Part shown: in pieces, positions 1-64,000 of the stretch | How positions within the stretch are numbered: position 1 is the first letter of the stretch | Layout: each line of letters begins with the position of its first letter | NCBI RefSeq assembly: GCF_900110855.1 | Contig: NZ_FOFA01000003.1 | Coordinates: 558,001 to 622,000, forward strand | DNA from: Microlunatus flavus | GTDB taxonomy: Bacteria; Actinomycetota; Actinomycetes; Propionibacteriales; Propionibacteriaceae | Direction of reading: 5' to 3' | Length of the DNA stretch: 64,000 bases | Position numbers and translations under genes: made by a program | The notes under the pieces: generated by a model | The model's input: the letters and a program-made list of their open reading frames with translations, nothing else | Database searches by the model: none | Told to the model about the DNA's origin: nothing

Positions 1-1
1 G

Positions 2-487
2 GAGGCCTTCGACGCCCGGGCCGTCGAGCTCGGTGTCGTGCCCCACGTGCTGGGGCCGGTCGACCACGCCGCGCTGCCCGGCCTCGTGGCCGGCTGCGCC
101 GCATTCGGCTTCGTGTCGACGAAGGAGGGCTTCGGGCTCGCGGCGATGGAGGCCCTGGCGGCGGGCGTGCCGGTGCTCGCGCGGCCGCTACCGGTGCTGC
201 GCGAGGTCTTCGGCGACCACGTGCGCTACGCCGACGAAAAGCGGTCGATGGCGGCGGCGCTCCTTGAGTGCGTCGAGCGCGGACCCCTGCCGGGCGGGGC
301 CGGGCTGGCCCTGCACCACACCTGGGAACGTGCGGCGCGGAGCCACCTCGACCTCTACGCGAGCCTCAGCGCCCGCCCGGGGGCTGCGGCCCGCCGCCGG
401 GACCGAAGCGGTCCGGACCGCCCTGCTGCGGCCCGCGGACCAGGTCGGCCGGCGGGGACGGGAACGACTCGGCCGGCTTGCCCTTGA
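2..487 (+). CDS. Glycosyltransferase family 4, C-terminal part (5' end outside window)
   Basis: The reading frame is open from base 2, so the N-terminal half lies upstream of the window. The visible 161 residues are the nucleotide-sugar-binding half of a GT-B retaining glycosyltransferase: the run STKEGFGLAAMEALAAGVPV holds the family 4 E-x7-E motif, followed by a PVLREVFGD segment. It probably transfers a sugar from a nucleotide donor at the cytosolic face; donor and acceptor cannot be read from this part. Its last 122 bases overlap the 3' end of the convergent penicillin-binding protein gene, so the Arg/Pro-rich tail may be read-through into poorly constrained sequence. It is not obviously part of an operon inside the window. 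Confidence 0.8.
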   Translation, partial: EAFDARAVELGVVPHVLGPVDHAALPGLVAGCAAFGFVSTKEGFGLAAMEALAAGVPVLARPLPVLREVFGDHVRYADEKRSMAAALLECVERGPLPGGAGLALHHTWERAARSHLDLYASLSARPGAAARRRDRSGPDRPAAARGPGRPAGTGTTRPACP

Positions 488-2543
488 GGTACTCCTCCAT
501 GGCCGGCTTCCAGATCCGCCGGCCCGCGTCGCCGGAGCCCGAGCCCTCGAGGTACAGCCCCGTGGACGGCACCGTGTAGCCCTTGAGGCTGGTCCGCGAG
601 CCGCGCTCCTTGTCGATGCTGATCATCGCGGCGCCGGAGATCTGCGGGGTGTAGCCCGCGTACCAGACGGCCGCGTTGGAGTCGATGGTGCCCGTCTTGC
701 CCGCCTGGGGCCGCCCGTCGTCGGTCCGGGCCCGTGCACCGGTGCCCTTGGTGACGACGCTCGACAGCAGCGAGTCCATGGCGCTCGCGACGTCGGTGGA
801 GATGACGCGCTTGCAGTCGCCGTCGGGGACGTCGCGCGACTTGCCGGCGCTGTCGGTGATCTTGGTGACGATCACCGGGTCGCAGTGGATGCCGCCCGAG
901 GCGAAGGTCGCGTACGCGTTGGCCACCGACAGCGGGTTCGTCTCCGCGGTGCCGAGGGTGAACGAGGGCAGCGTGTCGTAGGAGCTGATCGGCTGGTCCG
1001 GGGTGTTGGACTCCACGCCCAGCTTGGACGCCATCTTGGTGATGTCGCACATGCCGACGTCGAGGGCCAGCTGGACGAAGTAGGTGTTCACCGAGAACTG
1101 GGCCGCGCGGTACATGTCCATCGTCCCGTTGACGCCCGTGGAGTTCGAGACCGGGAACCGGCCCGCGAGCTGCATCGGCCCGTCGCAGGAGTCGAAGCGC
1201 GCACCGGTGAAGTCCATCCGGGCGCGGGCGTCGAAGCGCTGCGACAGCGGGATGCCCTGCTCGAGCGCCGCGGCGGCGGTGAACGCCTTGAAGGTCGACC
1301 CGGCCTGGAAGCCCTGCGCGCCGCCCATCTCGCGCGACACCGAGTAGTTCCAGTAGGTCTGGCCCTTCTTGGCGTTCGAGCCCATCACGGGCCGGCTCTG
1401 CGCCATCGCCACGATGCGTCCGGTGCCCGGCTCGATCATGTCCATGGCCGCGATGACCGGGTCCTTGGGGCCGACGGCCGCGCTGACCTCCTTCTGCACC
1501 TCGTCCTGGGTGTCCGGGTCGATCGCGGTGCGGATGGTGAGGCCGCCGCGCATCAGCGTCTGCTCGCGCTCGGCCGGCGTCTTGCCGAGGCTCGGCATGG
1601 TCAGCAGCGAGCGCTTCACGTAGTCGCAGATGAACGGGTAGTCGGTGCTCTGGCAGCCGCTGACGAAGTCCTCGGTGCCCTTGCGGTCGAACTTGGCCTT
1701 CTTGGCCTTCGTCACGGCCGACTGGCTCGCGGTGCCGAGCTCGGCCATCCGGTCGAGCACCACGTTGCGCCGGGCCAGGCCCGCGTCCGGGTGGGCAACC
1801 GGGTCGTAGCCGTTGGGGTTCTGCACGAGGCCGGCGAGCATCGCGGCCTGCGGCAGCGTCAGCTTCTTGGCGCTGGTGCCGAAGTAGTGCTCGGCCGCGG
1901 CCTCGACGCCGTACGCGCCGCCGCCGAAGTAGGCGATGTTCAGGTAGCGCTCGAGGATCTGGTCCTTGCTCATCGTGTCCTCGACCGACACCGCGTAGCG
2001 CAGCTCGCGCAGCTTGCGCTGGTAGCTGCTGTCCGTCGCCGCCTCGACGCCGTTCTCGTCGCCCTTGAGCGCGGCGGTGTTGACCTGGACCTGCTTGACG
2101 TACTGCTGGGTCAGGGTCGAGCCGCCCTGCGTGACGCCGCCGGCGAAGAAGTTCGTGACGAAGGCGCGCAGCGTGCCCTGGGCGTCGAGCGGGCCGTGCT
2201 CGTAGAAGCGGTGGTCCTCGATGGAGATCAGGGCCGTGCGCATCACCGGGGCGATGTCGTCGAGGCTGACGTAGTCGCGGTTCTGGTCGTAGAAGTACGC
2301 CAGCGTGCGGCCGTCGGCGTCGAGCACGCGGGTGCGCTGGCTCTGGGCCGGCGCGTCGAACTCCAGCGGCAGGCTCGACATGCCGTCGCGCGCGGCCTTG
2401 GCCCCCCACGCGGCACCGCCCACCAGGGGCAGCGTCAGGCCCGTCACGAGCAGGCCGCAGACCACGCTGACGACGACGAAGAGACCACCGGTCCACAGCA
2501 GCGAGCGTGGACGGCGGGCGGAGGGCCGGTCAGGAGTGGGCAT
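366..2543 (-). CDS. ponA: Bifunctional penicillin-binding protein (transglycosylase/transpeptidase, class A)
   Basis: Class A PBP of 725 residues that polymerises lipid II and cross-links peptidoglycan outside the membrane. A basic N-terminus is followed by one signal-anchor helix (about residues 20-45). The GT51 domain shows the catalytic Glu in SIEDHRFYEHG (near 107) and GGSTLTQQYVKQ. The transpeptidase domain has the acylated Ser in STFK (near 414), SVN (near 483) and KTGT (near 614). A Pro/Gly-rich tail ends the protein, with no PASTA repeats. I chose the ATG at 2543; an in-frame TTG at 2555 is the alternative and has no better ribosome site. The gene diverges from the hydrolase and overlaps the glycosyltransferase 3' end. 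Confidence 0.93.
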   Translation of the reverse strand: MPTPDRPSARRPRSLLWTGGLFVVVSVVCGLLVTGLTLPLVGGAAWGAKAARDGMSSLPLEFDAPAQSQRTRVLDADGRTLAYFYDQNRDYVSLDDIAPVMRTALISIEDHRFYEHGPLDAQGTLRAFVTNFFAGGVTQGGSTLTQQYVKQVQVNTAALKGDENGVEAATDSSYQRKLRELRYAVSVEDTMSKDQILERYLNIAYFGGGAYGVEAAAEHYFGTSAKKLTLPQAAMLAGLVQNPNGYDPVAHPDAGLARRNVVLDRMAELGTASQSAVTKAKKAKFDRKGTEDFVSGCQSTDYPFICDYVKRSLLTMPSLGKTPAEREQTLMRGGLTIRTAIDPDTQDEVQKEVSAAVGPKDPVIAAMDMIEPGTGRIVAMAQSRPVMGSNAKKGQTYWNYSVSREMGGAQGFQAGSTFKAFTAAAALEQGIPLSQRFDARARMDFTGARFDSCDGPMQLAGRFPVSNSTGVNGTMDMYRAAQFSVNTYFVQLALDVGMCDITKMASKLGVESNTPDQPISSYDTLPSFTLGTAETNPLSVANAYATFASGGIHCDPVIVTKITDSAGKSRDVPDGDCKRVISTDVASAMDSLLSSVVTKGTGARARTDDGRPQAGKTGTIDSNAAVWYAGYTPQISGAAMISIDKERGSRTSLKGYTVPSTGLYLEGSGSGDAGRRIWKPAMEEYLKGKPAESFPSPPADLVRGPQQGGPDRFGPGGGPQPPGGR

Positions 2544-2620
2544 CGGCAGGTTCAACGCTCCGGAGCCGTCGAAGGTTTCCCGTCCTCGCTGTGATCCTGC
2601 TCGCCTGAGAGGATCGGGGC

Positions 2621-3376
2621 ATGGCCGAGAAGGTGAGGTTCGCGAGCACCACCGGACCGCTGCTCGCGGGGCTCGTCGACCTGCCCGAGGGCGAGGCCCG
2701 CGGGTGGGCGGTGCTGTCGCACGGCTTCACCCTCGGCAAGGACTCCCCGGCGGCCAGCCGGATCGCCAAGCAGCTGGCCCGCGAGGGCGTCGGGGTGCTG
2801 CGTTTCGACAACCTGGGGCTGGGCGACTCCGAGGGCGACTGGGGCGACGGCTCGTTCTCCCGCAAGGTCGCCGACACCGCCCGCGCGGTCGAGTTCATGA
2901 ACGACGCCGGTCGAACCGTGCGGCTGCTGGTCGGCCACTCCTTCGGCGGCGCCGCGGTCATCGCCGCCGCGCACCTGTCCGACAGCGTGCGGGCCGTCGC
3001 CAGCATCGGCGCCCCGTACGAGCCCAAGCACGTCGAGCACAACTACGACGCGCTCCTGGAGCGCATCGAGGCCGAGGGCGAGGCGCCGTTCCTCGTCGGC
3101 GGCAAGGCACTGACGCTGCGCCGCCACTTCATCGACGACGTCCGCGGCAGCGACCTGCGGGAGCGCATCCGGACCCTGCGGCGCGCGCTGCTGGTCCTGC
3201 ACTCCCCCACGGACAACACCGTGGGGGTGCGCAACGCCAGCCAGATCTTCCAGGCCGCGCGCCACCCGCGCAGCTTCGTGGCCCTCGAGGGCGCCGACCA
3301 CCTGCTCACCGGCAAGGGTCAGGCCGCGCGGGCCGCGAGGATCATCAGCGCGTGGGCCGACCCTTACCTGACCTGA
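2621..3376 (+). CDS. Alpha/beta hydrolase (dienelactone hydrolase-like)
   Basis: A 251-residue cytosolic alpha/beta hydrolase. The nucleophile elbow is GHSFGG, with acid Asp in HSPTDNTV and His in GADHLL near the C-terminus, so the Ser-Asp-His triad is complete. It resembles the hydrolase half of the bifunctional hydrolase/OsmC proteins, but here the OsmC domain is absent and the stop comes right after the triad His region. A GAGAGG-like ribosome site precedes the ATG. The substrate cannot be told; the N-terminal sequence suits a small-ester or peroxide-stress hydrolase. It ends one base before the convergent gcvP stop codon, with no terminator visible between them. Confidence 0.85.
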   Translation: MAEKVRFASTTGPLLAGLVDLPEGEARGWAVLSHGFTLGKDSPAASRIAKQLAREGVGVLRFDNLGLGDSEGDWGDGSFSRKVADTARAVEFMNDAGRTVRLLVGHSFGGAAVIAAAHLSDSVRAVASIGAPYEPKHVEHNYDALLERIEAEGEAPFLVGGKALTLRRHFIDDVRGSDLRERIRTLRRALLVLHSPTDNTVGVRNASQIFQAARHPRSFVALEGADHLLTGKGQAARAARIISAWADPYLT

Positions 3377-3377
3377 G

Positions 3378-6287
3378 CTACTCCTCGAACGACTCCGGCG
3401 GCGGGCAGGTGCAGACCAGGTGCCGGTCGCCGAAGCCGCCGTCGATGCGGCCGACCGGCGGCCAGTACTTGTCGCTGCCGGTGGCGTAGATCGGGCCGGC
3501 GTGCAAGCCGGCCGGGTAGGCCCCCGTGCGCCGGGAGTAGGGGTGGTCCCACTCGTCGGCGGTGACCGCGCCCTGCGTGTGCGGGGCGTTGGCCAGCGGG
3601 TTGTCCTCGGCCGGCCACTCCCCGGCCTCGACCCGGGCGATCTCGTCGCGGATGGCGAGCATCGCGTCGCAGAAGCGGTCCAGCTCGGCGAGGTCCTCCG
3701 ACTCGGTCGGCTCGACCATGAGCGTGCCCGCGACCGGGAAGCTCATCGTCGGGGCGTGGAAGCCGTAGTCGACGAGCCGCTTGGCCACGTCGTCGACGGT
3801 CACGCCGCTGGCCTTGGTGATCGGGCGCAGGTCGAGGATGCACTCGTGCGCGACGCGGCCGCCGCGGCCCGCGTACAGGACCGGGTACGCCGCGCCGAGC
3901 CGCTCGGCGACGTAGTTGGCGGCGAGCAGCGCGTGCTGGGTCGCGGCGGTGAGGCCGTCGGCGCCCATCATGGCGATGTAGGCCCAGCTGATCGGCAAGA
4001 TGCCCGCCGAGCCGTGCGGGGCGGCCGATACCGGCCCGACCGCGCCGTCGTCGATGTTCCGGGCGCCGCGGCGGGGGTCGCCGGGCAGGAACGCCACGAG
4101 GTGCTCCCCGACCGCGACCGGGCCGACGCCTGGCCCGCCGCCGCCGTGCGGGATGCAGAACGTCTTGTGGAGGTTGAGGTGGCTCACGTCCGCCCCGAAC
4201 CGTCCGGGCCGGGCGAGGCCCAGCAGGGCGTTGAGGTTGGCCCCGTCGACGTAGACCTGGCCGCCCGCGTCGTGCACCAGCGCGCACAGCTCGGTGATGG
4301 TCTCCTCGAAGACGCCGTGGGTCGAGGGGTAGGTGACCATGATCGCGGCGAGCTGGTCGGCGTGCGTGGCGATCTTGGCCCGCAGGTCGTCGAGGTCCAC
4401 CGAACCGTCGTCGGTGGCCTTGACGACGACGACCTTCATCCCGGCCATGACCGCGGAGGCGGCGTTGGTGCCGTGCGCCGACGAGGGGATGAGGCAGACC
4501 CGGCGCTCGTGGTCGCCGCGCGCCTCGTGGTAGCCGCGAATGGCCAGCAGTCCGGCGAGCTCGCCCTGGCTGCCGGCGTTCGGCTGCACCGAGACGCGGG
4601 CGTAGCCGGTGACCTCGGCCAGCCAGCCCTCGAGGGTGGAGACGAGCTCGGCGTAGCCCTGCGCGTCCTCGGCCGGGGCCAGCGGATGCAGGTTCGCGAA
4701 GCCGTCGTAGGAGATCGGCTCCATCTCCGTCGTCGCGTTGAGCTTCATGGTGCAGGAGCCGAGCGGGATCATCCCGCGGTCGAGCGCGAAGTCGCGGTCG
4801 GACAGCGCCCGCAGGTAGCGCAGCATCGCCGTCTCGCTGTGGTGGGTGCGGAACACGGGGTGCTGCAGGTAGGCGCTGGTGCGCTCGCTGGCCGACAGGT
4901 CGCCGAACGTCGTCGTCGCCCGGTCGCCGCCGTGGTCGCTGCCGAAGGCGGCGCGCACCGCGTCGAGGTCGGCGGTCGTCGTGTCCTCCCCGACCGAGAT
5001 CCCGACCCGGCCGGCGTCGACCAGGCGCAGGTGGACGCCGGAGCGGCGGGCCCGCTCGACCACCGCGGCGGCCTCCCCGGGCACGGCGACGGTCAGCGTG
5101 TCGAAGAACGACGTGTGGTCGGGAGCCATGCCCGCTGCGGCCAGGTCGGCGGCGAGCTTCGTCGCGTCCGCGTGGACGCGCTCCGCGATCGCGCGCAGGC
5201 CCTCGGGGCCGTGGTAGACCGCGTACATGCTCGCGGCGACCGCGAGCAGCACCTGGGCGGTGCAGATGTTGGAGGTCGCCTTCTCGCGGCGGATGTGCTG
5301 CTCGCGCGTCTGCAGGGCGAGCCGGAAGGCGGCGGTTCCGTGGACGTCGCGGCTGACGCCGACCAGGCGGCCGGGCAGCGTGCGCTCCAGCCCGGCCCGG
5401 ACGGCCATGAACGCGGCGTGCGGGCCGCCGTAGAAGAGCGGGACCCCGAAGCGCTGGCTCGATCCGACGGCGATGTCCGCGCCCCACTCCCCGGGCGGCG
5501 TGACCAGGGTGAGGGCCAGCAGGTCGCACGCGGCGATGACGAGGGCGCCCTGCGCGTGGGCCTGCGCGGCGAGGGCCTCGAGCTCGCTCGTGGGGGCGAC
5601 GCGGCCGTCGGCGGCCGGGGTCTGGACGACCACGGCGAAGGCGTCGGTCTCGCTCAGCGCGGCGGACAGGTCGTCGGCGAGGCGGACCTCGATGCCGAGC
5701 GGCACCGCCCGCGTACGGACGACGGCGACGGTCTGCGGCAGCGTGGCCGCGTCGAGCAGCAGGACCTGGCCCTGCTTGGTCGAGCGGCGGGCGACGGTCA
5801 TCGCCTCGGCGACCGCGGTCGCCTCGTCGAGCAGGCTCGCCCCGGCGGTCGGCAGCCCGGTGAGGTCGCTGATCATCGTCTGGAAGTTCAGGAGGGCCTC
5901 GAGGCGGCCCTGGCTGATCTCGGGCTGGTACGGCGTGTAGGCGGTGTACCAGGCCGGGTCCTCGAGGACGTTGCGCCGGATCACCGACGGTGTGACCGTG
6001 CCGTGGTAGCCGAGCCCGATCATCGCGCGGCGGGGCGCGTTGCGGGCCGCCAGGCCGCGCAGCGCGGCCAGCGCCTCGGTCTCGGAGAGCGCGGGGGGAA
6101 GGTTCAGGGGCTCGCTGGAGCGGATGCCGGCGGGCAGGGCCTGCTCGACGAGCTCGTCGAGCGAGGACAGGCCGAGGGCGGCGAGCATCTTGTCGCGCTC
6201 GTCGGCACGCGGGCCGATGTGCCGGTCGGCGAAGACGGTGGTTCCAGCGACGACTGCTCCAGCGTCGGTGGCTGCAGGACGGGCCAT
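3378..6287 (-). CDS. gcvP: Glycine dehydrogenase (decarboxylating), glycine cleavage P-protein
   Basis: A full-length 969-residue single-chain P-protein. It decarboxylates glycine with PLP and passes the aminomethyl group to the lipoyl arm of GcvH, which is encoded about 3 kb upstream in the same block. The PLP lysine lies in [16 protein letters not shown] (Lys near 709), with glycine-rich and PLP-contact segments on both halves of the tandem aminotransferase fold. The start is the ATG at 6287, about eight bases after GGGAG. A glycine riboswitch lies immediately upstream, so expression should respond to glycine. The gene is last of the block that includes gcvH, garA and two MerR genes, the same order as around Rv1832 in M. 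tuberculosis. Confidence 0.97.
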
Positions 6288-6340
6288 GAGGACGGCTCCC
6301 GGGGACGGCGGCTGCGCCGGCGACCGCGCACAGCGGGCAC

Positions 6341-6468
6341 CGTTCCCCCTCTGTCACCGGTCGGCTCCAGAGTCGTCATGGCCGCGCGGTCTGGGTGCCT
6401 GAGAGGTTCCGGGGATGTTGCCCCTTCGGCGGCAGCGCTCATCGCTGAGCCGCTGCGCTCTCCCGCGC
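6341..6468 (-). promoter_or_regulatory. Glycine riboswitch upstream of gcvP
   Basis: Read on the minus strand, the region holds the gcvT-type aptamer landmarks in order: GGGAGAG, a P2 hairpin, the core GCCGAAGGGGCAA, CCTCTCAGGCA, ACTCTGGAG (6365-6373) and GACAGAGGGG. Only one GCCGAAGG core is present, so it is a single aptamer, with hallmark 3' elements of both aptamer types. About 53 bases separate it from the gcvP start. Known biology: glycine binding switches on glycine cleavage genes in many bacteria. The expression platform was not resolved here; GC-rich stems at 6290-6340 could act on translation or termination. Confidence 0.9.
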
Positions 6469-6551
6469 GGTCGCTTGCTGCAGCCCAATCTAGCGCAGGA
6501 ACGCCCACCACTCGGCAGTGGTGGGCGTCCGACGCGTCGTACGGGTGGGTG

Positions 6552-7157
6552 CTAGCCGGCGGCGCGGGCCCGGCGGCGCTGGGCGAGCTCGTCGTCGGCC
6601 GTGCGAGCCGGCTCGGGCTCAGCGGCCGCGCGCTCGGCCGGGAGCTCGGACAGCGTGCCCTCGATCGAGCGCCAGACGCCGCCGAGGGCGATGCCGAACA
6701 CCCCCTGGCCACCGCTGAGCAGGTCGATGACCTCGTCGTCGCTGGTGCACTCGTAGACCGAGATGCCGTCGCTCATCAGCGTGACCTGCGTGAGGTCGTC
6801 GACCCCGCGGGCGCGGAGGTGGTCGATCGCGGTGCGGATCTGCTGCAGCGAGATGCCGGCGTCGATGAGCTTCTTGATGACCTTGAGGATGAGGATGTCG
6901 CGGAAGCTGTAGAGCCGCTGCGAGCCCGAGCCGCTGGCGCCGCGGATCTCCGGGACGACGAGCCCCGTGCGGGCCCAGTAGTCGAGCTGGCGGTAGGTGA
7001 TCCCGGCGGCGCTGCAGGCCACCGGGCCGCGGAAGCCCAGGTCGCGCGGGACCGGGGAGAAGTCGCCCTCGAAGAGCAGCTCCTGCGCCGCGTCGGCGAC
7101 CTCGGGGCTGGTGCTCCCCTCGGGCCGCGTCACGGCGGGATGATCGGTGCTGCTCAC
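6552..7157 (-). CDS. MerR-family transcriptional regulator (Rv1830-like)
   Basis: A 201-residue MerR-type regulator. The winged helix-turn-helix region spans about residues 45-120, with YRQLDYWARTGLV as recognition helix/wing and SFRDILILKVIKKLIDAGISL following it. The C-terminal third is short and ends in Ala/Arg-rich sequence. The GTG at 7157 is preceded by GGAGGTG at ideal spacing, so I prefer it to upstream in-frame starts. It lies between the DUF151 gene and gcvP, matching Rv1830 in mycobacteria. A terminator after the DUF151 gene and a TAGGTT box at 7299-7304 suggest its own promoter and a leader of roughly 135 bases. The ligand is unknown. Confidence 0.88.
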   Translation of the reverse strand: MSSTDHPAVTRPEGSTSPEVADAAQELLFEGDFSPVPRDLGFRGPVACSAAGITYRQLDYWARTGLVVPEIRGASGSGSQRLYSFRDILILKVIKKLIDAGISLQQIRTAIDHLRARGVDDLTQVTLMSDGISVYECTSDDEVIDLLSGGQGVFGIALGGVWRSIEGTLSELPAERAAAEPEPARTADDELAQRRRARAAG

Positions 7158-7408
7158 GGACACCTCCGGTGGTGATCCGCGCCTGGTCCTCAGGCGGGGA
7201 TGGGCGGGCGGAGGACTCGTCCCCCGAGTCATCCTTCGCTGACGGTCCTGCTGCCTCGCGCACGGGCGTTGTAATTCCCCTGCGGTACTTCGTGCTCGAA
7301 CCTAGGGCCCTACCACGGCCCCGGCCACCGACACGCCGCATCCGGGGCGGATCCGGGACGGACGAGCCTCAAGTCTGAAGGCCGGGTCGAGACTGGCCCG
7401 GCCCCGGG
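7158..7408. other. Intergenic region: terminator hairpin plus probable promoter of the MerR gene
   Basis: Non-coding 251 bases between two minus-strand genes. On the minus strand it holds a 7-bp hairpin right after the DUF151 stop, a TAGGTT hexamer at 7299-7304 suitable as a -10 box, and the GGAGG ribosome site of the MerR gene. No open frame here looks real. Confidence 0.5.
7380..7403 (-). terminator. Hairpin after the DUF151 gene
   Basis: GGCCGGG and CCCGGCC form a 7-bp perfect stem around a 10-base loop, beginning six bases past the stop codon on the minus strand and followed by TTCAGACTT. The T run is weak, as is usual in high-GC bacteria. Confidence 0.5.
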
Positions 7409-7888
7409 TCAGGACTTCGGCTCGTCGCCGGTCACGAAGTCGTCGGGGTCGACGTTGTCGAGGAACTCGCGGAACTTCTCGACCTCGTCCTCCTCCGCCT
7501 CCGGCATCTCGATTCCGGCGACGTCGAGGACGTCCTCGGCGCAGTAGATGTCGGACCCCACGCGCAGCGCGAGGGCGATCGCGTCCGACGGGCGGGCGCT
7601 GATCTCGGTGTCGTCGATCACGAGGACGGCGTAGAACGTGCCGCCCTCGAGCTCGGTGATGCGCACCGCCTTGAGGCGGTGCTGGAGACCGGCCAGCACG
7701 TCGACCATGAGGTCGTGGGTCAGGGGGCGCGGCGGCACGACGCCCTCCTGGGCGTTCGCGATCGCCGACGCCTCGTTGGCCCCGATCCAGATCGGCAGGA
7801 ACCGGCTCCCGCCCACCTCGCGCAGCAGCACCATCGGTGCGTTGGACGGCATCTCCACGCGGACGCCGACCACATCGAGCTCTCGCAT
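7409..7888 (-). CDS. Bifunctional nuclease family protein (DUF151, Rv1829-like)
   Basis: A 159-residue protein that is almost entirely one DUF151 (BFN) domain: MRELDVVGVRVE at the start, LPIWIGANEASAI, RPLTHDL and SARPSDAIALALR in the conserved order, then an acidic tail ending DDFVTGDEPKS. Family members have been linked to nuclease activity or stress, but the role in actinobacteria is not settled. The ATG at 7888 has AGGG about eight bases upstream; a GTG two codons earlier is possible but too close to that site. It sits between ftsR and the second MerR gene, as Rv1829 does in M. tuberculosis. Confidence 0.9.
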   Translation of the reverse strand: MRELDVVGVRVEMPSNAPMVLLREVGGSRFLPIWIGANEASAIANAQEGVVPPRPLTHDLMVDVLAGLQHRLKAVRITELEGGTFYAVLVIDDTEISARPSDAIALALRVGSDIYCAEDVLDVAGIEMPEAEEDEVEKFREFLDNVDPDDFVTGDEPKS

Positions 7889-7909
7889 GGGCACAACCCT
7901 ACGTCCGGC

Positions 7910-8647
7910 TCAGCGCTCCATCGCGGTGCGGACGAGGGCGGCGTGGAAGCTGATCACCAGCTGCGTCACCTCGCCGGAGACGTCCTTGTTGCCGCCCGCC
8001 CGGCGCACGTACGGCGCGATGGCCTGCTCGACCAGCCCGACCTCGCGGTCGGCCGACATCTTGAACGCGCGCAGGTGGCGGCCGTCGATGCCGTACTCCC
8101 CCAGCCGGCGCGCGGCGATGGCCAGGGTGAGGGCGTCACGGCCGTAGAAGCTGCCGCCGCGCCGCGGCGTCACGATGCCGGTGCGCTCGAGCTCGACCAG
8201 ACCGGCCTCGCTCAGCCCGCTCGCCTCGAGCAGGTCGGCGCGCGACAGCCGCAGCGCCTTCTTCGGCGCGGCCGGCGGGGCGGCGGGCACCGGCGGCGCG
8301 GCGGCGGTCGTGGCGGCCGGAGCCGCCGAGGAGGCCGCGTCGAGGGTCTTGGGCTCGGGCGGGGTCTGGCCCCGGTCCATCATCTCGAGGTGCTCGCGGA
8401 TCACCTTGAGCGGCAGGTAGTGCTCGCGCTGCACCGACAGCACGTAGCGCAGCCGCTCGACGTCGTGCTCGGCGTAGCGCCGGTAGCCCGACGGCGCTCG
8501 CTGGGGCGTGATGAGCCCCTCCGACTCGAGGAAGCGGATCTTCGAGATCGAGATGTCGGGGAAGTCGCCGCTGAGCGCGGTGAGCACCTGGCCGATGCTG
8601 CGGGTGACCTCGCGCCCGCTGCCCGGCCTGCGGGCCTCGGCCGTCAT
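7910..8647 (-). CDS. ftsR: MerR-family regulator FtsR (Rv1828-like)
   Basis: A 245-residue MerR-type regulator. The N-terminal winged helix (about 12-80) includes ISKIRFLESEGLITPQR and GYRRYAEHDVERLRYV. An Ala/Pro-rich linker (about 100-130) joins a second helical domain with LSRADLLEASGLSE and FYGRDALTLAIAARRLGEYG. This two-domain form matches Rv1828 and the corynebacterial protein FtsR, reported to activate ftsZ, so a role in cell-division gene control is likely by homology. It is 13 bases downstream of garA in the same direction and probably co-transcribed with it. Confidence 0.88.
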   Translation of the reverse strand: MTAEARRPGSGREVTRSIGQVLTALSGDFPDISISKIRFLESEGLITPQRAPSGYRRYAEHDVERLRYVLSVQREHYLPLKVIREHLEMMDRGQTPPEPKTLDAASSAAPAATTAAAPPVPAAPPAAPKKALRLSRADLLEASGLSEAGLVELERTGIVTPRRGGSFYGRDALTLAIAARRLGEYGIDGRHLRAFKMSADREVGLVEQAIAPYVRRAGGNKDVSGEVTQLVISFHAALVRTAMER

Positions 8648-8660
8648 CAGCGGTCCCGCC

Positions 8661-9188
8661 TCACCGGTCCAGCTCTCTCGCGCTCGTGTAGTAGACGAGG
8701 CGGAACTTGCCGACCTGGACCTCGTCCTCGGGCTGCAGCAGCGCCTCGTCCACGAGCTCGCGGTTGACGTAGGTGCCGTTGAGGCTGCCGAGGTCCTTCA
8801 CCACGATGCCGTCGGCCGTGCGCAGGAACTGCACGTGGCGCCGCGAGACCGAGATGTCGTCGAGGAAGATGTCGGAGTCGGTGTGGCGCCCCGCCGTCGT
8901 GACGTCGTGGTCGAGCAGGAAGCGGCTGCCCGCGTTGGGCCCGCGCTGCACGACGAGCATCCCTGACCCCTGCGGCAGCGCCTGGACGGCCGCCTCGTCG
9001 ACGGGGCTGAGCCCGTCGCCGGGCGTGTCCTCGACGACGACGGGCGGGATCGTCTTGGTCGTGTCACCGGAGAGGCCGCGTACCGAGGCGCCGGCCGCGG
9101 GCGGTGCTGCGGTCAGGGGCGCCCCGCACTGCGCGCAGAAGTTCGCCCCCTCGGGGTTGTCGTGACCGCAGTTGGTGCAGAAGGGCAT
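8661..9188 (-). CDS. garA: FHA-domain regulator GarA/OdhI with N-terminal zinc ribbon
   Basis: 175 residues. The N-terminus is a zinc ribbon with CTNC (4-7) and CAQC (18-21). A linker holding DTTKTIPPV, equivalent to the ETT phospho-site segment of GarA/OdhI, leads to a C-terminal FHA domain (about 75-165) with GRHTDSDIFLDD, SVSRRHVQF and GSLNGTYVN. In mycobacteria and corynebacteria the unphosphorylated protein binds and restrains 2-oxoglutarate dehydrogenase and glutamate metabolism enzymes, under Ser/Thr kinases such as PknG or PknB. The same is inferred here. The zinc ribbon is absent from the mycobacterial protein. The neighbours gcvH and ftsR match Rv1826-Rv1828. Confidence 0.9.
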   Translation of the reverse strand: MPFCTNCGHDNPEGANFCAQCGAPLTAAPPAAGASVRGLSGDTTKTIPPVVVEDTPGDGLSPVDEAAVQALPQGSGMLVVQRGPNAGSRFLLDHDVTTAGRHTDSDIFLDDISVSRRHVQFLRTADGIVVKDLGSLNGTYVNRELVDEALLQPEDEVQVGKFRLVYYTSARELDR

Positions 9189-9247
9189 CGTGCTCGCTTT
9201 TCACTCGGTCCCGGCCAGGCTCGAGACGTGATCGAGAGTTTAGGTGC

Positions 9248-9655
9248 TCAGCTCCCGACGTGCTCGGCGTAGCCGTCCGCGTCGAGCAGGTCGTCGAGGT
9301 CGGAGTCCTCGTCGATCTCGAGCTCGAAGAGCCAGCCGTCGCCGTACGGGTCGCTGTTCACGGTCTCCGGGCTGCCCTCGAGCAGCGGGTTGACCGCGCT
9401 GACGGTCCCGGCGACGGGGGTGAGGACGTCGGAGACGCTCTTGGTCGACTCGAGCTCGCCGCAGGCGTCGCCGGCCGCGACGGTGTCGCCCACCGACGGC
9501 AGCGAGACGTAGACGATGTCGCCGAGCTGCTCGGCCGCGTACGCGGTCACGCCGACGCGGACGGTCGTCTCGTTGCCCTCGCGGACCCACTCGTGGTCGA
9601 CGGAGTACTTGAGGTCTTCGGGGTAGTCGGGCACGCGGCGGGACTCCTGGCTCAT
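9248..9655 (-). CDS. gcvH: Glycine cleavage system H protein
   Basis: A 135-residue lipoyl carrier of the glycine cleavage system. It accepts the aminomethyl group from GcvP and presents it to GcvT. The lipoylated lysine is in LESTKSVSDVLTPVAG (near residue 67), inside the usual hammerhead lipoyl fold, and the length is typical. The start is ATG at 9655; no strong ribosome site is visible. It lies between the second DUF881 gene and garA. GcvT is not in this window. Confidence 0.96.
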   Translation of the reverse strand: MSQESRRVPDYPEDLKYSVDHEWVREGNETTVRVGVTAYAAEQLGDIVYVSLPSVGDTVAAGDACGELESTKSVSDVLTPVAGTVSAVNPLLEGSPETVNSDPYGDGWLFELEIDEDSDLDDLLDADGYAEHVGS

Positions 9656-9717
9656 GGGACGGGGGTGGGTGGTCGAGGGCGTGCAGGTCGGGCGTGCGGC
9701 GCGGCGGACGGCGGTGG

Positions 9718-10584
9718 TCAGCGCGGCGTCGGCCCGGCTGTGGCTGGCCGAGCGTACTGAGAGGCGGGCGGCGCGTGCAAGGACGTCACCACGACGTCGT
9801 CCAGCTGGTCGATCTGCACGTCGCCCCCGATCTTGGGCCCGGTGATCTCGGAGACGATCCCGCCGCGGAACCGCGCGGCCTCCTCGAGGCTGTGCGGGTC
9901 GCCGATCGCGGCGATGGTGAGCGGCCGGTCGACGGGCTGGCCGTCGACCACGAGGGTGGTCCCGTCCGTGCCGAACCAGGTCGAGGCGACCACCCGCGCC
10001 GTGCCGTCGACCTCGATCACCTCGGCCCCGGCGTCGCGCAGCTCCTCGACGGCGTCGAGCAGCACGTTCGCGTCGACCTTGGCCTGCGGGTCGCTGATGC
10101 GGATGCGGATGCCCGGCCCGTGCGCGGGGGCGGTGCCGGCCAGGATCGCCAGCTCCTCCACGCGGCGCTGGGCGTCGTCGCGGGCGACGCGCTGGGTGTC
10201 GGCGCCGGACTGCAGGCGCGCCTTGGTGCCCTGCAGCTCGGAGACCTCCGCCTCGAGGCGGCGCGACTCGGTGCCGAGGCCGTCGAGGATCTGCACGAGG
10301 TCCTCGCGCCGCGCGTTGCGGTAGGCGTCGCCGGACTCGTTGGTGCGGATCTGCATCACGCCGGCCATGCCGATCAGGCAGAGCACGACCGCGGCGACGA
10401 CCTGGCTGCGGCCAGGACGCAGCGCGGCCCTGCCGATCCGCCGCCAGACACCGGTGCGCGGCGGTGCGGAGGCCGGGGCCGCGGTGGCAGGGCCGGCCTG
10501 CTCCGGCTCGGGCTGGTCGGTCAGCCGGGCGCGGCTGCGGGCGAGGGCCGCGAGCCGGCGGGACGTGACGCGGCGCTCAGGCAT
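9718..10584 (-). CDS. DUF881 family protein (second copy, Rv1825-like)
   Basis: 288 residues: a basic cytosolic N-terminus, one membrane helix (about residues 55-75, SQVVAAVVLCLIGMAGVM), a coiled coil with EDLVQILDGLGTESRRLEAE, then the DUF881 domain containing GPGIRIRISDP, LLDAVEELRDAGAEVIEVDG and TIAAIGDPHSLEEAARF. The domain faces the cell exterior by prediction. In actinobacteria two DUF881 genes flank a small basic protein gene near cell-envelope genes, and an envelope or division role is suspected. The ATG at 10584 lies five bases after the preceding gene ends, so coupling is likely. Confidence 0.87.
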   Translation of the reverse strand: MPERRVTSRRLAALARSRARLTDQPEPEQAGPATAAPASAPPRTGVWRRIGRAALRPGRSQVVAAVVLCLIGMAGVMQIRTNESGDAYRNARREDLVQILDGLGTESRRLEAEVSELQGTKARLQSGADTQRVARDDAQRRVEELAILAGTAPAHGPGIRIRISDPQAKVDANVLLDAVEELRDAGAEVIEVDGTARVVASTWFGTDGTTLVVDGQPVDRPLTIAAIGDPHSLEEAARFRGGIVSEITGPKIGGDVQIDQLDDVVVTSLHAPPASQYARPATAGPTPR

Positions 10585-10589
10585 GGGTC

Positions 10590-10922
10590 TCAGGCATGGA
10601 AGAGGACCCGCCGGATCGCCGCGACGTTGGTGAAGATGCGGATGCCGAGCACGACGACGACCCCGGTCGACAGCTGCGAGCCGACGCCGATCTGGTCGCC
10701 GACCCACACGATGAGGGCGGCGATGAGGACGTTGGAGATGAAGGACACGACGAAGACGCGGTCGGTGAACGTGCCCTCGAGGTAGGCGCGGAACGCGCCG
10801 AACAGGGCGTCGAGGGCCGCGACGATGGCGATCGGCAGGTAGGGCTGCAGCACCGTCGGCAGGGTCGGCTCGAGCAGCAGGCCCAGCACGATGCCGACGA
10901 CCAGCCCGATGAGCGGGATCAC
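10590..10922 (-). CDS. Small basic protein (SBP, DUF1290 family)
   Basis: A 110-residue membrane protein with about three helices: PLIGLVVGIVLGLLL at the start, a central IAIVAALDALFGAFRAYLEG segment, and FISNVLIAALIVWVG. This is the typical DUF1290 sequence, always found between two DUF881 genes in actinobacteria, as here. The GTG at 10922 follows a G-rich ribosome site. The function is unproven; the setting points to the cell envelope. Confidence 0.88.
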   Translation of the reverse strand: MIPLIGLVVGIVLGLLLEPTLPTVLQPYLPIAIVAALDALFGAFRAYLEGTFTDRVFVVSFISNVLIAALIVWVGDQIGVGSQLSTGVVVVLGIRIFTNVAAIRRVLFHA

Positions 10923-10959
10923 CGCTGCCCCACCCCCGTCCCCGTCGTCGTCACCTGGC

Positions 10960-11820
10960 TCATCGCCCGACCGCCCGCGCGTAGCGCAGCGTGATGCCGG
11001 GGTCGGAGTCGAGCACCAGCTTCTCGGCGTCGGAGGTCGAGTAGGCCATCCCCCGGTTCTGCGACAGGTCGTTCCACCAGGCCCCGGCGGCCGACTCGGC
11101 GAGCCGCGCCTGCAGCGTACGTGGGTCGCCGACCGCCTCGACCCGGTACGGACGGGTGAGCGAGCGGTAGTCGACGGTGATGGCGTCACCGGCGCCGCGG
11201 ATGGCGGTGAGGGCCGAGAGCCGGTGCCCGTTGATGGCCACCGCCTCGGCGCCGGAGGCCCACAACCCGTTGGCGAGGACCTGCAGGTCGAGGTCCAGGA
11301 CCTGGTCGCGGGCGTCGTCGGCGCTGGTCGGGGCGTCGTCGACGACCACCACCACGCCGGGCCCGCTGACCGGCGTCTGCCCGACCGCCGGCCCGAGGCG
11401 GTCGATCTGGGCCTCCAGCGCCCGGCTCGTGCTGTCGTCGCCGAGCGCCCCCGAGCGCAGCTGCTCGATCTGGGCGTCGAGGTCCTCGACCTGCAGGCGG
11501 AGCCGGTCCTGCTGCGCCTCCGCGTCCTGGATCCGCGCGACCAGCTCGGTCCGCTCGGTCGCCGCGACCGGCGCAGAACGGTTCGTCTGCAGCGCCGCGA
11601 CGGCGAAGAGCGCGCCGGCCAGCACGAGGACGACCCCGGCGGCCCACCGGCCCGGCGACCGGCCGGGCCGGGCGCCGCCGTCCACGGGAGCGGCGGCGGC
11701 GAGGCGGGCGTAGTCCGGGTCGACCGGCTCCCGCAGGATCGCGTTGAGCAGGTCCATGCTCGCGTCGACCGCCCGCGGGGGCCGCGGCGAGCCCGGCGTC
11801 CGAGGCGTCGCGGTGCTCAC
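10960..11820 (-). CDS. DUF881 family protein (first copy, Rv1823-like)
   Basis: 286 residues. After a Pro-rich cytosolic stretch comes a single membrane helix (AAGVVLVLAGALFAVAAL, about 56-75), a coiled coil rich in Asp, Gln and Arg (ELVARIQDAEAQQDRLRL), and the DUF881 domain with VSGPGVVVVVDDAP, ANGLWASGAEAVAINGHRL and AVGDPRTLQARLAES. The GTG start overlaps the pimA stop codon in a GTGA junction, a sign of translational coupling. It is one of a pair flanking the small basic protein gene. Confidence 0.87.
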   Translation of the reverse strand: MSTATPRTPGSPRPPRAVDASMDLLNAILREPVDPDYARLAAAAPVDGGARPGRSPGRWAAGVVLVLAGALFAVAALQTNRSAPVAATERTELVARIQDAEAQQDRLRLQVEDLDAQIEQLRSGALGDDSTSRALEAQIDRLGPAVGQTPVSGPGVVVVVDDAPTSADDARDQVLDLDLQVLANGLWASGAEAVAINGHRLSALTAIRGAGDAITVDYRSLTRPYRVEAVGDPRTLQARLAESAAGAWWNDLSQNRGMAYSTSDAEKLVLDSDPGITLRYARAVGR

Positions 11821-12986
11821 GAGGCCCCCTCGGCCGACCGGGCGGCCAGCACGCGGTCGTAGACCTCGACGACCTGCGGCCCGACGACCGACCAGTCGAA
11901 GCGCTGCGCGAGCTGCTGCGCCCGGCGCGTGCGGGCGCCGCGGCCCTGCGCCAGCGCGGCCGACACCGCGGCGGCGAGCCCGTCGGCGCTGCGGCGCGGG
12001 AAGACCCACCCGCCCGGGCCGTCCGGCTCGCCCTGGTGGCCGGGGCCGCCCAGCAGGTCGACGAACGGCGGCAGGTCCGACGCCACGACCGGCACCCCGG
12101 CCGCCATGGCCTCGAGCACGACGATGCCGAAGCTCTCCCGCGCCGTGTGCGGGGCGACGAAGACGTCCGCGCCGCGCAGCAGCGCCCGCTTGTCGTCCTC
12201 GCCGACCAGGCCGAGGCTGCGGCAGCCGGCGGGCAGGTGCTGGCGGCCGGGCCCGGCCACCAGGACCTCGAGGCCGGGGTGCGCGCGCCGCAGCGCGGGC
12301 AGCGCGGCCAGCAGGACGTCGAGGCCCTTGCGGGGCTCGCCGCTGCGCCCGAGGAACAGCAGCCGGGGGCCCGGGCCCCAGGGCGCGCTCTCCGGCCGGC
12401 CGGGACCCGCGGCGTACGCGGCCACATCTAGCCCGTTCGGGACGACGACGGTGTCCCGGTCGAGGTGGCGGGTCACGACCTCGCGGGCGGTCGGCGACAC
12501 GGCGACGCCGGCGTCGATGCGGTCGACCGCGCCGCCGAGGGCGTTGCGCGCGATCCGCAGGGCGCGCGAGCGCGGGGTGGCCGTGTGGAACGTGGCGACC
12601 ACGGGCGAGCGGGCGGCGGCGAGCGCGTGCAGCGACGTGCTCGGCGCGAGCGGCTCGTGGACGTGCAGCAGGTCGACGGCCTGTGCGGCGACCCAGCGCC
12701 GGGTGCGTGCCGCGGCCAGCGGTCCCGGCGCGACGGGCGCCACGGAACCGTTGTAGCGCACCCCGAGCGCGGCCCCCGCCGAGGTGAACCGGGACTCCTC
12801 CAGGCCGTACGCCTCCTCGGGCAGCCCGCCGGGCGCGAGGACGCGCACGTCGTGGCCGGCGCCGCGCAGCCACGCGCCGAGCCCGAGCACCTGCTGCTGG
12901 ACCCCGCCGGGGGCGTCCAGCGCGTACGGGCACACGAGGCCGACGCGCAGCGGCCGCAGGCGCGGGGCGACGGGATGGCGGTTCAC
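11817..12986 (-). CDS. pimA: Phosphatidylinositol alpha-mannosyltransferase
   Basis: A 389-residue GT-B, family 4 glycosyltransferase. The N-terminal domain has VGLVCPYALDAPGGVQQQV, matching the GDP-mannose/inositol loop of PimA. LHVHEPLAPS and TFHTATPRSR follow, and the C-terminal domain has GRSGEPRKGLDVLL and ESFGIVVLEAMAAGVPVVAS (E-x7-E). By homology and position it adds the first mannose to phosphatidylinositol at the inner membrane face. The GTG start overlaps the acyltransferase stop by GTGA, and its own stop overlaps the DUF881 start. The order thrS-HIT-pgsA-acyltransferase-pimA is the conserved actinobacterial PIM operon. Confidence 0.93.
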   Translation of the reverse strand: MNRHPVAPRLRPLRVGLVCPYALDAPGGVQQQVLGLGAWLRGAGHDVRVLAPGGLPEEAYGLEESRFTSAGAALGVRYNGSVAPVAPGPLAAARTRRWVAAQAVDLLHVHEPLAPSTSLHALAAARSPVVATFHTATPRSRALRIARNALGGAVDRIDAGVAVSPTAREVVTRHLDRDTVVVPNGLDVAAYAAGPGRPESAPWGPGPRLLFLGRSGEPRKGLDVLLAALPALRRAHPGLEVLVAGPGRQHLPAGCRSLGLVGEDDKRALLRGADVFVAPHTARESFGIVVLEAMAAGVPVVASDLPPFVDLLGGPGHQGEPDGPGGWVFPRRSADGLAAAVSAALAQGRGARTRRAQQLAQRFDWSVVGPQVVEVYDRVLAARSAEGAS

Positions 12987-13921
12987 GCGACCGCCGTCGG
13001 CCGGCGGGCCGGGACGTCGAAGAAGGGCTGCAGCACGTGCCAGTCCTCGGGGTGGTCGCTCAGCACGGCGGTGAAGAAGTCGGCGCAGGCCTGGACCATG
13101 GCGACCAGGCCGTCGTCCCCCGGCTGCGCGGGCACGACCGGCCCCAGGACCAGGCGCATCTGCGCGCCGCGCCGCAGCGGGCGGCCCCCGTAGTGGGCGA
13201 CCGTCGGGATGAGCGCGGCGCCGCTGCGGCGCGCGACCTCGGCGGGGCCGGCCGGCATCGTCACGCGGCGCCCCGCGAGGTCGACCTCGACGCCGCGGCC
13301 GCTGAAGTTCCGGTCGGCCATCAGGCACACGAGCCGGCGGCGGTGCACGTGCTCGACGAGCGTGTCGACCAGACCGGGCGCGCGGTGGGAGAGGATCTCC
13401 ATCCCCAGCCCCTCGCGGAACGCGAGGAACGCGGCGAACTCGGCGGCGCCCAGCTGCTCGGCCACGCTCGTCACCGGCATGCCGCTGAGGCAGGCCCAGG
13501 CTCCGGCGAGGTCCCAGTTGCCGCTGTGCGGCAGCGCGATGACGGCGCCGGTCGTCGCGAACGCCTCGTGCACCACGGGGCCGTTGACGAGGTCGACGCG
13601 GTCGAGCACCTGCTGCGGGCTCCAGCGCGGCAGCGCGAGGACCTCCCAGAAGGTCCGCAGGTAGGAGGCGATGCCGGCGCGCAGCAGGGCGGCGTCGGCC
13701 GGGCGGCCGGAGAGGACGGTGAGGTTCTCGCGCAGGCGGGCGACGTGGACGCCGTCGCGGGCGACGACCACGCGCGCGGCGACGAGGGAGAGCGCGCGGA
13801 CGACCGGCTCGGGCAGCCGGCCGCCGTGGCGCCAGCCGAGCCGGTACGCGGCGCGGACCACCCGGGCCCGGTCCGGCAGGACCCGACGGCGGCGGCGCGC
13901 CGCCTCAGGCCGGCTGGCCAT
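12983..13921 (-). CDS. patA: Phosphatidylinositol mannoside acyltransferase (HtrB/PatA family)
   Basis: A 312-residue lysophospholipid-acyltransferase-like protein. The catalytic H-x4-D motif is in HSGNWD (near residue 133), followed by LMADRNFSGRGVEV and PAGPAEVARRSGAALIP. It is expected to acylate the mannose of PIM1/PIM2 on the cytosolic side of the membrane, as PatA (Rv2611c) does. The start codon lies inside the 3' end of pgsA, a 17-base overlap, and the stop overlaps the pimA start. The basic, Arg-rich N-terminus suits peripheral membrane binding. Confidence 0.9.
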   Translation of the reverse strand: MASRPEAARRRRRVLPDRARVVRAAYRLGWRHGGRLPEPVVRALSLVAARVVVARDGVHVARLRENLTVLSGRPADAALLRAGIASYLRTFWEVLALPRWSPQQVLDRVDLVNGPVVHEAFATTGAVIALPHSGNWDLAGAWACLSGMPVTSVAEQLGAAEFAAFLAFREGLGMEILSHRAPGLVDTLVEHVHRRRLVCLMADRNFSGRGVEVDLAGRRVTMPAGPAEVARRSGAALIPTVAHYGGRPLRRGAQMRLVLGPVVPAQPGDDGLVAMVQACADFFTAVLSDHPEDWHVLQPFFDVPARRPTAVA

Positions 13922-14546
13922 GCGTCGCCGGGTCGCGGCGTCCCGGCAGCCCCTTGGCCTGGCGACGGACCTGCTCGATGCGCTGGAACACGGTGATCAT
14001 GCTCGTGACCGCGAGCAGCGCCATCGCCGCCTCGAGGACGTACGGGACGTCGAGCCCGGCGAGGAAGGCGCCGACGAGCACGATCACCAGCCGGTCGGCC
14101 CGTGCGGCGAGCCCGCCGCCGCAGGTGAAGCCCAGGCTCTCGGCGCGCGCCTTGACGTAGGAGGTCCACTGGCCGAAGACGAGCCCGGCGAGCGCGACCG
14201 CCGCCCACAGCGTCGAGTCCTGTTGGTAGGCGAAGAACAGCAGGATCCCGCCGAACACCGCCGCGTCGCCGAGCCGGTCCGACGTCGAGTCGAGGAACGC
14301 GCCCCACGGCGACGCCGTGCCGGTGGTCTTGGCCATCAGCCCGTCGATCATGTCGGAGACGACGAACACGGTGACGACGAGCACGCCCTGCCACAGCCAG
14401 CCCTGCGGGAAGCAGACCAGTGCGCCGAGGACGACGCCGATCGTCCCGGCGACGGTCACGACGTCGGGCGAGACGCCGCGCGCGATGAGGAAGCGGACGA
14501 CCGGGCCGAGCACGAGCCCCGAGAGCGAGCGGAAGCGTTCGAGCAT
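13905..14546 (-). CDS. pgsA: Phosphatidylinositol phosphate synthase (CDP-alcohol phosphatidyltransferase)
   Basis: A 213-residue integral membrane enzyme with about six helices. The CDP-alcohol phosphatidyltransferase signature D-x2-DG-x2-A-x8-G-x3-D-x3-D is intact in DMIDGLMAKTTGTASPWGAF plus LDSTSD (about 62-90). In actinobacteria the enzyme at this locus joins CDP-diacylglycerol with inositol-1-phosphate, feeding PimA two genes downstream. The ATG shares one base with the HIT gene stop (TGATG). Other CDP-alcohol substrates cannot be excluded from motif alone, but the operon position makes the PIP synthase assignment strong. Confidence 0.93.
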   Translation of the reverse strand: MLERFRSLSGLVLGPVVRFLIARGVSPDVVTVAGTIGVVLGALVCFPQGWLWQGVLVVTVFVVSDMIDGLMAKTTGTASPWGAFLDSTSDRLGDAAVFGGILLFFAYQQDSTLWAAVALAGLVFGQWTSYVKARAESLGFTCGGGLAARADRLVIVLVGAFLAGLDVPYVLEAAMALLAVTSMITVFQRIEQVRRQAKGLPGRRDPATHGQPA

Positions 14547-15133
14547 CAGGCGCCCTCCTCGCTCGACGCCGCCGCGACGCGGGCCCAGGCGTCGGTGACG
14601 ACCTGCCAGGTCTGGTCGAGCAGCTGCGGCAGCGCCTTGGTCTGCCCGATCACCGGGAGGAAGTTCGCGTCGCCGGACCACCGCGGAACGACGTGCTGGT
14701 GCAGGTGCGCGGCGATGCCTGCGCCCGCGATGGCCCCCTGGTTGAGCCCGAGGTTGAACCCGTCGGGCGCGCTCGCCGCCCGAACCACGCGCATGCACTG
14801 CTGGGTGAGGCGGGCGACCGCGTGCGTCTCGGCCTCGGTCAGGTCGGTGTAGTCGGCGACGTGGCGGTAGGGGCAGACCAGCAGGTGCCCCGGGGAGTAC
14901 GGGTAGAGGTTGAGGACGACGTAGGCGACCTCGTCGCGGTGCACGATGAGCGCCTCGCGGTCGTCGCCGCGCAGCGGGATGGTGCAGAACGGGCAGTCGG
15001 CCGCCTCGGACGTCCTCGGCTTGTCCTGCCCGCCGATGTAGACCATCCGGTGCGGGGTCCACAGCCGCTGGAACCCGTCGGGGTCGCCCGGCCGCGTGCC
15101 CGCCGCCTCGACCTCCGGCTCGCCCTGCACCAC
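14546..15133 (-). CDS. HIT-domain protein (Rv2613c-like, AP4A phosphorylase type)
   Basis: A 195-residue histidine-triad protein. The catalytic motif is HLHQHVVPRW (near 142), with zinc-type CPFC near residue 45 and NLYPYSPGHLLVCPYRHV in the core. The M. tuberculosis orthologue Rv2613c, of the same length, is an AP4A phosphorylase, so cleavage of diadenosine polyphosphates is likely. I chose the GTG at 15133 because AGGAAAGAG sits just upstream and it gives the family length. An ATG at 15184 is less likely. The gene is 73 bases downstream of thrS. Confidence 0.88.
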   Translation of the reverse strand: MVQGEPEVEAAGTRPGDPDGFQRLWTPHRMVYIGGQDKPRTSEAADCPFCTIPLRGDDREALIVHRDEVAYVVLNLYPYSPGHLLVCPYRHVADYTDLTEAETHAVARLTQQCMRVVRAASAPDGFNLGLNQGAIAGAGIAAHLHQHVVPRWSGDANFLPVIGQTKALPQLLDQTWQVVTDAWARVAAASSEEGA

Positions 15134-15206
15134 GTCTGCTCTTTCCTGCTCGCCTGCCGCACGCTCCCCGGCGTGCACCCCCATCCTCTCTCGGAAACGG
15201 GTGTCG

Positions 15207-17210
15207 TCAGACCTGGACGCGCGCCGCGACGGCGTCGGTGATCTCCCGGACGGCCTCCTCGACTCCCACACCGTTCTTCTGCGTGCCGTCGCGGTAGCGG
15301 AAGGACACCGCCCCCGCGGCGACATCGTCGGCGCCCGCGATGAGCATGAAGGGCACCTTCTCCTTCTGGGCGTTGCGGATCTTCTTCTGCATCCGGTCGT
15401 CGCTGTCGTCGACCTCGACGCGCAGGCCCGCCGTGCGCAGCCGGTCGGCGACCTCGAGCAGGTAGGGCGCGTACTCCCCCGCCACCGGGATGCCGACGAC
15501 CTGGACCGGCGCGAGCCAGGGAGGGAACGCCCCGGCGTAGTGCTCCGTGAGGACCCCGATGAACCGCTCGATCGAGCCGAACTTGGCGGAGTGGATCATC
15601 ACCGGCTGCTGGCGCGTGCCGTCGGCGGCCTGGTACTCCAGCCCGAAGCGCGCGGGCTGGTTGAAGTCGTACTGGATCGTCGACATCTGCCAGGTGCGCC
15701 CGATGGCGTCGCGTGCCTGGACCGAGATCTTGGGGCCGTAGAAGGCCGCGCCCCCGGGGTCGGGGACGAGCCGCACGCCGGAGGCCAGCGCGACGTCCTC
15801 GAGCACCTTCGTCGCGACGGCCCACTCCTCCTCGGAGCCGATGAACTTGTCGGAGTCGCCGCGCGTCGACAGCTCGAGGTAGTAGTCGTCGAGGCCGAAG
15901 TCGCGCAGCAGCCCGAGCACGAAGTCGAGCAGGTGCTTGACCTCGCCCGGCGCCTGCTCCGGCGTCACGTACGAGTGGCTGTCGTCCTGCGTCAGCCCGC
16001 GCACCCGCGTGAGGCCGTGCACGACGCCGGACCGTTCGTAGCGGTAGACGCTGCCGAACTCGAAGAAGCGCAGCGGCAGCTCACGGTAGGACCGGCCCCG
16101 GCCCCGGAAGATCAGGTTGTGCATGGGGCAGTTCATCGCCTTGAGGTAGTAGCTCGACCCCTCGAGCTCCATCGGCGGGAACATCGTGTCCTTGTAGTAC
16201 GGCAGGTGCCCGGAGGTGTGGAACAGCCCCTCCTTGCTGATGTGGGGCGTGCCGACGTAGGAGAAGCCCTCCTCGATGTGGCGCCGGCGGACGTAGTCCT
16301 CCATCTCGCGCTTGATCACGCCGCCCTTGGGGTGGAAAACCGGCAGGCCCGAGCCCAGCTCGTCGGGGAAGGAGAACAGGTCGAGCTCCGCGCCGAGCTT
16401 GCGGTGGTCGCGCCGGGCGGCCTCGGCCAGCCGGAACTCGTACGCCTTGAGCTCGTCGCGGCTCGGCCAGGCCGTGCCGTAGACGCGCTGCAGCTGGGCG
16501 TTGGCCTGGTCGCCGCGCCAGTACGCGGCCGAGCTCCGCGTGACGGAGAAGGCCGGGATGTAGCCCGTGTGCGGGACGTGCGGCCCGCGGCACAGGTCGA
16601 ACCAGGCCACCGAGCCGTCGCGCTTGAGGTTGTCGTAGATCGTCAGCTGCCCGGCGCCGACCTCGACCGAGGACGCGTCGCCGGAACCGTCGCCGTCACC
16701 GACGTGCACGACCGCGTCGCCGGCCGACCCCTTGTCGGCGATGAGCTCGAGCTTGTACGGCTCGTCCGCCAGCTCGATCGCGGCCTGCTCGTCGCTGACC
16801 TCGCGGCGGCGGAAGCGCTGACGCTCCTTGACGATGCGCTGCATCGCCTTCTCGACCTCCTTGAGCGCCTCGGGCGTGAAGGGCTCGGCCAGGTCGAAGT
16901 CGTAGTAGAAGCCGTCCGTGATCGGCGGGCCGATGCCGAGCTTCGCGTCGGCGTGCAGGCTCTGGACGGCCTGGGCGGCGACGTGCGCCGTCGAGTGCCG
17001 CAGCACCGCGAGTCCGTCGGGGCTGTCGATGAGCACCGGCTCGACGACGTCGTCGGGCGAGATCTCACGGCTGAGGTCGGCGAGCTCGCCGTCGAGGCGC
17101 ATGGCGACGACGCGGCGGTCGTCGCCGAAGCGGTCCAGGCCCGTCTCGCGAGCCGTCGTCCCGCTGCCCTGGTCGTCGCTCGGCGCGGACGGGGACGGGC
17201 TCTCGGACAC
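15207..17210 (-). CDS. thrS: Threonine--tRNA ligase
   Basis: A 667-residue class II aminoacyl-tRNA synthetase. The N-terminal TGS region is short and weakly conserved, as in other actinobacterial ThrS. The editing domain contains [11 protein letters not shown] and the later Cys-His region LCRGPHVP. The catalytic core carries the zinc ligands Cys in MNCPMHN (near 360), His in VVHGLTRV (near 397) and His in MIHSAKFGS (near 538). The anticodon-binding domain follows ([10 protein letters not shown]). The GTG at 17210 has AGGAGGT ten bases upstream. It heads the PIM operon, as in M. tuberculosis; no T-box was found upstream. Confidence 0.97.
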
Positions 17211-17260
17211 GGTGCGGCTGACCTCCTGGGTGCGCGCCGCGCGGGTCGCGGCGCCCGGTC

Positions 17261-17266
17261 AGACTA
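17261..17266 (-). promoter_or_regulatory. Probable -10 box of the thrS-PIM operon
   Basis: On the minus strand TAGTCT lies 51 bases before the thrS start, ahead of the AGGAGGT ribosome site. No convincing -35 hexamer is visible. It would start transcription of the long block down to pimA and possibly beyond. Confidence 0.4.
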
Positions 17267-17329
17267 GCCCGCGGGACCGGTCGGGGCCGCCTGCGTTTCG
17301 CGGGGTGCCGGGTCCTGGGAGGCTGGGGC

Positions 17330-17725
17330 ATGGCCCAGAGCACGGAGCCCGCGCAGCGACCCGATCCCTGGCTCGAGCACTGCCTGGCTCTGCCGGGCGC
17401 CTGGCGCGACGAGCCGTGGGAGGGCCAGGTCGTGGCCAAGGTCGGCCCCAAGATCTTCGCGTTCCTCGGCGGCCTGCGCCCGAGCACGGCCGACGGGCCG
17501 CGGACGATCGGGCTCAAGTGCGGCGACCGCGAGGCCGCCGACCTGCTCCTCGAGCGCTACCCCGGCTCGGTGACCGCGCTGCCCTACGTCGGGCGCTGGG
17601 GCTGGAACGCCTTCCGCCTCGACGGGTCGATCCCGGACGACGACCTCGCCGAGCTGGTCGAGCGGTCGTACGAGGTCGTCGTCGCCTCCCTGCCCCGCTC
17701 GCGCCGGCCGCCGACGCGGCACTGA
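17330..17725 (+). CDS. MmcQ/YjbR family DNA-binding-like protein
   Basis: A 131-residue protein of the YjbR (CyaY-like) fold: an N-terminal helix with LALPGAWRDEPWEG, a central VGPKIFAFLGG strand pair, and the late PYVGRWGWNAFRLDGSIP with ELVERSYEVVVASLP. The MmcQ/YjbR name rests on a distant DNA-binding fold; the biochemical role is unknown. GGGAGG precedes the ATG. It diverges from thrS and stands alone. It is soluble, with no signal or membrane segment. Confidence 0.85.
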   Translation: MAQSTEPAQRPDPWLEHCLALPGAWRDEPWEGQVVAKVGPKIFAFLGGLRPSTADGPRTIGLKCGDREAADLLLERYPGSVTALPYVGRWGWNAFRLDGSIPDDDLAELVERSYEVVVASLPRSRRPPTRH

Positions 17726-17814
17726 GCCGGCGGGGTCCTCCGCCGTCGGGGGTGCGTCTTCGCGTACCTGCGCGCGGCCGTCGGCGTCGCTAACGTCCTG
17801 CGCAGGGGTGCGCC

Positions 17815-18240
17815 GTGCAGATCCGCGAGGTCCTGGCCCACAAGGGTTCCGACGTGGTCCACGCCCCGCCCGGCGCCACGGTGGCCGAGCTCGTCGCCCT
17901 GCTCCGCGCCCACGACCTGGGCGCGCTGGTGGTCTCCTCCGACGGCCGGCAGGTCGCCGGGATCGTGTCGGAGCGGGACGTCGTGCGCCACCTCGACGAG
18001 CCCGACCTCCTCGACCGGCCGGTGAGCGCGATCATGACGTCGCTCGTCTGCTCCTGCACGCCGACCGACAGCGTGGAGAGCGTGATGGCGCTGATGACGG
18101 AGCGGCGGGTCCGGCACGTGCCCGTGCTGTCCCCCACCGGCACGCTGGCCGGCATCGTCAGCATCGGCGACGTGGTGAAGTCCCAGCTGGCCGAGCTCGC
18201 CTTCGAGCGCGACCAGCTGCAGACCTACGTCTCCGGCTGA
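17815..18240 (+). CDS. CBS-domain pair protein
   Basis: A 141-residue protein made of two CBS motifs and nothing else: one around SDGRQVAGIVSERDVVRHL (about 42-60) and one around TGTLAGIVSIGDVVKSQL (about 106-124). Such pairs usually bind adenine nucleotides and regulate a partner protein, which is not identifiable here. The GTG start follows AGGGG; a TAACGT box at 17791-17796 could be its -10 element. It lies between the YjbR-like gene and a haloperoxidase remnant and is probably monocistronic. Confidence 0.85.
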   Translation: MQIREVLAHKGSDVVHAPPGATVAELVALLRAHDLGALVVSSDGRQVAGIVSERDVVRHLDEPDLLDRPVSAIMTSLVCSCTPTDSVESVMALMTERRVRHVPVLSPTGTLAGIVSIGDVVKSQLAELAFERDQLQTYVSG

Positions 18241-18259
18241 GCCGCCCGGCCGGCCGCGC

Positions 18260-18470
18260 TCAGCGCGGCCGCAGCTCGTGCTCGACGAGGTAGGCGCCCA
18301 CCTCGCGCCCGAGCGCCTGACCGCGGTCGGTCGAGAAGCGGAAGTGGATGCCCGCGCGCACCCGCGGGTCGGCGTTCTCGTCGGCCGCCTGGGTGAAGGT
18401 GTCGAACGACCGGGTCGGGTCGGTGGGCAGTGCCGTCGTCGACCCCGTCGAGAAGGGGACGCGGAATCCG
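18260..18470 (-). pseudogene. Remnant of a vanadium-dependent haloperoxidase/PAP2-type phosphatase (C-terminal end only)
   Basis: About 70 codons match only the C-terminal end of vanadium haloperoxidase-type acid phosphatases: VPFSTGSTTALP, then SFDTFTQAADENADPRV, then AGIHFRFSTDRGQALGREVG. The Arg-x5-His pair of RVRAGIH corresponds to the last two vanadate/phosphate-binding residues. Nothing upstream on the same strand continues the fold: the Lys/Arg and SGH motifs are missing and the frame runs into unrelated GC-rich sequence near 18475. I read it as a truncated gene, not a working small protein. Frame and stop are still intact, so decay may be recent. Confidence 0.65.
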
Positions 18471-18478
18471 CGCCGCAC

Positions 18479-18718
18479 GATGGAGCGGCGGTGCCTGCGG
18501 ACGACCTGAGGGCGACGCCAGGACGGGCGGCTCCGCGCGGCAACGGGCGGCCGGGGCTCGTTCGGCCGCCCCGGCGCGGCACCCCCTCAAACAGGGGGAG
18601 GCCGCTCCCCCCGTCTGGGGCTGCTCCCCCGGCCCCGCCGCGTTCAGGATTCCCTCAGGGACCGGCGACGGTCGATCTGCGGCTCCGGCGACGGGGCCCG
18701 AGTGCTCGGGGGGGCACC
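18479..18718. other. Intergenic leader of the FN3-protein gene
   Basis: 240 bases without a convincing gene. On the plus strand there are two hairpins, CCGGGGC/GCCCCGG (18551-18557 with 18568-18574) and CCCCCT/AGGGGG (18582-18587 with 18593-18598), then a G-rich run just before the ATG at 18719. These could shape the 5' untranslated region of the secreted protein/oxidase operon or end leftward transcription. Confidence 0.4.
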
Positions 18719-20740
18719 ATGTGGAACAGGCGTACGACAACGATCCGGGTCGGAGCGCTGAGCGTCTCCGGCCTGATGGTGGTGGGAGGGCTGGCCGTCG
18801 TCCTCGGGGGACCGGCCTCCGCCGCCGTGCCGAGCTTCCCGGACAACGTCGTGGTCTTCCCCGACCGCGACTTCGTGACGATCGAGGGCTACCAGGACCA
18901 CATCGGCGAGACCGCCACGGTCGAGGTGACCCGCGGCGCCACGGTCGTCGGGTCCGCGCAGGGCGTCGTGGCCGAGGGCGACGTCGCCTTCGAGATCAAC
19001 CACCCGGGCGGCGTCTGCTGGGGCAACGGGACGTCGCTCAAGGTCACGCCGGACATCCGGGCCGGCGACAAGGTGACCATCAAGTTCGCCGGGACCGGCG
19101 CCGGCGACACCACCGTGGCGGACGCGGCCGTCGGCCCCGACCACGCGAGGCTCGGCGCCGACGGGGTGACCGTGACGGTCACCGGCCACCTCGGCGCGGG
19201 CGTCAACCCGGCCCAGCTCGAGCAGCGCATCGTCAACCCCGACCTGGTCGCCCTCGTCGGGCGGCGCGACGTCCGGGCGGTGCCCGGCCCGCTCACGCCC
19301 GCGCCTCGGGGCGGCTACCGCTCCGGACTGGCGGTCGACGGCACCACGTTCACCGCCACCTACGTCTTCGACGACCCGGCGGCGGCCCGGACCACGGCCG
19401 GCACCGGCATCGAGCGGCTGATGTCCTGGCAGGTCGAGGACGCCGCGGCCAACCGGCAGGGCCTGACCATCGCCGAGTTCGGCGAGTTCGGCGGCCCCGG
19501 CTTCGGCGGCTGCCCGGCCGGCCCGACCGACCAGCCCCCGCCCGCGGGCAGCTTCGCGGCCGTCCGCTCGGCGGACAAGACGAAGCTGCAGGTGTCCTGG
19601 ACCCCGGCCACCCCGGTGCCGGACGCCGCGGCCGTCACGGGCTACGACGTCGAGGCGCTCGCCCCGGCGGCGACGACGGGCGGCCCGCGGGCGACCACCG
19701 GCACCCGCGTGGGCGCATCGACGACCAGTGCGACGCTGACGGTGGACCCGGCCGTCACCGACTACGCCCTCGAGGTGCGCGCCCTGTCCGGGGTCCGTCT
19801 CGGCGACCCGTTCACGCCCACGTCGACCACTCCGCCACCCGCGCCGGGCGACACCACGGTGCCCCAGCTCGCCCTCGCCCCAGCGCCCGCCGCCGACGGC
19901 TCGGCGGTGGAGGCCACGACGGTCCGGCTGACCAGTGAGACCGGCGCCGACCTCTACTACACGACCGACGGCAGCTCGGTCGTCGTCGGTGACCTGCCCT
20001 CCGACACGGCGCGTCTCTACGACCCGACCAAGCCGATCGCCGTCACCGGGACGGCGGCGGCCCCCATGGAGCTCCACGCCGTGGCCTTCGACCGCGCCGG
20101 CAACCTCACGGTCGACCAGGGGCTGTACAAGCTGCCGGTCGTCGCGCAGCCGGGCGGGCTGACCGCGCCGACCGGGCTGGCCGGCACCCCCGGCACCACG
20201 TCGGTCGCCCTGACCTGGGCGGCGACCCCGAACGCCACGTCCTACGTCGTGACCGCGTACGCCGCCGACGGGACGACCCCGCTCCCGGCGGCGCAGCAGC
20301 CCGGCGAGACGACGAGGACCAGCCAGACGGTCGGCAACCTGGGCGGCTCCACGGCCTACCAGTTCAGCGTCAGGGCGGTCAACGCCGGCGGGTCCAGCCC
20401 GGAGTCGGCCAAGGTCCGCGTCGTCACCACGGAGTCGGTCACGATCACCACGGCGAAGTGGAAGGCGGGCGACTTCCGCGTGATCGGCACCAGCTCCGCG
20501 ACCAGCGGCACGGTGACCGTCCTGAGGGCGGTGCGCAACACCACCACGGGGGTGCTCGAGCCCGGGACCGCCTTCACCGGGATGGTCAACCAGCCGCTGA
20601 CCACCGCCGTGCCGCCGGCGACCGGCACCACGTACGACGTCCGGCTCCGCACGAACGTCCCCACCACCAACCCGGGTCAGGTCTTCGTGCGCTCCAGCAA
20701 CGGCGGCCAGGCCGGGCCCTTCACCGTGGCCAACGGCTGA
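18719..20740 (+). CDS. Secreted fibronectin type III / chitobiase-like domain protein
   Basis: 673 residues. A Sec signal peptide ends near GPASAAV (residue 35). An N-terminal beta-rich domain (about 40-265) has one Cys pair region. A first FN3-like unit covers about 280-370. A chitobiase/hexosaminidase C-terminal-like unit follows (TGADLYYTTDGSS, about 405-480), then a clear FN3 domain (PTGLAGTPGTTSVALTWAAT to YQFSVRAVNAGGSS, about 485-575) and a final beta domain. There is no sortase motif or membrane anchor, so it should be released or wall-associated. It is 26 bases upstream of the multicopper oxidase and likely co-transcribed; it may bind a matrix or present substrate. Confidence 0.8.
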   Translation: MWNRRTTTIRVGALSVSGLMVVGGLAVVLGGPASAAVPSFPDNVVVFPDRDFVTIEGYQDHIGETATVEVTRGATVVGSAQGVVAEGDVAFEINHPGGVCWGNGTSLKVTPDIRAGDKVTIKFAGTGAGDTTVADAAVGPDHARLGADGVTVTVTGHLGAGVNPAQLEQRIVNPDLVALVGRRDVRAVPGPLTPAPRGGYRSGLAVDGTTFTATYVFDDPAAARTTAGTGIERLMSWQVEDAAANRQGLTIAEFGEFGGPGFGGCPAGPTDQPPPAGSFAAVRSADKTKLQVSWTPATPVPDAAAVTGYDVEALAPAATTGGPRATTGTRVGASTTSATLTVDPAVTDYALEVRALSGVRLGDPFTPTSTTPPPAPGDTTVPQLALAPAPAADGSAVEATTVRLTSETGADLYYTTDGSSVVVGDLPSDTARLYDPTKPIAVTGTAAAPMELHAVAFDRAGNLTVDQGLYKLPVVAQPGGLTAPTGLAGTPGTTSVALTWAATPNATSYVVTAYAADGTTPLPAAQQPGETTRTSQTVGNLGGSTAYQFSVRAVNAGGSSPESAKVRVVTTESVTITTAKWKAGDFRVIGTSSATSGTVTVLRAVRNTTTGVLEPGTAFTGMVNQPLTTAVPPATGTTYDVRLRTNVPTTNPGQVFVRSSNGGQAGPFTVANG

Positions 20741-20766
20741 GCGCCGGGACGAGGAGGAGCACGGAC

Positions 20767-23025
20767 ATGACCGACGAGAAGACCCTGCTGCTGCCCGGTG
20801 ACCCCGGCTTCGCGGAGCTCGACCCGACCCCGACCGAGGAGGCGCCCCCGCCGAGGGTGCTGAGCCGGCGCGCCGCGCTCCGGCTCGGCGCCCTCGGGAT
20901 CGGCGGCGTCGCCCTCGCCGGCGCGGGTGCGACGCTCGGGCCCTCACTGGCCGACCGGGGGCTGCTGTCCTCCGACGGCCTGTTCTCCGCCGCGGCGGCG
21001 GGCCTCACCGACCTCGTCTACCTGGAGGTGTTCCCGACCAGCCCCCTGGTGCTCAAGCCGTTCAACGACGAGCTGCCCGTCCCGAAGCCAGCGCGCCCGG
21101 AGAGCCGGTCGGAGTACAGCGGCTGGGCCAAGCCGCCCGGCCCGGGCGACGGGCAGCAGAACTCGCTGGGCAACGAGAGGCACCAGAAGTGGTGCAGCGA
21201 CGTCGGCTACGCCGACCCGGTCGTCTACAAGTTCGACCTGCGGGTCGCGCCGCACACCTTCACGACCTCCGACGTGCTACCCATCGACAAGAACGGCCGC
21301 CCGATCGTCTCCTACGACGCCGACGGCAAGACCTACGCGGCGGGGACGACGCGCAAGCTGCCGCCGAGCACGATCTACGGGTTCAACGGCACGTTCCCCG
21401 GCCCGATGATCAACGCCGAGTACGGCAAGCCGGTGCTGGTGCGTTTCGAGAACCACCTCGACGAGAACCCGTACGGCCTCGACCGCCAGGACTTCGGCAC
21501 CAAGGACCTGTCGTTCCTGACCCACCTCCACAACGGCCACACCGCGCCGGAGAGCGACGGCAACCCGCACTACGCGATGCGGAACGGCCCGAAGCACGAG
21601 GGCTACCGGCCCGGGATGTTCTGCGACAACCTCTACCTGAACTGGCCGGCGGGCGGCGACTCCCGGGAGAAGCAGAGCTTCTTCTGGTTCCACGACCACC
21701 GGATGGACCAGACGGGGTCGAACGTCTACAAGGGCCTCGTCGGGCTCTACCCCATCTACGACCCCGAGGGCGGGCTCGACATGGGCGACGAGCGCCAGGG
21801 CCTGCGGCTGCCCGGGGTCCGCAAGGACAACTCGGACGGGTCGTTCGAGGTGGACTACGACATCCCGCTGGCGTTCTCCGACTTCCGCTTCGACGACGGC
21901 GTGACCACGCACAAGGACATCCACGACGGCGAGGGCGACTTCCCCGCCGCCGGCAACCCGAAGACGCACCCCGAGTGGTGGGGCAAGACCTTCTACAAGC
22001 ACTTCCCCAACCACGGCTTCGTGGGCGACGTGTTCACCGTCAACGGCACCGCGTACCCCGTGATGGAGGTCAAACGGCGCAAGTACCGCTTCCGCTTCCT
22101 CGACGCCTCGATCTCGCGCATCTACGACTTCACGCTGATGAGCTCCACGCAGGGGCCGAAGAGCGCGGTGTCGCTCGGCTACGGCGGCGACGAGCTGCAG
22201 GGCCAGTACCGCATCCCGGACGGTCAGCAGTGCATGCAGTTCACCCAGATCGCCTCCGACGGCGGCCTGCTCCCCTTCGCGGTCAAGCGCGACAACTTCG
22301 AGCTCTGGCCCGCCAAGCGTCGCGAGATGATCATCGACTTCACCCGCTACGTCGACGGCAGCCCGACCAAGAAGGGCGACGTCATCTACCTCACGAACAC
22401 CATGAAGATGCCCGACGGGAGGATGTGGACGGCCTCGAAGCGGTTCTCCCCGGACCCGCGCTACAAGGTGCCGGTGATCAAGTTCGTCATCGGGGACGAC
22501 GCCGCGGACGACAGCGTCGTGCCCCCGTCGAACCAGCCGCTCCGCGCACTGCCGCCGCTGCCCACGAACTGGAAGACGCTGCTCGACAACCGGCTCGTCT
22601 TCGAGGTCCAGCGCGGCAGCACGATCGGCGAGACCGAGTGGCTCGTCAACGGCCGACCGTTCGACCCGGCCGCGCCGGCCACGAGCCTGAAGAACCCGGC
22701 CGGCAAGACGCCGCTGGCGCAGCAGAAGGTCAACAGCTTCGCGCTGTGGGAGATCCGCAACGGCGGTGGAGGTTGGGTCCACCCCTTCCACCTCCACATG
22801 GAGGAGCACCGCACCGTCATGCGCAACGGCAAGGACGTCACCGGGGGCGGGGGCACCGCGCACCCCGACGACGTCTCGCGCGAGGACCTCATCGCTCTCG
22901 ACCCGAGCGAGTCGGTGATCGTCTACCGCGGGTTCCGCGACTTCACCGGCCAGTACGTGGCCCACTGCCACAACCTGGCGCACGAGGACCACTCGATGAT
23001 GTTCGGCTGGGAGATCACGCCGTGA
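20767..23025 (+). CDS. Multicopper oxidase, Tat-exported (laccase/bilirubin oxidase/CotA-like)
   Basis: 752 residues. An N-terminal LSRRAALRLGALGIGGVALA segment (near 35-55) looks like a Tat signal. All four copper motifs are present: HLHNGH (near 252), FWFHDH (near 306), HPFHLH (near 672) and HCHNLAHEDHSMM (near 732), the last with the type 1 Cys and axial Met. It should oxidise phenolic, pigment or metal substrates with reduction of oxygen to water outside the membrane. The larger size and long inserts between domains resemble phenoxazinone synthase/bilirubin oxidase types. GAGGAGG precedes the ATG. Its stop overlaps the start of the next gene (GTGA). Confidence 0.92.
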   Translation: MTDEKTLLLPGDPGFAELDPTPTEEAPPPRVLSRRAALRLGALGIGGVALAGAGATLGPSLADRGLLSSDGLFSAAAAGLTDLVYLEVFPTSPLVLKPFNDELPVPKPARPESRSEYSGWAKPPGPGDGQQNSLGNERHQKWCSDVGYADPVVYKFDLRVAPHTFTTSDVLPIDKNGRPIVSYDADGKTYAAGTTRKLPPSTIYGFNGTFPGPMINAEYGKPVLVRFENHLDENPYGLDRQDFGTKDLSFLTHLHNGHTAPESDGNPHYAMRNGPKHEGYRPGMFCDNLYLNWPAGGDSREKQSFFWFHDHRMDQTGSNVYKGLVGLYPIYDPEGGLDMGDERQGLRLPGVRKDNSDGSFEVDYDIPLAFSDFRFDDGVTTHKDIHDGEGDFPAAGNPKTHPEWWGKTFYKHFPNHGFVGDVFTVNGTAYPVMEVKRRKYRFRFLDASISRIYDFTLMSSTQGPKSAVSLGYGGDELQGQYRIPDGQQCMQFTQIASDGGLLPFAVKRDNFELWPAKRREMIIDFTRYVDGSPTKKGDVIYLTNTMKMPDGRMWTASKRFSPDPRYKVPVIKFVIGDDAADDSVVPPSNQPLRALPPLPTNWKTLLDNRLVFEVQRGSTIGETEWLVNGRPFDPAAPATSLKNPAGKTPLAQQKVNSFALWEIRNGGGGWVHPFHLHMEEHRTVMRNGKDVTGGGGTAHPDDVSREDLIALDPSESVIVYRGFRDFTGQYVAHCHNLAHEDHSMMFGWEITP

Positions 23026-24164
23026 CCGCGCTGCGCACCGAGGCCGCGGCGGCCCCCGCCGCCGCCTCGACCTCCGACCGGCTGCGGCCCTGGGCCGTCG
23101 TCGTGACGCTGGCCGTGCTGCTGGGCTACGCCGACGGCTTCTGGCTGACCACGCTGCGCACCGCCGTCGGGGACATCTCCCGCGTCCAGGAGCCGGCCAC
23201 CAGCTACTGGCGGACCACGACGGCGATGCTCCCGGCCTTCGCGGCCGGAACGCTCGCCGGGCTGCTCGCCGTACGCCGGTGGTCGGGGCCCGGGCGGCCG
23301 GAGCCCGGGCGGTCGGCGCGGCGCGGTGCCGTCCTCGCCGGGCTGGGCGTCGTGCTGGCCACGACGCTCGTGGCCGTGGGGCTGGCCGCGACCGGCTCGG
23401 CGTACGACTACCACCTGCAGAGCGGGCGGCTGTCGATGATGCAGGGCATGCAGCACGACTGCGACCCGGGCTGCCAGGCGCGGCAGCAGTGGATGACCAT
23501 CGCCGCGCACGCCCGTGCCGTCGCCTGGACCGGCGTCGCCGTCCTGGCCACCAACGCCGTGCTCGTGACGTGGCTCGCCGCCGTCGCCGGTGGCCGGCGG
23601 GGGTGGTCCTCGTCCGCCGGTCCGGCCCTCGCCGCGGGCGGGCGCGAGCGCGACCTGCGGGTGGTGATCGTCGCCGCGCTGCTCGGTGCCGGCGTCGTGC
23701 ACGCGGTGGTGGTCCCCGAGCACCTCGAGGAGTGGTGGGCGGCCGGCACGTTCTTCGTCGTCCTGACGGCGGCCGAGCTGGTCGCGGCCGCCGTCGTCCT
23801 GCGGCCCGGGACGGCCGGTCCGGCCGTCGCCGCCGCGGTGTCGGCGGTGCCGCTGGTCGTCTGGACGGTCTCGCGGACCGCGGGGCTGCCGTTCGGGCCG
23901 GAGGCCTTCGAGCCGGAGGCGGTCGGGGTCGCCGACGTCGTCGCCTGCCTGCTGGAGCTCGCCACGCTCGTCGCGGCGCTCCTGCTGCTGCGCCGGCGCG
24001 GCGGGGCCGCCGCGGCGGCCCTGACCCGCGGCGGGCGGACCCTGGCGGTGCTCGTCGTCGTCGCGGTCGGCGCGCTCGGCGTCGTCGGGGCCGCACCCGA
24101 CTGGTTCGACGGCGTCGACGGCGGGGACGCCCCGGCGGTCGAGGCCGACCACCACCACGGATGA
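23022..24164 (+). CDS. Polytopic membrane protein coupled to the multicopper oxidase
   Basis: 380 residues with about eight hydrophobic helices and a basic/Ala-rich start. I do not recognise the family. A loop near residues 138-152 is rich in Met, His and Cys (SMMQGMQHDCDPGCQ), and the C-terminus ends in EADHHHG after an acidic DGVDGGDAP stretch; both could bind copper. The GTG start overlaps the oxidase stop by four bases, so the two proteins are made together. A role in copper delivery, electron transfer or anchoring of the oxidase is inference only. Confidence 0.7.
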   Translation: MTALRTEAAAAPAAASTSDRLRPWAVVVTLAVLLGYADGFWLTTLRTAVGDISRVQEPATSYWRTTTAMLPAFAAGTLAGLLAVRRWSGPGRPEPGRSARRGAVLAGLGVVLATTLVAVGLAATGSAYDYHLQSGRLSMMQGMQHDCDPGCQARQQWMTIAAHARAVAWTGVAVLATNAVLVTWLAAVAGGRRGWSSSAGPALAAGGRERDLRVVIVAALLGAGVVHAVVVPEHLEEWWAAGTFFVVLTAAELVAAAVVLRPGTAGPAVAAAVSAVPLVVWTVSRTAGLPFGPEAFEPEAVGVADVVACLLELATLVAALLLLRRRGGAAAAALTRGGRTLAVLVVVAVGALGVVGAAPDWFDGVDGGDAPAVEADHHHG

Positions 24165-24178
24165 GCGGGTCCGGGGGT

Positions 24179-24841
24179 TCACCGGTCGTGGTCGAGCAGC
24201 CCGCGTTCACGGGCCTTGACCACCGCGTCGAGCTGGGTGCCCGCGCCGAGCTTGCGACGCAGCGACTTCACGTAGCCCTGGGCGGTCGCCAGCGTGATCC
24301 CCAGCTCCGCCGCCAGGTCGCGGACCGTGGTGCCGGCGGCGAGCAGCGCCAGGACCTCGCGCTCGCGACCGCTCAGCGCGACCGGCGCCGGGAGCTCCGA
24401 GGGCGGCCCGGTCGCGACCAGGTACGCCGACGGCGCGACCACGAGCTGGCCCCCGCGCACGCCGCGCAGGACGCCCACCAGCTCGTCGAGCGAGCCCGTC
24501 TTGCCGACGAAGGCGGAGGCGCCCGCCTGTGCGGCCCGGGCCACCCAGTCGGGTGCCGCGTGCGCGGTGAAGACGGCGACGAGCGTGCCCGGGGCGACCT
24601 GCCGGACCCGGGCCGTCGCGGCCAGGCCGTCGTCGTGGCCGATCTCGATGTCCATCACCACGACGTCGGGCCGCAGGCGGGCGGCCAGCTCGACGCCCTC
24701 GTCGGCCGTCGACGCCGTGCCGACGCAGACGAGCCCGTCGACGCCGTCGAGGGCGGCGCCGAGCATCTCCGCGAACGCGCGGTGGTCGTCGACCACGAGC
24801 ACCGACCTCGGGTGCGCCTGGCCGCCCACCTGACCGGCCAT
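24179..24841 (-). CDS. NarL/FixJ-type response regulator (second of a tandem pair)
   Basis: 220 residues. The receiver domain has the acidic pocket in VLVVDDHRAF, phospho-acceptor Asp in VVVMDIEIGHDDG (near 62) and Lys in FVGKTG. The LuxR-type helix-turn-helix is in LSGREREVLALLAAG and LAAELGITLATAQGYVKSLR. It starts three bases after the upstream regulator stops, and the histidine kinase lies further upstream. It converges with the membrane-protein gene of the oxidase operon, 14 bases away. The likely target is transcription of nearby genes in response to the kinase. Confidence 0.9.
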   Translation of the reverse strand: MAGQVGGQAHPRSVLVVDDHRAFAEMLGAALDGVDGLVCVGTASTADEGVELAARLRPDVVVMDIEIGHDDGLAATARVRQVAPGTLVAVFTAHAAPDWVARAAQAGASAFVGKTGSLDELVGVLRGVRGGQLVVAPSAYLVATGPPSELPAPVALSGREREVLALLAAGTTVRDLAAELGITLATAQGYVKSLRRKLGAGTQLDAVVKARERGLLDHDR

Positions 24842-24844
24842 GGG

Positions 24845-25480
24845 TCAGACCAGCTCCAGCTCCCGGGCCCGGTTGAGCGCCGTGATCCTGCTGCTGGCGT
24901 GCAGGGCCGCGTACACCGTCTTGAGGTAGCCGCGGCAGGTGTGCACGCTGATGCCCATCACCGCGGCGATGCTCTTGGGCTCGAGGCCGAGGGCCAGGTA
25001 GCCCAGCACCTCGAGCTGGCGCGGGGTGAGCCCGGACCGGGTGCCGGTCGCGTGCGGGTCCGACGGCAGCGCCGACGGGGCCACGCGCATCGGACCGGGG
25101 CGGGCCTCGCGGAGCAGGGCGACCAGCTCGCTCAGGGGGCCGCCCTTCGGGATGAAGGCCGACGCCCCGGCGCGGGCGGCCCGGGCCACCCACTCCCCGC
25201 CCTGGTGGGCGGTGACCACGGCGACGGCGGTCTCGGGGCTCGACGCCCGGACCCGCCGGCACGCCTCGAGCCCGTCGGTGCCGGGCATCGCGATGTCGGT
25301 CACGAGGACCGCGGGTCTGAGCTCGGCGGCCAGACGCACGGCCTCCTCGGCCGTCGTGGCGCTGCCGAGGCAGCGGAACCCTCCGGCCGCCTCCAGCGCG
25401 CCGAGCATGAGCTCGGCGAAGCTGCGGTGGTCGTCGACGACGAGCACCGTCGTCGCGGTGGCACGTGGACCAGTCGACAT
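24845..25480 (-). CDS. NarL/FixJ-type response regulator (first of a tandem pair)
   Basis: 211 residues. The receiver domain has VLVVDDHRSF, phospho-acceptor Asp in VLVTDIAMPGTDG (near 63) and Lys in FIPKGGP. The C-terminal LuxR-type DNA-binding domain has LTPRQLEVLGYLALG and AAVMGISVHTCRGYLKTVY. I chose the ATG at 25480, preceded by a GGGGGGAAG ribosome site; longer in-frame starts lack one. It lies 55 bases after the kinase gene. The two regulators clearly share ancestry, but their recognition helices differ. Confidence 0.9.
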   Translation of the reverse strand: MSTGPRATATTVLVVDDHRSFAELMLGALEAAGGFRCLGSATTAEEAVRLAAELRPAVLVTDIAMPGTDGLEACRRVRASSPETAVAVVTAHQGGEWVARAARAGASAFIPKGGPLSELVALLREARPGPMRVAPSALPSDPHATGTRSGLTPRQLEVLGYLALGLEPKSIAAVMGISVHTCRGYLKTVYAALHASSRITALNRARELELV

Positions 25481-25535
25481 GACTTCCCCCCCGAAAAATC
25501 TGTCCACCTCACGGTAGCGCCGTCGAAGGGGCTCG

Positions 25536-26921
25536 TCAGGGGGGTTTGGGTACGCCTTCACCCACCTCGCCGACGGGCAGCTCGACGTGCACGCGGGTCC
25601 CCCCTCCAGGCCGCGGCGCGACGCTGAGGCGACCGCCCAGCGCCGCGACCTGGTCCCCGACGAGGCGCAGGCCCAGGTGCTCGTCGCGCCGCCGGTGGAG
25701 CCGGGCCGGGTCGATCCCCGCGCCGTCGTCGCCGACCTCGAGCCGGACGAGACCCCGACCGTGCGCGGGCGGGACCCGCTCCGCGCTCACCTCCACGTGG
25801 GAGGCGCGGGCGTGCTTCGTCACGTTGGCCAGGGCCTCCCGGGCGACCCGGTACAGCGCGACGGTCGTGTCGTCCCCCAGCGGACCGAGCTCACCCACGT
25901 GCAGCGTCACGTCCGTCCCGGCCTCCCGCAGAGGGGCGACGAGGGTCGCGAGCGCCTCGTCGAGGCCGGCCCCGCCCAGGTGCGGCGGGTAGAGGTCCGC
26001 CATCAGCCCACGGAGGTTCTCCACCGCCTCGCGCAGGGTCTGCTGCACCTGCGCCATCAGCGCCCGGTGCCGCTCGGGCACGTCGGGCGCGATCGCGCCG
26101 ACGGCGTAGCCGAGGCCGGCCAGGTCCTGGATCGGGCCGTCGTGCAGGTCGGCCGAGAGGCGCGCCCGCTCCCGGTCGGAGGCCGAGAGCGCCCGCTCGA
26201 GCAGCCGGGCGCGTTCCGCCTCGTGCCGCACGAGCCGGCGGGCGAGCGAGACGACGATCGGGACCTGCACGAGCTGCAGGGTCAGCAGCGGCACGACCAC
26301 GAGCGGCAGCGACTGGCGCAGCAGGTCGTCCGCGACCCGGTCCACCCGGTCGTAGTCGTAGTACGCCTCGAGCGCCAGCGGGGTGAGGCCGGCCACGCGG
26401 AGCGGGACCACGACGTCGACGTAGCGGGGCGGGCCGTCCTGGTCGTCCTCGGTGCCGCCCACCCGGCGCGGCTCCGGGGCGTCGTCCTCGAGCATCGAGG
26501 TGGTGCGTCCGGCGAGTGCGGCGGCGACGTTGCGCGGCGTGGGCTGCGGACGACGGCCGACCTCCTCGGGACGGTCGGAGAAGACGACCGTGCCGTCGTC
26601 GGACCAGACCACCACGTCGTCCAGGTAGCCGTCGGCCTTGCGGACCCGGACCGCCTCGACCAGGTCGTCGGCGTCGTCACGGTCGTGGGCGACGTACCCG
26701 GCCAGCAGCGGCGCCACGACGAGGTCGGCCATCCGGCGGGTGGTCCGCTCCGCCTCGTCGAGCGCCTGCTCACGGGCCACCGAGTGGCTGGCGACGGCGG
26801 CCGACAGGGCGATGAGGACCAGGACGGCCGCACCGAGGCCGATGACGACGGTCACCTCACGTCGACCCGCGCGACGAGGGCGGCCGGAGACCCCCGGCCA
26901 GGCGCGTCGTCGCCCTGCCAT
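25536..26921 (-). CDS. Sensor histidine kinase (HisKA_3/NarX type)
   Basis: A 461-residue membrane kinase. One helix near residues 22-45, an extracytoplasmic sensor domain (about 46-205) with YLDDVVVWSDDGTVVFSDRP (single-cache-like), and a second helix (about 206-230). The dimerisation/phosphoacceptor region is SADLHDGPIQDLAGLG (His near 259), and the ATPase domain has NVTKHARA and GDDGAGI. It should autophosphorylate and pass phosphate to one or both NarL-type regulators downstream. GGGGGAGG precedes the ATG. The extracytoplasmic domain also has an acidic stretch (EDDAPEPRR, EDDQDG). Confidence 0.92.
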   Translation of the reverse strand: MAGRRRAWPGVSGRPRRAGRREVTVVIGLGAAVLVLIALSAAVASHSVAREQALDEAERTTRRMADLVVAPLLAGYVAHDRDDADDLVEAVRVRKADGYLDDVVVWSDDGTVVFSDRPEEVGRRPQPTPRNVAAALAGRTTSMLEDDAPEPRRVGGTEDDQDGPPRYVDVVVPLRVAGLTPLALEAYYDYDRVDRVADDLLRQSLPLVVVPLLTLQLVQVPIVVSLARRLVRHEAERARLLERALSASDRERARLSADLHDGPIQDLAGLGYAVGAIAPDVPERHRALMAQVQQTLREAVENLRGLMADLYPPHLGGAGLDEALATLVAPLREAGTDVTLHVGELGPLGDDTTVALYRVAREALANVTKHARASHVEVSAERVPPAHGRGLVRLEVGDDGAGIDPARLHRRRDEHLGLRLVGDQVAALGGRLSVAPRPGGGTRVHVELPVGEVGEGVPKPP

Positions 26922-26949
26922 CGCGCCTCCCCCGAGATCGCGTGGCGCG

Positions 26950-26955
26950 ATGCTA
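26950..26955 (-). promoter_or_regulatory. Probable -10 box of the kinase/regulator operon
   Basis: TAGCAT on the minus strand, 28 bases before the kinase ATG and upstream of its GGGGGAGG ribosome site. No clear -35 element. Confidence 0.35.
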
Positions 26956-27046
26956 GGCCTGTGGAAGTCGGCCGGCTAGTCCACCCAAGGGGGACGCGGT
27001 CGGGTCGTACGGCGCGGTCACGCGGCGAGGCGGACCTGCGGGCGGG

Positions 27047-27118
27047 TGGGCGATACTGGGTTCGAACCAGTGACCTCTTCGGTGTGAACGAAGCGCGCTA
27101 CCACTGCGCCAATCGCCC
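27047..27118 (-). tRNA. tRNA-Val (anticodon CAC)
   Basis: The minus strand folds as a cloverleaf: acceptor GGGCGAT/ATCGCCC, D arm, anticodon stem CTTCG/CGAAG with loop TTCACAC giving CAC, and T arm with GGTTCGAACC. Discriminator A, no encoded CCA. It follows the aminotransferase gene on the same strand; a TATGGT box at 27144-27149 could be its own -10. Confidence 0.95.
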
Positions 27119-27181
27119 CCGCTGCCCCGGAGGGCGGGCATCACCATACCTGATCCGGACGGCCACCTCGTCGCCGTGGGA

Positions 27182-28048
27182 TCAGGGGTCGAGGTCGGCG
27201 CCCGACCGTTCCGCGAACAGGCCGGCCAGCCCAGCCGTGACCGCGCCCAGGCCCGTGAACGCGCGGGAGTCCCAGCGCTCGACGAGCTGGACGTCGCGCA
27301 GCGAGGAGGTCAGGAACACCTCGTCCGCGCTCAGCGCCTCCTCCAGCGTGAGGTCGCGCTCGGTGACGTCGACCCACTCGAGCAGCAGCTCGCGGGTGAT
27401 CCCCGCGAGCGACCCGGCGCTGAGCGGCGGGGTGACGACCTCGCGGCCGAAGACGCAGAAGACGTTGGTGCCGGTGCCCTCGCAGACGTCCCCGGCGGTG
27501 TTCAGGAAGATCGTCTCGCCGCAGCCGTGGGCGCGGGCGAAGGCCAGGCCGCGGACGTTCTCGCCGTACGAGGTCGACTTCACCCCGGTCAGCGCGCCGT
27601 GCTCGTTGCGGCGCCAGGGCGCGGTGACCACGTCGGTGCTCGCCGGCGGGTGGTCGGTGGCGGCGGCCGCGACCACGAGCGTGGGGACGCCGTACGCGGC
27701 CTGCGAGCCCAGCGGGCCGTCGCCGCCGGTGTAGGTGATCCGGATCTTGCCGTGCGCGAACGTCCGGTCGCCCAGGACGGCGTCGACCCCGTCCCGGATC
27801 GCGTCCCGGTCGGGCGTGGGCAGACCCATGGCCACGGCGGACCGTTCCAGCCGGTCGAGGTGGCGGCGCAGCGCGAACGGGCCCTCCGGCGTGACCTTCA
27901 GCGCCTCGAAGACGCCGTCGCCGACCACGAGCCCGTGGTCGGTGGCGCCGACCCGCGCGTCGCGGGCGTCGGCGTACAGGTGCCCGTCGATCCAGACGGT
28001 CGGCCTGGTCCCGACCTCGGTGGCGGACGCGTCCCGGTCGAGCTGCAT
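27182..28048 (-). CDS. Class IV (branched-chain/D-amino acid/ADC lyase type) aminotransferase
   Basis: 288 residues, fold-type IV PLP enzyme. The Schiff-base lysine is in TGVKSTSYGENV (near 158), and the PLP-phosphate/cofactor region includes ETIFLNTAGDVCEGTGTNVF with the conserved Glu. The N-terminal GATDHGLVVGDGVFEALKV is typical of the family. It may be an aminodeoxychorismate lyase, a branched-chain or a D-amino acid aminotransferase; motifs seen do not separate these. The ATG appears leaderless: TAGGCT ends six bases before it. It is divergent from the plus-strand tRNA cluster. Confidence 0.85.
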   Translation of the reverse strand: MQLDRDASATEVGTRPTVWIDGHLYADARDARVGATDHGLVVGDGVFEALKVTPEGPFALRRHLDRLERSAVAMGLPTPDRDAIRDGVDAVLGDRTFAHGKIRITYTGGDGPLGSQAAYGVPTLVVAAAATDHPPASTDVVTAPWRRNEHGALTGVKSTSYGENVRGLAFARAHGCGETIFLNTAGDVCEGTGTNVFCVFGREVVTPPLSAGSLAGITRELLLEWVDVTERDLTLEEALSADEVFLTSSLRDVQLVERWDSRAFTGLGAVTAGLAGLFAERSGADLDP

Positions 28049-28054
28049 CCGGCC

Positions 28055-28060
28055 AGCCTA
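28055..28060 (-). promoter_or_regulatory. -10 box of the aminotransferase (leaderless mRNA)
   Basis: TAGGCT followed by six bases and then the ATG at 28048. The spacing would put the transcription start at or next to the start codon. Confidence 0.55.
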
Positions 28061-28118
28061 GGCAGGGGGCCGGTGTGGCGGACGCCACGACGCGAGGACA
28101 CGCGCAGACGTGAGACGT

Positions 28119-28148
28119 TTGGACTCCCGCCCCGGCCTCGGCTAGTGT
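28119..28148 (+). promoter_or_regulatory. Promoter of the Gly-Cys-Val tRNA cluster
   Basis: TTGGAC at 28119-28124 and TAGTGT at 28143-28148 are separated by 18 bases, a good vegetative promoter. It lies 65 bases before the first tRNA gene and is divergent from the aminotransferase promoter. Confidence 0.65.
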
Positions 28149-28213
28149 CTTCTCTCGCGCCCCGGACGGGAAACCGGCAGGGAGAGCAGGCCGGGAGACC
28201 AGCCAGGGCGCAT

Positions 28214-28286
28214 GCGGACGTGGCTCAGTTGGTAGAGCATCACCTTGCCAAGGTGAGGGTCGCGGGTTCGAATCCCGTCGTCCGCT
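28214..28286 (+). tRNA. tRNA-Gly (anticodon GCC)
   Basis: Acceptor GCGGACG/CGTCCGC, anticodon stem TCACC/GGTGA with loop TTGCCAA giving GCC, and T arm GGGTTCGAATCCC. Discriminator T and no encoded CCA. It is the first gene of a three-tRNA transcript. Confidence 0.96.
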
Positions 28287-28331
28287 CGGAGCGAGTCTCG
28301 CCCACCCCGTTGGGGAGAAGTAGTTCCCCCT

Positions 28332-28402
28332 GGTGGAGTGGCCGAGAGGCGAGGCAACGGACTGCAAATCCGTGTACACGGGTTCAAATCCCGTCTCCAC
28401 CT
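28332..28402 (+). tRNA. tRNA-Cys (anticodon GCA)
   Basis: Acceptor GGTGGAG/CTCCACC, anticodon stem ACGGA/TCCGT with loop CTGCAAA giving GCA, and T arm GGGTTCAAATCCC. Discriminator T as expected for Cys. No encoded CCA. It ends one base before the next tRNA. Confidence 0.96.
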
Positions 28403-28403
28403 C

Positions 28404-28478
28404 GGGCGATTGGCGCAGCGGTAGCGCGCTTCCCTGACACGGAAGAGGTCACTGGTTCGATCCCAGTATCGCCCACCA
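28404..28478 (+). tRNA. tRNA-Val (anticodon GAC), CCA encoded
   Basis: Acceptor GGGCGAT/ATCGCCC, anticodon stem CTTCC/GGAAG with loop CTGACAC giving GAC, discriminator A followed by an encoded CCA. Outside the anticodon arm it is nearly identical to the Val-CAC gene at 27047-27118 on the other strand. A strong hairpin follows after two bases. Confidence 0.96.
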
Positions 28479-28480
28479 GC

Positions 28481-28516
28481 AAGAGGCACCTTCGGACAAG
28501 TCCGAGGGTGCCTCTT
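28481..28516 (+). terminator. Terminator of the tRNA cluster
   Basis: AAGAGGCACCTTCGGA and TCCGAGGGTGCCTCTT form a 16-bp stem with a single T-G wobble and a CAAG loop, followed by CCTCGT. It may work in both directions, also ending the esterase transcript from the right. Confidence 0.85.
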
Positions 28517-28593
28517 CCTCGTGGTGCCGGGCCGGACGGAGCAGGTCGACCTCGCTCAGCGAGCGACGACCAGGACCACCAACCCGAGGACGG

Positions 28594-29739
28594 CTAGCCG
28601 GCCGGCTGGAACCCCGGCACGGTGGTCCCCAGCCAGGTGAGCGCGCCCGGCAGCAGCTGGACCCAGACGCTCATCCGGTGCCCCGCGTCCTGCAGGACGG
28701 TGGCGTTGACCGCCGTGGGGCGCCGGACGTCGCGCAGGAACCGGGCCGACGTCGGGTAGGAGTCGCGGTCGGCGTGCGAGGTCTCCAGCCACATCGCGAT
28801 CGGCGGCGGGTTCCGGTGCGCGAGCGTGAGCAGGTCGTACGCGCGCCCGAGCGGGGTCCGCGGCTCGAAGGGGCGGTAGTACGGGCCGAACCACGGCGTG
28901 AAGTAGCCCGCCATGACCACCGCCGCGGAGTAGGTCCCGGGGTGCCGCATCGCGGCCATGGCCGCGCACCAGCCGCCCGCGGACAGCCCGATCGTCGCCC
29001 ACGACTGGCGGTCGGTGCGGACGGCGAAGTGGTCCACCACCCAGTTCGGCACGTCGGTGGTCAGCCACGTCTCGACCTTGGGGTTGTTCCCGCCGCCGTC
29101 GACGCACTCGGAGTCCACGCCGACGGGCACCTCGGTCTGCGGCGACACGATGATCGGCGCGACGAGCTTGCCCGCCGCGGACGCCTGGTCGACGGCCTGC
29201 CCGAGGTGGAGGACGTCGAGCCACTGGGTGGGCTGGCCAGGGTAGCCCTGGAACGTCTCCAGCACCGGGTAGCGCCGCGCCGAGGCCGGGTCGTAGCCGG
29301 GCGGGAGTCGGACGACCACGGTGCTCGTGATCCCGCTCGCCCGGCCCTTGACCGTGTACGTGAAGCGGGAGCCGGAGCCCGGGAGCGCCGGCAGCTTCCG
29401 GGGCGGCGCGACCGTGATCGAGCGGCCCGCGCGGTCGGTCAGCCGCGCCGCCGCAGCGCCGCCGGCGTCGCCGCCCTTGGTGATGCTGGCCGCCTTCGGG
29501 GCACCTCCGAAGCTGTTCGCCAGGTCGGTCCAGCTGGCGTAGAAGAGGAACTGCCGGTTCAGCAGCACGCCGGCCAGGAGCACCACCAGCACGTTGACGA
29601 GCAGGATCCCGCCCGTGCGCCCGAGGACGGTCAGCACGCCCGTGCGCGACAGCCGCGGCCAGAGCACCACGAGACCGGCGAGGACGAGCAGCGCCACCAC
29701 CCCGACCAGGACGGGGAACTCCCAGCTGATCAGGCCCAT
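28594..29739 (-). CDS. Membrane-anchored esterase of the antigen 85/esterase D-like alpha/beta hydrolase family
   Basis: 381 residues. Two N-terminal membrane helices (about 5-27 and 40-62) lead to an extracytoplasmic alpha/beta hydrolase domain. The nucleophile is in GLSAGGWC (near 254), an acidic residue in SHADRDSYP (near 326) and His in DAGHRMSVW (near 358). The fold resembles mycolyltransferase-like esterases, but no mycolate genes are nearby, so a general cell-surface esterase is the safer reading. GAAGGAG lies 11 bases before the ATG. It is divergent from the epimerase gene. Confidence 0.85.
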   Translation of the reverse strand: MGLISWEFPVLVGVVALLVLAGLVVLWPRLSRTGVLTVLGRTGGILLVNVLVVLLAGVLLNRQFLFYASWTDLANSFGGAPKAASITKGGDAGGAAAARLTDRAGRSITVAPPRKLPALPGSGSRFTYTVKGRASGITSTVVVRLPPGYDPASARRYPVLETFQGYPGQPTQWLDVLHLGQAVDQASAAGKLVAPIIVSPQTEVPVGVDSECVDGGGNNPKVETWLTTDVPNWVVDHFAVRTDRQSWATIGLSAGGWCAAMAAMRHPGTYSAAVVMAGYFTPWFGPYYRPFEPRTPLGRAYDLLTLAHRNPPPIAMWLETSHADRDSYPTSARFLRDVRRPTAVNATVLQDAGHRMSVWVQLLPGALTWLGTTVPGFQPAG

Positions 29740-29902
29740 CGACCGCTCACTCCTTCGCCGCCCGGACCTGCCCGTTCAGGTTCCATCCCGGCAACGCGAG
29801 GCCAGGCCCGACGGGTGCCCGGGCGGCTCCGGACACGCACAGGTTGCGCACAGCGCGGTCGCCGCACCACGCACGCCCCTCGGTGTGCCAGGCTCCGTGA
29901 TC

Positions 29903-30760
29903 ATGAGAGTCGTCGTGACCGGAGGCAACGGACGAGCAGGGCGCTGGGTGGTGCGCGACCTGGCGGAGGCGGGCCACGAGGTCGTGAACGTCGACCTCGC
30001 GCCCGCGCCGCAGCACGACCTGCCCGGTGAGTTCTGCGCCGTGGACCTGACCGACGCCGGGCAGGTGTACGACGCGCTCGCGCAGTTCCGGCCCGACGGC
30101 GTCGCGCACCTGGCGGCCAACCCCTCTCCCAGCGGCCACGCGCGGGTCGGGGTGTTCGACAACAACGTGCTCAGCGCGCACAACGTGCTGCAGGCCGCCG
30201 GCGACCTCGGGGTCGCCCGGGTCGTCTACGCCTCCAGCGAGATGGCCACCGGCCTGCTCACCGACGGCGTCGTGCCCGACCGGATCCCCTTCGACGAGTC
30301 CGAGCGCCGCCCCTCGCCGAACGCGTACGCGCTGAGCAAGTACATCAGCGAGGTCGTCGCCGACTCGGTCGCGCTGGCCAGCCCCTCGACGGCCTGGGTC
30401 GGGCTGCGCATCAACAACGTGATCGACCCCGACGGCTACGCACGGTTCCGGGACGAGTGGGCGGACCCGAGCCTGAGCAGCGCGAACTTCTGGAGCTACA
30501 TCGACGCGCGCGACGTCGGCACCGCCTACCGCGCGGCGCTCGAGGGCACCAGCACCGGCCACGAGGTCTGCCTCATCGCGGCGGCCGACACCCGCGCGGT
30601 GCGCGGGCTGCGCGAGCTGATGGCCGAGCACTACGCCGGCTACGACCGCGTGGCGCCCGACCACGACGACCACCGCTCCGCCTTCGACTGCACCAAGATG
30701 CGCGCGCTGTTCGGCTGGACGCCGAGCCACTCCTGGCGCGACGTCCTCGACGCGGGCTGA
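29903..30760 (+). CDS. NAD-dependent epimerase/dehydratase (extended SDR)
   Basis: 285 residues. The Rossmann motif is VVTGGNGRAGRWV (7-19) and the catalytic YALSK is near residue 146, with a Ser-Ser upstream (VYASSEM). C-terminal FWSYIDARDVGTAYRAAL matches substrate-domain features of nucleotide-sugar epimerases. The sugar substrate is not determinable. The ATG at 29903 has no strong ribosome site; a GTG two codons upstream is possible, and CAGGCT at 29889-29894 could be a -10 element. It converges with the SNF2 helicase, 15 bases away. Confidence 0.85.
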   Translation: MRVVVTGGNGRAGRWVVRDLAEAGHEVVNVDLAPAPQHDLPGEFCAVDLTDAGQVYDALAQFRPDGVAHLAANPSPSGHARVGVFDNNVLSAHNVLQAAGDLGVARVVYASSEMATGLLTDGVVPDRIPFDESERRPSPNAYALSKYISEVVADSVALASPSTAWVGLRINNVIDPDGYARFRDEWADPSLSSANFWSYIDARDVGTAYRAALEGTSTGHEVCLIAAADTRAVRGLRELMAEHYAGYDRVAPDHDDHRSAFDCTKMRALFGWTPSHSWRDVLDAG

Positions 30761-30775
30761 GCGACCGGCCCTCCC

Positions 30776-34267
<3,492 letters not shown>

Positions 34268-34273
34268 GCCGAC

Positions 34274-34279
34274 AACCTA
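34274..34279 (-). promoter_or_regulatory. -10 box of the helicase gene (leaderless mRNA)
   Basis: TAGGTT on the minus strand, six bases before the GTG at 34267; no ribosome site precedes the start codon. Confidence 0.5.
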
Positions 34280-34312
34280 GGCGAGCCCTCCGACAGAACC
34301 CTCCGGCAGAGC

Positions 34313-35440
34313 TCAGCGGGTCGCGTGCCCCGCGAGCAGCCGCTCCCGCACGAAGCGGCCCACGCGCCGGGTGGCGTGACCGTCGTCGAGGACGCAGTAC
34401 GTCGTGCGGAACGTCGCGTAGCGCTTCGCGAAGCGGGCGCGGACCCCGGGCAGGTCCCGCAGGGCCGCGGTCAGCGACTCCTGCGTGGCCACCACCGGCC
34501 CGGGCGCCACCGGCTCGAGGTCGAAGTAGAAGCCGCGGTCCACGTCGCGGTAGGTCGGCAGGTCGTAGGCGTAGAACACCAGCGGCTTGCCGGTCACGGC
34601 GAAGTCGAACATCGACGACGAGTAGTCGGTGACGAGGACGTCGGCCGCGGCGTAGAGCTCGGCGATGTCGGGGTGACGCGACACGTCGACGACGCCGGGG
34701 ACGTCGAACGGGGCCAGCCTCTCGGTCATGAAGTAGTGGACGCGGGTGAGCAGGCGGACGCCGGGCCCGAGGTCGGCGGCCAGCTTCGGGAGGTCGAGCG
34801 ACAGCTCCAGGGGCGGCGCGGACGGGTCGGCGAAGAACCGGTCGCGGAACGTGGGCGCGTAGAGCACGACCGTCTCGTCGTCGGCCAGCCCGAGCAGCGA
34901 GCGGGTGCGGGCCCGGACCTCGTCCACGCGCGGCGGCTGGAGCACGTCGTTGCGCGGGTAGCCCAGCTCGAGCACGTCCCCCTCCCAGCGGAACGCGCTG
35001 CGCAGCCGCGGCGTGCTCGCCGGGCTCGGCGACAGCAGGTGGTCCCAGCGCGCGATGTCCAGGTCGAGCCAGTCCAGCCGCCCGGGCGGCGCCCAGCGCA
35101 CGTCGCGGTGCACCGTCTTGAGCGGCGTGCCGTGCCACAGCTGGAGGTACGTCGCGCCGGCGCGCTTGCGCCACTCGATCTCGAGGTGGGTGTTGGCCAG
35201 CACGAGGTCGGCCTGCTCCAACGCCTCCACCGCCTCCGCGGAGGCGTACGGGACCGTCGTCACGTCGGCGGGGAAGGAGTCGGCGTGCGCCGGGTCGGCC
35301 AGCCAGACGTGGTGCGCCGGCACCTTCTCCCGCAGCCAGCGGTGGAGCGCGCGGGGGCTGTCGCTGAAGCGGCCGGCGAAGGAGTCGTAGACGATCGTGG
35401 GTCGGTCGGCGGACCCGGGCTCCGTGCTTCGCGTGCTCAT
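34313..35440 (-). CDS. CDP-glycerol glycerophosphotransferase family protein (TagB/TagF-like)
   Basis: A 375-residue GT-B-like protein. It has YLQLWHGTPLKTVHRDVRW near residue 105, LELGYPRNDVL, YAPTFRDRFF, and the C-terminal VTDYSSSMFDFAVTGKPLVF, all hallmarks of teichoic-acid glycerophosphotransferases. It should transfer glycerol phosphate (or a related polyol phosphate) from a CDP donor to a wall or capsule acceptor at the inner membrane face. No other teichoic acid gene is nearby. The ATG at 35440 follows a CATACT box with only a ten-base leader. Divergent from the lycopene-cyclase-like gene. Confidence 0.88.
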   Translation of the reverse strand: MSTRSTEPGSADRPTIVYDSFAGRFSDSPRALHRWLREKVPAHHVWLADPAHADSFPADVTTVPYASAEAVEALEQADLVLANTHLEIEWRKRAGATYLQLWHGTPLKTVHRDVRWAPPGRLDWLDLDIARWDHLLSPSPASTPRLRSAFRWEGDVLELGYPRNDVLQPPRVDEVRARTRSLLGLADDETVVLYAPTFRDRFFADPSAPPLELSLDLPKLAADLGPGVRLLTRVHYFMTERLAPFDVPGVVDVSRHPDIAELYAAADVLVTDYSSSMFDFAVTGKPLVFYAYDLPTYRDVDRGFYFDLEPVAPGPVVATQESLTAALRDLPGVRARFAKRYATFRTTYCVLDDGHATRRVGRFVRERLLAGHATR

Positions 35441-35559
35441 GGGACGAGAAAGTATGCCTCCCGACCCAGGTCGCGCACCTTCAAGCGGTTGCACCCCTGA
35501 GGGCCTACGCATGCACCCGCTCAGCACGCCCTCCGGACGACGGCTGGCACACTCGGCCC

Positions 35560-36723
35560 GTGGCGACCACCCGCAGGCCGGTCGTCGTGCTCGGCCTCGG
35601 TCCCGCGGGCCGGGCCGCCGCGCACCGGCTGGCGGCCACCGGGGTCGACGTCGTCGCGGTCGACCCGCACCCCGCACGCCGCTGGACGCCGACGTACGCG
35701 GCGTGGGCCGACGAGCTGCCCGGCTGGCTGCCCGACGCCGTCGTGGCCACCCGGACGCCGGGCCCGCGTGCCTGGGCCGGCGGCGAGCACCGCGTGGACC
35801 GGACCTACGTCGTCCTGGACACACCCGCGCTGCAGGACGCGCTCGACCTCGAGGGCGTCGCGGTGGTGCCGGGCACCGTGGTCGACGCCGACGCCCACCG
35901 CGTCGGCCTGGCCGACGGCACCGTGCTCGAGGCCGACCTCGTGCTCGACGCCCGCGGCTCCCGCCCGCAGGAGGGCCGGGCGGCGCAGACCGCGTACGGC
36001 GTCGTCGTGGAGACCGGCCGGGCCGCGCCGGCCGGGGGGCCGTGGTTCATGGACTGGCGCGACGACTGGCGCGAGCCGGGCGACACGGAACCCGGCGCTC
36101 CCCCGTCTTTCCTCTACGCCGTCCCGCTCGACGACCGCACGACGCTGCTGGAGGAGACCTGCCTCGTGGGCCGCCCCGCGCTCGGGCTCGACGAGCTCCG
36201 CCGGCGCCTTGAGCGCCGCCTGGCCGCCCGGGGCGTCGTCCTGCGCGGCGACGAGCGCGTCGAACGGGTGCGCTTCAGCGTCGAGCCCGACCCGGACGTC
36301 CCACCGCCCGGGCGTCGGCGCGACGGCAACCGGCCGGTCGCTCTCGGCGCACGGGCCGGGCTCATGCACCCCGCGACCGGCTACAGCGTCGCCCTCGCGC
36401 TGCGCGTCGCCGAGGACCTCGCCCAGGCCGTCGCCTCCGGCCGCGACGTCTGGTCGGTGCTCTGGTCGCCGCGGGCCCGTCAGGTGCAGCGGCTGCGGGC
36501 CACCGGGCTCACCACGCTGCTGCGGCTGCCGCCGGACGGCGTCGAGCGCTTCTTCGCCGCCTTCTTCGCCCTGCCGGCCGCCCGGCAGCGCGCGTACCTG
36601 TCGGACCGCACCGACCCGGCGGGCACCCTGAGCGCGATGGCGCAGATGGCCCGGACGCTCCCGGCCCCCCTCACCGCAGTGGCGGTCACCTCCTCCCTGC
36701 CACGATGGGCGCGGCGGTCCTGA
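35560..36723 (+). CDS. Lycopene cyclase-like FAD-dependent protein
   Basis: 387 residues of the CrtY/CrtL type. The FAD-binding VVVLGLGPAGRAAAHRL is at residues 8-24, then TPTYAAWADELPGW, the FMDWR segment near 165, FLYAVPL with LLEETCLV near 190-205, and GLMHPATGYSVALAL near 270. The C-terminal RAYLSDR also fits. The known reaction is cyclisation of lycopene ends to beta-rings with reduced flavin. No phytoene synthase or desaturase gene is nearby, so the substrate is open. The GTG is probably leaderless (CACACT box six bases upstream). Its 3' end reaches close to the first SDR gene. Confidence 0.82.
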   Translation: MATTRRPVVVLGLGPAGRAAAHRLAATGVDVVAVDPHPARRWTPTYAAWADELPGWLPDAVVATRTPGPRAWAGGEHRVDRTYVVLDTPALQDALDLEGVAVVPGTVVDADAHRVGLADGTVLEADLVLDARGSRPQEGRAAQTAYGVVVETGRAAPAGGPWFMDWRDDWREPGDTEPGAPPSFLYAVPLDDRTTLLEETCLVGRPALGLDELRRRLERRLAARGVVLRGDERVERVRFSVEPDPDVPPPGRRRDGNRPVALGARAGLMHPATGYSVALALRVAEDLAQAVASGRDVWSVLWSPRARQVQRLRATGLTTLLRLPPDGVERFFAAFFALPAARQRAYLSDRTDPAGTLSAMAQMARTLPAPLTAVAVTSSLPRWARRS

Positions 36724-36758
36724 ACAAACGGCGACCGCCTCGAGCGAAGGAGCCGAGG

Positions 36759-37550
36759 GTGGAGCTGGACCTGAGCGGGCGCGTCGTGGTCGTCACGGGC
36801 GCGGGGCGCGGCATCGGACGGGTGATCGCGGAGACGTTCGTGCGCGAGCGCGCCGTGGTCGTGGGCGTGGACCTGGCGGCCGACTCCCTGGCCTGGCTCG
36901 ACGAGGCGCGCGCCGCCGCCGGGGTGGACGGGGCGTCGATGCCCTGCGACGTCACCGACGGGCCCGGCACCACGGCCCTGGTCCAGGAGGTGGTGGAGCG
37001 CTTCGGCCGCGTCGACGTGCTCGTCAACAACGCCGGCGTCATCCTCGAGGGCCGCATCGAGGACCTGTCCGACGAGGACTGGGACCGCTGCTTCGCGGTC
37101 AACGTGGGCGGCACGTTCAAGATGTGCCGCGCCGTCGCCGGGCCCATGAAGGCGCAGCGCTCGGGCCGCATCGTCAACGCGGCGTCGTTCGCCGCGATCG
37201 TCCCCGCGATCGGCGCCGGCGCGTACGCCGCCACCAAGTCCGCCGTCGTCCAGCTGACCCGCGCTCTGGCCGGCGAGCTCGGGCCGTGGGACGTGACCGT
37301 GAACTGCTACGCGCCGGGCATGGTCCCGACGGCCATGAACGGCTTCGCCGACATGCCGGAAGCGGCGCAGGAGCGCCTGCTCGACACCCTGACGCTGCGT
37401 CGGTGGGGCGACCCGCAGGAGGTGGCCGACGCCGTGCTGTTCCTGGCCAGCGACGCCGCGCGCTACGTGACGGGCACGCTGCTCGACGTCAGCGGCGGCA
37501 AGCTCGCGACCCAGCTGCCGCAGCGCGCGTACGAGCAGGCGCGCGCGTGA
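36759..37550 (+). CDS. Short-chain dehydrogenase/reductase (first of pair)
   Basis: A 263-residue classical SDR. NAD(P)-binding TGAGRGIG is at 14-21, then NNAGVI near 90, the catalytic Ser in NAASFAA, YAATK near 160, and a C-terminal VTGTLLDVSGGK. Closest in style to 3-oxoacyl-ACP reductase or glucose 1-dehydrogenase types; the substrate is not inferable. The GTG at 36759 follows AAGGAG at good spacing, so the longer frame upstream is not used. The stop overlaps the next SDR start by GTGA. The upstream neighbour, the cyclase, ends 35 bases earlier. Confidence 0.87.
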   Translation: MELDLSGRVVVVTGAGRGIGRVIAETFVRERAVVVGVDLAADSLAWLDEARAAAGVDGASMPCDVTDGPGTTALVQEVVERFGRVDVLVNNAGVILEGRIEDLSDEDWDRCFAVNVGGTFKMCRAVAGPMKAQRSGRIVNAASFAAIVPAIGAGAYAATKSAVVQLTRALAGELGPWDVTVNCYAPGMVPTAMNGFADMPEAAQERLLDTLTLRRWGDPQEVADAVLFLASDAARYVTGTLLDVSGGKLATQLPQRAYEQARA

Positions 37551-38278
37551 GCGGCCGCGTCGTCTGGGTCACCGGGGCCGGCAGCGGCATGGGACGGGCG
37601 GCCGCCGTCGCCGCCGCCCGGACCGGGCGCCGGGTCGCGCTGTCCGGCCGCCGCCGCGAGGCGCTGGAGGAGACCGCGTCGCTCGCCGCCGAGGCGGGCC
37701 GCGACGCCGGGGGCGAGACGCTCGTCGTGCCGCTCGACGTGGCCGACGCGGGCGCGGTGCCCGGTGCGGCGGCGCTCGTGCGCGAGCGCTGGGGCCGGGT
37801 CGACGACCTCGTGCTGGCCGCCGGGCTGAACCAGCCGCGGCGGGCGTGGGCCGACCAGGACCTCGCGGGCTTCTCCGACGTCGTCACGACCAACCTCACG
37901 GGGGTCGTCGCCGTGGTCGACGCGGCGCTGCCCGACCTGCGGGCCTCCGGCGGCCAGGTGGTCGTCGTGTCGTCGTACTCGGGCTGGCGCTTCTCCCCCG
38001 GCGCCGGCGTCGCCTACTCCTCGAGCAAGACGGCGCTGACCATGGTCTGCCAGACCCTCAACGCGCAGGAGGCCCGCCACGGCGTGCGTGCCTGCCACCT
38101 GTGCCCGGGCGACGTGGACACCGACTTCCTCGGCTTCCGACCGCAGGTGCCCGACGAGGCGGCCCGCGCGGTGATGCTGACGCCCGACGACGTGGCCCGC
38201 ACCGTGCTCTTCGTGCTCGACTCCCCCGCGCACGTCCGCATCGACGAGCTCGTGGTCAGCCCCGTCTCGCAGACCTGA
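37547..38278 (+). CDS. Short-chain dehydrogenase/reductase (second of pair)
   Basis: A 243-residue classical SDR: WVTGAGSGMGRAAAVAAA at the start, cofactor-specificity region GRRREALEE (Arg suggests NADP), AAGLNQP in place of the usual NNAG, the catalytic Ser in VSSYSG, and YSSSK near 162. The C-terminal half carries LCPGDVDTDFLG. It is translationally coupled to the previous SDR (GTGA overlap), so both probably act on one pathway, possibly on a product of the cyclase-like enzyme. A hairpin ends the transcript. Confidence 0.87.
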   Translation: MSGRVVWVTGAGSGMGRAAAVAAARTGRRVALSGRRREALEETASLAAEAGRDAGGETLVVPLDVADAGAVPGAAALVRERWGRVDDLVLAAGLNQPRRAWADQDLAGFSDVVTTNLTGVVAVVDAALPDLRASGGQVVVVSSYSGWRFSPGAGVAYSSSKTALTMVCQTLNAQEARHGVRACHLCPGDVDTDFLGFRPQVPDEAARAVMLTPDDVARTVLFVLDSPAHVRIDELVVSPVSQT

Positions 38279-38279
38279 T

Positions 38280-38304
38280 CCCCGTCTCGCAAGCCCGAGC
38301 GGGG
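38280..38304 (+). terminator. Terminator-like hairpin after the SDR pair
   Basis: CCCCG pairs with CGGGG and CTCG with CGAG, with one bulged T and a six-base loop CAAGCC. It begins two bases past the stop codon. There is no T tract. Confidence 0.5.
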
Positions 38305-38317
38305 TGCGCCGGGACCG

Positions 38318-38323
38318 TAACCT
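38318..38323 (+). promoter_or_regulatory. -10 box of the PIG-L gene (leaderless mRNA)
   Basis: TAACCT followed by exactly six bases and the GTG at 38330, with no ribosome site. This decides for 38330 over the GTG at 38324. Confidence 0.6.
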
Positions 38324-38329
38324 GTGCGC

Positions 38330-39121
38330 GTGACCGAGCAGGGCGGGACCCGACCGCCGCAGCAGACCACCGGCGGCAGCCCCTTCGGCTGGGCGGAGCC
38401 CCTGCCCGACGCCGAGGTGGAGCGGGCCCTCGTGGTCGCCGCGCACCCCGACGATGCCGACTTCGGTGCGGCCGGGACCGTCGCGGGCTGGGTCGCGGCG
38501 GGCATCGAGGTGACCCTGCTGCTCTGCACCCGCGGCGACCAGGGCGGGTTCGACGACACGCCCCGTGACGAGATGCCGCTGCTGCGCGAGCGGGAGCAGC
38601 GTGCCGCCTCCGCCGCGGTCGGCGTCACCGACGTGCGCTTCCTCGACGGGTTCAACGACGGCTGGCTGGAGCCCACCTGGGACCTGCAGCGCGAGATCGT
38701 CCGGGTGCTGCGCGACGTCCGCCCGCAGCGGGTGCTGTGCCAGTCGCCGGTCCGGATGCTCCAGCGCCTGCAGGCGTCGCACCCCGACCACCTGGCCGCC
38801 GGCGAGGCCACCGTCCGGGCCGTCTACCCCGCCTCGGAGAACCGGTTCGCGTGGCCGGAGCTGGTGCTCGAGGAGGGCCTCGAGCCGTGGAAGGTCGTCG
38901 AGCTGTGGCTGATGGCCCACCCCGACAGCCCGCACACCGTCGACATCACCGACCGGTTCGACCGCAAGGTCGCGGCGCTGCAGGCCCACGCCTCGCAGAC
39001 CGCGCACCTCGGCGACGGCCTGGAGGGGATGCTCCGCGGGTGGAACGCCGCCAACGCCGAGCGCGCCGGCCTGCCCGAGGGGCACCTGGCCGAGGTGTTC
39101 GCGGTTTCGCGCATCAACTGA
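38330..39121 (+). CDS. PIG-L family deacetylase (LmbE-like)
   Basis: A 263-residue zinc-dependent N-acetylglucosaminyl-deacetylase family protein. The metal motif AHPDD is near residue 40 and the second His motif SHPDH near 150, with LLCTRGDQGG between them. Relatives include mycothiol-pathway MshB and Mca, but the substrate here cannot be assigned. The GTG at 38330 is preceded by a TAACCT box six bases upstream and no ribosome site, so the message is probably leaderless. It is followed closely by the DUF5872-like gene, which has its own box. Confidence 0.88.
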   Translation: MTEQGGTRPPQQTTGGSPFGWAEPLPDAEVERALVVAAHPDDADFGAAGTVAGWVAAGIEVTLLLCTRGDQGGFDDTPRDEMPLLREREQRAASAAVGVTDVRFLDGFNDGWLEPTWDLQREIVRVLRDVRPQRVLCQSPVRMLQRLQASHPDHLAAGEATVRAVYPASENRFAWPELVLEEGLEPWKVVELWLMAHPDSPHTVDITDRFDRKVAALQAHASQTAHLGDGLEGMLRGWNAANAERAGLPEGHLAEVFAVSRIN

Positions 39122-39135
39122 GGGCCGCGCTCGCC

Positions 39136-39141
39136 TAGCGT
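39136..39141 (+). promoter_or_regulatory. -10 box of the DUF5872-like gene (leaderless mRNA)
   Basis: TAGCGT six bases before the ATG at 39148; no ribosome site. Confidence 0.55.
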
Positions 39142-39147
39142 GCGGCC

Positions 39148-39765
39148 ATGGCGGCCAACCACCCGAAGAGCTGGGACGACAAGTACACCGACCCCGACCT
39201 GCGCGCGCGGCTCAAGGACGAGGTCCAGGCCGGCGACAAGGGTGGCAAGCCCGGGCAGTGGAGCGCGCGCAAGGCGCAGCTGCTCAAGGCCGCGTACGAG
39301 CGTGAGGGCGGCGGCTACCTCGGCGAGAAGGACGAGACCCAGCAGCACCTGTCGCAGTGGTCGAAGGAGGACTGGCAGACCTCCGACGGCAGCGGTGACG
39401 CCCGGACCGGCTCGCCCGACGAGAAGGGCGGGGCGTCGAAGCGCTACCTGCCCAAGGAGGCCTGGGACGAGCTGAGCGACGCGGAGAAGAAGGCGACGAA
39501 CGCTCGCAAGGCGGAGGGCAGCGCCCACGGCGAGCAGTTCGTGCCCAACACCGACGCGGCCGAGCGGGCCGGGCGGCACGCGCGCGAGCACGACGACCCC
39601 GGGATCGAGGGTTTCGCCGACCTCGACGCCAAGGAGGCGGTCAAGGCCGTCGGCCACGTCGACGACGCCGCCACCCTCGACCGGGTGGAGGCGTACGAGC
39701 GCGCGCACGCGGCTCGCAAGACGGTCCTCGAGCGCGTGGCACGCGTCCGCGACCGGTTGGGGTGA
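39148..39765 (+). CDS. DUF5872-like hydrophilic protein of unknown function
   Basis: A 205-residue, very charged, Lys/Asp/Glu-rich protein without signal or membrane segment. The N-terminal half has KAQLLKAAYEREGGGY and QWSKEDWQTSDG, then RYLPKEAWDELSDAEKKAT and the GEQFVPNT signature that I associate with DUF5872-type proteins. A short helical C-terminal part (ARKTVLERVARVRDRL) follows. The function is unknown; similar proteins occur widely, including in large viruses. Composition suggests stress or desiccation proteins, which is speculation. Probably transcribed from its own leaderless promoter. Confidence 0.72.
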   Translation: MAANHPKSWDDKYTDPDLRARLKDEVQAGDKGGKPGQWSARKAQLLKAAYEREGGGYLGEKDETQQHLSQWSKEDWQTSDGSGDARTGSPDEKGGASKRYLPKEAWDELSDAEKKATNARKAEGSAHGEQFVPNTDAAERAGRHAREHDDPGIEGFADLDAKEAVKAVGHVDDAATLDRVEAYERAHAARKTVLERVARVRDRLG

Positions 39766-39846
39766 GCAGGTACGTTCTCCAACCCGGGAATTTCGACATC
39801 GAAGCCTTCGTTGCGAAACCTCGGGTACGAGGACGAGGAGCAGGAC

Positions 39847-41109
39847 GTGCAGGACGTGGGACGGGGCAGCCGGTGGGTCATCGGCGCCTCGACGGTGGCG
39901 ATGCTCGGCTGGGGCACGGTGCTGCCGTACCAGTACGCGTACGCCGCGGAGACGCGCGGCTGGGGCGGGGCGGTGGCGGCGATCGGCGCCAGCCTGTTCT
40001 CCGTCGCCGCGCTGGTGGCCGGCCCGGTCGGCGGCCGCCTGGCTGACCGCTTCGCGCCGGCGCTGGTCGCCGTCGTCGCCAAGCTCGCCGCCGCGCTGGC
40101 GGTCGGCTCGCTGGTGCTGGCCGACACCCCGACCGCGTACGTCCTCGGCATGACCGCCTTCGGCTTCGCCATGGCCGCGGCCGGACCGGCGCAGTCGGTC
40201 CTGCTGCTCGGTGCGAGCGAGGGCGCTGACCGGCGCACCATGTTCGCCTGGCTCGCCGCCGGGCAGGCGCTCGGCATGGGCGTCGGCGCCTTCGTCGCCG
40301 GCTACCTCGTCGACCTCGCCGCCCCGGACGGCCTGGACGTCGGGTTCGTCGCCGCAGCCGTCGGCTACCTGGTCTCCGCCGGGATGATGGCTGTCCTGCC
40401 GCGCGAGCGGACGCAGGCGGCGGGTTCCGCCGGGCTCGCTCGCGGGCGCGGCGAGGCGGGTGCAGCGATGCGCCTGGTGCTGCGCGCCCCGGCCCTGCGC
40501 TGGACCGCGGTGCTCACCGTCGCCCTCGCGCTGGCCTTCTACGCCCAGTTCGACACGGGCCTGCCCGCGTACGCGCTCACCGTCCTCGACGTCCCCGCCC
40601 GGACCGTCGGGCTCGCCGCCGCGGTGAACTGCTTCGTGCTGATCGCCCTGCAGCTCGCGGTCGTGCGCTGGACGGCTCACCGCCCGGCCGCGCCGCTGCT
40701 CATGGCCGTCGGCGCGATCTGGCTGGCCTGCTGGGTCGCCCTCGGCGTCGTGGCGTCGTTCCCGGCGCTCGCCGCCGTCGTGCTCGTCGGGACGTTCGGC
40801 GTCTTCGCCCTCGGCGAGACGATGTACGGCCCGGTGCTCAACCCGCTCGTCGCGAGCCTCGCCCCGCAGGGTCACCTCGGCGCCACGCTCGGGCTGTTCA
40901 CGGGGCTGCAGACCGGCGTCTCCGCGCTCGGGCCGCTCGTCGCCGGGCTCGCCCTCAGCGGCGGCCACGGCGAGGGGTTCGTCGGGCTGCACGTGCTCAT
41001 CAGCGCCGTGGCGATCGGCGCCGCCTGGCAGGTGCACCGCCACCTCGCCGCGCAGCGCGTCCCCGCTGCCGTCGAGGAGCAGGCGGACGAGTCGCTGCAG
41101 CGCGCCTAG
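39847..41109 (+). CDS. MFS transporter
   Basis: 420 residues, about 12 membrane helices, with the MFS loop GRLADRFAP between helices 2 and 3. The central loop carries an Ala/Gly/Arg insert (QAAGSAGLARGRGEAG, near 200-215). The substrate is unknown; a drug or metabolite exporter is likely by general similarity. I chose the GTG at 39847 because GAGGAG precedes it at six bases; a TTG at 39811 would add 12 residues without a ribosome site. It overlaps the convergent HhH-GPD gene by four bases. Confidence 0.85.
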   Translation: MQDVGRGSRWVIGASTVAMLGWGTVLPYQYAYAAETRGWGGAVAAIGASLFSVAALVAGPVGGRLADRFAPALVAVVAKLAAALAVGSLVLADTPTAYVLGMTAFGFAMAAAGPAQSVLLLGASEGADRRTMFAWLAAGQALGMGVGAFVAGYLVDLAAPDGLDVGFVAAAVGYLVSAGMMAVLPRERTQAAGSAGLARGRGEAGAAMRLVLRAPALRWTAVLTVALALAFYAQFDTGLPAYALTVLDVPARTVGLAAAVNCFVLIALQLAVVRWTAHRPAAPLLMAVGAIWLACWVALGVVASFPALAAVVLVGTFGVFALGETMYGPVLNPLVASLAPQGHLGATLGLFTGLQTGVSALGPLVAGLALSGGHGEGFVGLHVLISAVAIGAAWQVHRHLAAQRVPAAVEEQADESLQRA

Positions 41110-41705
41110 CCCGCCTTCGCCGCGGCCTTCGCCTGCTTCTTGAAGGCCCGGACCTTCTGCAGCGACTCCGCGTCCACCACGTCGGCCACCGAGCGGAACT
41201 CGCCCTCGTTCCCGTACGGCCCGGCAGCCTCGCGCCAGCCGTCGGGCCGGACGCCCCAGCGCTTGCCGAGCAGCGCGACCATGATCGACGCCTTCTGGTC
41301 GGCGAACCCCGGCAGCCCCGCGACGGCCCGCTTGAGCGCGGCTCCGTCGGGCGCCGAGGACCACAGGTTCACGGCGTCGCCGTCGAACTCCTCGACGAGC
41401 CGGCGGGCGACCTCGTGCACCCGCTTGCCCATCGAGCCCGGGAAGCGGTGCACGGCCGGCTTCTCGGCGCAGACCGCGACGAAGTCGTCCACGTCGAGCG
41501 CGGCGATCGCCGGCACGTCGAACGTCCCGCCCATCCGGGTGGCGATGACGTACGGCCCGCTGAACGCCTTCTCCATCGGCACCTGCTGGTCGAGCGTCAT
41601 CCCGACGAGCAGCGCGTTGCCGCTGGTGCTCAGCAGGTGGTCGGCCTCCGGGTCCCCGGTGATCCACAGCTCCTGCGGCGCCCGCCGCCCGTCGCCCTCG
41701 CTCAT
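41106..41705 (-). CDS. HhH-GPD-type base-excision repair protein
   Basis: A 199-residue, small HhH-GPD superfamily protein with LLVGMTLDQQVPMEKAFSGPY near the N-terminus and the hairpin LPGFADQKASIM near 140, ending in a Lys/Ala tail. Actinobacterial relatives are called HhH-GPD base-excision proteins, but a catalytic Asp and the FeS cluster Cys residues of MutY/Nth are not evident, so activity is uncertain. The message may be leaderless: CAGGAT lies six bases before the ATG. Convergent with the MFS gene. Confidence 0.8.
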   Translation of the reverse strand: MSEGDGRRAPQELWITGDPEADHLLSTSGNALLVGMTLDQQVPMEKAFSGPYVIATRMGGTFDVPAIAALDVDDFVAVCAEKPAVHRFPGSMGKRVHEVARRLVEEFDGDAVNLWSSAPDGAALKRAVAGLPGFADQKASIMVALLGKRWGVRPDGWREAAGPYGNEGEFRSVADVVDAESLQKVRAFKKQAKAAAKAG

Positions 41706-41766
41706 GGGGTCATCCTGCCGTGGTCACGCAGGGCGAGGACCGGTGCGGTGGGGTAGACAACCACCC

Positions 41767-42711
41767 GTGACCCGCGTACGCCCCTCGAGCTCAGCCCTGG
41801 CCGCCGTCGCGCTGGTGGTGACGTGGAGCTCGGGCTTCGTGGGCGCCGAGCTCGGGGTCCGTGCCGGCGGGACGCCGCTGGCCCTGCTCGGGTGGCGGTT
41901 CGTGCTCCTGGCCGCCGCGCTGCTGGTCGTCGCCCTCGTCAAGCGGGTGTCGCTGCGCGGCTGGCGGGCGTGGGCCCGGCAGGGCCTGCTCGCGGTCCTG
42001 TGCCAGGTGGCCTACCTGTTCCTGGTCTTCGAGGGCGTCTCGCGCGGGGTGCACGGCGGGACCGCCGCGCTCATCGCGGCGCTGCAGCCCCTGCTCGTCG
42101 CGACCGTGGCCGGACGGTTCCTCGGAGAACGTTCGACGATCACCACCTGGATCGGCATGGTGATCGGGCTGGCGGGCGTCGTCGTCGTGGTCAGCGGCGA
42201 CATCGCGGCCGCCTCCGCCCCCGGCCTGGCGTACCTCTTCCCCACCGCCGGGATGCTCTGCCTCGCCGCGGGGACCGTCCTCACCCGGCGGCTGCGACCC
42301 CCGGAGACGCTGCTGCAGAGTGTGACCATGCAGGCCGTCGTCACCGCGGTCGCCCTCATGGCCGCAGCCGCCGTGGCCGGCCAGGCGCGACCGCCGCGGG
42401 ACGGCGGCTTCTGGTTCGCGGTGGTCTGGCTGATCGTGCTGACGAGCCTCGGCGGCTACGGGCTGTACGTCTACCTGACCCGCACCCGCGGCGCGACGGC
42501 GGTGAGCACGCTGCTCTACCTGACGCCGCCCACGACGATGCTGTGGGTCTTCGTGATGTTCGGCGAGCCGGTGACCCTGCTCGGGCTCGTCGGCCTGGCG
42601 ATCAGCGCGGTGGGCGTCCTGCTGGCCCTGAGCCGGTTGGGCGGTGCCAGTTCAGCAGTCGCGCCCGTTGTCCTTGAAGGTCGTCCGGTCGTCGAGCGTC
42701 CAGCGCCCTGA
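41767..42711 (+). CDS. EamA/DMT-superfamily transporter
   Basis: 314 residues with ten predicted helices in two EamA repeats: TWSSGFVGAELGVRAGGTPL in the first, and LIVLTSLGGYGLYVYLTRTR with PTTMLWVFVMFGEP in the second. Probably exports a small metabolite or amino acid; the substrate is unknown. The GTG follows a TAGACA sequence by seven bases, so it too may be leaderless. The last 60 bases overlap the 3' end of the convergent trypsin-like gene. Confidence 0.87.
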   Translation: MTRVRPSSSALAAVALVVTWSSGFVGAELGVRAGGTPLALLGWRFVLLAAALLVVALVKRVSLRGWRAWARQGLLAVLCQVAYLFLVFEGVSRGVHGGTAALIAALQPLLVATVAGRFLGERSTITTWIGMVIGLAGVVVVVSGDIAAASAPGLAYLFPTAGMLCLAAGTVLTRRLRPPETLLQSVTMQAVVTAVALMAAAAVAGQARPPRDGGFWFAVVWLIVLTSLGGYGLYVYLTRTRGATAVSTLLYLTPPTTMLWVFVMFGEPVTLLGLVGLAISAVGVLLALSRLGGASSAVAPVVLEGRPVVERPAP

Positions 42712-43836
42712 CGCCACCCGCATCTGCACGCGGTAGTGGAACGCCGTGCAGTCGCCGCCCTTCGCCGGCTGCAGCCGGCGGAACGTCACCTCCGCGGTGT
42801 CGGTCACCTCGTCGACCTGGCTGACCTTCAGCACCCGGATGCGCGAGTAGTGCACGTCCAGCCGGTCGTCGCGAAAGTCGTCGAACGATCCGAGGTGCTT
42901 GCGCAGGCGCCCGCTGAGCATGTCGTAGCCGGCGTAGTAGTGGCTCAGGCTCTCGTCGGGGTCGGCGTCGCGGGCCTTCACGGCCGCGTTGGTGTTGTCG
43001 TAGTACTGACCGATCGCGTACGCGATGCCCGGCCCGTCGGCGCTGCCGCTGCGGTCGTCCACGGTGCTCGCCTTCTGCCGGCACCGGGTCGGGTCGACCT
43101 CGGAGGGTGAGGCGGCCCAGGCCGCCACCAGCGGTCGGGCCGTCCGGCTCGAGACCGCGAAGCTGAGGTCCGCACCGCTGTCGTCCTGGCCCTCGGTGAG
43201 GCCGACGACCGCGCCGTGCAGGTCGAGCAGCGGCCCGCCGCTGGTGCCGGGGCTGGCGTCCGCGTCGAACTGCACGAGGTCGAGGAGCCGGCGGCCCTCG
43301 ACGTCGACCGACTGGTGGAGGCGGCTCACCGTGCCGCTCGTCGGCGTCTGCGGCCGCCCGCCGGGGTAGCCGACCGCGACGATGTCGTCCCCCGGCTGGG
43401 GCTCGTGCTCGGCGAAGGTCAGCGGGTCGCCGGTGCCCACGTCGCGCTTCGTCCTGATGAGCGCCACGTCGCGCTCGTGGTCGATGCCGATCACGGTGCC
43501 GAGCGAGCCGCTGCGCATCCCCCGCACGGACACGGTCTGAGCCCCCGCGACGACGTTCGCGGCGGTCACCACCAACCGCCGTCCGACGACGAACCCGCTG
43601 CCGGTCTCGTCACCCGTGCACGTCGTCGCCTCGACGCGGAACGTCCGGTCGCGGCCGAGCGCGATCGTCTGCTGGCGGGTCAGCCCGGGCGCGGCCGTCG
43701 AACCACCGGCGGGCGCGGGCGGCGCCGGCTCCTCGACCTGGGCGGGGCTGCATCCCGTCAGGAGGAGGAGCGGCACCACCACGGCGCCGGCGGTGGCGAG
43801 GAGCAGTGCGCGCGGACGAGTCGATGGGCGTGGCAC
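42652..43836 (-). CDS. Trypsin-like serine protease lipoprotein with the catalytic His replaced by Asn
   Basis: 394 residues. An N-terminal lipoprotein signal ends in LLLLTGCSP. The trypsin-like domain (about 60-250) has GSGFVVGRRLVVTAANVV, where the usual TAAH catalytic His is Asn (near residue 94; codon AAC at 43555-43557). The Asp of HERDVALIRT and the Ser of SPGTSGGPLLD are kept. A C-terminal region (about 275-394) resembles a small NTF2/SnoaL-like or protein-kinase-associated extracellular module, with YAIGQYYDNTN and RWTLDDRTTFKDN. It is probably a surface-anchored pseudoprotease or a protease with changed chemistry. The GTG at 43836 is the best start but has no strong ribosome site. 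Confidence 0.8.
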   Translation of the reverse strand: MPRPSTRPRALLLATAGAVVVPLLLLTGCSPAQVEEPAPPAPAGGSTAAPGLTRQQTIALGRDRTFRVEATTCTGDETGSGFVVGRRLVVTAANVVAGAQTVSVRGMRSGSLGTVIGIDHERDVALIRTKRDVGTGDPLTFAEHEPQPGDDIVAVGYPGGRPQTPTSGTVSRLHQSVDVEGRRLLDLVQFDADASPGTSGGPLLDLHGAVVGLTEGQDDSGADLSFAVSSRTARPLVAAWAASPSEVDPTRCRQKASTVDDRSGSADGPGIAYAIGQYYDNTNAAVKARDADPDESLSHYYAGYDMLSGRLRKHLGSFDDFRDDRLDVHYSRIRVLKVSQVDEVTDTAEVTFRRLQPAKGGDCTAFHYRVQMRVASGRWTLDDRTTFKDNGRDC

Positions 43837-43960
43837 ACGAGGCCCATCGGTACGGTCGCGGCCCTCGTTACGGCAGGAGCCCGCCCGTACGCCTGCGGTG
43901 GGTGGTCCGGCGCGTGGTCCGACGCGGTGCGGGCCGCGCGGCCGGGGTAAGCAACTCCTC

Positions 43961-45157
43961 GTGCCGTCCTCCACGCCCGCCTCCGACGTCGCCGGACCGA
44001 CCACCGCCGGTCCCGCCCTCGACCTGCCCGCCGAACCGGCCGGGCTCGTCCCGGACGTCCGTCGGATCGCGGTGCTGCGGGCGAACGGCCTGGGCGACTA
44101 CGTCGTCTCCGAACCCGCCCTCGACGCCCTGCACCGGGCCTATCCGCAGGCGGAGATCACCCTGCTCGGCGCGGCCCACCACGCCGCCCTCCTGGACGGG
44201 CGACCCGGGCCGGTCGACCGGGTGGTGCCGATCCCCCTCGTGAACGGGGTGCGGGTCAAGTCGGACGTGCCCGACGCCGGCCCCGAGGAGGTCGAGGCCT
44301 GGTGCGCCGAGCAGCGCGCGTACGGCTACGACCTGTCGGTCCAGTTGCACGGCGGCGGGGGCAACTCCAACCCGTTGCTGCTGCGCCTGGGTGCGCGCGT
44401 CAGCGTCGGCGCGGCGACGCCGGAGGCGCCGAAACCGGACCGCTGGGTCCCGTACACGAGCTTTCAGCACGACACCGTCCGCTGGCTCGAGGTCGTCGCG
44501 GCTGCCGGGGCGTGGGGGACGCGCCTGGAACCCCGGCTGGCCGTCACCTCGGCCGACCTCGCCTCCTCGGAGTCGGTCGTGGCCCCCGACGACCGGCCGC
44601 TCGTCGTCGTGCACCCGGGGGCGACCGACGCACGGCGCTGCTACCCCGAGGAGCGGCTCGGCCGCGTCGCCCGCGCGCTCTCCGACGAGGGCGCCCGGGT
44701 CGTCGTGGTCGGCGGGCCCGGCGAGGCCGACCGGGTGGCGCTGGTGGCCGAGGGCCACGGCGGCGACGTGGAGACCGTCGTCGGCGGGCTCGACCTGGCC
44801 GGCCTCGTGGGCCTGCTCGCCCGCGCCTCGCTGATGATCGGCAACGACTCGGGCCCACGCCACATGGCGGCCGCGGTGGGCACGCCGACCGTCGCGGTCT
44901 TCACGTACGCCAACCTCGCCGACGTCGCCCCGCTCACGCGCAGCTGGCACCGGGTGCTCGTGTCCTGGCACGGCGGCTGCCAGGTCTGCGGCATGCGCGT
45001 CCTCGACGGCTGGTGCGGCCACGGGGCGAGCGCGACGCACGACGTGCCCGAGGCCGAGCTGCTCGCGCAGACCCGCGAGCTCTGGGCGCAGGTCGTCGCC
45101 GCTGGGCGGACGGGCCGCGACCGGCGCGCCAAGGGCAGTCAACGCGGCGTCGCCTGA
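43961..45157 (+). CDS. Glycosyltransferase family 9 (heptosyltransferase-like)
   Basis: A 398-residue, GT-B, GT9 family protein. The N-terminal VLRANGLGDYVVSEPALDAL is the family start; the C-terminal domain has VVHPGATDARRCYPEE, then VVVGGPGEAD and MIGNDSGPRHMAAAVGTPTV. In Gram-negatives these add heptose to lipopolysaccharide; in actinobacteria they sit in wall-glycan loci and the sugar is unknown. The C-terminal CQVCGMRVLDGWCGHG is Cys-rich and may bind metal. The GTG follows TAAGCA by seven bases, so it may be leaderless. Convergent with the HNH gene, three bases apart. Confidence 0.83.
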   Translation: MPSSTPASDVAGPTTAGPALDLPAEPAGLVPDVRRIAVLRANGLGDYVVSEPALDALHRAYPQAEITLLGAAHHAALLDGRPGPVDRVVPIPLVNGVRVKSDVPDAGPEEVEAWCAEQRAYGYDLSVQLHGGGGNSNPLLLRLGARVSVGAATPEAPKPDRWVPYTSFQHDTVRWLEVVAAAGAWGTRLEPRLAVTSADLASSESVVAPDDRPLVVVHPGATDARRCYPEERLGRVARALSDEGARVVVVGGPGEADRVALVAEGHGGDVETVVGGLDLAGLVGLLARASLMIGNDSGPRHMAAAVGTPTVAVFTYANLADVAPLTRSWHRVLVSWHGGCQVCGMRVLDGWCGHGASATHDVPEAELLAQTRELWAQVVAAGRTGRDRRAKGSQRGVA

Positions 45158-45160
45158 GGC

Positions 45161-46615
45161 TCAGGCGGCCAGGACGGCCGCCTGAGCGGGCCCCATCCGG
45201 AACAGCGCGTCGACGCACTCGTGGAGGTCGAAGCGCTCCCCCGTCCAGCCCGGCCGTACCCGGCGGGCGGCCGGGTGCGCGAACCCGTCGACGGCGGCGA
45301 GCGTCGCGGCGTGGGCGGCCCGCGACTGCGCCACCTCCTCGCGCAGCTGGTAGGCGAGCTGGTCGGCGTCCCACCACGTCGGCAGGCGGGTGCCCTCCGG
45401 CGTCACCACGTCGAAGCCCCGGGCACCGAGGTGGGGACGCAGCCGCAGGCCGCCCTCGTGCACGCAGGTGTGGTGGCGCCCGCAGAGCAGGACGAGGTTG
45501 TCGAGGTCCGTCCGGCCGCCAGCCGCCCACGCGACCCGGTGGTGGGCGTCGAGGTGACGCGTCTGGTGGCAGCCCGGGAACTGGCACATCCCCTGGTCAC
45601 GGATCATCAGCGCGCGGCGCTGCGCCTTCGAGACGAGCCGGCGCGTACGACCGAGGGCCAGCACCTGCCCGTGACGGTCGACGACCGCGCCGAGCAAGGT
45701 CGAGTGGCAGGCGAGTCGCCGGGCGGTCTCGGGCTCCACCCGTCCGACGCCCTCGACGTGGCAGGTCGGGTCCACGGACGTTCCCGCGGGAACGTCCTCG
45801 GCGAGCTGCTCGGCGGCGACGTGGACCACGACCAGGGTGCGATCCTCACCCGAACGGTCCTCCGGTGCGGCGTCGAGGTACAGCCGGGCCACGTCGAGGA
45901 GCGCGTCCGCGTTGCGCGGCCTGGGCGTGGTGTCCGCCTGGCTCCGCTCGGTTGAGCCCTCGGCCGCACTCGCAGCCGTGGTCTCAGGCGCGGTCTCACG
46001 CGCAGGCTCAGGCGCACGGAGTCGCTCCCGCGCTGCCTCGAGGGCGGCGACGAGCAGTGCGCCCTCTTCCGCGGGCAGCAGGCCGCGCAGCTCGACCATG
46101 CCGTCCTCGCGTGTGCGCCAGGACACCGCCCGCTTGTCCTCCTGCCGCATGCGCAGGCTCTGCGCCGCGCGGAACCCGGCCACGGTCCTCGCCAGCTGCG
46201 ACGCGGTCGCGGTCAGGGCGAGCACGCAGAGCTGGGCGTCGTCGACCTGGTCGACCACGCGCGTCAGCTCGCGCACCTTGGAGTAGGAGAGGCGACCCTC
46301 GGCGAAGGCGGCGCGCACGGTCGGCATCCGGCGCAGGGCCCGGGCGACCCGCACGTGCTCCCGTGCGACGCCCGGCGTCATCGAGCACGCCCAGCCCAGC
46401 CAGTGCGCGACCGACTTCACGTCGGTCCAGTACCGGACGGCCCCGCTCGCGTCGAACTCCCCCACCAGGTCGAGCAGCTGCGCCTCGCTCTGCGCCGCCA
46501 GCGCGGCGGCGGCGCAGATGCGGCCGGCGAGCGCGTCGGCCTCGGCCCGTTCGGCCGCCCGCTCGACCTGCTGCGGCGTCAGCCCCTCGTGACCCGTGCC
46601 CCTGACCTCGTCCAT
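45161..46615 (-). CDS. DUF222/HNH endonuclease domain protein
   Basis: 484 residues. The N-terminal DUF222 region (about 15-200) has LVGEFDASGAVRYW and GRLSYSKVRELTRV. A low-complexity linker rich in Ala, Glu and Thr (about 205-250) follows, then the C-terminal HNH nuclease: CQFPGC, then HLDAHHRVAWAAGGRTDLDN and LLCGRHH. These are often multi-copy genes in actinobacterial genomes, with suspected links to mobile elements or defence but no established role. GGGGGG precedes the ATG by eight bases. No transposase or flanking repeats are visible here. Confidence 0.88.
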   Translation of the reverse strand: MDEVRGTGHEGLTPQQVERAAERAEADALAGRICAAAALAAQSEAQLLDLVGEFDASGAVRYWTDVKSVAHWLGWACSMTPGVAREHVRVARALRRMPTVRAAFAEGRLSYSKVRELTRVVDQVDDAQLCVLALTATASQLARTVAGFRAAQSLRMRQEDKRAVSWRTREDGMVELRGLLPAEEGALLVAALEAARERLRAPEPARETAPETTAASAAEGSTERSQADTTPRPRNADALLDVARLYLDAAPEDRSGEDRTLVVVHVAAEQLAEDVPAGTSVDPTCHVEGVGRVEPETARRLACHSTLLGAVVDRHGQVLALGRTRRLVSKAQRRALMIRDQGMCQFPGCHQTRHLDAHHRVAWAAGGRTDLDNLVLLCGRHHTCVHEGGLRLRPHLGARGFDVVTPEGTRLPTWWDADQLAYQLREEVAQSRAAHAATLAAVDGFAHPAARRVRPGWTGERFDLHECVDALFRMGPAQAAVLAA

Positions 46616-46708
46616 CGTCGAGCCCCCCACTCGTCGGTCCTGCACCTGGGCAGGACGCTACGGACGGGGTCTGACAGTTCCGACGAGGTCGCGGAGCCCG
46701 CGACCGTT

Positions 46709-46733
46709 GAAAAGGCGTTCCCGCGGGAACGCC
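46709..46733 (-). terminator. Rho-independent terminator of the MFS gene
   Basis: On the minus strand GGCGTTCCC and GGGAACGCC flank a two-base centre as a perfect palindrome, followed by TTTTC. It begins ten bases past the MFS stop codon. Confidence 0.85.
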
Positions 46734-46742
46734 TCGAGCGCC

Positions 46743-48032
46743 TCAGCGGGAGCTGGGCTGCAGCACCCCGGAGCTCTCCTGCGAGCCGAACCGTACGCCG
46801 CGGTTCTCGGGGCCGAGGGCGGTGAGGACGGCGACGGCGACCAGCACCGGGACGATCGTGACCGCCAGGGCGAAGGGGTAGCCGTGGGTGGAGGCGACGG
46901 CCTCCTGGATCGGCAGGTTGAAGGCGGCGAGGCAGTTGCCGAGCTGGTAGGTGACGCCGGGGTAGAAGCCGCGGATCTCGTCGGGCGACAGCTCGGTGAG
47001 GTGCGCGGGGATGACGCCCCAGGCGCCCTGCACGAAGAGCTGCATGACGAACGAGCCGAGCGCGAGCATGCCCGCGGTGTGCGAGTAGGCGAAGATCGGG
47101 ATCACGGGCAGGCCGAGGACCGCGCAGAAGACGATGATCCGGCGGCGGCCGAAGCGTTCGGAGAGGCCGCCGAAGACGAGCCCGCCGACGATCGCGCCGA
47201 TGTTGTAGACGATCGCGATGATCAGCGCGGTGTCGGCGGAGAGCCCGGCGCCGCCGTTGTCGGTGGCCTTGAGGAACGTCGGGTAGACGTCCTGGGTGCC
47301 GTGGCTCATCCAGTTGAAGGCGGTCATCAGCAGGATCAGGAAGACGAACCGCCGCACGACCGTCGGGTTGGTGAACACCTTCACGGCGGACACCTGCGTG
47401 GAGGTCTTGCGCTCCTTGGCGGCCTCCCAGACCTCGGACTCCTTGACGCGGCTGCGCACGATGAGGCTGATCAGCGCGGGCAGGACCGAGAAGGCGAACA
47501 GGTAGCGCCAGCCCAGCCCGAACGCCTGGTGCAGCACCAGGTAGACCGCCGCCGCGAGCAGGTAGCCGGTCGAGTAGCCCTCCTGCAGCAGCCCGGAGAA
47601 GAAGCCGCGGCGCTGCGCGGGGATCTTCTCCATCGCCAGCGCCGCCCCCAGCCCCCACTCGCCGCCCATGCCGATGCCGTACAGCAGGCGCAGCACGAGC
47701 AGGACGGTGAAGTTCGGGGCGAAGGCGCACGCGAAGCCGACCGCGCTGTAGAAGCAGACGTCGACGATCAGCGGGATGCGCCGGCCCACGCGGTCGGCCC
47801 ACAGGCCGAAGACCAGGGCACCGACCGGGCGCATCAGCAGCGTGACCGTGGTCAGGAACGCCATCCGCGTCAGCGAGACGCCGAACTCCTTCGCGATGTC
47901 GGCGTAGACGAGGACCACGATGAAGTAGTCGAAGGCGTCCATCGTCCAGCCGAGGAAGGCGGCGAGGAACGCGCTGCGCTGGTCACCGGTCAGGGGTACG
48001 CGGCCGGGCCGGCTGGTGGTGGACGCGCTCAC
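46743..48032 (-). CDS. MFS transporter of the metabolite:H+ symporter type
   Basis: 429 residues, 12 helices. [13 protein letters not shown] near residue 30, [13 protein letters not shown] in the 2-3 loop and [18 protein letters not shown] near 115-135 are typical of carboxylate/sialate/aromatic acid symporters (NanT/Jen1-like). Probably imports a carboxylate; the exact substrate is unknown. The GTG start has GGAAGGAG eight bases upstream. It is monocistronic with a clear terminator, and no catabolic genes flank it. Confidence 0.88.
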
Positions 48033-48118
48033 GGGGTCGCTCCTTCCTCGGACCCGGTACCGCTCCCGGGTCCGAGCAGGAACTTACGCCGCCTATGCGG
48101 GTGGGCGCCGCCGGGGCC

Positions 48119-49132
48119 TCAGGGCAGGAAGTAGAGGGCCAGCATGCCCAGCACCGTGAGGGCGACGAACGGCACGACGAGGAGCAGGTGGAGCCGCTTG
48201 TGCTCGACGACGACGGCCACGAACTCGCGCAGGAAGGCGCTCGGCACGTAGTAGCGCGCCGTCGGCGCCCCGACCACCTGGGTGTCGGTCCCGATCTGCC
48301 GGGCCAGGATCGCGGCCCGCAGGACGTGGTAGTTGTTCGTCACCGCGAGGGCCGGCCCGTCGCGGCCCGCGGCCTGCTGGACGCGGGCGGACAGCACGAG
48401 GTTCTCGCGGGTCGTGCGCGACTCGGTCTCGGGACGGACGTCCTCGGGCGGCACGCCGCGCGCGAGCAGGTAGTCGGCCATGGCCGCGCCCTCCGCACGG
48501 GTCTCGTCGTCGCCCTTGCCGCCGGAGGGGATGAGCAGCGGCGCCGTGCCGCTGGCCGCCTCGCGGCGGTAGATGGCCAGCGCCCGGTCGAGCCGGCTGG
48601 CCAGCAGGGGCGGCACCCGGCCGTCGATGATCCGCGAGCCGAGCACCACCAGGGCGGCCGGCCGTACGCCATGCTGCTGCACGCGGCCGTAGACGACCGA
48701 GTAGACGAGGAACACGACGAAGACCACCCCGGCGTAGCCGCTCAGCAGGAACAGCAGGGCCGCGGCCCCGATGCCGAGCGGGTTGCGCGTGAGGAAGAGC
48801 GCGACCCCGGCCACCGGCAGGAGGAGGAGGGCGACGCCGGCCGCGAGCGACAGCGACGTCCCGGGTGAGAGCCCCTCCGCCCGGATCACCGTGACCCCGT
48901 TGACGATCGCGAAGACGGCCAGCACCAGGACGGCGGCGGGGGCGAGCGCCACGAGGACGACGACCAGCACGGCGAACCCGGGGACCACCTCGGCGAGCAG
49001 GGAGACGGCGCCGACCAGCACGAACCACGCGGCGGCGACGAGGAAGACCCCGTTGCGCAGCAGGCGCCGGTCGCGGTTGCGGCTGACGACGTAGAGCACG
49101 CCGAAGACCGCTCCGATCACCAGGCTCGCCAC
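48119..49132 (-). CDS. YdcF/DUF218 family membrane protein
   Basis: 337 residues. Four N-terminal helices (about 1-140) precede a DUF218 (SanA/YdcF) domain: ALVVLGSRIIDGRVPP, LIPSGGKGDDETRAEG, ETESRTTRENLVLSA and AVTNNYHVLRAAILAR. A C-terminal helix ends the protein. DUF218 proteins are linked to envelope integrity, with no defined reaction. The GTG has no ribosome site; TACGGT at 49139-49144 stands six bases before it. Divergent from the vanZ-like gene. Confidence 0.88.
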   Translation of the reverse strand: MASLVIGAVFGVLYVVSRNRDRRLLRNGVFLVAAAWFVLVGAVSLLAEVVPGFAVLVVVLVALAPAAVLVLAVFAIVNGVTVIRAEGLSPGTSLSLAAGVALLLLPVAGVALFLTRNPLGIGAAALLFLLSGYAGVVFVVFLVYSVVYGRVQQHGVRPAALVVLGSRIIDGRVPPLLASRLDRALAIYRREAASGTAPLLIPSGGKGDDETRAEGAAMADYLLARGVPPEDVRPETESRTTRENLVLSARVQQAAGRDGPALAVTNNYHVLRAAILARQIGTDTQVVGAPTARYYVPSAFLREFVAVVVEHKRLHLLLVVPFVALTVLGMLALYFLP

Positions 49133-49138
49133 GGCGCC

Positions 49139-49144
49139 ACCGTA
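49139..49144 (-). promoter_or_regulatory. -10 box of the YdcF gene (leaderless mRNA)
   Basis: TACGGT six bases before the GTG at 49132 on the minus strand. Confidence 0.5.
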
Positions 49145-49178
49145 ACGTCCGGCGCACCAGGTCCCCCATCATGAGCGC

Positions 49179-49682
49179 GTGAGCCAGTTCGACCTGCCCC
49201 TGCGTGTGGCGCTGGTCGGGGGCCTCGCCCTCTTCGCCGTCCTCCTCGTGCCGGTGCTCGTCGTCCAGTACCGCCGCTACGGACGGCTGAGCCCGCGCCG
49301 CGTGCTGGCGGTGTCCGCCGTCTGCGTGTACGCGGTCGCGCTGGTGGCGTACACGTTCCTGCCGTTGCCCGGCGGCCAGGCCAACTGCGGGCCGTCGGGC
49401 GGTGCCCGGATCCAGCTGGTGCCGTTCCAGTTCCTGCGCGACATCGCCCGCGAGACGGCCGGTCTCGGCGTCGTGGGGACGCTCACCAGCACCGTCACCC
49501 TCCAGGTCGTGTTCAACGTGGCGCTGTTCGTGCCGTTCGGCCTGCTGGTGCGCCGGTTCGGCGGCCGCTCGCTGGTCATGACGACCGCGCTCGGGCTGCT
49601 CGCCTCGCTGGCGATCGAGTCCACCAAGGGCACCGCGCTGTGGGGGCTCTACGACTGCGCCTACCGCGTCGCTGACGGCTGA
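49179..49682 (+). CDS. VanZ-family membrane protein, truncated
   Basis: 167 residues with about four helices. NCGPSGGARIQLVPFQFLRDI, then FNVALFVPFGLLVRRFGGRS and the late WGLYDCAYRVADG match VanZ proteins. In intact relatives CAYR(V/I)FDVDD leads into a last membrane segment; here the frame stops right after CAYRVADG. VanZ proteins are linked to low-level glycopeptide or lipopeptide resistance but are widespread. The GTG may be leaderless (CATCAT six bases upstream). The rest of the domain seems to lie in another frame downstream. Confidence 0.75.
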   Translation: MSQFDLPLRVALVGGLALFAVLLVPVLVVQYRRYGRLSPRRVLAVSAVCVYAVALVAYTFLPLPGGQANCGPSGGARIQLVPFQFLRDIARETAGLGVVGTLTSTVTLQVVFNVALFVPFGLLVRRFGGRSLVMTTALGLLASLAIESTKGTALWGLYDCAYRVADG

Positions 49683-49684
49683 CG

Positions 49685-49972
49685 GGCTCGGGGGCCTCCG
49701 TCGGCCAGCGGCTCGTGTGGCTGCGGCCGACCTGGTCCGTCGAGCCCGGGCCGGGGCGCCGGCTCCTGCTCGGCTGGGTCGGCCCGGCGTGGGCCGCCGC
49801 GATCGCGCTGGTCGAGGTGGTCGACCCCGAAGGTCCGTCCCAGGTCCTCGCCCTGGTCCTCACCGTCCCGGGCCTGCTGTCACCGCTGGCGGTGCTGCTC
49901 ACCCGGGGGTCCCGGGGACTGTCGTTCGTGCTCGCCGGTGCCGGGCTCGCCGACGCCCGGGGCGAGGCCTGA
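49685..49972 (+). pseudogene. Out-of-frame C-terminal remnant of the VanZ-like gene
   Basis: Read from 49685 in a different frame, the sequence gives GSGASVGQRLVWLRPTW and then two membrane segments (GWVGPAWAAAIALVEVV and VLALVLTVPGLLSPLAVLL), ending at a TGA at 49970-49972. It looks like the missing last part of the VanZ-like protein, with loss of a short stretch around 49670-49685. A separate small membrane protein starting at the GTG at 49715 is the alternative, but it lacks a ribosome site. Confidence 0.45.
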
Positions 49973-49977
49973 GCGGT

Positions 49978-50970
49978 TCAGCCCGTGGCCAGCTCCGCGA
50001 TGCTCGACAGCGGGCGGACGGCCCGCCAGCCCAGGACGCGCTCCGCCGCCGAGCAGTCGGCGGTGATGTGGCGGACGTCGCCGAGGCGGAACTGGCCCGT
50101 GACGACCGGGGCCGGCCCGTGCAGCTCCTCGCTGAGGACCTCCGCCATGCGGCCGACGGTGGTGACGTCGGGCGAGCCGATGTTGAGCGGGGTGACACCC
50201 GGCGCGAGCCCGCCCGCCGACGCCGCCTCCAGCGCGGTGACCACCGCGGCGGCCACGTCGTCGACGTGGACGAAGTTGCGTCGCTGGCCACCGTCCTCGA
50301 ACACCCGCGGCGCCTCCCCGCGCGCGATCGCGCTCGCGAACAGCGAGGCGACGCCGGCGTACGGGGTGTTGCGCGGCATGCCGGGCCCGTAGACGTTGTG
50401 GAACCGCAGCGCCGCGACCGAGCCGCCGGTCTCGCGGGCCCACGCGGCAGCGAGGTACTCGCCCTGCGCCTTGGTCGCGGCGTAGACGTTCCGGGGGTCC
50501 ATGGCCGCGTCCTCGGGAACGAGCCCGGGAACGAGGTCGGCGCCGCAGCGCGGGCAGAGCGGGTCGAACCGTCCGGCCTCGAGGTCGGCGACCGCGCGCG
50601 GCGGCGGGCTGGTGGGGCCGTGCACCGGGCAGGCGTACGCGCCCTCGCCGTAGACGACCATCGACGACGCGTACGCGACCGGGCCGACGCCGAGGTTCGC
50701 CGCCGCCCGGAGCACGACGGCGGTGCCGACGTCGTTGGTGCGGACGTAGTCGTCGATGTCGTCGATGTCGAGGCCGAGCCCGACCTTGGCCGCCAGATGA
50801 GCGACGGCGTCGCAGCCGTCCATGACCTCCCGGACGCGCGGGAGGTCGGTGACGTCGTCGGCCGCGTCGAGCGCACGGTCGAGGACGACCGGCTCGTGGC
50901 CGAGCTCCTGCAGGCGCAGCACCACCCGGCGCCCGATGAACCCGGCGCCGCCGGTGACCAGCACCCTCAT
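49978..50970 (-). CDS. NAD-dependent nucleotide-sugar epimerase with a zinc-ribbon-like insert
   Basis: A 330-residue extended SDR. The Rossmann motif is VTGGAGFIGRRVV (5-17), the catalytic YAATK is near 168, and NFVHVDDVAAAVVTAL lies in the substrate domain. An insert with ACPVHG (near 125) and CPRCGADLVPG (near 150) looks like a four-Cys metal site, as in dTDP-L-rhamnose 4-epimerase-like proteins. It likely makes an activated sugar for the glycosyltransferases of the same operon. The ATG overlaps the methyltransferase stop (ATGA). Last gene of the leftward set. Confidence 0.85.
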   Translation of the reverse strand: MRVLVTGGAGFIGRRVVLRLQELGHEPVVLDRALDAADDVTDLPRVREVMDGCDAVAHLAAKVGLGLDIDDIDDYVRTNDVGTAVVLRAAANLGVGPVAYASSMVVYGEGAYACPVHGPTSPPPRAVADLEAGRFDPLCPRCGADLVPGLVPEDAAMDPRNVYAATKAQGEYLAAAWARETGGSVAALRFHNVYGPGMPRNTPYAGVASLFASAIARGEAPRVFEDGGQRRNFVHVDDVAAAVVTALEAASAGGLAPGVTPLNIGSPDVTTVGRMAEVLSEELHGPAPVVTGQFRLGDVRHITADCSAAERVLGWRAVRPLSSIAELATG

Positions 50971-51635
50971 GCCGCTGCCCCCGCGACCGGCGCCGGCCAG
51001 GAGTCGGCGTGCACCAGCTCGGCCTGCCAGCGGTTCTCGTCCTCGACCAGCCAGGTCTCCGCGACGCGTAGCCCGGCAGCCGCGGCGACCACGGCCAGGG
51101 CGTCGAGGCCGAGCACCGCCCAGGCGAACCAGGCCCCGGGCGCGCCCGCGCCGACAAGGCGCGCGGTCGTCACGCGCAGGCCGTGGCCGGGCGGGGCCAG
51201 GTCGACCAGGACCGTCCCGCCCGGGACGAGCAGCCGGCGGCACAGCCACAGCAGCCGTACGGGGTCGCCGCCGATCCCCACGTTGCCGTCGACGAGCAGG
51301 ACGTGGCGCCAGCGCTGGGCCCCGCGGTCGAGGGAGAAGACGTCGCGGTTGAGCGCGACGGCCCCGCGCGAGCGGGCCATGGCGACCGCGGACGGGGACA
51401 CGTCGACGCCGAGGGCGCGGACGCCGCGGCCCGACAGCGCCGCGGTCATCCGGCCCGGGCCGCAGCCGACGTCGAGCGTGGTCCCCCGGCAGCGGGAGAG
51501 CAGCCGCTGGTCGCCGGGACCCGCGTCGGCGGCCCACCGCGGGAGCGGGAGCTCCCACACGTCGCCCTCGGCGGTGTGCAGCTGGGCGCGGCCCTCGGCG
51601 AAGCCCGGCTCGAAGAACGCCTCCGGCTGGGTCAC
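50967..51635 (-). CDS. Class I SAM-dependent methyltransferase
   Basis: 222 residues. The SAM motif TLDVGCGPGRMT is near 50-61, followed by GVDVSPSAVAMARS; a later VPGGTVLVDLAPPGHG matches motif III. The N-terminal QLHTAEGDVWELPLPRW is characteristic of a group found beside DUF2064 glycosyltransferases. The substrate is not known; with this neighbourhood it may methylate a sugar, lipid carrier or quinone-like compound. The GTG overlaps the stop of the DUF2064 gene (GTGA). Confidence 0.85.
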   Translation of the reverse strand: MTQPEAFFEPGFAEGRAQLHTAEGDVWELPLPRWAADAGPGDQRLLSRCRGTTLDVGCGPGRMTAALSGRGVRALGVDVSPSAVAMARSRGAVALNRDVFSLDRGAQRWRHVLLVDGNVGIGGDPVRLLWLCRRLLVPGGTVLVDLAPPGHGLRVTTARLVGAGAPGAWFAWAVLGLDALAVVAAAAGLRVAETWLVEDENRWQAELVHADSWPAPVAGAAA

Positions 51636-52375
51636 GAGGCCACCGCCGGCCGCACGCCGAGCACGTCGGCGAGCGCGGCGAAGCGGCTGCCCGGGCAGGC
51701 GGCCGCGACGCGGTCGACGTCGGCCGGCACGTCGACGTCGGAGAGCACGGGTGCGGTCTCCACGAGCAGGCCGGCCGCCTCGAGGGCGGCGCGCGTCAGG
51801 CGTCCGGTCTGCGGCGTCGACATCGGGACGGCGGCCACCAGGCGGGCGTCGACGGCACGGCGCAGGGCCAGCAGCCACCAGCCGCCGTCGGCGGCCGGCC
51901 CGATCACCGCGTCCGGCCCGTCGGGTGCCACGACCCGCGCGGCGGCGGCGGCCAGCACCGCCGGGTCGGCCTGCGGGGTGTCCATGCCGACCTGCACCGT
52001 GGCGCCGGCGGGCCCGGCGGCGTCGAGGTGGGCGTGCGCGATCCGCTCGCCGAGGCCCTCGCCGCGCTGGGCCACCACCCGGAACGTCGACAGCCCGTCG
52101 GCCAGCGCCGCCGGCGCCGCGGCGAGGGCGAGGTCGCCGGTCAGGGCGCAGACGAGCCCGGGCGTCCCGGTCTCCCCCGCGGCGCCTCCCGCGTCCAGGC
52201 GGACCCCGGCCGCGCGGACCCCGTCGAGCGTGTCGAGCAGGGCGGCCCCGGCGAGCGCGGCGGCCTCGTGCGCGGAGTAGCCGCTCGTCAACCGGGTCTT
52301 CACCCGGCCGGGCACGGGGGCCTTGGCCAGGACGACGAAGGTCACCGTGGGCAGGGCTTCGGGCGGGGGCGTCAC
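51632..52375 (-). CDS. DUF2064/TIGR04282-type nucleotidyl/glycosyltransferase
   Basis: A 247-residue, GT-A-like protein: VVLAKAPVPGRVKTRLTSGY at the start, QVGMDTPQADPAVL in place of the DxD region, and GPAADGGWWLLALRR. The family is annotated as arsenosugar-type glycosyltransferase (TIGR04282), but arsenic genes are absent here, so that label is not supported. The GTG overlaps the GT2 stop (GTGA) and the stop overlaps the methyltransferase start, so all four leftward genes are tightly coupled. Confidence 0.85.
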   Translation of the reverse strand: MTPPPEALPTVTFVVLAKAPVPGRVKTRLTSGYSAHEAAALAGAALLDTLDGVRAAGVRLDAGGAAGETGTPGLVCALTGDLALAAAPAALADGLSTFRVVAQRGEGLGERIAHAHLDAAGPAGATVQVGMDTPQADPAVLAAAAARVVAPDGPDAVIGPAADGGWWLLALRRAVDARLVAAVPMSTPQTGRLTRAALEAAGLLVETAPVLSDVDVPADVDRVAAACPGSRFAALADVLGVRPAVAS

Positions 52376-53115
52376 GTGAGGGGGTTCGGAGTCGTCGCAC
52401 GGTCTGGATGAGCACCGTTCGGATGAGCGCGCGAGTGGTGGGGCGGAGCCGTCCGCCGGCCGCGGCGGCGCAGCAGGACGCGGGTGAAGTCCTGCAGGAC
52501 CCGCAGGGTCCCGCGCACCGAGCCGCTGACCTTCGAACGCCCGCCGAGGGTGCGGCGCCGGTAGGTGACGTCGACCTCGACCACCCGCCAGCCGGCCTGC
52601 GCGGCGGCGAGCACGGTCTCCAGCGGGTAGCCGAACCGTCGGTCCTCGACCCCGAGGTCGAGCAGCGCCTGGCGCTGGGCCACCCGTACGGGCGCGATGT
52701 CGTGCACCGCGACCCCGGTCGAGGAGCGGATCAGGGCGGCGAGCACCGCGTTCCCGGCGCGTGCGTGCCACGGCCACGACCGCGGCTCGACGACCCGGCG
52801 GCGCCCGACGACGAGGTCGGCCTCGCCGCGCGCGATCGTCGCCGCCGGCCCGACGAGCTCGGCCGGGTCCAGGGAACCGTCGCAGTCGATCACGGCGACC
52901 ACCTCGGTGGTGGCCGCCTCGATGCCGGTGTGCACCGGCGCGCCGTACCCGCGGCGCCCCTCGTGCACCACCCGGGCGCCGAGGCGTGCGGCCAGCGCGG
53001 CGCTGCCGTCGGTGGAGCCGTTGTCCACGACCAGGGCCTGCCAGCCCTCGGGGACGCGCGCCAGCACGCCCGGCAGGGCGAGGGCCTCGTCGAGGCACGG
53101 GAGGACCACGGTCAC
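52372..53115 (-). CDS. Glycosyltransferase family 2 (polyprenyl-phosphate glycosyltransferase-like)
   Basis: A 247-residue, GT-A family 2 enzyme. VTVVLPCLDEALALPGVL starts the fold; LVVDNGSTDGS and VAVIDCDGSLDP carry the donor-binding and metal Asp residues. The C-terminal TYRRRTLGGRSKVSGSV resembles dolichyl-phosphate-mannose/glucose synthases without the extra membrane helices. It may load a polyprenyl-phosphate sugar used by the divergent multispan protein. The start is uncertain: GTG at 53115 is given, but GGAGG (53161-53165) stands six bases before an in-frame ATC at 53154, which would add 13 residues. Confidence 0.83.
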   Translation of the reverse strand: MTVVLPCLDEALALPGVLARVPEGWQALVVDNGSTDGSAALAARLGARVVHEGRRGYGAPVHTGIEAATTEVVAVIDCDGSLDPAELVGPAATIARGEADLVVGRRRVVEPRSWPWHARAGNAVLAALIRSSTGVAVHDIAPVRVAQRQALLDLGVEDRRFGYPLETVLAAAQAGWRVVEVDVTYRRRTLGGRSKVSGSVRGTLRVLQDFTRVLLRRRGRRTAPPHHSRAHPNGAHPDRATTPNPLT

Positions 53116-53211
53116 GTTCGCCGCGCCGGCCGCAGGTGCGGGGTCGCCAAGGATGTCGGGCCTCCGGGGGTCTGGTCCGCGCGGACGACCGAGATCGGTC
53201 GCCCGCGACCG

Positions 53212-53221
53212 AATATAGGCT
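53212..53221. promoter_or_regulatory. Overlapping divergent -10 boxes of the glyco/molybdo gene sets
   Basis: On the minus strand TATATT (53212-53217) faces the GT2 operon; on the plus strand TAGGCT (53216-53221) stands six bases before the GTG at 53228. The two boxes share two bases, so both directions should compete for the same polymerase site. The AATATA sequence stands out as AT-rich in a very GC-rich setting. Confidence 0.6.
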
Positions 53222-53227
53222 GACGGC

Positions 53228-54616
53228 GTGGCGCGGACGGGGTCGGTGGTCCGGCGAGCCCTCCCGGCGGTCGTCACCGTCGTCGCCGCGCTGGTGCTGG
53301 TCCGCGTGTCGATGCTCGTCGGGCAGGACCTCAACGCCCGAGGGCTGCCGATCGTGCTGCCCTACCCGCCGCTGCTCGCCTTCTGGCACCCGCACGTCGG
53401 CGTCGGTACTCCGCTCACGGTGCTCTGCCTCGCCCTGGGGCTGCTCCTGCAGCGCCACGCCGCCCTGCTCCCCTGGCGCCGCCTGCTCGCCGCCGGCTGG
53501 CTGCTCGCCCTGGCCTGGATGGGTTCGCTCGTGATGATCGACGGGTTCGTCAAGGGTTGGACGAGCGTGCTGACCAACCCCAACGAGTACCTGCACGACC
53601 TCCCCCGCATCACCTCGCCGGCGGAGTTCCTGCGCACGTTCACGCACTTCATCGCCTTCGGCGGCGACGTGACCGGCGACAACGCCTGGACCACGCACGT
53701 GGCCGCCCACCCGCCGCTGGCCACGCTGGTCTTCTGGGCGCTGGCCGCGGTCGGCCTGCCCGGCGGCTTCTGGGCCGGGCTGCTCTGCGTCCTCGTCTCC
53801 TCGGCCGCGGCCGTCGGGCTCCCGGTCGCGCTGCGCGAGCTGGGCGCGCCCGACGCCGCCCGCCGGGTGGTGCCCTTCGCCGCGCTGATGCCCGGCGCGG
53901 TCTGGATGGCCGTCTCCGCCGACGGCCTGTTCACCGGCGTCGCGGTGGCCGGGCTCGCCCTCGCCTGCCGCGGCGCGAGCCCCGACGCCGGACGTGGGCG
54001 CCTCGGCTCGAGCCTGGCCGGCGGGGTCCTGCTCGGCGCGGCGGTCTTCCTGAACTACGGCCTCGTGCTCTTCGGGCTCGTGGTGCTGGCCGCGGTCGCG
54101 GTCGGCGCGCACCGCGTCGGCCTACGGGCGGTGCTCCGCTCCTGGCTGGTGAGCGCGGCCGGCGTCGCGCTGGTCGCGGCCGCGCACGTCGCGCTGGGCT
54201 TCGACTGGTTCGTCGGGCTGGCCCGGCTGCGGGTGCGCTACTACCAGCAGACGGCGTCGGACCGGCCGTACTCCTACTTCGTGTGGGCCAACCTGGCCGC
54301 CTGGCTCGTCGCCTGGTCCCCCCTGCTCGCGTACGGGGTGGTGCGCGGCGTCGGCGTCCTGCTCCGCACCCGACGCGACGGCTGGACGCAGGGCACCGTC
54401 GTCGCACTTCTCGCGACGGCCGGGACGGCGGCGGCCCTGGCGGCCGACGTCTCGGGGATGTCCAAGGCCGAGACCGAGCGGATCTGGCTGCCGTTCGGGG
54501 CCGTCGCGTACGCCGGCCTCGCCCTGGTGCGGCGCCGCTGGACGTCGGCGCTGGCGCTGGTGCTGACCGCGGGCTGGGCGGCCATGGTGAACTCGTTGCT
54601 GGACACCGGCTGGTAG
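53228..54616 (+). CDS. Multispan GT-C-like glycosyltransferase
   Basis: 462 residues with about 12 membrane helices. An early periplasmic loop has DGFVKGWTSVLTNPNEYLHDL and a DNAWTTHVAAHPPL segment with conserved acidic and His residues, typical of GT-C enzymes using polyprenyl-phosphate sugars. The RVRYYQQTASDRPYSYFVWA segment is near residue 335. No soluble domain. It likely glycosylates an extracytoplasmic acceptor with a sugar supplied by the divergent GT2 set; this is inference. Leaderless GTG start. The cytochrome gene begins 12 bases downstream. Confidence 0.75.
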   Translation: MARTGSVVRRALPAVVTVVAALVLVRVSMLVGQDLNARGLPIVLPYPPLLAFWHPHVGVGTPLTVLCLALGLLLQRHAALLPWRRLLAAGWLLALAWMGSLVMIDGFVKGWTSVLTNPNEYLHDLPRITSPAEFLRTFTHFIAFGGDVTGDNAWTTHVAAHPPLATLVFWALAAVGLPGGFWAGLLCVLVSSAAAVGLPVALRELGAPDAARRVVPFAALMPGAVWMAVSADGLFTGVAVAGLALACRGASPDAGRGRLGSSLAGGVLLGAAVFLNYGLVLFGLVVLAAVAVGAHRVGLRAVLRSWLVSAAGVALVAAAHVALGFDWFVGLARLRVRYYQQTASDRPYSYFVWANLAAWLVAWSPLLAYGVVRGVGVLLRTRRDGWTQGTVVALLATAGTAAALAADVSGMSKAETERIWLPFGAVAYAGLALVRRRWTSALALVLTAGWAAMVNSLLDTGW

Positions 54617-54628
54617 GGGCGGGAGCGG

Positions 54629-55204
54629 ATGGCGACGAGGCTCGGCAGGCTCGACACGCAGGTGCTGGAGGAGCAGGCGGAACGGCTCCAGGAGTCGCTC
54701 GCGACGCCGGCGCGCTCGGCACGGACGGCGGTGGTGCTCGGCCGGCTGCTCGGCGTCGGTTTCGTCGTGTGCTTCGCCACGGGGATGTACAGCCACTTCC
54801 TGCAGGACCCGTACCCCTGGATGAGGTTCCCGACCCGGCCGGCGGGGCTCTACCGGTTCACGCAGGGGCTGCACGTCGTCACCGGGATCGCCTGCATCCC
54901 GCTGCTGCTGGCCAAGCTCTGGACCGTCTACCCCAAGCTCTTCGCCTTCCCGCCCTTCTCCTCGGTGCGGCAGCTGCTCGAGCGGCTCTCGGTGGCCGTC
55001 CTCGTGGCGTCCGCCCTGCTGCAGGTCGGGATGGGCCTGCTGAACACCTACCAGTGGTACCCGTGGGCGCCGTGGTTCGCGTTCCGCGACGTGCACCACG
55101 CGCTGGCGTGGGTCGCCATCGGGTCCGTCGCGCTGCACGTCGCCGTCCAGCTGCCGACCATCGCGCGGCACTGGCGCCGCGGAGCCCCCGACGAGGGCCT
55201 GTGA
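54629..55204 (+). CDS. Cytochrome b561-like membrane subunit
   Basis: 191 residues with four membrane helices. His residues sit in GMYSHFLQD, TQGLHVVTG, DVHHALAW and SVALHVAVQLP, placed to hold one or two b-type hemes across the membrane. Such proteins are the membrane electron partner of molybdopterin oxidoreductases (YedZ-like role), and the next gene encodes one. The stop overlaps that gene's start (GTGA). A soluble N-terminal helix with LEEQAERLQESLATPARS precedes the first span. GGGAGCGG precedes the ATG. Confidence 0.85.
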   Translation: MATRLGRLDTQVLEEQAERLQESLATPARSARTAVVLGRLLGVGFVVCFATGMYSHFLQDPYPWMRFPTRPAGLYRFTQGLHVVTGIACIPLLLAKLWTVYPKLFAFPPFSSVRQLLERLSVAVLVASALLQVGMGLLNTYQWYPWAPWFAFRDVHHALAWVAIGSVALHVAVQLPTIARHWRRGAPDEGL

Positions 55205-55809
55205 GCACCGACCCCGACCGCACCAGCCGCCGCGGCTTCTTCGTGACGGTCGGCGCCGCCACGGCCGGGCTCACCGTCGTCACCGCCGGCCAGAGCGTCG
55301 CCTGGCTGTCGGGGACCAACCTCTTCGCGCCGCGCGAGCCGCGCCAGGGTCCGCAGTCGCTCGCGGTCAACCGGACGGCGGCGGCGGCCGGCGTCGAGGC
55401 GCTGGCGACCGACCCCGGCTGGCGGCTCACCGTCACCGGGGCGCGGACCGTACGCCTGGGTCGCGACGAGCTGCTCGCGCTGCCGCAGACGTCCGTCACC
55501 CTGCCGATCGCGTGCGTCGAGGGCTGGAGCACGTCGGCCGACTGGGCCGGCGTCCGGGTCCGGGACCTGCTCGCCCTCGTCGACGGCGACCGCGGGGCCC
55601 CGGTGCGGTGCACCAGCCTCGAGCCGCAGGGCGTCTACCGCACCAGCGACATGGGGCGGGAGTTCGCGCAGGACGACCGCACGCTGGTCGCGCTGCGGCT
55701 GAACGGCGAGGACCTCGACCTGGACCACGGCTTCCCGGCCCGCCTGATCGCCCCCGCCCGGCCCGGGGTGCGGCAGACCAAGTGGCTGACGTCGGTCGAG
55801 GCGGTATGA
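55201..55809 (+). CDS. Molybdopterin-dependent oxidoreductase (sulfite oxidase/YedY-like), Tat-exported
   Basis: 202 residues. A Tat signal with TSRRGFFVTVGAATAGLTVV is near the start. The Moco-binding domain of the sulfite-oxidase fold follows, with the molybdenum Cys in PIACVEGWSTSADWAGV (near 104), SLEPQGVYRTSDM and DHGFPARLIAPARPGVRQTKW. There is no dimerisation domain, as in YedY/MsrP, but the protein is shorter. It should reduce or oxidise a periplasmic substrate, with electrons through the cytochrome b partner. It is coupled at both ends (GTGA and ATGA overlaps). Confidence 0.9.
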   Translation: MSTDPDRTSRRGFFVTVGAATAGLTVVTAGQSVAWLSGTNLFAPREPRQGPQSLAVNRTAAAAGVEALATDPGWRLTVTGARTVRLGRDELLALPQTSVTLPIACVEGWSTSADWAGVRVRDLLALVDGDRGAPVRCTSLEPQGVYRTSDMGREFAQDDRTLVALRLNGEDLDLDHGFPARLIAPARPGVRQTKWLTSVEAV

Positions 55810-56234
55810 GGCGGGCGCGGCTGGTCCTCGGCGGCGTCGGCGTGGCGGTGCTGCTGTACGGGGTGTGGACACTGGCCGACGCGGTGCTGCCCGCCTCGTA
55901 CGCGTGGCTCGTCGTGTGGCTGCTCGGTGCGGTCGTGCTCCACGACCTGGTGGTCGCGCCGGTCCTGGTCGGCCTGCGGTGGGTCGCGCACCGCGTCCTC
56001 GGGGCGCTTCCCCCGGCGGCGCTGGCCGTCCTGCTCGGCGCCGGCCTGCTGTGCGGGCTGCTCGTGCTCGTCGTCGCGCCGATGCTCTGGGCCCAGCACC
56101 TCGGCCCCGCCAACCCGACCGTGCTGCCGGGGGCGTACGGCCTGCGGCTGGTGGTCTCGGTCCTCGTCCTCGCCCTGGTCGGCGCGCTGCCGGCCGTCGT
56201 CGTGGTGCGCGGCGCGCGACGTCGGCGGCACTAG
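55806..56234 (+). CDS. Small membrane protein of unknown function
   Basis: 142 residues with four hydrophobic helices and short Arg-rich ends (MRRAR at the start, RGARRRRH at the end). I do not recognise the family and see no catalytic motif. The ATG overlaps the oxidoreductase stop (ATGA), so it belongs to the same operon and may help assemble or anchor the oxidoreductase/cytochrome unit. That is inferred from position only. Confidence 0.7.
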   Translation: MRRARLVLGGVGVAVLLYGVWTLADAVLPASYAWLVVWLLGAVVLHDLVVAPVLVGLRWVAHRVLGALPPAALAVLLGAGLLCGLLVLVVAPMLWAQHLGPANPTVLPGAYGLRLVVSVLVLALVGALPAVVVVRGARRRRH

Positions 56235-56237
56235 CCT
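56232..56237 (+). promoter_or_regulatory. -10 box of the YihY gene (leaderless mRNA)
   Basis: TAGCCT seven bases before the GTG at 56245, with its first two bases inside the stop codon region of the upstream gene. Confidence 0.45.
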
Positions 56238-56244
56238 TCACCCC

Positions 56245-57198
56245 GTGAGCGCGAGCCCGAGGTCGACGGCCCGCGCCCGCCCGTGGCGCGCCCGCCTGAC
56301 CGGCACCCGCGGGTGGCAGGCGGCCAAGGAGACGCTGGTCGCCTGCTTCCGCTACCGCGTGACGGGGCTCGCCGCGGAGGCCGCCTTCTTCACCGTCCTG
56401 TCGCTGCCGCCGCTGATCTTCGGCCTCGCCGGCCTCATCGGCTTCGTCGCGAGCGCCTTCGACGTCGGCGAGGTGGCGAGCTTCCAGAAGCAGGTGCTCC
56501 TCGTCGCCGGCCGCGTGCTCACCACCGACGTCGTCGACGGGATCCTCGCCCCGACGCTGCAGACCGTGCTGAGCCAGGGCAGCGCGGCGGTGGTGTCGAT
56601 CGGCTTCCTGGTCGCGCTGTGGTCGGGCTCCCGCGCGGTCAACGTCTTCGTCGACACCATCACGATCATGTACGGGCTCGCCGGCCGGCGCGGCTTCGTG
56701 CAACAGCGGCTGCTGTCCTTCGTCTTCTACCTCGTCCTCATGGTCATCAGCGTGGTCCTCGTGCCGCTCGTGCTCGCTGGACCGTCCCTAGTCAACCGCG
56801 TGCTGCCCGCACGCCTGGAGTTCCTGGGCGCGCTCTACTGGCCGGTCGTCCTGCTGGTCGGCGGGCTCTTCCTGGCAGGCGTCTACAACCGGTCGATCCC
56901 GCTGCGCAGCCGGTGGCGCAGCGGCCTGCCGGGCGCCGCGCTGTCGCTGCTCATCTGGGTGCTGGGCAGCGTGCTGCTGCGCGTCGTGCTCGGCGCCTCC
57001 TCCGGCTCGACCACCATCTACGGCCCGCTCTCCGCCCCGATCGCCGTCCTGATCTGGCTGTACGTGATGTCCCTCGCCGTGCTCGTGGGTGCCGCGTTCA
57101 ACGCCGCCGCCGACGACGTCTGGCCGCGGCTGACCGGGATCGACCACCGCGAGGAGGACCGTGATGTCCAGAGTGCGGACACGCGTCCCGAGATCTGA
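56245..57198 (+). CDS. YihY/BrkB family membrane protein
   Basis: 317 residues with about six helices: KETLVACFRYRVTGLAAEAAF at the start, LWSGSRAVNVFVDTITIMYG, then a central pair, and YGPLSAPIAVLIWLYVMSLAVL near the C-terminus, the usual YihY/virulence factor BrkB layout. The old link to RNase BN is not accepted; the role is unknown, and transport has been suggested. The acidic tail DHREEDRDVQSADT is cytosolic. It ends 242 bases before the sulfite reductase; an inverted repeat covers its stop codon. Confidence 0.88.
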   Translation: MSASPRSTARARPWRARLTGTRGWQAAKETLVACFRYRVTGLAAEAAFFTVLSLPPLIFGLAGLIGFVASAFDVGEVASFQKQVLLVAGRVLTTDVVDGILAPTLQTVLSQGSAAVVSIGFLVALWSGSRAVNVFVDTITIMYGLAGRRGFVQQRLLSFVFYLVLMVISVVLVPLVLAGPSLVNRVLPARLEFLGALYWPVVLLVGGLFLAGVYNRSIPLRSRWRSGLPGAALSLLIWVLGSVLLRVVLGASSGSTTIYGPLSAPIAVLIWLYVMSLAVLVGAAFNAAADDVWPRLTGIDHREEDRDVQSADTRPEI

Positions 57199-57207
57199 GA
57201 TTCAGAT
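57193..57207. promoter_or_regulatory. Inverted repeat ATCTGA-N3-TCAGAT upstream of the sulfur operon
   Basis: A perfect 6-bp dyad around GAT, with the YihY stop codon in its left arm. It is AT-rich compared with the surroundings and could be an operator for the sulfur operon; no known binding consensus was matched. Confidence 0.35.
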
Positions 57208-57256
57208 TTGATCGACGGCAGCGCGCGCCGGATCGTGTGAGGGTGCGTGCCGACCG

Positions 57257-57304
57257 AGGGACCAGCCAGCCGCTGGTCCCTGCCGGCTTGACCCGGCGTC
57301 GGGT
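57257..57304 (+). promoter_or_regulatory. Structured leader of the sulfate-assimilation operon
   Basis: AGGGACCAG and CTGGTCCCT (57257-57265 with 57273-57281) form a perfect 9-bp stem with a 7-base loop. Right after it are two overlapping, mutually exclusive hairpins: GCCGG/CCGGC (57282-57297) and ACCCG/CGGGT (57291-57304). About 136 bases then lead to the sulfite reductase start. The layout suits an RNA switch or protein-bound leader; the sequence does not match SAM-I or SAM-IV consensus as I know them. Confidence 0.45.
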
Positions 57305-57440
57305 CGTGGACCTCGGCCGCACCGGTTCGATGATGTGTCGGCCGTGGATGACGCCCGGGCACTGACGCCCCGCTCGACCACCCGACCCCCCTTCCCCGAC
57401 GTCCGGCGCGACGCCGCGGGCTGCAGTGAAGAAGGAACCG

Positions 57441-59132
57441 ATGACCGGCGAGAACCCCACCCCGACCGTCACGCGTACACCCCGCCCGCGCAAGCCCCGC
57501 GGCGAGGGCCAGTGGGCGCTCGGCTACCGGGAGCCGCTGAACCCGAACGAGCAGTCCAAGAAGGACGACAACCCGCTCAACGTCCGGGCGCGCATCGAGA
57601 ACATCTACGCCCACGGCGGCTTCGCCTCGATCGACCCGGGCGACCTGCGCGGACGGTTCCGCTGGTACGGCCTCTACACCCAGCGCAAGCCCGGCATCGA
57701 CGGCGGCAAGACCGCCACGCTCGAGCCGCACGAGCTCGACGACGAGTACTTCATGCTCCGCGTCCGCATCGACGGCGGCGCACTGACCAGTGAGCAGCTG
57801 CGCGTCATCGGCCAGATCTCGGTGGACTTCGCCCGCGGGACCGCCGACATCACCGACCGCCAGAACGTCCAGCTGCACTGGATCCGCATCGAGGACGTCC
57901 CCGAGATCTGGCGTCGCCTCGAGGCGGTCGGCCTCGACACGACCGAGGCCTGCGGCGACTGCCCGCGCGTCGTCCTCGGCTCGCCGGTGGCCGGCATCGC
58001 CGCCGACGAGATCATCGACCCGACGCCCGCGATCCGCGAGATCCGCGACCGCTTCATCGGCGACCCGCAGTACGCGAACCTGCCGCGCAAGTTCAAGACC
58101 GCGATCACCGGCCACCCGCTGCAGGACGTGGTGCCGGAGATCAACGACATCGCCTTCGTCGGCGTCGAGCACCCCGAGCACGGGCCGGGCTTCGACGTCT
58201 GGGTCGGCGGGGGCCTGTCGACGAACCCGATGCTGGCGCAGCGCCTCGGCGCCTGGGTTCCCCGCGAGGAGGTCGCCGAGGTGTGGGCCGGCGTGTGCGG
58301 CGTGTTCCGCGACTACGGCTACCGCCGCCTGCGCACGCGCGCCCGCATCAAGTTCCTCGTCGCCGACTGGGGTCCGGAGAAGTTCCGCGAGGTGCTCGAG
58401 AACGAGTACCTGCACCGCCCCATGCTCGACGGCCCGGCGCCCGCCACGCCCGAGCGGCCCGGGGACCACGTCGGCGTCAACGAGCAGAAGGACGGCACGT
58501 TCTTCGTCGGGCTGGCCGCGAAGGCCGGCCGGGTCGACGGCGCCCGCCTGGTGGCCCTGGCCGACCTCGCCGAGGCGCACGGCTCGTCGCGGCTGCGGAC
58601 GACGCCGATGCAGAAGATCCTCGTGCTCGACGTCGCGGCCGACCAGGTCGACTCCCTCGTCGCCGGCGCCGAGGCGCTGGACCTGTCCGCCCGCCCCGAC
58701 GCCTGGCGGCGCTCGGTCATGGCGTGCACGGGCATCGAGTTCTGCAAGCTGGCGATCGTCGAGACCAAGGCTCAGGCCGCGCGCCTCGTCGACGAGCTCG
58801 ACAGCCGCCTCGGGGCGATGGAGTCGCCCATCACCGTGCACCTGAACGGCTGCCCCAACTCCTGCGCCCGCATCCAGACCGCCGACATCGGGCTCAAGGG
58901 CCAGCTGGTCCCCGGGCCCGCCGGCGACCAGGTCGAGGGCTTCCAGGTCCACCTGGGCGGCGGCCTCGGCATGGACGCCGGGTTCGGCCGCAAGCTGCGC
59001 GGCCACAAGGTCACCGCGGCCGAGCTGCCCGACTACGTCGAGCGCCTCGCGAAGTCCTTCACCGCCGAGCGCCACGAGGGCGAGCGGTTCGCGCAGTGGG
59101 TCGCGCGCGCGGACGAGTCGGTGCTGGTGTGA
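57441..59132 (+). CDS. sirA: Assimilatory sulfite reductase (ferredoxin), siroheme and 4Fe-4S
   Basis: A 563-residue nitrite/sulfite reductase. The FeS/siroheme ligands are CTGIEFC (near 429-435) and GCPNSC (near 470-474), with RQNVQLHWIRIEDVP in the ferrodoxin-like half and GEGQWALGYREPLNPNEQSK at the N-terminus. It reduces sulfite to sulfide with six electrons from ferredoxin. The ATG at 57441 is chosen because GAAGGA lies just upstream; the GTG at 57426 is possible. It heads the sulfate-assimilation operon, and a CbiX-like gene for siroheme is in the same operon. The stop overlaps the next start. Confidence 0.95.
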   Translation: MTGENPTPTVTRTPRPRKPRGEGQWALGYREPLNPNEQSKKDDNPLNVRARIENIYAHGGFASIDPGDLRGRFRWYGLYTQRKPGIDGGKTATLEPHELDDEYFMLRVRIDGGALTSEQLRVIGQISVDFARGTADITDRQNVQLHWIRIEDVPEIWRRLEAVGLDTTEACGDCPRVVLGSPVAGIAADEIIDPTPAIREIRDRFIGDPQYANLPRKFKTAITGHPLQDVVPEINDIAFVGVEHPEHGPGFDVWVGGGLSTNPMLAQRLGAWVPREEVAEVWAGVCGVFRDYGYRRLRTRARIKFLVADWGPEKFREVLENEYLHRPMLDGPAPATPERPGDHVGVNEQKDGTFFVGLAAKAGRVDGARLVALADLAEAHGSSRLRTTPMQKILVLDVAADQVDSLVAGAEALDLSARPDAWRRSVMACTGIEFCKLAIVETKAQAARLVDELDSRLGAMESPITVHLNGCPNSCARIQTADIGLKGQLVPGPAGDQVEGFQVHLGGGLGMDAGFGRKLRGHKVTAAELPDYVERLAKSFTAERHEGERFAQWVARADESVLV

Positions 59133-59317
59133 GCGACTCCACCCCGGTACCGCACGCCCCCCGCGCCGAGCGGCAGTCGATCAACTACTGCCCGTACTGC
59201 TCGGAGGAGACGCTCTTCCCGCTCGAGGGCGGCGGCTGGGAATGCCGCTCGTGCCGCCGGGCGTTCGCCGTGACGTTCAAGGGGCTCGTCGCCCCTGGTC
59301 ACGGAGGTGTTGCATGA
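59129..59317 (+). CDS. Small zinc-ribbon protein of the sulfur operon
   Basis: A 62-residue protein with two CxxC pairs: NYCPYCSEETLFP and WECRSCRRAFAVTF, a single zinc ribbon or small FeS knuckle. I recognise it as a regular companion of sulfite reductase and cysH in actinobacteria, often mislabelled as an insertion-element protein; no function is proven. It is coupled at both ends (GTGA with sirA, ATGA with cysH). It may be an electron or sulfur carrier, or a zinc-dependent partner. Too short for a transposase. Confidence 0.82.
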   Translation: MSDSTPVPHAPRAERQSINYCPYCSEETLFPLEGGGWECRSCRRAFAVTFKGLVAPGHGGVA

Positions 59318-60003
59318 GCACGATGCTCGACCTGTCCGACCTGGCCGCGGAGGCCAGCCGCGAGCTCGAGGACGCCACGGCGCTCGAGATCATGGCGTGG
59401 GCCCACGAGCAGTTCGGCCGCGAGCTCGTCGTCACGTCGTCGCTGGCGGACACCGTGATGATCAGCCTCGCCGAGCGCGTGGCGCCCGGCATCGACGTGG
59501 TCTTCCTCGACACCGGCTACCACTTCGTCGAGACGATCGGCACGCGTGACGCCGTCAAGCTCGTCCACGACGTCAACCTCATCAGCGTCACCCCGGAGCT
59601 CAGCGTCGCCGAGCAGGACGCGGCGTACGGCAAGGACCTGTTCCGGACCAACCCGGACGCGTGCTGCGGCATGCGCAAGGTCGCGCCGCTCGGCCGGGCG
59701 CTGGAACCGTACGCGGCCTGGGCCTCGGGCGTGCGCCGCGCCGACTCCCCCGCCCGCGCGAACACCCCCGTCGTGGCCTGGGACGCGCGCCGCCACCTGG
59801 TCAAGGTCTCCCCCATCGCCCGCTGGACGGACGAGGACGTGACGGCCTACGTCGAGGAGAACTCGCTGATGCTCAACCCGCTGCTCGAGGACGGCTACCC
59901 GTCCATCGGCTGCGAGCCGTGCACCGTGCGCGCCACCGGTTCCGACGCACGCGCCGGGCGCTGGGCCGGGCTGGGCAAGACCGAGTGCGGGATCCACCTG
60001 TGA
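59314..60003 (+). CDS. cysH: Phosphoadenylyl/adenylyl-sulfate reductase
   Basis: 229 residues. The PP-loop-like start VVTSSLADTVMISLAE binds the nucleotide. A paired CC (near 116, in DACCGMRK) and CEPC (near 199) give the four Cys of the 4Fe-4S cluster of APS reductases, and the C-terminal ECGIHL carries the catalytic Cys. It therefore probably uses APS as substrate, although cysC is also present. GGAGG precedes the ATG. The stop shares one base with the cysC start (TGATG). Confidence 0.94.
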   Translation: MSTMLDLSDLAAEASRELEDATALEIMAWAHEQFGRELVVTSSLADTVMISLAERVAPGIDVVFLDTGYHFVETIGTRDAVKLVHDVNLISVTPELSVAEQDAAYGKDLFRTNPDACCGMRKVAPLGRALEPYAAWASGVRRADSPARANTPVVAWDARRHLVKVSPIARWTDEDVTAYVEENSLMLNPLLEDGYPSIGCEPCTVRATGSDARAGRWAGLGKTECGIHL

Positions 60004-60554
60004 TGGGTGGCACTGTGTGGTTCACCGGTCTCCCCAGCGCCGGCAAGTCCACCGTCTCCCACGCGCTCGCCGAGCGGCTGCGGGCCGAGGGCGTCGACGT
60101 GGAGGTGCTCGACGGCGACGAGGTGCGCCCGCACCTGTCCGCCGGGCTCGGGTTCACCCGCGCCGACCGCGACGTGAACGTGCGCCGCATCGGCTGGGTC
60201 GCCCGCCTGCTCGCCTCCCACGGCACCGTCGTGCTCGTGCCCGTCATCGCGCCGTACGCCGAGGCCCGCCAGGCCGTCCGTGACGACCACGCCGCGCACG
60301 GCGTGGCCTTCGGCGAGGTGTTCGTGTCGACCTCGCTCGAGGTCGCCGAGCAGCGCGACGTCAAGGGGCTCTACGCCCGGGCCCGCCGCGGCGAGATCAG
60401 CGGCATGACCGGCGTCGACGACCCGTACGAGCAGCCCGCCACGGCGGAGCTCGAGCTCGACACCGCCGCGCTCGACCTCGGCACCTCGGTGGACCGGGCG
60501 TACGCGCTGCTCCACCAGATCCTCGCCCGTCCCCTCGAGAGGACCTCCGCGTGA
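60003..60554 (+). CDS. cysC: Adenylylsulfate kinase
   Basis: 183 residues. Walker A GLPSAGKST is at 9-17, then DGDEVRPHLSAGLGFTRADRD (17 of these residues form the usual APS-binding motif), and GLYARARRGEISGMTGVDDPYE near 125-145. It phosphorylates APS to PAPS. As the next step (cysH) has APS-reductase cysteines, PAPS may be needed for sulfonation rather than for sulfite production. It is coupled to cysH and cysD. Confidence 0.95.
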   Translation: MGGTVWFTGLPSAGKSTVSHALAERLRAEGVDVEVLDGDEVRPHLSAGLGFTRADRDVNVRRIGWVARLLASHGTVVLVPVIAPYAEARQAVRDDHAAHGVAFGEVFVSTSLEVAEQRDVKGLYARARRGEISGMTGVDDPYEQPATAELELDTAALDLGTSVDRAYALLHQILARPLERTSA

Positions 60555-61471
60555 CCCCCACCACCGGTCGGGCCCTGCGCCCGCTGAGCGAGCTCCAGGC
60601 CCTGGAGTCGGAGTCGATCCACATCTTCCGCGAGGTGGCGGCGACCTTCCGCCGCCCGGTGATGCTCTTCTCCGGCGGCAAGGACTCGGTCGTCATGCTG
60701 CACCTGGCGGCGAAGGCCTTCTGGCCGGCGCCGGTGCCGTTCGAGCTGCTGCACGTCGACACGGGCCACAACTTCCCCGAGGTCCTGACCTACCGCGACC
60801 AGGCGAGCGCCTTCTACGGCGCCGACGTCAAGGTCGCGTCGGTGCAGGACTACATCGACGACGGCCGCCTGCGCGAGCGTCCCGACGGCCAGCGCAACCC
60901 GCTGCAGACCGTCCCGCTGCTCGACGCCATCACCGCGGGCCGGCACGACGCGGTCTTCGGCGGCGGCCGCCGCGACGAGGAGCGCGCCCGGGCCAAGGAG
61001 CGCATCTTCAGCCTGCGCGACGAGTTCGGCCAGTGGGACCCGCGCAACCAGCGCCCCGAGCTCTGGTCGCTCTACAACGGCCGGCACCTGCCCGGCGAGC
61101 ACGTCCGCGTCTTCCCGCTGTCGAACTGGACCGAGCTCGACGTCTGGGACTACATCGAGGCGGAGAAGATCGCGCTGCCGTCGATCTACTACGCCCACGA
61201 GCGCGAGGTCGCCCTGCGCGACGGGATGTGGGTGGCGATCACGCCGGTCACGCCGGTCAAGGAGGGCGAGGAGACCAGCGTCCGCTCGGTGCGCTACCGC
61301 ACCGTCGGGGACATGTCGTGCACCGCCGCCGTGCTGTCCGACGCGACGACCGTCGCCGACGTGATCACCGAGGTCGGGCTGAGCTCGCTCACCGAGCGCG
61401 GCGCCACCCGCGCCGACGACCGGCTGAGCGAGGCCGCCATGGAAGACCGCAAGCGGGAGGGCTACTTCTGA
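60551..61471 (+). CDS. cysD: Sulfate adenylyltransferase subunit 2
   Basis: 306 residues. The ATP pyrophosphatase PP-loop SGGKDS is near 42-47, with LLHVDTGHNFPEV, FGGGRRDEERARAKER and the C-terminal DRKREGYF, all standard for CysD. With CysN it makes APS from sulfate and ATP. The GTG start overlaps the cysC stop; the stop shares a base with the cysN start (TGATG). Confidence 0.96.
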   Translation: MTPTTGRALRPLSELQALESESIHIFREVAATFRRPVMLFSGGKDSVVMLHLAAKAFWPAPVPFELLHVDTGHNFPEVLTYRDQASAFYGADVKVASVQDYIDDGRLRERPDGQRNPLQTVPLLDAITAGRHDAVFGGGRRDEERARAKERIFSLRDEFGQWDPRNQRPELWSLYNGRHLPGEHVRVFPLSNWTELDVWDYIEAEKIALPSIYYAHEREVALRDGMWVAITPVTPVKEGEETSVRSVRYRTVGDMSCTAAVLSDATTVADVITEVGLSSLTERGATRADDRLSEAAMEDRKREGYF

Positions 61472-62838
61472 TGCCGACTCTTCAGGCCGAGCGCGAGGCC
61501 GCGCTGCAGGGCCGCCGTACGCTGCTCCGGCTCGCCACGGCGGGCTCGGTGGACGACGGCAAGTCGACCCTGGTCGGGCGGCTGCTCTTCGACACGAACT
61601 CGGTGCTCACCGACACCCTCGACTCGATCGAGACGGCCAGCCGCCGCAAGGGGCTCGACCACGCCGACCTGGCGCTGCTGACCGACGGCCTGCGCGCCGA
61701 GCGCGAGCAGGGCATCACGATCGACGTCGCCTACCGCTACTTCGCGACGGCGGGGCGCAAGTTCGTCCTGGCCGACTGCCCGGGGCACGTGCAGTACACG
61801 CGCAACACCGTGACCGGCGCCTCCACGGCGCACGTGATCGTGCTGCTCGTCGACGCGCGCAAGGGCGTCGTCGAGCAGACCCGGCGCCACCTGGCCGTGG
61901 CCGCCCTGCTGCGCGTCCCGCACGTCGTCCTCGCGGTCAACAAGATCGACCTCGTCGACTACTCCGAGGACGTCTTCACGTCCATCGCGACCGACTTCGC
62001 CCTGCTGGCCCGCAGCCTCGGCGTGGCCGACAGCCACGCCATCCCGGTGTCGGCGCTCGAGGGCGACAACATCGTGACCCGCTCGTCGCGGATGGCCTGG
62101 TACGACGGGCCGACCGTGCTCGGCTACCTCGAGGGCGTCGACGACACCTCGCTCGAGGTCGGCGAGGACTTCCGCTTCCCCGTCCAGAACGTCGTCCGCC
62201 CGCAGTCGGCCGGCCTCGCGCCCTGGGCCGCCTCGGCGCCCACGGTCGACGGCGACTACCGCGGCTACGCCGGCAAGGTCGCCTCCGGGCGCATCACGGT
62301 CGGTGAGGAGGTCGTCGTGCTGCCGGGCGGCGGTCACGCGAAGGTCGAGGCGGTGGACACCCCCGACGGGCCGCTCGACCTCGCCGTCGCCGGGCAATCG
62401 GTCGTCCTCCGGCTCGACCGCGACCTCGACGTCTCGCGGGGCGCCGTGCTCGCCTCGGTCGAGGCGCCGCCCGCTCCCACCCGCGACCTGGCCGGCACCG
62501 TCTGCTGGCTCGCGGAGCGGACCCTCGCCCCCGGCAGCCGGGTGCTCGTGCAGCACGGCACCTCGCTCACCAAGGCGATCGTCAAGCGGGTCGAGGGCGT
62601 CCTCGACCTCGACTTCGAGTCCGGGTCGGTCCCGACCTGGGTGCCGGCGGAGTCGCTCGGTCTCAACGACATCGGCCGCGTCCGGCTCTCGCTGGCCGCG
62701 CCGCTGCCCGTCGACCCCTACAAGGAGCACCGCGGGACCGGCTCGTTCGTCCTCGTCGACGAGACGGACGGCTGGACCCTCGCCGCCGGCATGGCCGGCC
62801 CCACGAGCCTGCGTACCGAAGGATTGGTGACCCCATGA
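61471..62838 (+). CDS. cysN: Sulfate adenylyltransferase subunit 1 (GTPase)
   Basis: A 455-residue EF-Tu-like GTPase of the heterodimeric ATP sulfurylase. G1 is SVDDGKST (near 23-30), G3 DCPGH (near 101) and G4 NKID (near 155), followed by two beta-barrel domains. No APS kinase domain is fused at the C-terminus, consistent with a separate cysC. GTP hydrolysis drives APS synthesis by CysD. The stop overlaps the CbiX-like start (ATGA). Confidence 0.96.
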   Translation: MPTLQAEREAALQGRRTLLRLATAGSVDDGKSTLVGRLLFDTNSVLTDTLDSIETASRRKGLDHADLALLTDGLRAEREQGITIDVAYRYFATAGRKFVLADCPGHVQYTRNTVTGASTAHVIVLLVDARKGVVEQTRRHLAVAALLRVPHVVLAVNKIDLVDYSEDVFTSIATDFALLARSLGVADSHAIPVSALEGDNIVTRSSRMAWYDGPTVLGYLEGVDDTSLEVGEDFRFPVQNVVRPQSAGLAPWAASAPTVDGDYRGYAGKVASGRITVGEEVVVLPGGGHAKVEAVDTPDGPLDLAVAGQSVVLRLDRDLDVSRGAVLASVEAPPAPTRDLAGTVCWLAERTLAPGSRVLVQHGTSLTKAIVKRVEGVLDLDFESGSVPTWVPAESLGLNDIGRVRLSLAAPLPVDPYKEHRGTGSFVLVDETDGWTLAAGMAGPTSLRTEGLVTP

Positions 62839-63716
62839 CCGCTCCCACGCTCGTCCTGCTCGGACCGGGCAGCCACGACCCCCGCACGCCGGAGATCAGC
62901 CGGCAGATCAGCAAGGGGCTGCGCGCGCTGCGCCCCAACCTCGACGTGCACGCCGCCTACCTGGACGTGACCGGCCCGACCGCGCACGACGTCGTGGGCC
63001 GGCTCGCCGCCGACGGCGTCGAGGAGGTCGTGCTCGTCCCGCTGCTGCTCTCGGACGCCTTCGGCACCGAGGAGGAGGTGCCCGGCCTCGTCGCGGAGCT
63101 CAACGCCGCCCACGAGGGCGTGCGCGTCGGCGCCTCCCGACCGATCGGTCCCGAGGCCCAGCTGCTGTCCGTCGTCGACCGGCGGCTGCGCGACGCGCTG
63201 CGCGCCCGCCACGTCGCCGAGCTCGACGGCCTGGTCTTCGCCGCCGCCGGCAGCGTCGACGTCCGCAGCAACGCGATCATCGCGCGCCGCGCGCGTCAGT
63301 GGGCCACGCACCACCGACTGCCCTGCGTCACCGCGTACGCGACCGGGTCGGGCCCGAGCACGGCCGAGGCCGTGCGCACGCTGCGCGCGCAGGGGCGGCG
63401 CCACGTCGCCGTCGGCAGCTGGTACCTCTCGCCCGGCCTGGTCTGGACCGCCGAGGCCGAGGCCGCGCTCGAGGCGGGCGCCACCGCCGTGTCCGCGCCG
63501 ATGGGCGGCGAGCCGGAGATCATCGAGGTGGCGCTGACGCGCTACGTCGTGGCGGCCATGGAGCTCGTGGACGTCGACACGCCGGTCCCCTACGAGGCCG
63601 CGGCCTTCGACGAGGGCTCCTACGAGCCCGCGCCGTACGACGACACCTTCGACGACGAGGCCGTCGACGAGCTCGAGGAGCTCCCGGCCCGGCACCTCTC
63701 GGTCGTCAGCGCCTGA
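62835..63716 (+). CDS. CbiX/SirB-like sirohydrochlorin chelatase family protein lacking the usual histidines
   Basis: 293 residues, two tandem chelatase-like halves. The first half begins TLVLLGPGSHDPRTP where relatives have an AHGS(R)DP motif, so the metal-binding His is Pro (residue 11) and a His sits three residues later. The second usual His, in GYHVxxDLP of relatives, is Gly77 in LLSDAFGTEEEVP. The C-terminal half has GSWYLSPGLVWTAEAE and APMGGEPEIIEV, then an acidic tail. The operon position supports a siroheme role (Fe insertion for sulfite reductase), but activity needs other ligands. An actinobacterial sub-family may share this. Confidence 0.75.
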   Translation: MTAPTLVLLGPGSHDPRTPEISRQISKGLRALRPNLDVHAAYLDVTGPTAHDVVGRLAADGVEEVVLVPLLLSDAFGTEEEVPGLVAELNAAHEGVRVGASRPIGPEAQLLSVVDRRLRDALRARHVAELDGLVFAAAGSVDVRSNAIIARRARQWATHHRLPCVTAYATGSGPSTAEAVRTLRAQGRRHVAVGSWYLSPGLVWTAEAEAALEAGATAVSAPMGGEPEIIEVALTRYVVAAMELVDVDTPVPYEAAAFDEGSYEPAPYDDTFDDEAVDELEELPARHLSVVSA

Positions 63717-63748
63717 GCGCAGCGCTCGGCAGGCGCGGCACAGACACG

Positions 63749-63782
63749 AGTGCCCCGGCCCCCTGAGGGGGTCCGGGGCACT
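63749..63782. terminator. Bidirectional terminator between the sulfur operon and the next gene
   Basis: AGTGCCCCGG pairs with CCGGGGCACT, and the inner CCCCC with GGGGG around a TGA loop. It ends the plus-strand cys operon and the minus-strand partial gene. Confidence 0.8.
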
Positions 63783-63804
63783 GCCGTGCCCGGGTGCTGC
63801 GCGC

Positions 63805-64000
63805 TCAGCCCTGGGCGCCGGCGGCCGGGCCGCTCAGCTCCGCCTCCGGGTCCGACTTCTCGTCGAGCACGTCGTCCAACGCCTCCCGGACCGCCTGGCG
63901 GGTGGCCAGGCGGACCGACGCGGCCTGCTGGAGCTCAGCCGTGTCGGCGTCGGCGAGGCGCTTGCGCTCGGTCCGCTCGGCCTCGAGAGCCTGGTCGCGG
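63805..64000 (-). CDS. C-terminal part of an unknown hydrophilic protein (5' end outside window)
   Basis: On the minus strand the frame is open from base 63999 to a TGA at 63805-63807, giving about 64 residues: RDQALEAERTERKRLADADT, then ASVRLATRQAVREALDDVLD, then a Glu/Pro/Ala-rich end. It is helical and charged with possible coiled coil, and no domain is recognisable from this part. It runs toward the terminator at 63749-63782, which supports it as a real gene end. Its identity must come from upstream sequence. Confidence 0.6.
   Translation of the reverse strand, partial: RDQALEAERTERKRLADADTAELQQAASVRLATRQAVREALDDVLDEKSDPEAELSGPAAGAQG

What the first reader, a model, noticed from the sequence alone, without database searches (positions are those of the whole stretch)
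49978..56234. Candidate undescribed system: divergent glycan-synthesis and molybdo-oxidoreductase gene sets
Seen: GT2, DUF2064 transferase, methyltransferase and sugar epimerase run left with 4-base overlaps; a multispan GT-C-like protein, cytochrome b561-like subunit, Tat molybdopterin oxidoreductase and a small membrane protein run right, also overlapping. The two sets share one promoter region. Known: DPM-type GT2 enzymes load polyprenyl phosphates and GT-C enzymes use them outside; YedY-like enzymes work with a heme partner. Inference: an exported glycosylated, methylated compound is made and then oxidised or reduced at the cell surface.
Basis: partly seen in the sequence, partly recalled or inferred. 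Interest (0 to 1): 0.72.

Follow-up and report, generated by a model that had tools for sequence, protein, structure and literature searches.

The report
Sulfur-sugar surface locus with redox enzyme
The eight neighbouring genes look like a soil-bacterium relative of the tuberculosis locus that puts an unusual methylthio sugar on the cell surface, joined to a membrane molybdenum-heme enzyme that may act on that sugar's sulfur atom; the chemistry is inferred, not shown.

Summary
In detail: GT2-DUF2064-methyltransferase-epimerase leftward, GT-C-cytochrome-molybdoenzyme-membrane protein rightward. They form one conserved cluster in Actinomycetia: of 67 uncut GT-C neighbourhoods, 48 hold GT2+DUF2064 and the molybdoenzyme, 15 one side only, 4 neither. 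It is not wholly undescribed. GT2, DUF2064, GT-C and epimerase match the methylthioxylose (MTX) locus of mycobacteria (MtxS/MtxT) as seen in Mycobacterium szulgai. Cytochrome and molybdoenzyme, split here, are one protein in 57 of 57 named loci: the Sco3746 type, Sec/Tat-assembled. In 197 sampled genomes that protein occurs in 77, 76 of them with the cluster-type DUF2064. Best reading: an MTX-like sugar is made, loaded on polyprenyl phosphate and transferred outside, and the heme-molybdenum enzyme, of a fold that moves oxygen to or from sulfur, reduces or oxidises its thioether. Against: the window's genome shows no methylthioadenosine phosphorylase, and 13 of 16 loci fetched from near relatives carry the heme-molybdenum pair without GT2/DUF2064. 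New variant of a known kind.

The parts
49978..50970 (-). NAD-dependent sugar epimerase (SDR) with a Cys-rich insert (CPxHG ... CPxCG); GalE3-like, proposed ribo-to-xylo epimerase
   Evidence: Pfam Epimerase E 3.5e-43; the same insert read by eye in the M. szulgai homologue; in 61 of 67 uncut named loci
50967..51635 (-). class I SAM methyltransferase (target unknown)
   Evidence: Methyltransf_25 E 1.6e-9; in 56 of 67 uncut loci; in one reading frame with DUF2064 in L031, L134, L135, L190, L192
51632..52375 (-). DUF2064 / TIGR04282-like nucleotidyltransferase, proposed NDP-sugar synthesis
   Evidence: PF09837 E 2.2e-21; profile hits 3cgx putative NDP-sugar transferase E 1.6e-28 and CofC guanylyltransferase E 8.3e-4
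52372..53151 (-). GT2 polyprenyl-phosphate sugar synthase, MtxS-like
   Evidence: Glycos_transf_2 E 1.2e-17; AglJ and dolichyl-phosphate transferase best in NCBIfam, under cut-off; best PDB profile hit dolichol-phosphate mannose synthase E 6.5e-14
53152..53227 (.). 76-base divergent intergenic region
   Evidence: no sigma-70 consensus match
53228..54616 (+). GT-C-type glycosyltransferase, MtxT-like, 10 predicted spans
   Evidence: no Pfam family of its own; PMT_2 weakly in 2 of 21 relatives; relative in the M. szulgai MTX-type locus
54629..55204 (+). four-span cytochrome b561-like subunit (N-terminal half of the Sco3746 type)
   Evidence: Ni_hydr_CYTB E 9.9e-6, under cut-off; the three invariant His kept
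55201..55809 (+). Tat-anchored sulfite-oxidase-fold molybdopterin domain (C-terminal half of the Sco3746 type)
   Evidence: Oxidored_molyb E 9.5e-24; MsrP best NCBIfam match, under cut-off; RR and invariant Cys kept
55806..56234 (+). small four-span membrane protein of the redox module, role unknown
   Evidence: profile matches beside the molybdoenzyme; 53 of 67 uncut loci; three invariant residues in 21 sequences

Best explanation
An MTX-type surface-sugar locus with an attached sulfur-redox module. Proposed steps: (1) a 5-deoxy-5-methylthio-ribose 1-phosphate, in most relatives from 5'-methylthioadenosine by a phosphorylase; (2) DUF2064 activates it to a nucleotide sugar; (3) the SDR epimerase turns ribo into xylo; (4) the GT2 moves it to polyprenyl phosphate; (5) the GT-C enzyme transfers it outside to a cell-envelope glycan; (6) the cytochrome b/Moco pair (one protein elsewhere) exchanges electrons with the quinone pool and moves an oxygen atom at the sugar's sulfur, more likely sulfoxide to thioether, as MsrPQ does on methionine sulfoxide. 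The methyltransferase adds a further methyl at an unknown place. Shown here: gene content, conservation, co-occurrence, and the match to the mycobacterial locus. Steps 4-5 are reported for M. tuberculosis proteins by others. Steps 1-3 and 6 in this organism are inferred.
For: M. szulgai locus: menE-like gene, GT-C, DUF2064, GT2, epimerase, methylthioadenosine phosphorylase, the order I recall for Rv0542c-Rv0535; MtxS=Rv0539 and MtxT=Rv0541c by literature; MTX starts from methylthioadenosine (PMC11127046). All nine families together in M. neoaurum and M. kandeliicorticis. 48 of 67 uncut loci hold GT2+DUF2064+molybdoenzyme. 77 of 197 genomes have the heme-Moco protein, 76 of them the cluster-type DUF2064; 108 have neither. 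15 of 16 heme-Moco loci fetched from genomes without a GT-C hit still lie beside GT2 and DUF2064. Phosphorylase in 72 of 88 DUF2064-positive against 29 of 109 negative genomes. [quoted passage not shown] The MTX sulfoxide (MSX) is reported in all four LAM samples studied (PMC8531672).
Against: Own genome: no MTA phosphorylase at E 1e-25, no MTA nucleosidase at E 1e-10, one PF01048 protein, which is a purine nucleoside phosphorylase by equivalog score; 16 of 88 DUF2064-positive genomes lack the phosphorylase. The heme-Moco+membrane pair lies without GT2/DUF2064 in 13 of 16 loci fetched from the relatives set (two on contigs under 12 kb), seven of them in five 8-Mb genomes of the order; whether the genomes without a known pathway locus hold it elsewhere is untested. 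Of four fetched loci from genomes whose GT-C lies elsewhere, three have no GT2/DUF2064. The closest relative, G003, keeps the redox pair 0.63 Mb from its GT2 locus if its chromosome is circular. The methyltransferase has no role in the MTX route. Co-occurrence tests ignore phylogeny, and the GT-C tree largely follows taxonomy, so inheritance inflates them. No structure or substrate evidence.
Confidence: 0.55

Rival explanations
1. Same machine, different sugar: the cluster makes and exports another pentofuranose or deoxy-sugar here, not methylthio; GT2, DUF2064, epimerase and GT-C are MTX-locus homologues with changed substrate.
For: No MTA phosphorylase or nucleosidase found in the window's genome; 16 of 88 DUF2064-positive genomes lack the phosphorylase; a methyltransferase is present that MTX synthesis does not need.
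Against: The same gene set with the phosphorylase inside the cluster occurs in M. kandeliicorticis and M. neoaurum, and the phosphorylase lies beside the epimerase in G018 of the same genus; a sulfur-acting Mo-enzyme fits a sulfur sugar.
Confidence: 0.25
2. The cytochrome-molybdoenzyme pair is a general MsrPQ-like methionine sulfoxide reductase (or sulfite dehydrogenase) that is only a frequent neighbour of the sugar genes.
For: MsrP is its best NCBIfam match, then SoxC, SorA, SorT, all under cut-off; 13 of 16 loci fetched from the relatives set carry it without GT2/DUF2064; sulfite reductase, PAPS reductase and APS kinase genes lie just downstream in this window.
Against: In 197 sampled genomes it is found without DUF2064 only once, in a 72%-complete genome; the sulfite reductase neighbour occurs in 0 of 140 other fetched loci.
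Confidence: 0.17
3. The two directions are chance neighbours.
For: In G003, the closest relative, the redox genes lie far from the GT2/GT-C locus.
Against: Both sides together in 48 of 67 uncut loci, under 20 different genus-level names; order and strand change while the genes stay adjacent.
Confidence: 0.02

Closest known systems
Mycobacterial methylthioxylose (MTX) cap locus, MtxS (Rv0539) / MtxT (Rv0541c), with the neighbouring DUF2064, GalE3-like and MTA phosphorylase genes (gene numbers of these neighbours recalled)
   Same: GT2, DUF2064, GT-C and epimerase with the same Cys-rich insert; MTA phosphorylase in the same cluster in 15 of 67 uncut named loci
   Different: Adds a methyltransferase, a heme-Moco pair and a small membrane protein; occurs in bacteria for which the searches made here found no report of MTX; no phosphorylase found in the window's genome; acceptor glycan unknown
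Sco3746-type heme-molybdenum membrane protein (PMC5449189)
   Same: Four spans with three conserved heme His, twin arginine before a fifth span, C-terminal Moco domain; S. violaceoruber L120 matches 4 of the 5 residues published for Sco3746 topology with an 8-residue shift and has no Cys in the membrane part
   Different: Here split into two overlapping genes between span 4 and span 5
MsrPQ (YedYZ) periplasmic methionine sulfoxide reductase
   Same: SUOX-fold Tat-exported Mo subunit working with a heme b membrane subunit
   Different: Cytochrome is b561-like with 4 predicted spans, usually fused; lies with sugar genes; MsrP and Sor scores are below the family cut-offs

Membership tests
MTX biosynthesis/transfer locus (MtxS/MtxT type) | GT2 polyprenyl-phosphate sugar synthase and GT-C transferase encoded together with DUF2064 and a GalE3-like epimerase | tested here: met
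MTX biosynthesis/transfer locus (MtxS/MtxT type) | MTA phosphorylase supplying methylthioribose 1-phosphate | tested here: not met
   none at E <= 1e-25 in the window's genome; its one PF01048 protein is a purine nucleoside phosphorylase; present in 72 of 88 DUF2064-positive genomes
MTX biosynthesis/transfer locus (MtxS/MtxT type) | Product is methylthioxylose on a lipoglycan | not testable with these tools
   needs chemistry
Sco3746 heme-Moco family | Conserved TM histidines, twin arginine before a Tat-dependent span, Moco domain with conserved Cys | tested here: met
   in two polypeptides rather than one
Sco3746 heme-Moco family | Single polypeptide | tested here: not met
   split in the window, G003, G015, G018; fused in 57 of 57 named loci
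MsrP (NF003767) | Score over curated cut-off (207 bits) | tested here: not met
   34.1 bits
Sulfite dehydrogenase (SorA/SorT/SoxC) | Score over curated cut-off | tested here: not met
   22.8-32 bits against 420-600
TIGR04282 arsenosugar-type DUF2064 | Score over curated cut-off (134 bits) | tested here: not met
   109.9 bits
GT-C superfamily | Solved-structure or Pfam GT-C relationship | tested here: inconclusive
   no PDB profile hit up to E 1; PMT_2 in 2 of 21 members, best E 0.0031; structure prediction switched off

The most novel reading that the evidence does not exclude
A regulated redox switch on a surface sugar: a widespread actinobacterial methylthio-sugar cap whose sulfur is cycled between thioether and sulfoxide by a quinone-linked heme-molybdenum enzyme, with a dedicated two-component system in many genomes, so that the MTX/MSX pair known from tuberculosis LAM would be one branch of a general system and the sulfoxide an enzyme-controlled state rather than damage.
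Probability: 0.2. Interest if true: 0.85.

Novelty: new variant of a known kind. Interest (0 to 1): 0.6.

Why it matters
A 2024 paper states that it is unclear whether MTX modification exists outside lipoarabinomannan assembly (PMC11127046, passage). This neighbourhood predicts that it does, in Streptomyces, Amycolatopsis, Rhodococcus, Micromonospora, Gordonia and Microlunatus-type bacteria, and it proposes a substrate class for the Sco3746 heme-molybdenum protein, whose Sec/Tat assembly was studied but for which the passages seen give no function. MTX in lipoarabinomannan is also the target of a tuberculosis immunoassay (PMC6258851, listing only), so its natural spread would matter for specificity. 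Both claims can be tested in laboratory strains such as S. coelicolor.

Tried and rejected
Arsenosugar pathway (from the TIGR04282 name): rejected, the score is under the cut-off; I did not search for a radical-SAM partner. Sulfite oxidation linked to the sulfite reductase gene downstream: that neighbour is in 0 of 140 other loci. MTA nucleosidase as a substitute source: not found in the window's genome. Rfam: nothing in 48000-58000. A residue test against Sco3746 with all five published positions found no offset in the four Streptomyces proteins tried; dropping the N-terminal position gave a match in 3 of 6 Streptomyces proteins including L120, so that agreement was found after relaxing the test and is not specific to one strain. 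A careful GT-C tree did not finish; the quick tree was used. Structure prediction could not be run.
Full report
OBSERVATION. GT2, DUF2064, methyltransferase and epimerase run left with three 4-base overlaps; GT-C, cytochrome, molybdoenzyme and small membrane protein run right, with two 4-base overlaps among the last three and a 12-base gap after the GT-C gene. The molybdoenzyme starts at 55201 (GTG).

CONSERVATION. The GT-C protein has relatives in 22 of 116 near genomes, its own counted, and by profile in 147 of 394 genomes of the class. I fetched the neighbourhoods of 20 of the 21 other genomes of the first set (G070 left out): GT2, DUF2064 and methyltransferase lie within about 10 kb in 19 of 20, cytochrome and molybdoenzyme in 17 of 20, epimerase in 18 of 20. 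In the 67 of these whose neighbourhood is not cut by a contig end (13 dropped): GT2 61, DUF2064 61, epimerase 61, methyltransferase 56, small membrane protein 53, cytochrome 50, molybdoenzyme 51 (50 if the weak 59-bit match in L122 is dropped), methylthioadenosine (MTA) phosphorylase 15. With the strict threshold, GT2+DUF2064 and molybdoenzyme together: 48; one side only: 15; neither: 4. The order and strands are shuffled: GT2 and GT-C are head to head within 800 bases in 33 of 61, the molybdoenzyme shares the DUF2064 strand in 30 of 48 and the GT-C strand in 5 of 50. So the two directions in this window do not mark two functions.

WHAT THE GLYCAN HALF IS. In Mycobacterium szulgai (L105) the locus reads, with flanking genes named by eye, menE-like gene, GT-C, an amino-acid-permease-like gene, DUF2064, GT2, a proline/threonine-rich protein, a membrane protein, epimerase, MTA phosphorylase (the phosphorylase over the NCBIfam equivalog cut-off). 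From memory, without the permease, this is the order of Rv0542c-Rv0535 of M. tuberculosis. The literature held says that MtxT (Rv0541c) transfers methylthioxylose (MTX) to the mannose caps of lipoarabinomannan and MtxS (Rv0539) forms MTX-P-C50 (PMC8780516, passages), and that the route starts from 5'-methylthioadenosine (PMC11127046, passages). The original paper, Angala et al. 2017, is not held and was not read. The profiles point the same way: dolichol-phosphate mannose synthase is the best PDB hit of the GT2, chondroitin synthase next; nucleotidyltransferase-type proteins are the best of DUF2064. The GT-C gene tree (quick method) puts M. szulgai in a Mycobacteriaceae group (support 100) with M. 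neoaurum, whose cluster holds all nine families, and largely follows taxonomy. MTA phosphorylase is present in 72 of 88 DUF2064-positive and 29 of 109 DUF2064-negative genomes (Fisher p 6e-15, phylogeny ignored).

WHAT THE REDOX HALF IS. Cytochrome and molybdoenzyme are one reading frame in 57 of 57 strong matches in named loci and separate in the window, G003, G015 and G018; G215 also looks split and G187, G200 and G249 match in two pieces. The fused protein has three invariant membrane His, an invariant twin arginine before a last span, and an invariant Cys in LPIxCVEGWS, in 20 aligned sequences; the split window proteins keep all of them. This is the architecture of Sco3746, a predicted heme-molybdenum protein with five spans whose assembly needs Sec and Tat, with three conserved and one variable His (PMC5449189, passages). 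S. violaceoruber L120 matches four of the five published Sco3746 positions, as do L057 and L111 of six Streptomyces proteins tried (after the five-position test had failed). Its gene order, two-component pair, GT2, DUF2064, methyltransferase, membrane protein, heme-Moco, GT-C, fits published tables in which SCO3740/SCO3741 is a kinase/regulator pair and SCO3744 a putative methyltransferase (PMC9739842 and PMC6135851, passages). So S. coelicolor SCO3740-SCO3747 is probably this cluster; the individual numbers are inferred.

LINK BETWEEN THE HALVES. In 197 class genomes the heme-Moco profile gives 83 strong hits, halves of split genes counted once, in 77 genomes; the cluster-type DUF2064 (E <= 1e-15) is in 88; both in 76; heme-Moco alone in one (G129, 72% complete); neither in 108 (Fisher p 2e-40, phylogeny ignored). 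66 of 83 hits lie within 15 kb of DUF2064, 38 of 83 within 12 kb of a GT-C hit, 21 in genomes whose GT-C hit lies elsewhere, 24 in genomes without one. Of the 24, I fetched 16 loci holding 17: 15 of 16 have GT2 and DUF2064 beside the heme-Moco gene; the other (L136) ends at a contig end. Of the 21, I fetched four: one (L145) has GT2 and DUF2064, three (L146-L148) do not. In two mycobacterium-type genomes the methyltransferase, heme-Moco and membrane genes form a module of their own (L146, L148) while the GT-C/DUF2064/GT2/epimerase/phosphorylase locus is elsewhere (L150, L152). M. szulgai has one strong match to the fused protein, on another contig.

EVIDENCE AGAINST. A later search of the 116 relatives found heme-Moco proteins in 47 genomes. 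I fetched 16 loci, chosen among hits away from a GT-C hit: three (L190, L192, L202) have GT2 and DUF2064 nearby; 13 do not, two of them on contigs under 12 kb. Seven are from five 8-Mb genomes of the order; in five of these (L197-L201) the pair sits among shared neighbour genes not of this pathway, and L195 has the methyltransferase. G003 and G005 hold the pathway at another locus; for the others this could not be tested. In the window's genome there is no MTA phosphorylase, no MTA nucleosidase, and one PF01048 protein, a purine nucleoside phosphorylase, so the source of a methylthio sugar here is not shown. The methyltransferase is not explained by the MTX route; it occurs with the phosphorylase (L049, L084), so it is not a simple substitute for it.

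MECHANISM. SUOX-fold enzymes move an oxygen atom to or from sulfur (general knowledge); [quoted passage not shown] A sugar pathway whose special feature is a thioether, beside a surface enzyme of this fold, suggests that the thioether or its sulfoxide is the substrate. The sulfoxide form, MSX, is reported in lipoarabinomannan of all four strains studied (PMC8531672, passages). From recalled midpoint potentials (menaquinone about -0.07 V, sulfoxide/thioether about +0.16 V) reduction is the easier direction. Direction and substrate are inference.

NOVELTY. I saw no report of MTX outside mycobacteria, or of this gene set as a system, (listings, cut to 40 of 170, 10 of 74 and 40 of 82, plus the passages cited); the held library lacks most subscription journals. 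The glycan half is homologous to a known locus and the redox protein to a described one; their union, spread and proposed chemistry appear new.

Noticed in passing
L049-L128 (47 of 80 loci), e.g. L062:10241-11991, L120:3207-4984: A closely related OmpR-type two-component pair (the kinase seems to have only a short membrane sensor part) sits in the neighbourhood in 47 of 80 named loci; no pair was found in the window.
   Followed up: partly
window 57426-60554: Sulfite reductase, PAPS reductase and APS kinase genes follow the locus after a BrkB-family gene; the sulfite reductase neighbour is in 0 of 140 other fetched loci.
   Followed up: partly
L031:13165-14511; L134; L135; L190; L192: DUF2064 and the methyltransferase lie in one reading frame (fusion) in several genomes, which ties the methyltransferase to the sugar pathway.
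   Followed up: no
L195-L201: In 8-Mb genomes of the same order the heme-Moco+membrane pair stands without the sugar genes; G069 has three copies.
   Followed up: partly
L107 (Rhodococcus rhodnii): Its GT-C groups with Kibdelosporangium (branch lengths 0.025 and 0.026) among Pseudonocardiaceae, so the record may be mislabelled or the locus transferred.
   Followed up: no
window 45161-46645: DUF222/HNH endonuclease gene.
   Followed up: no
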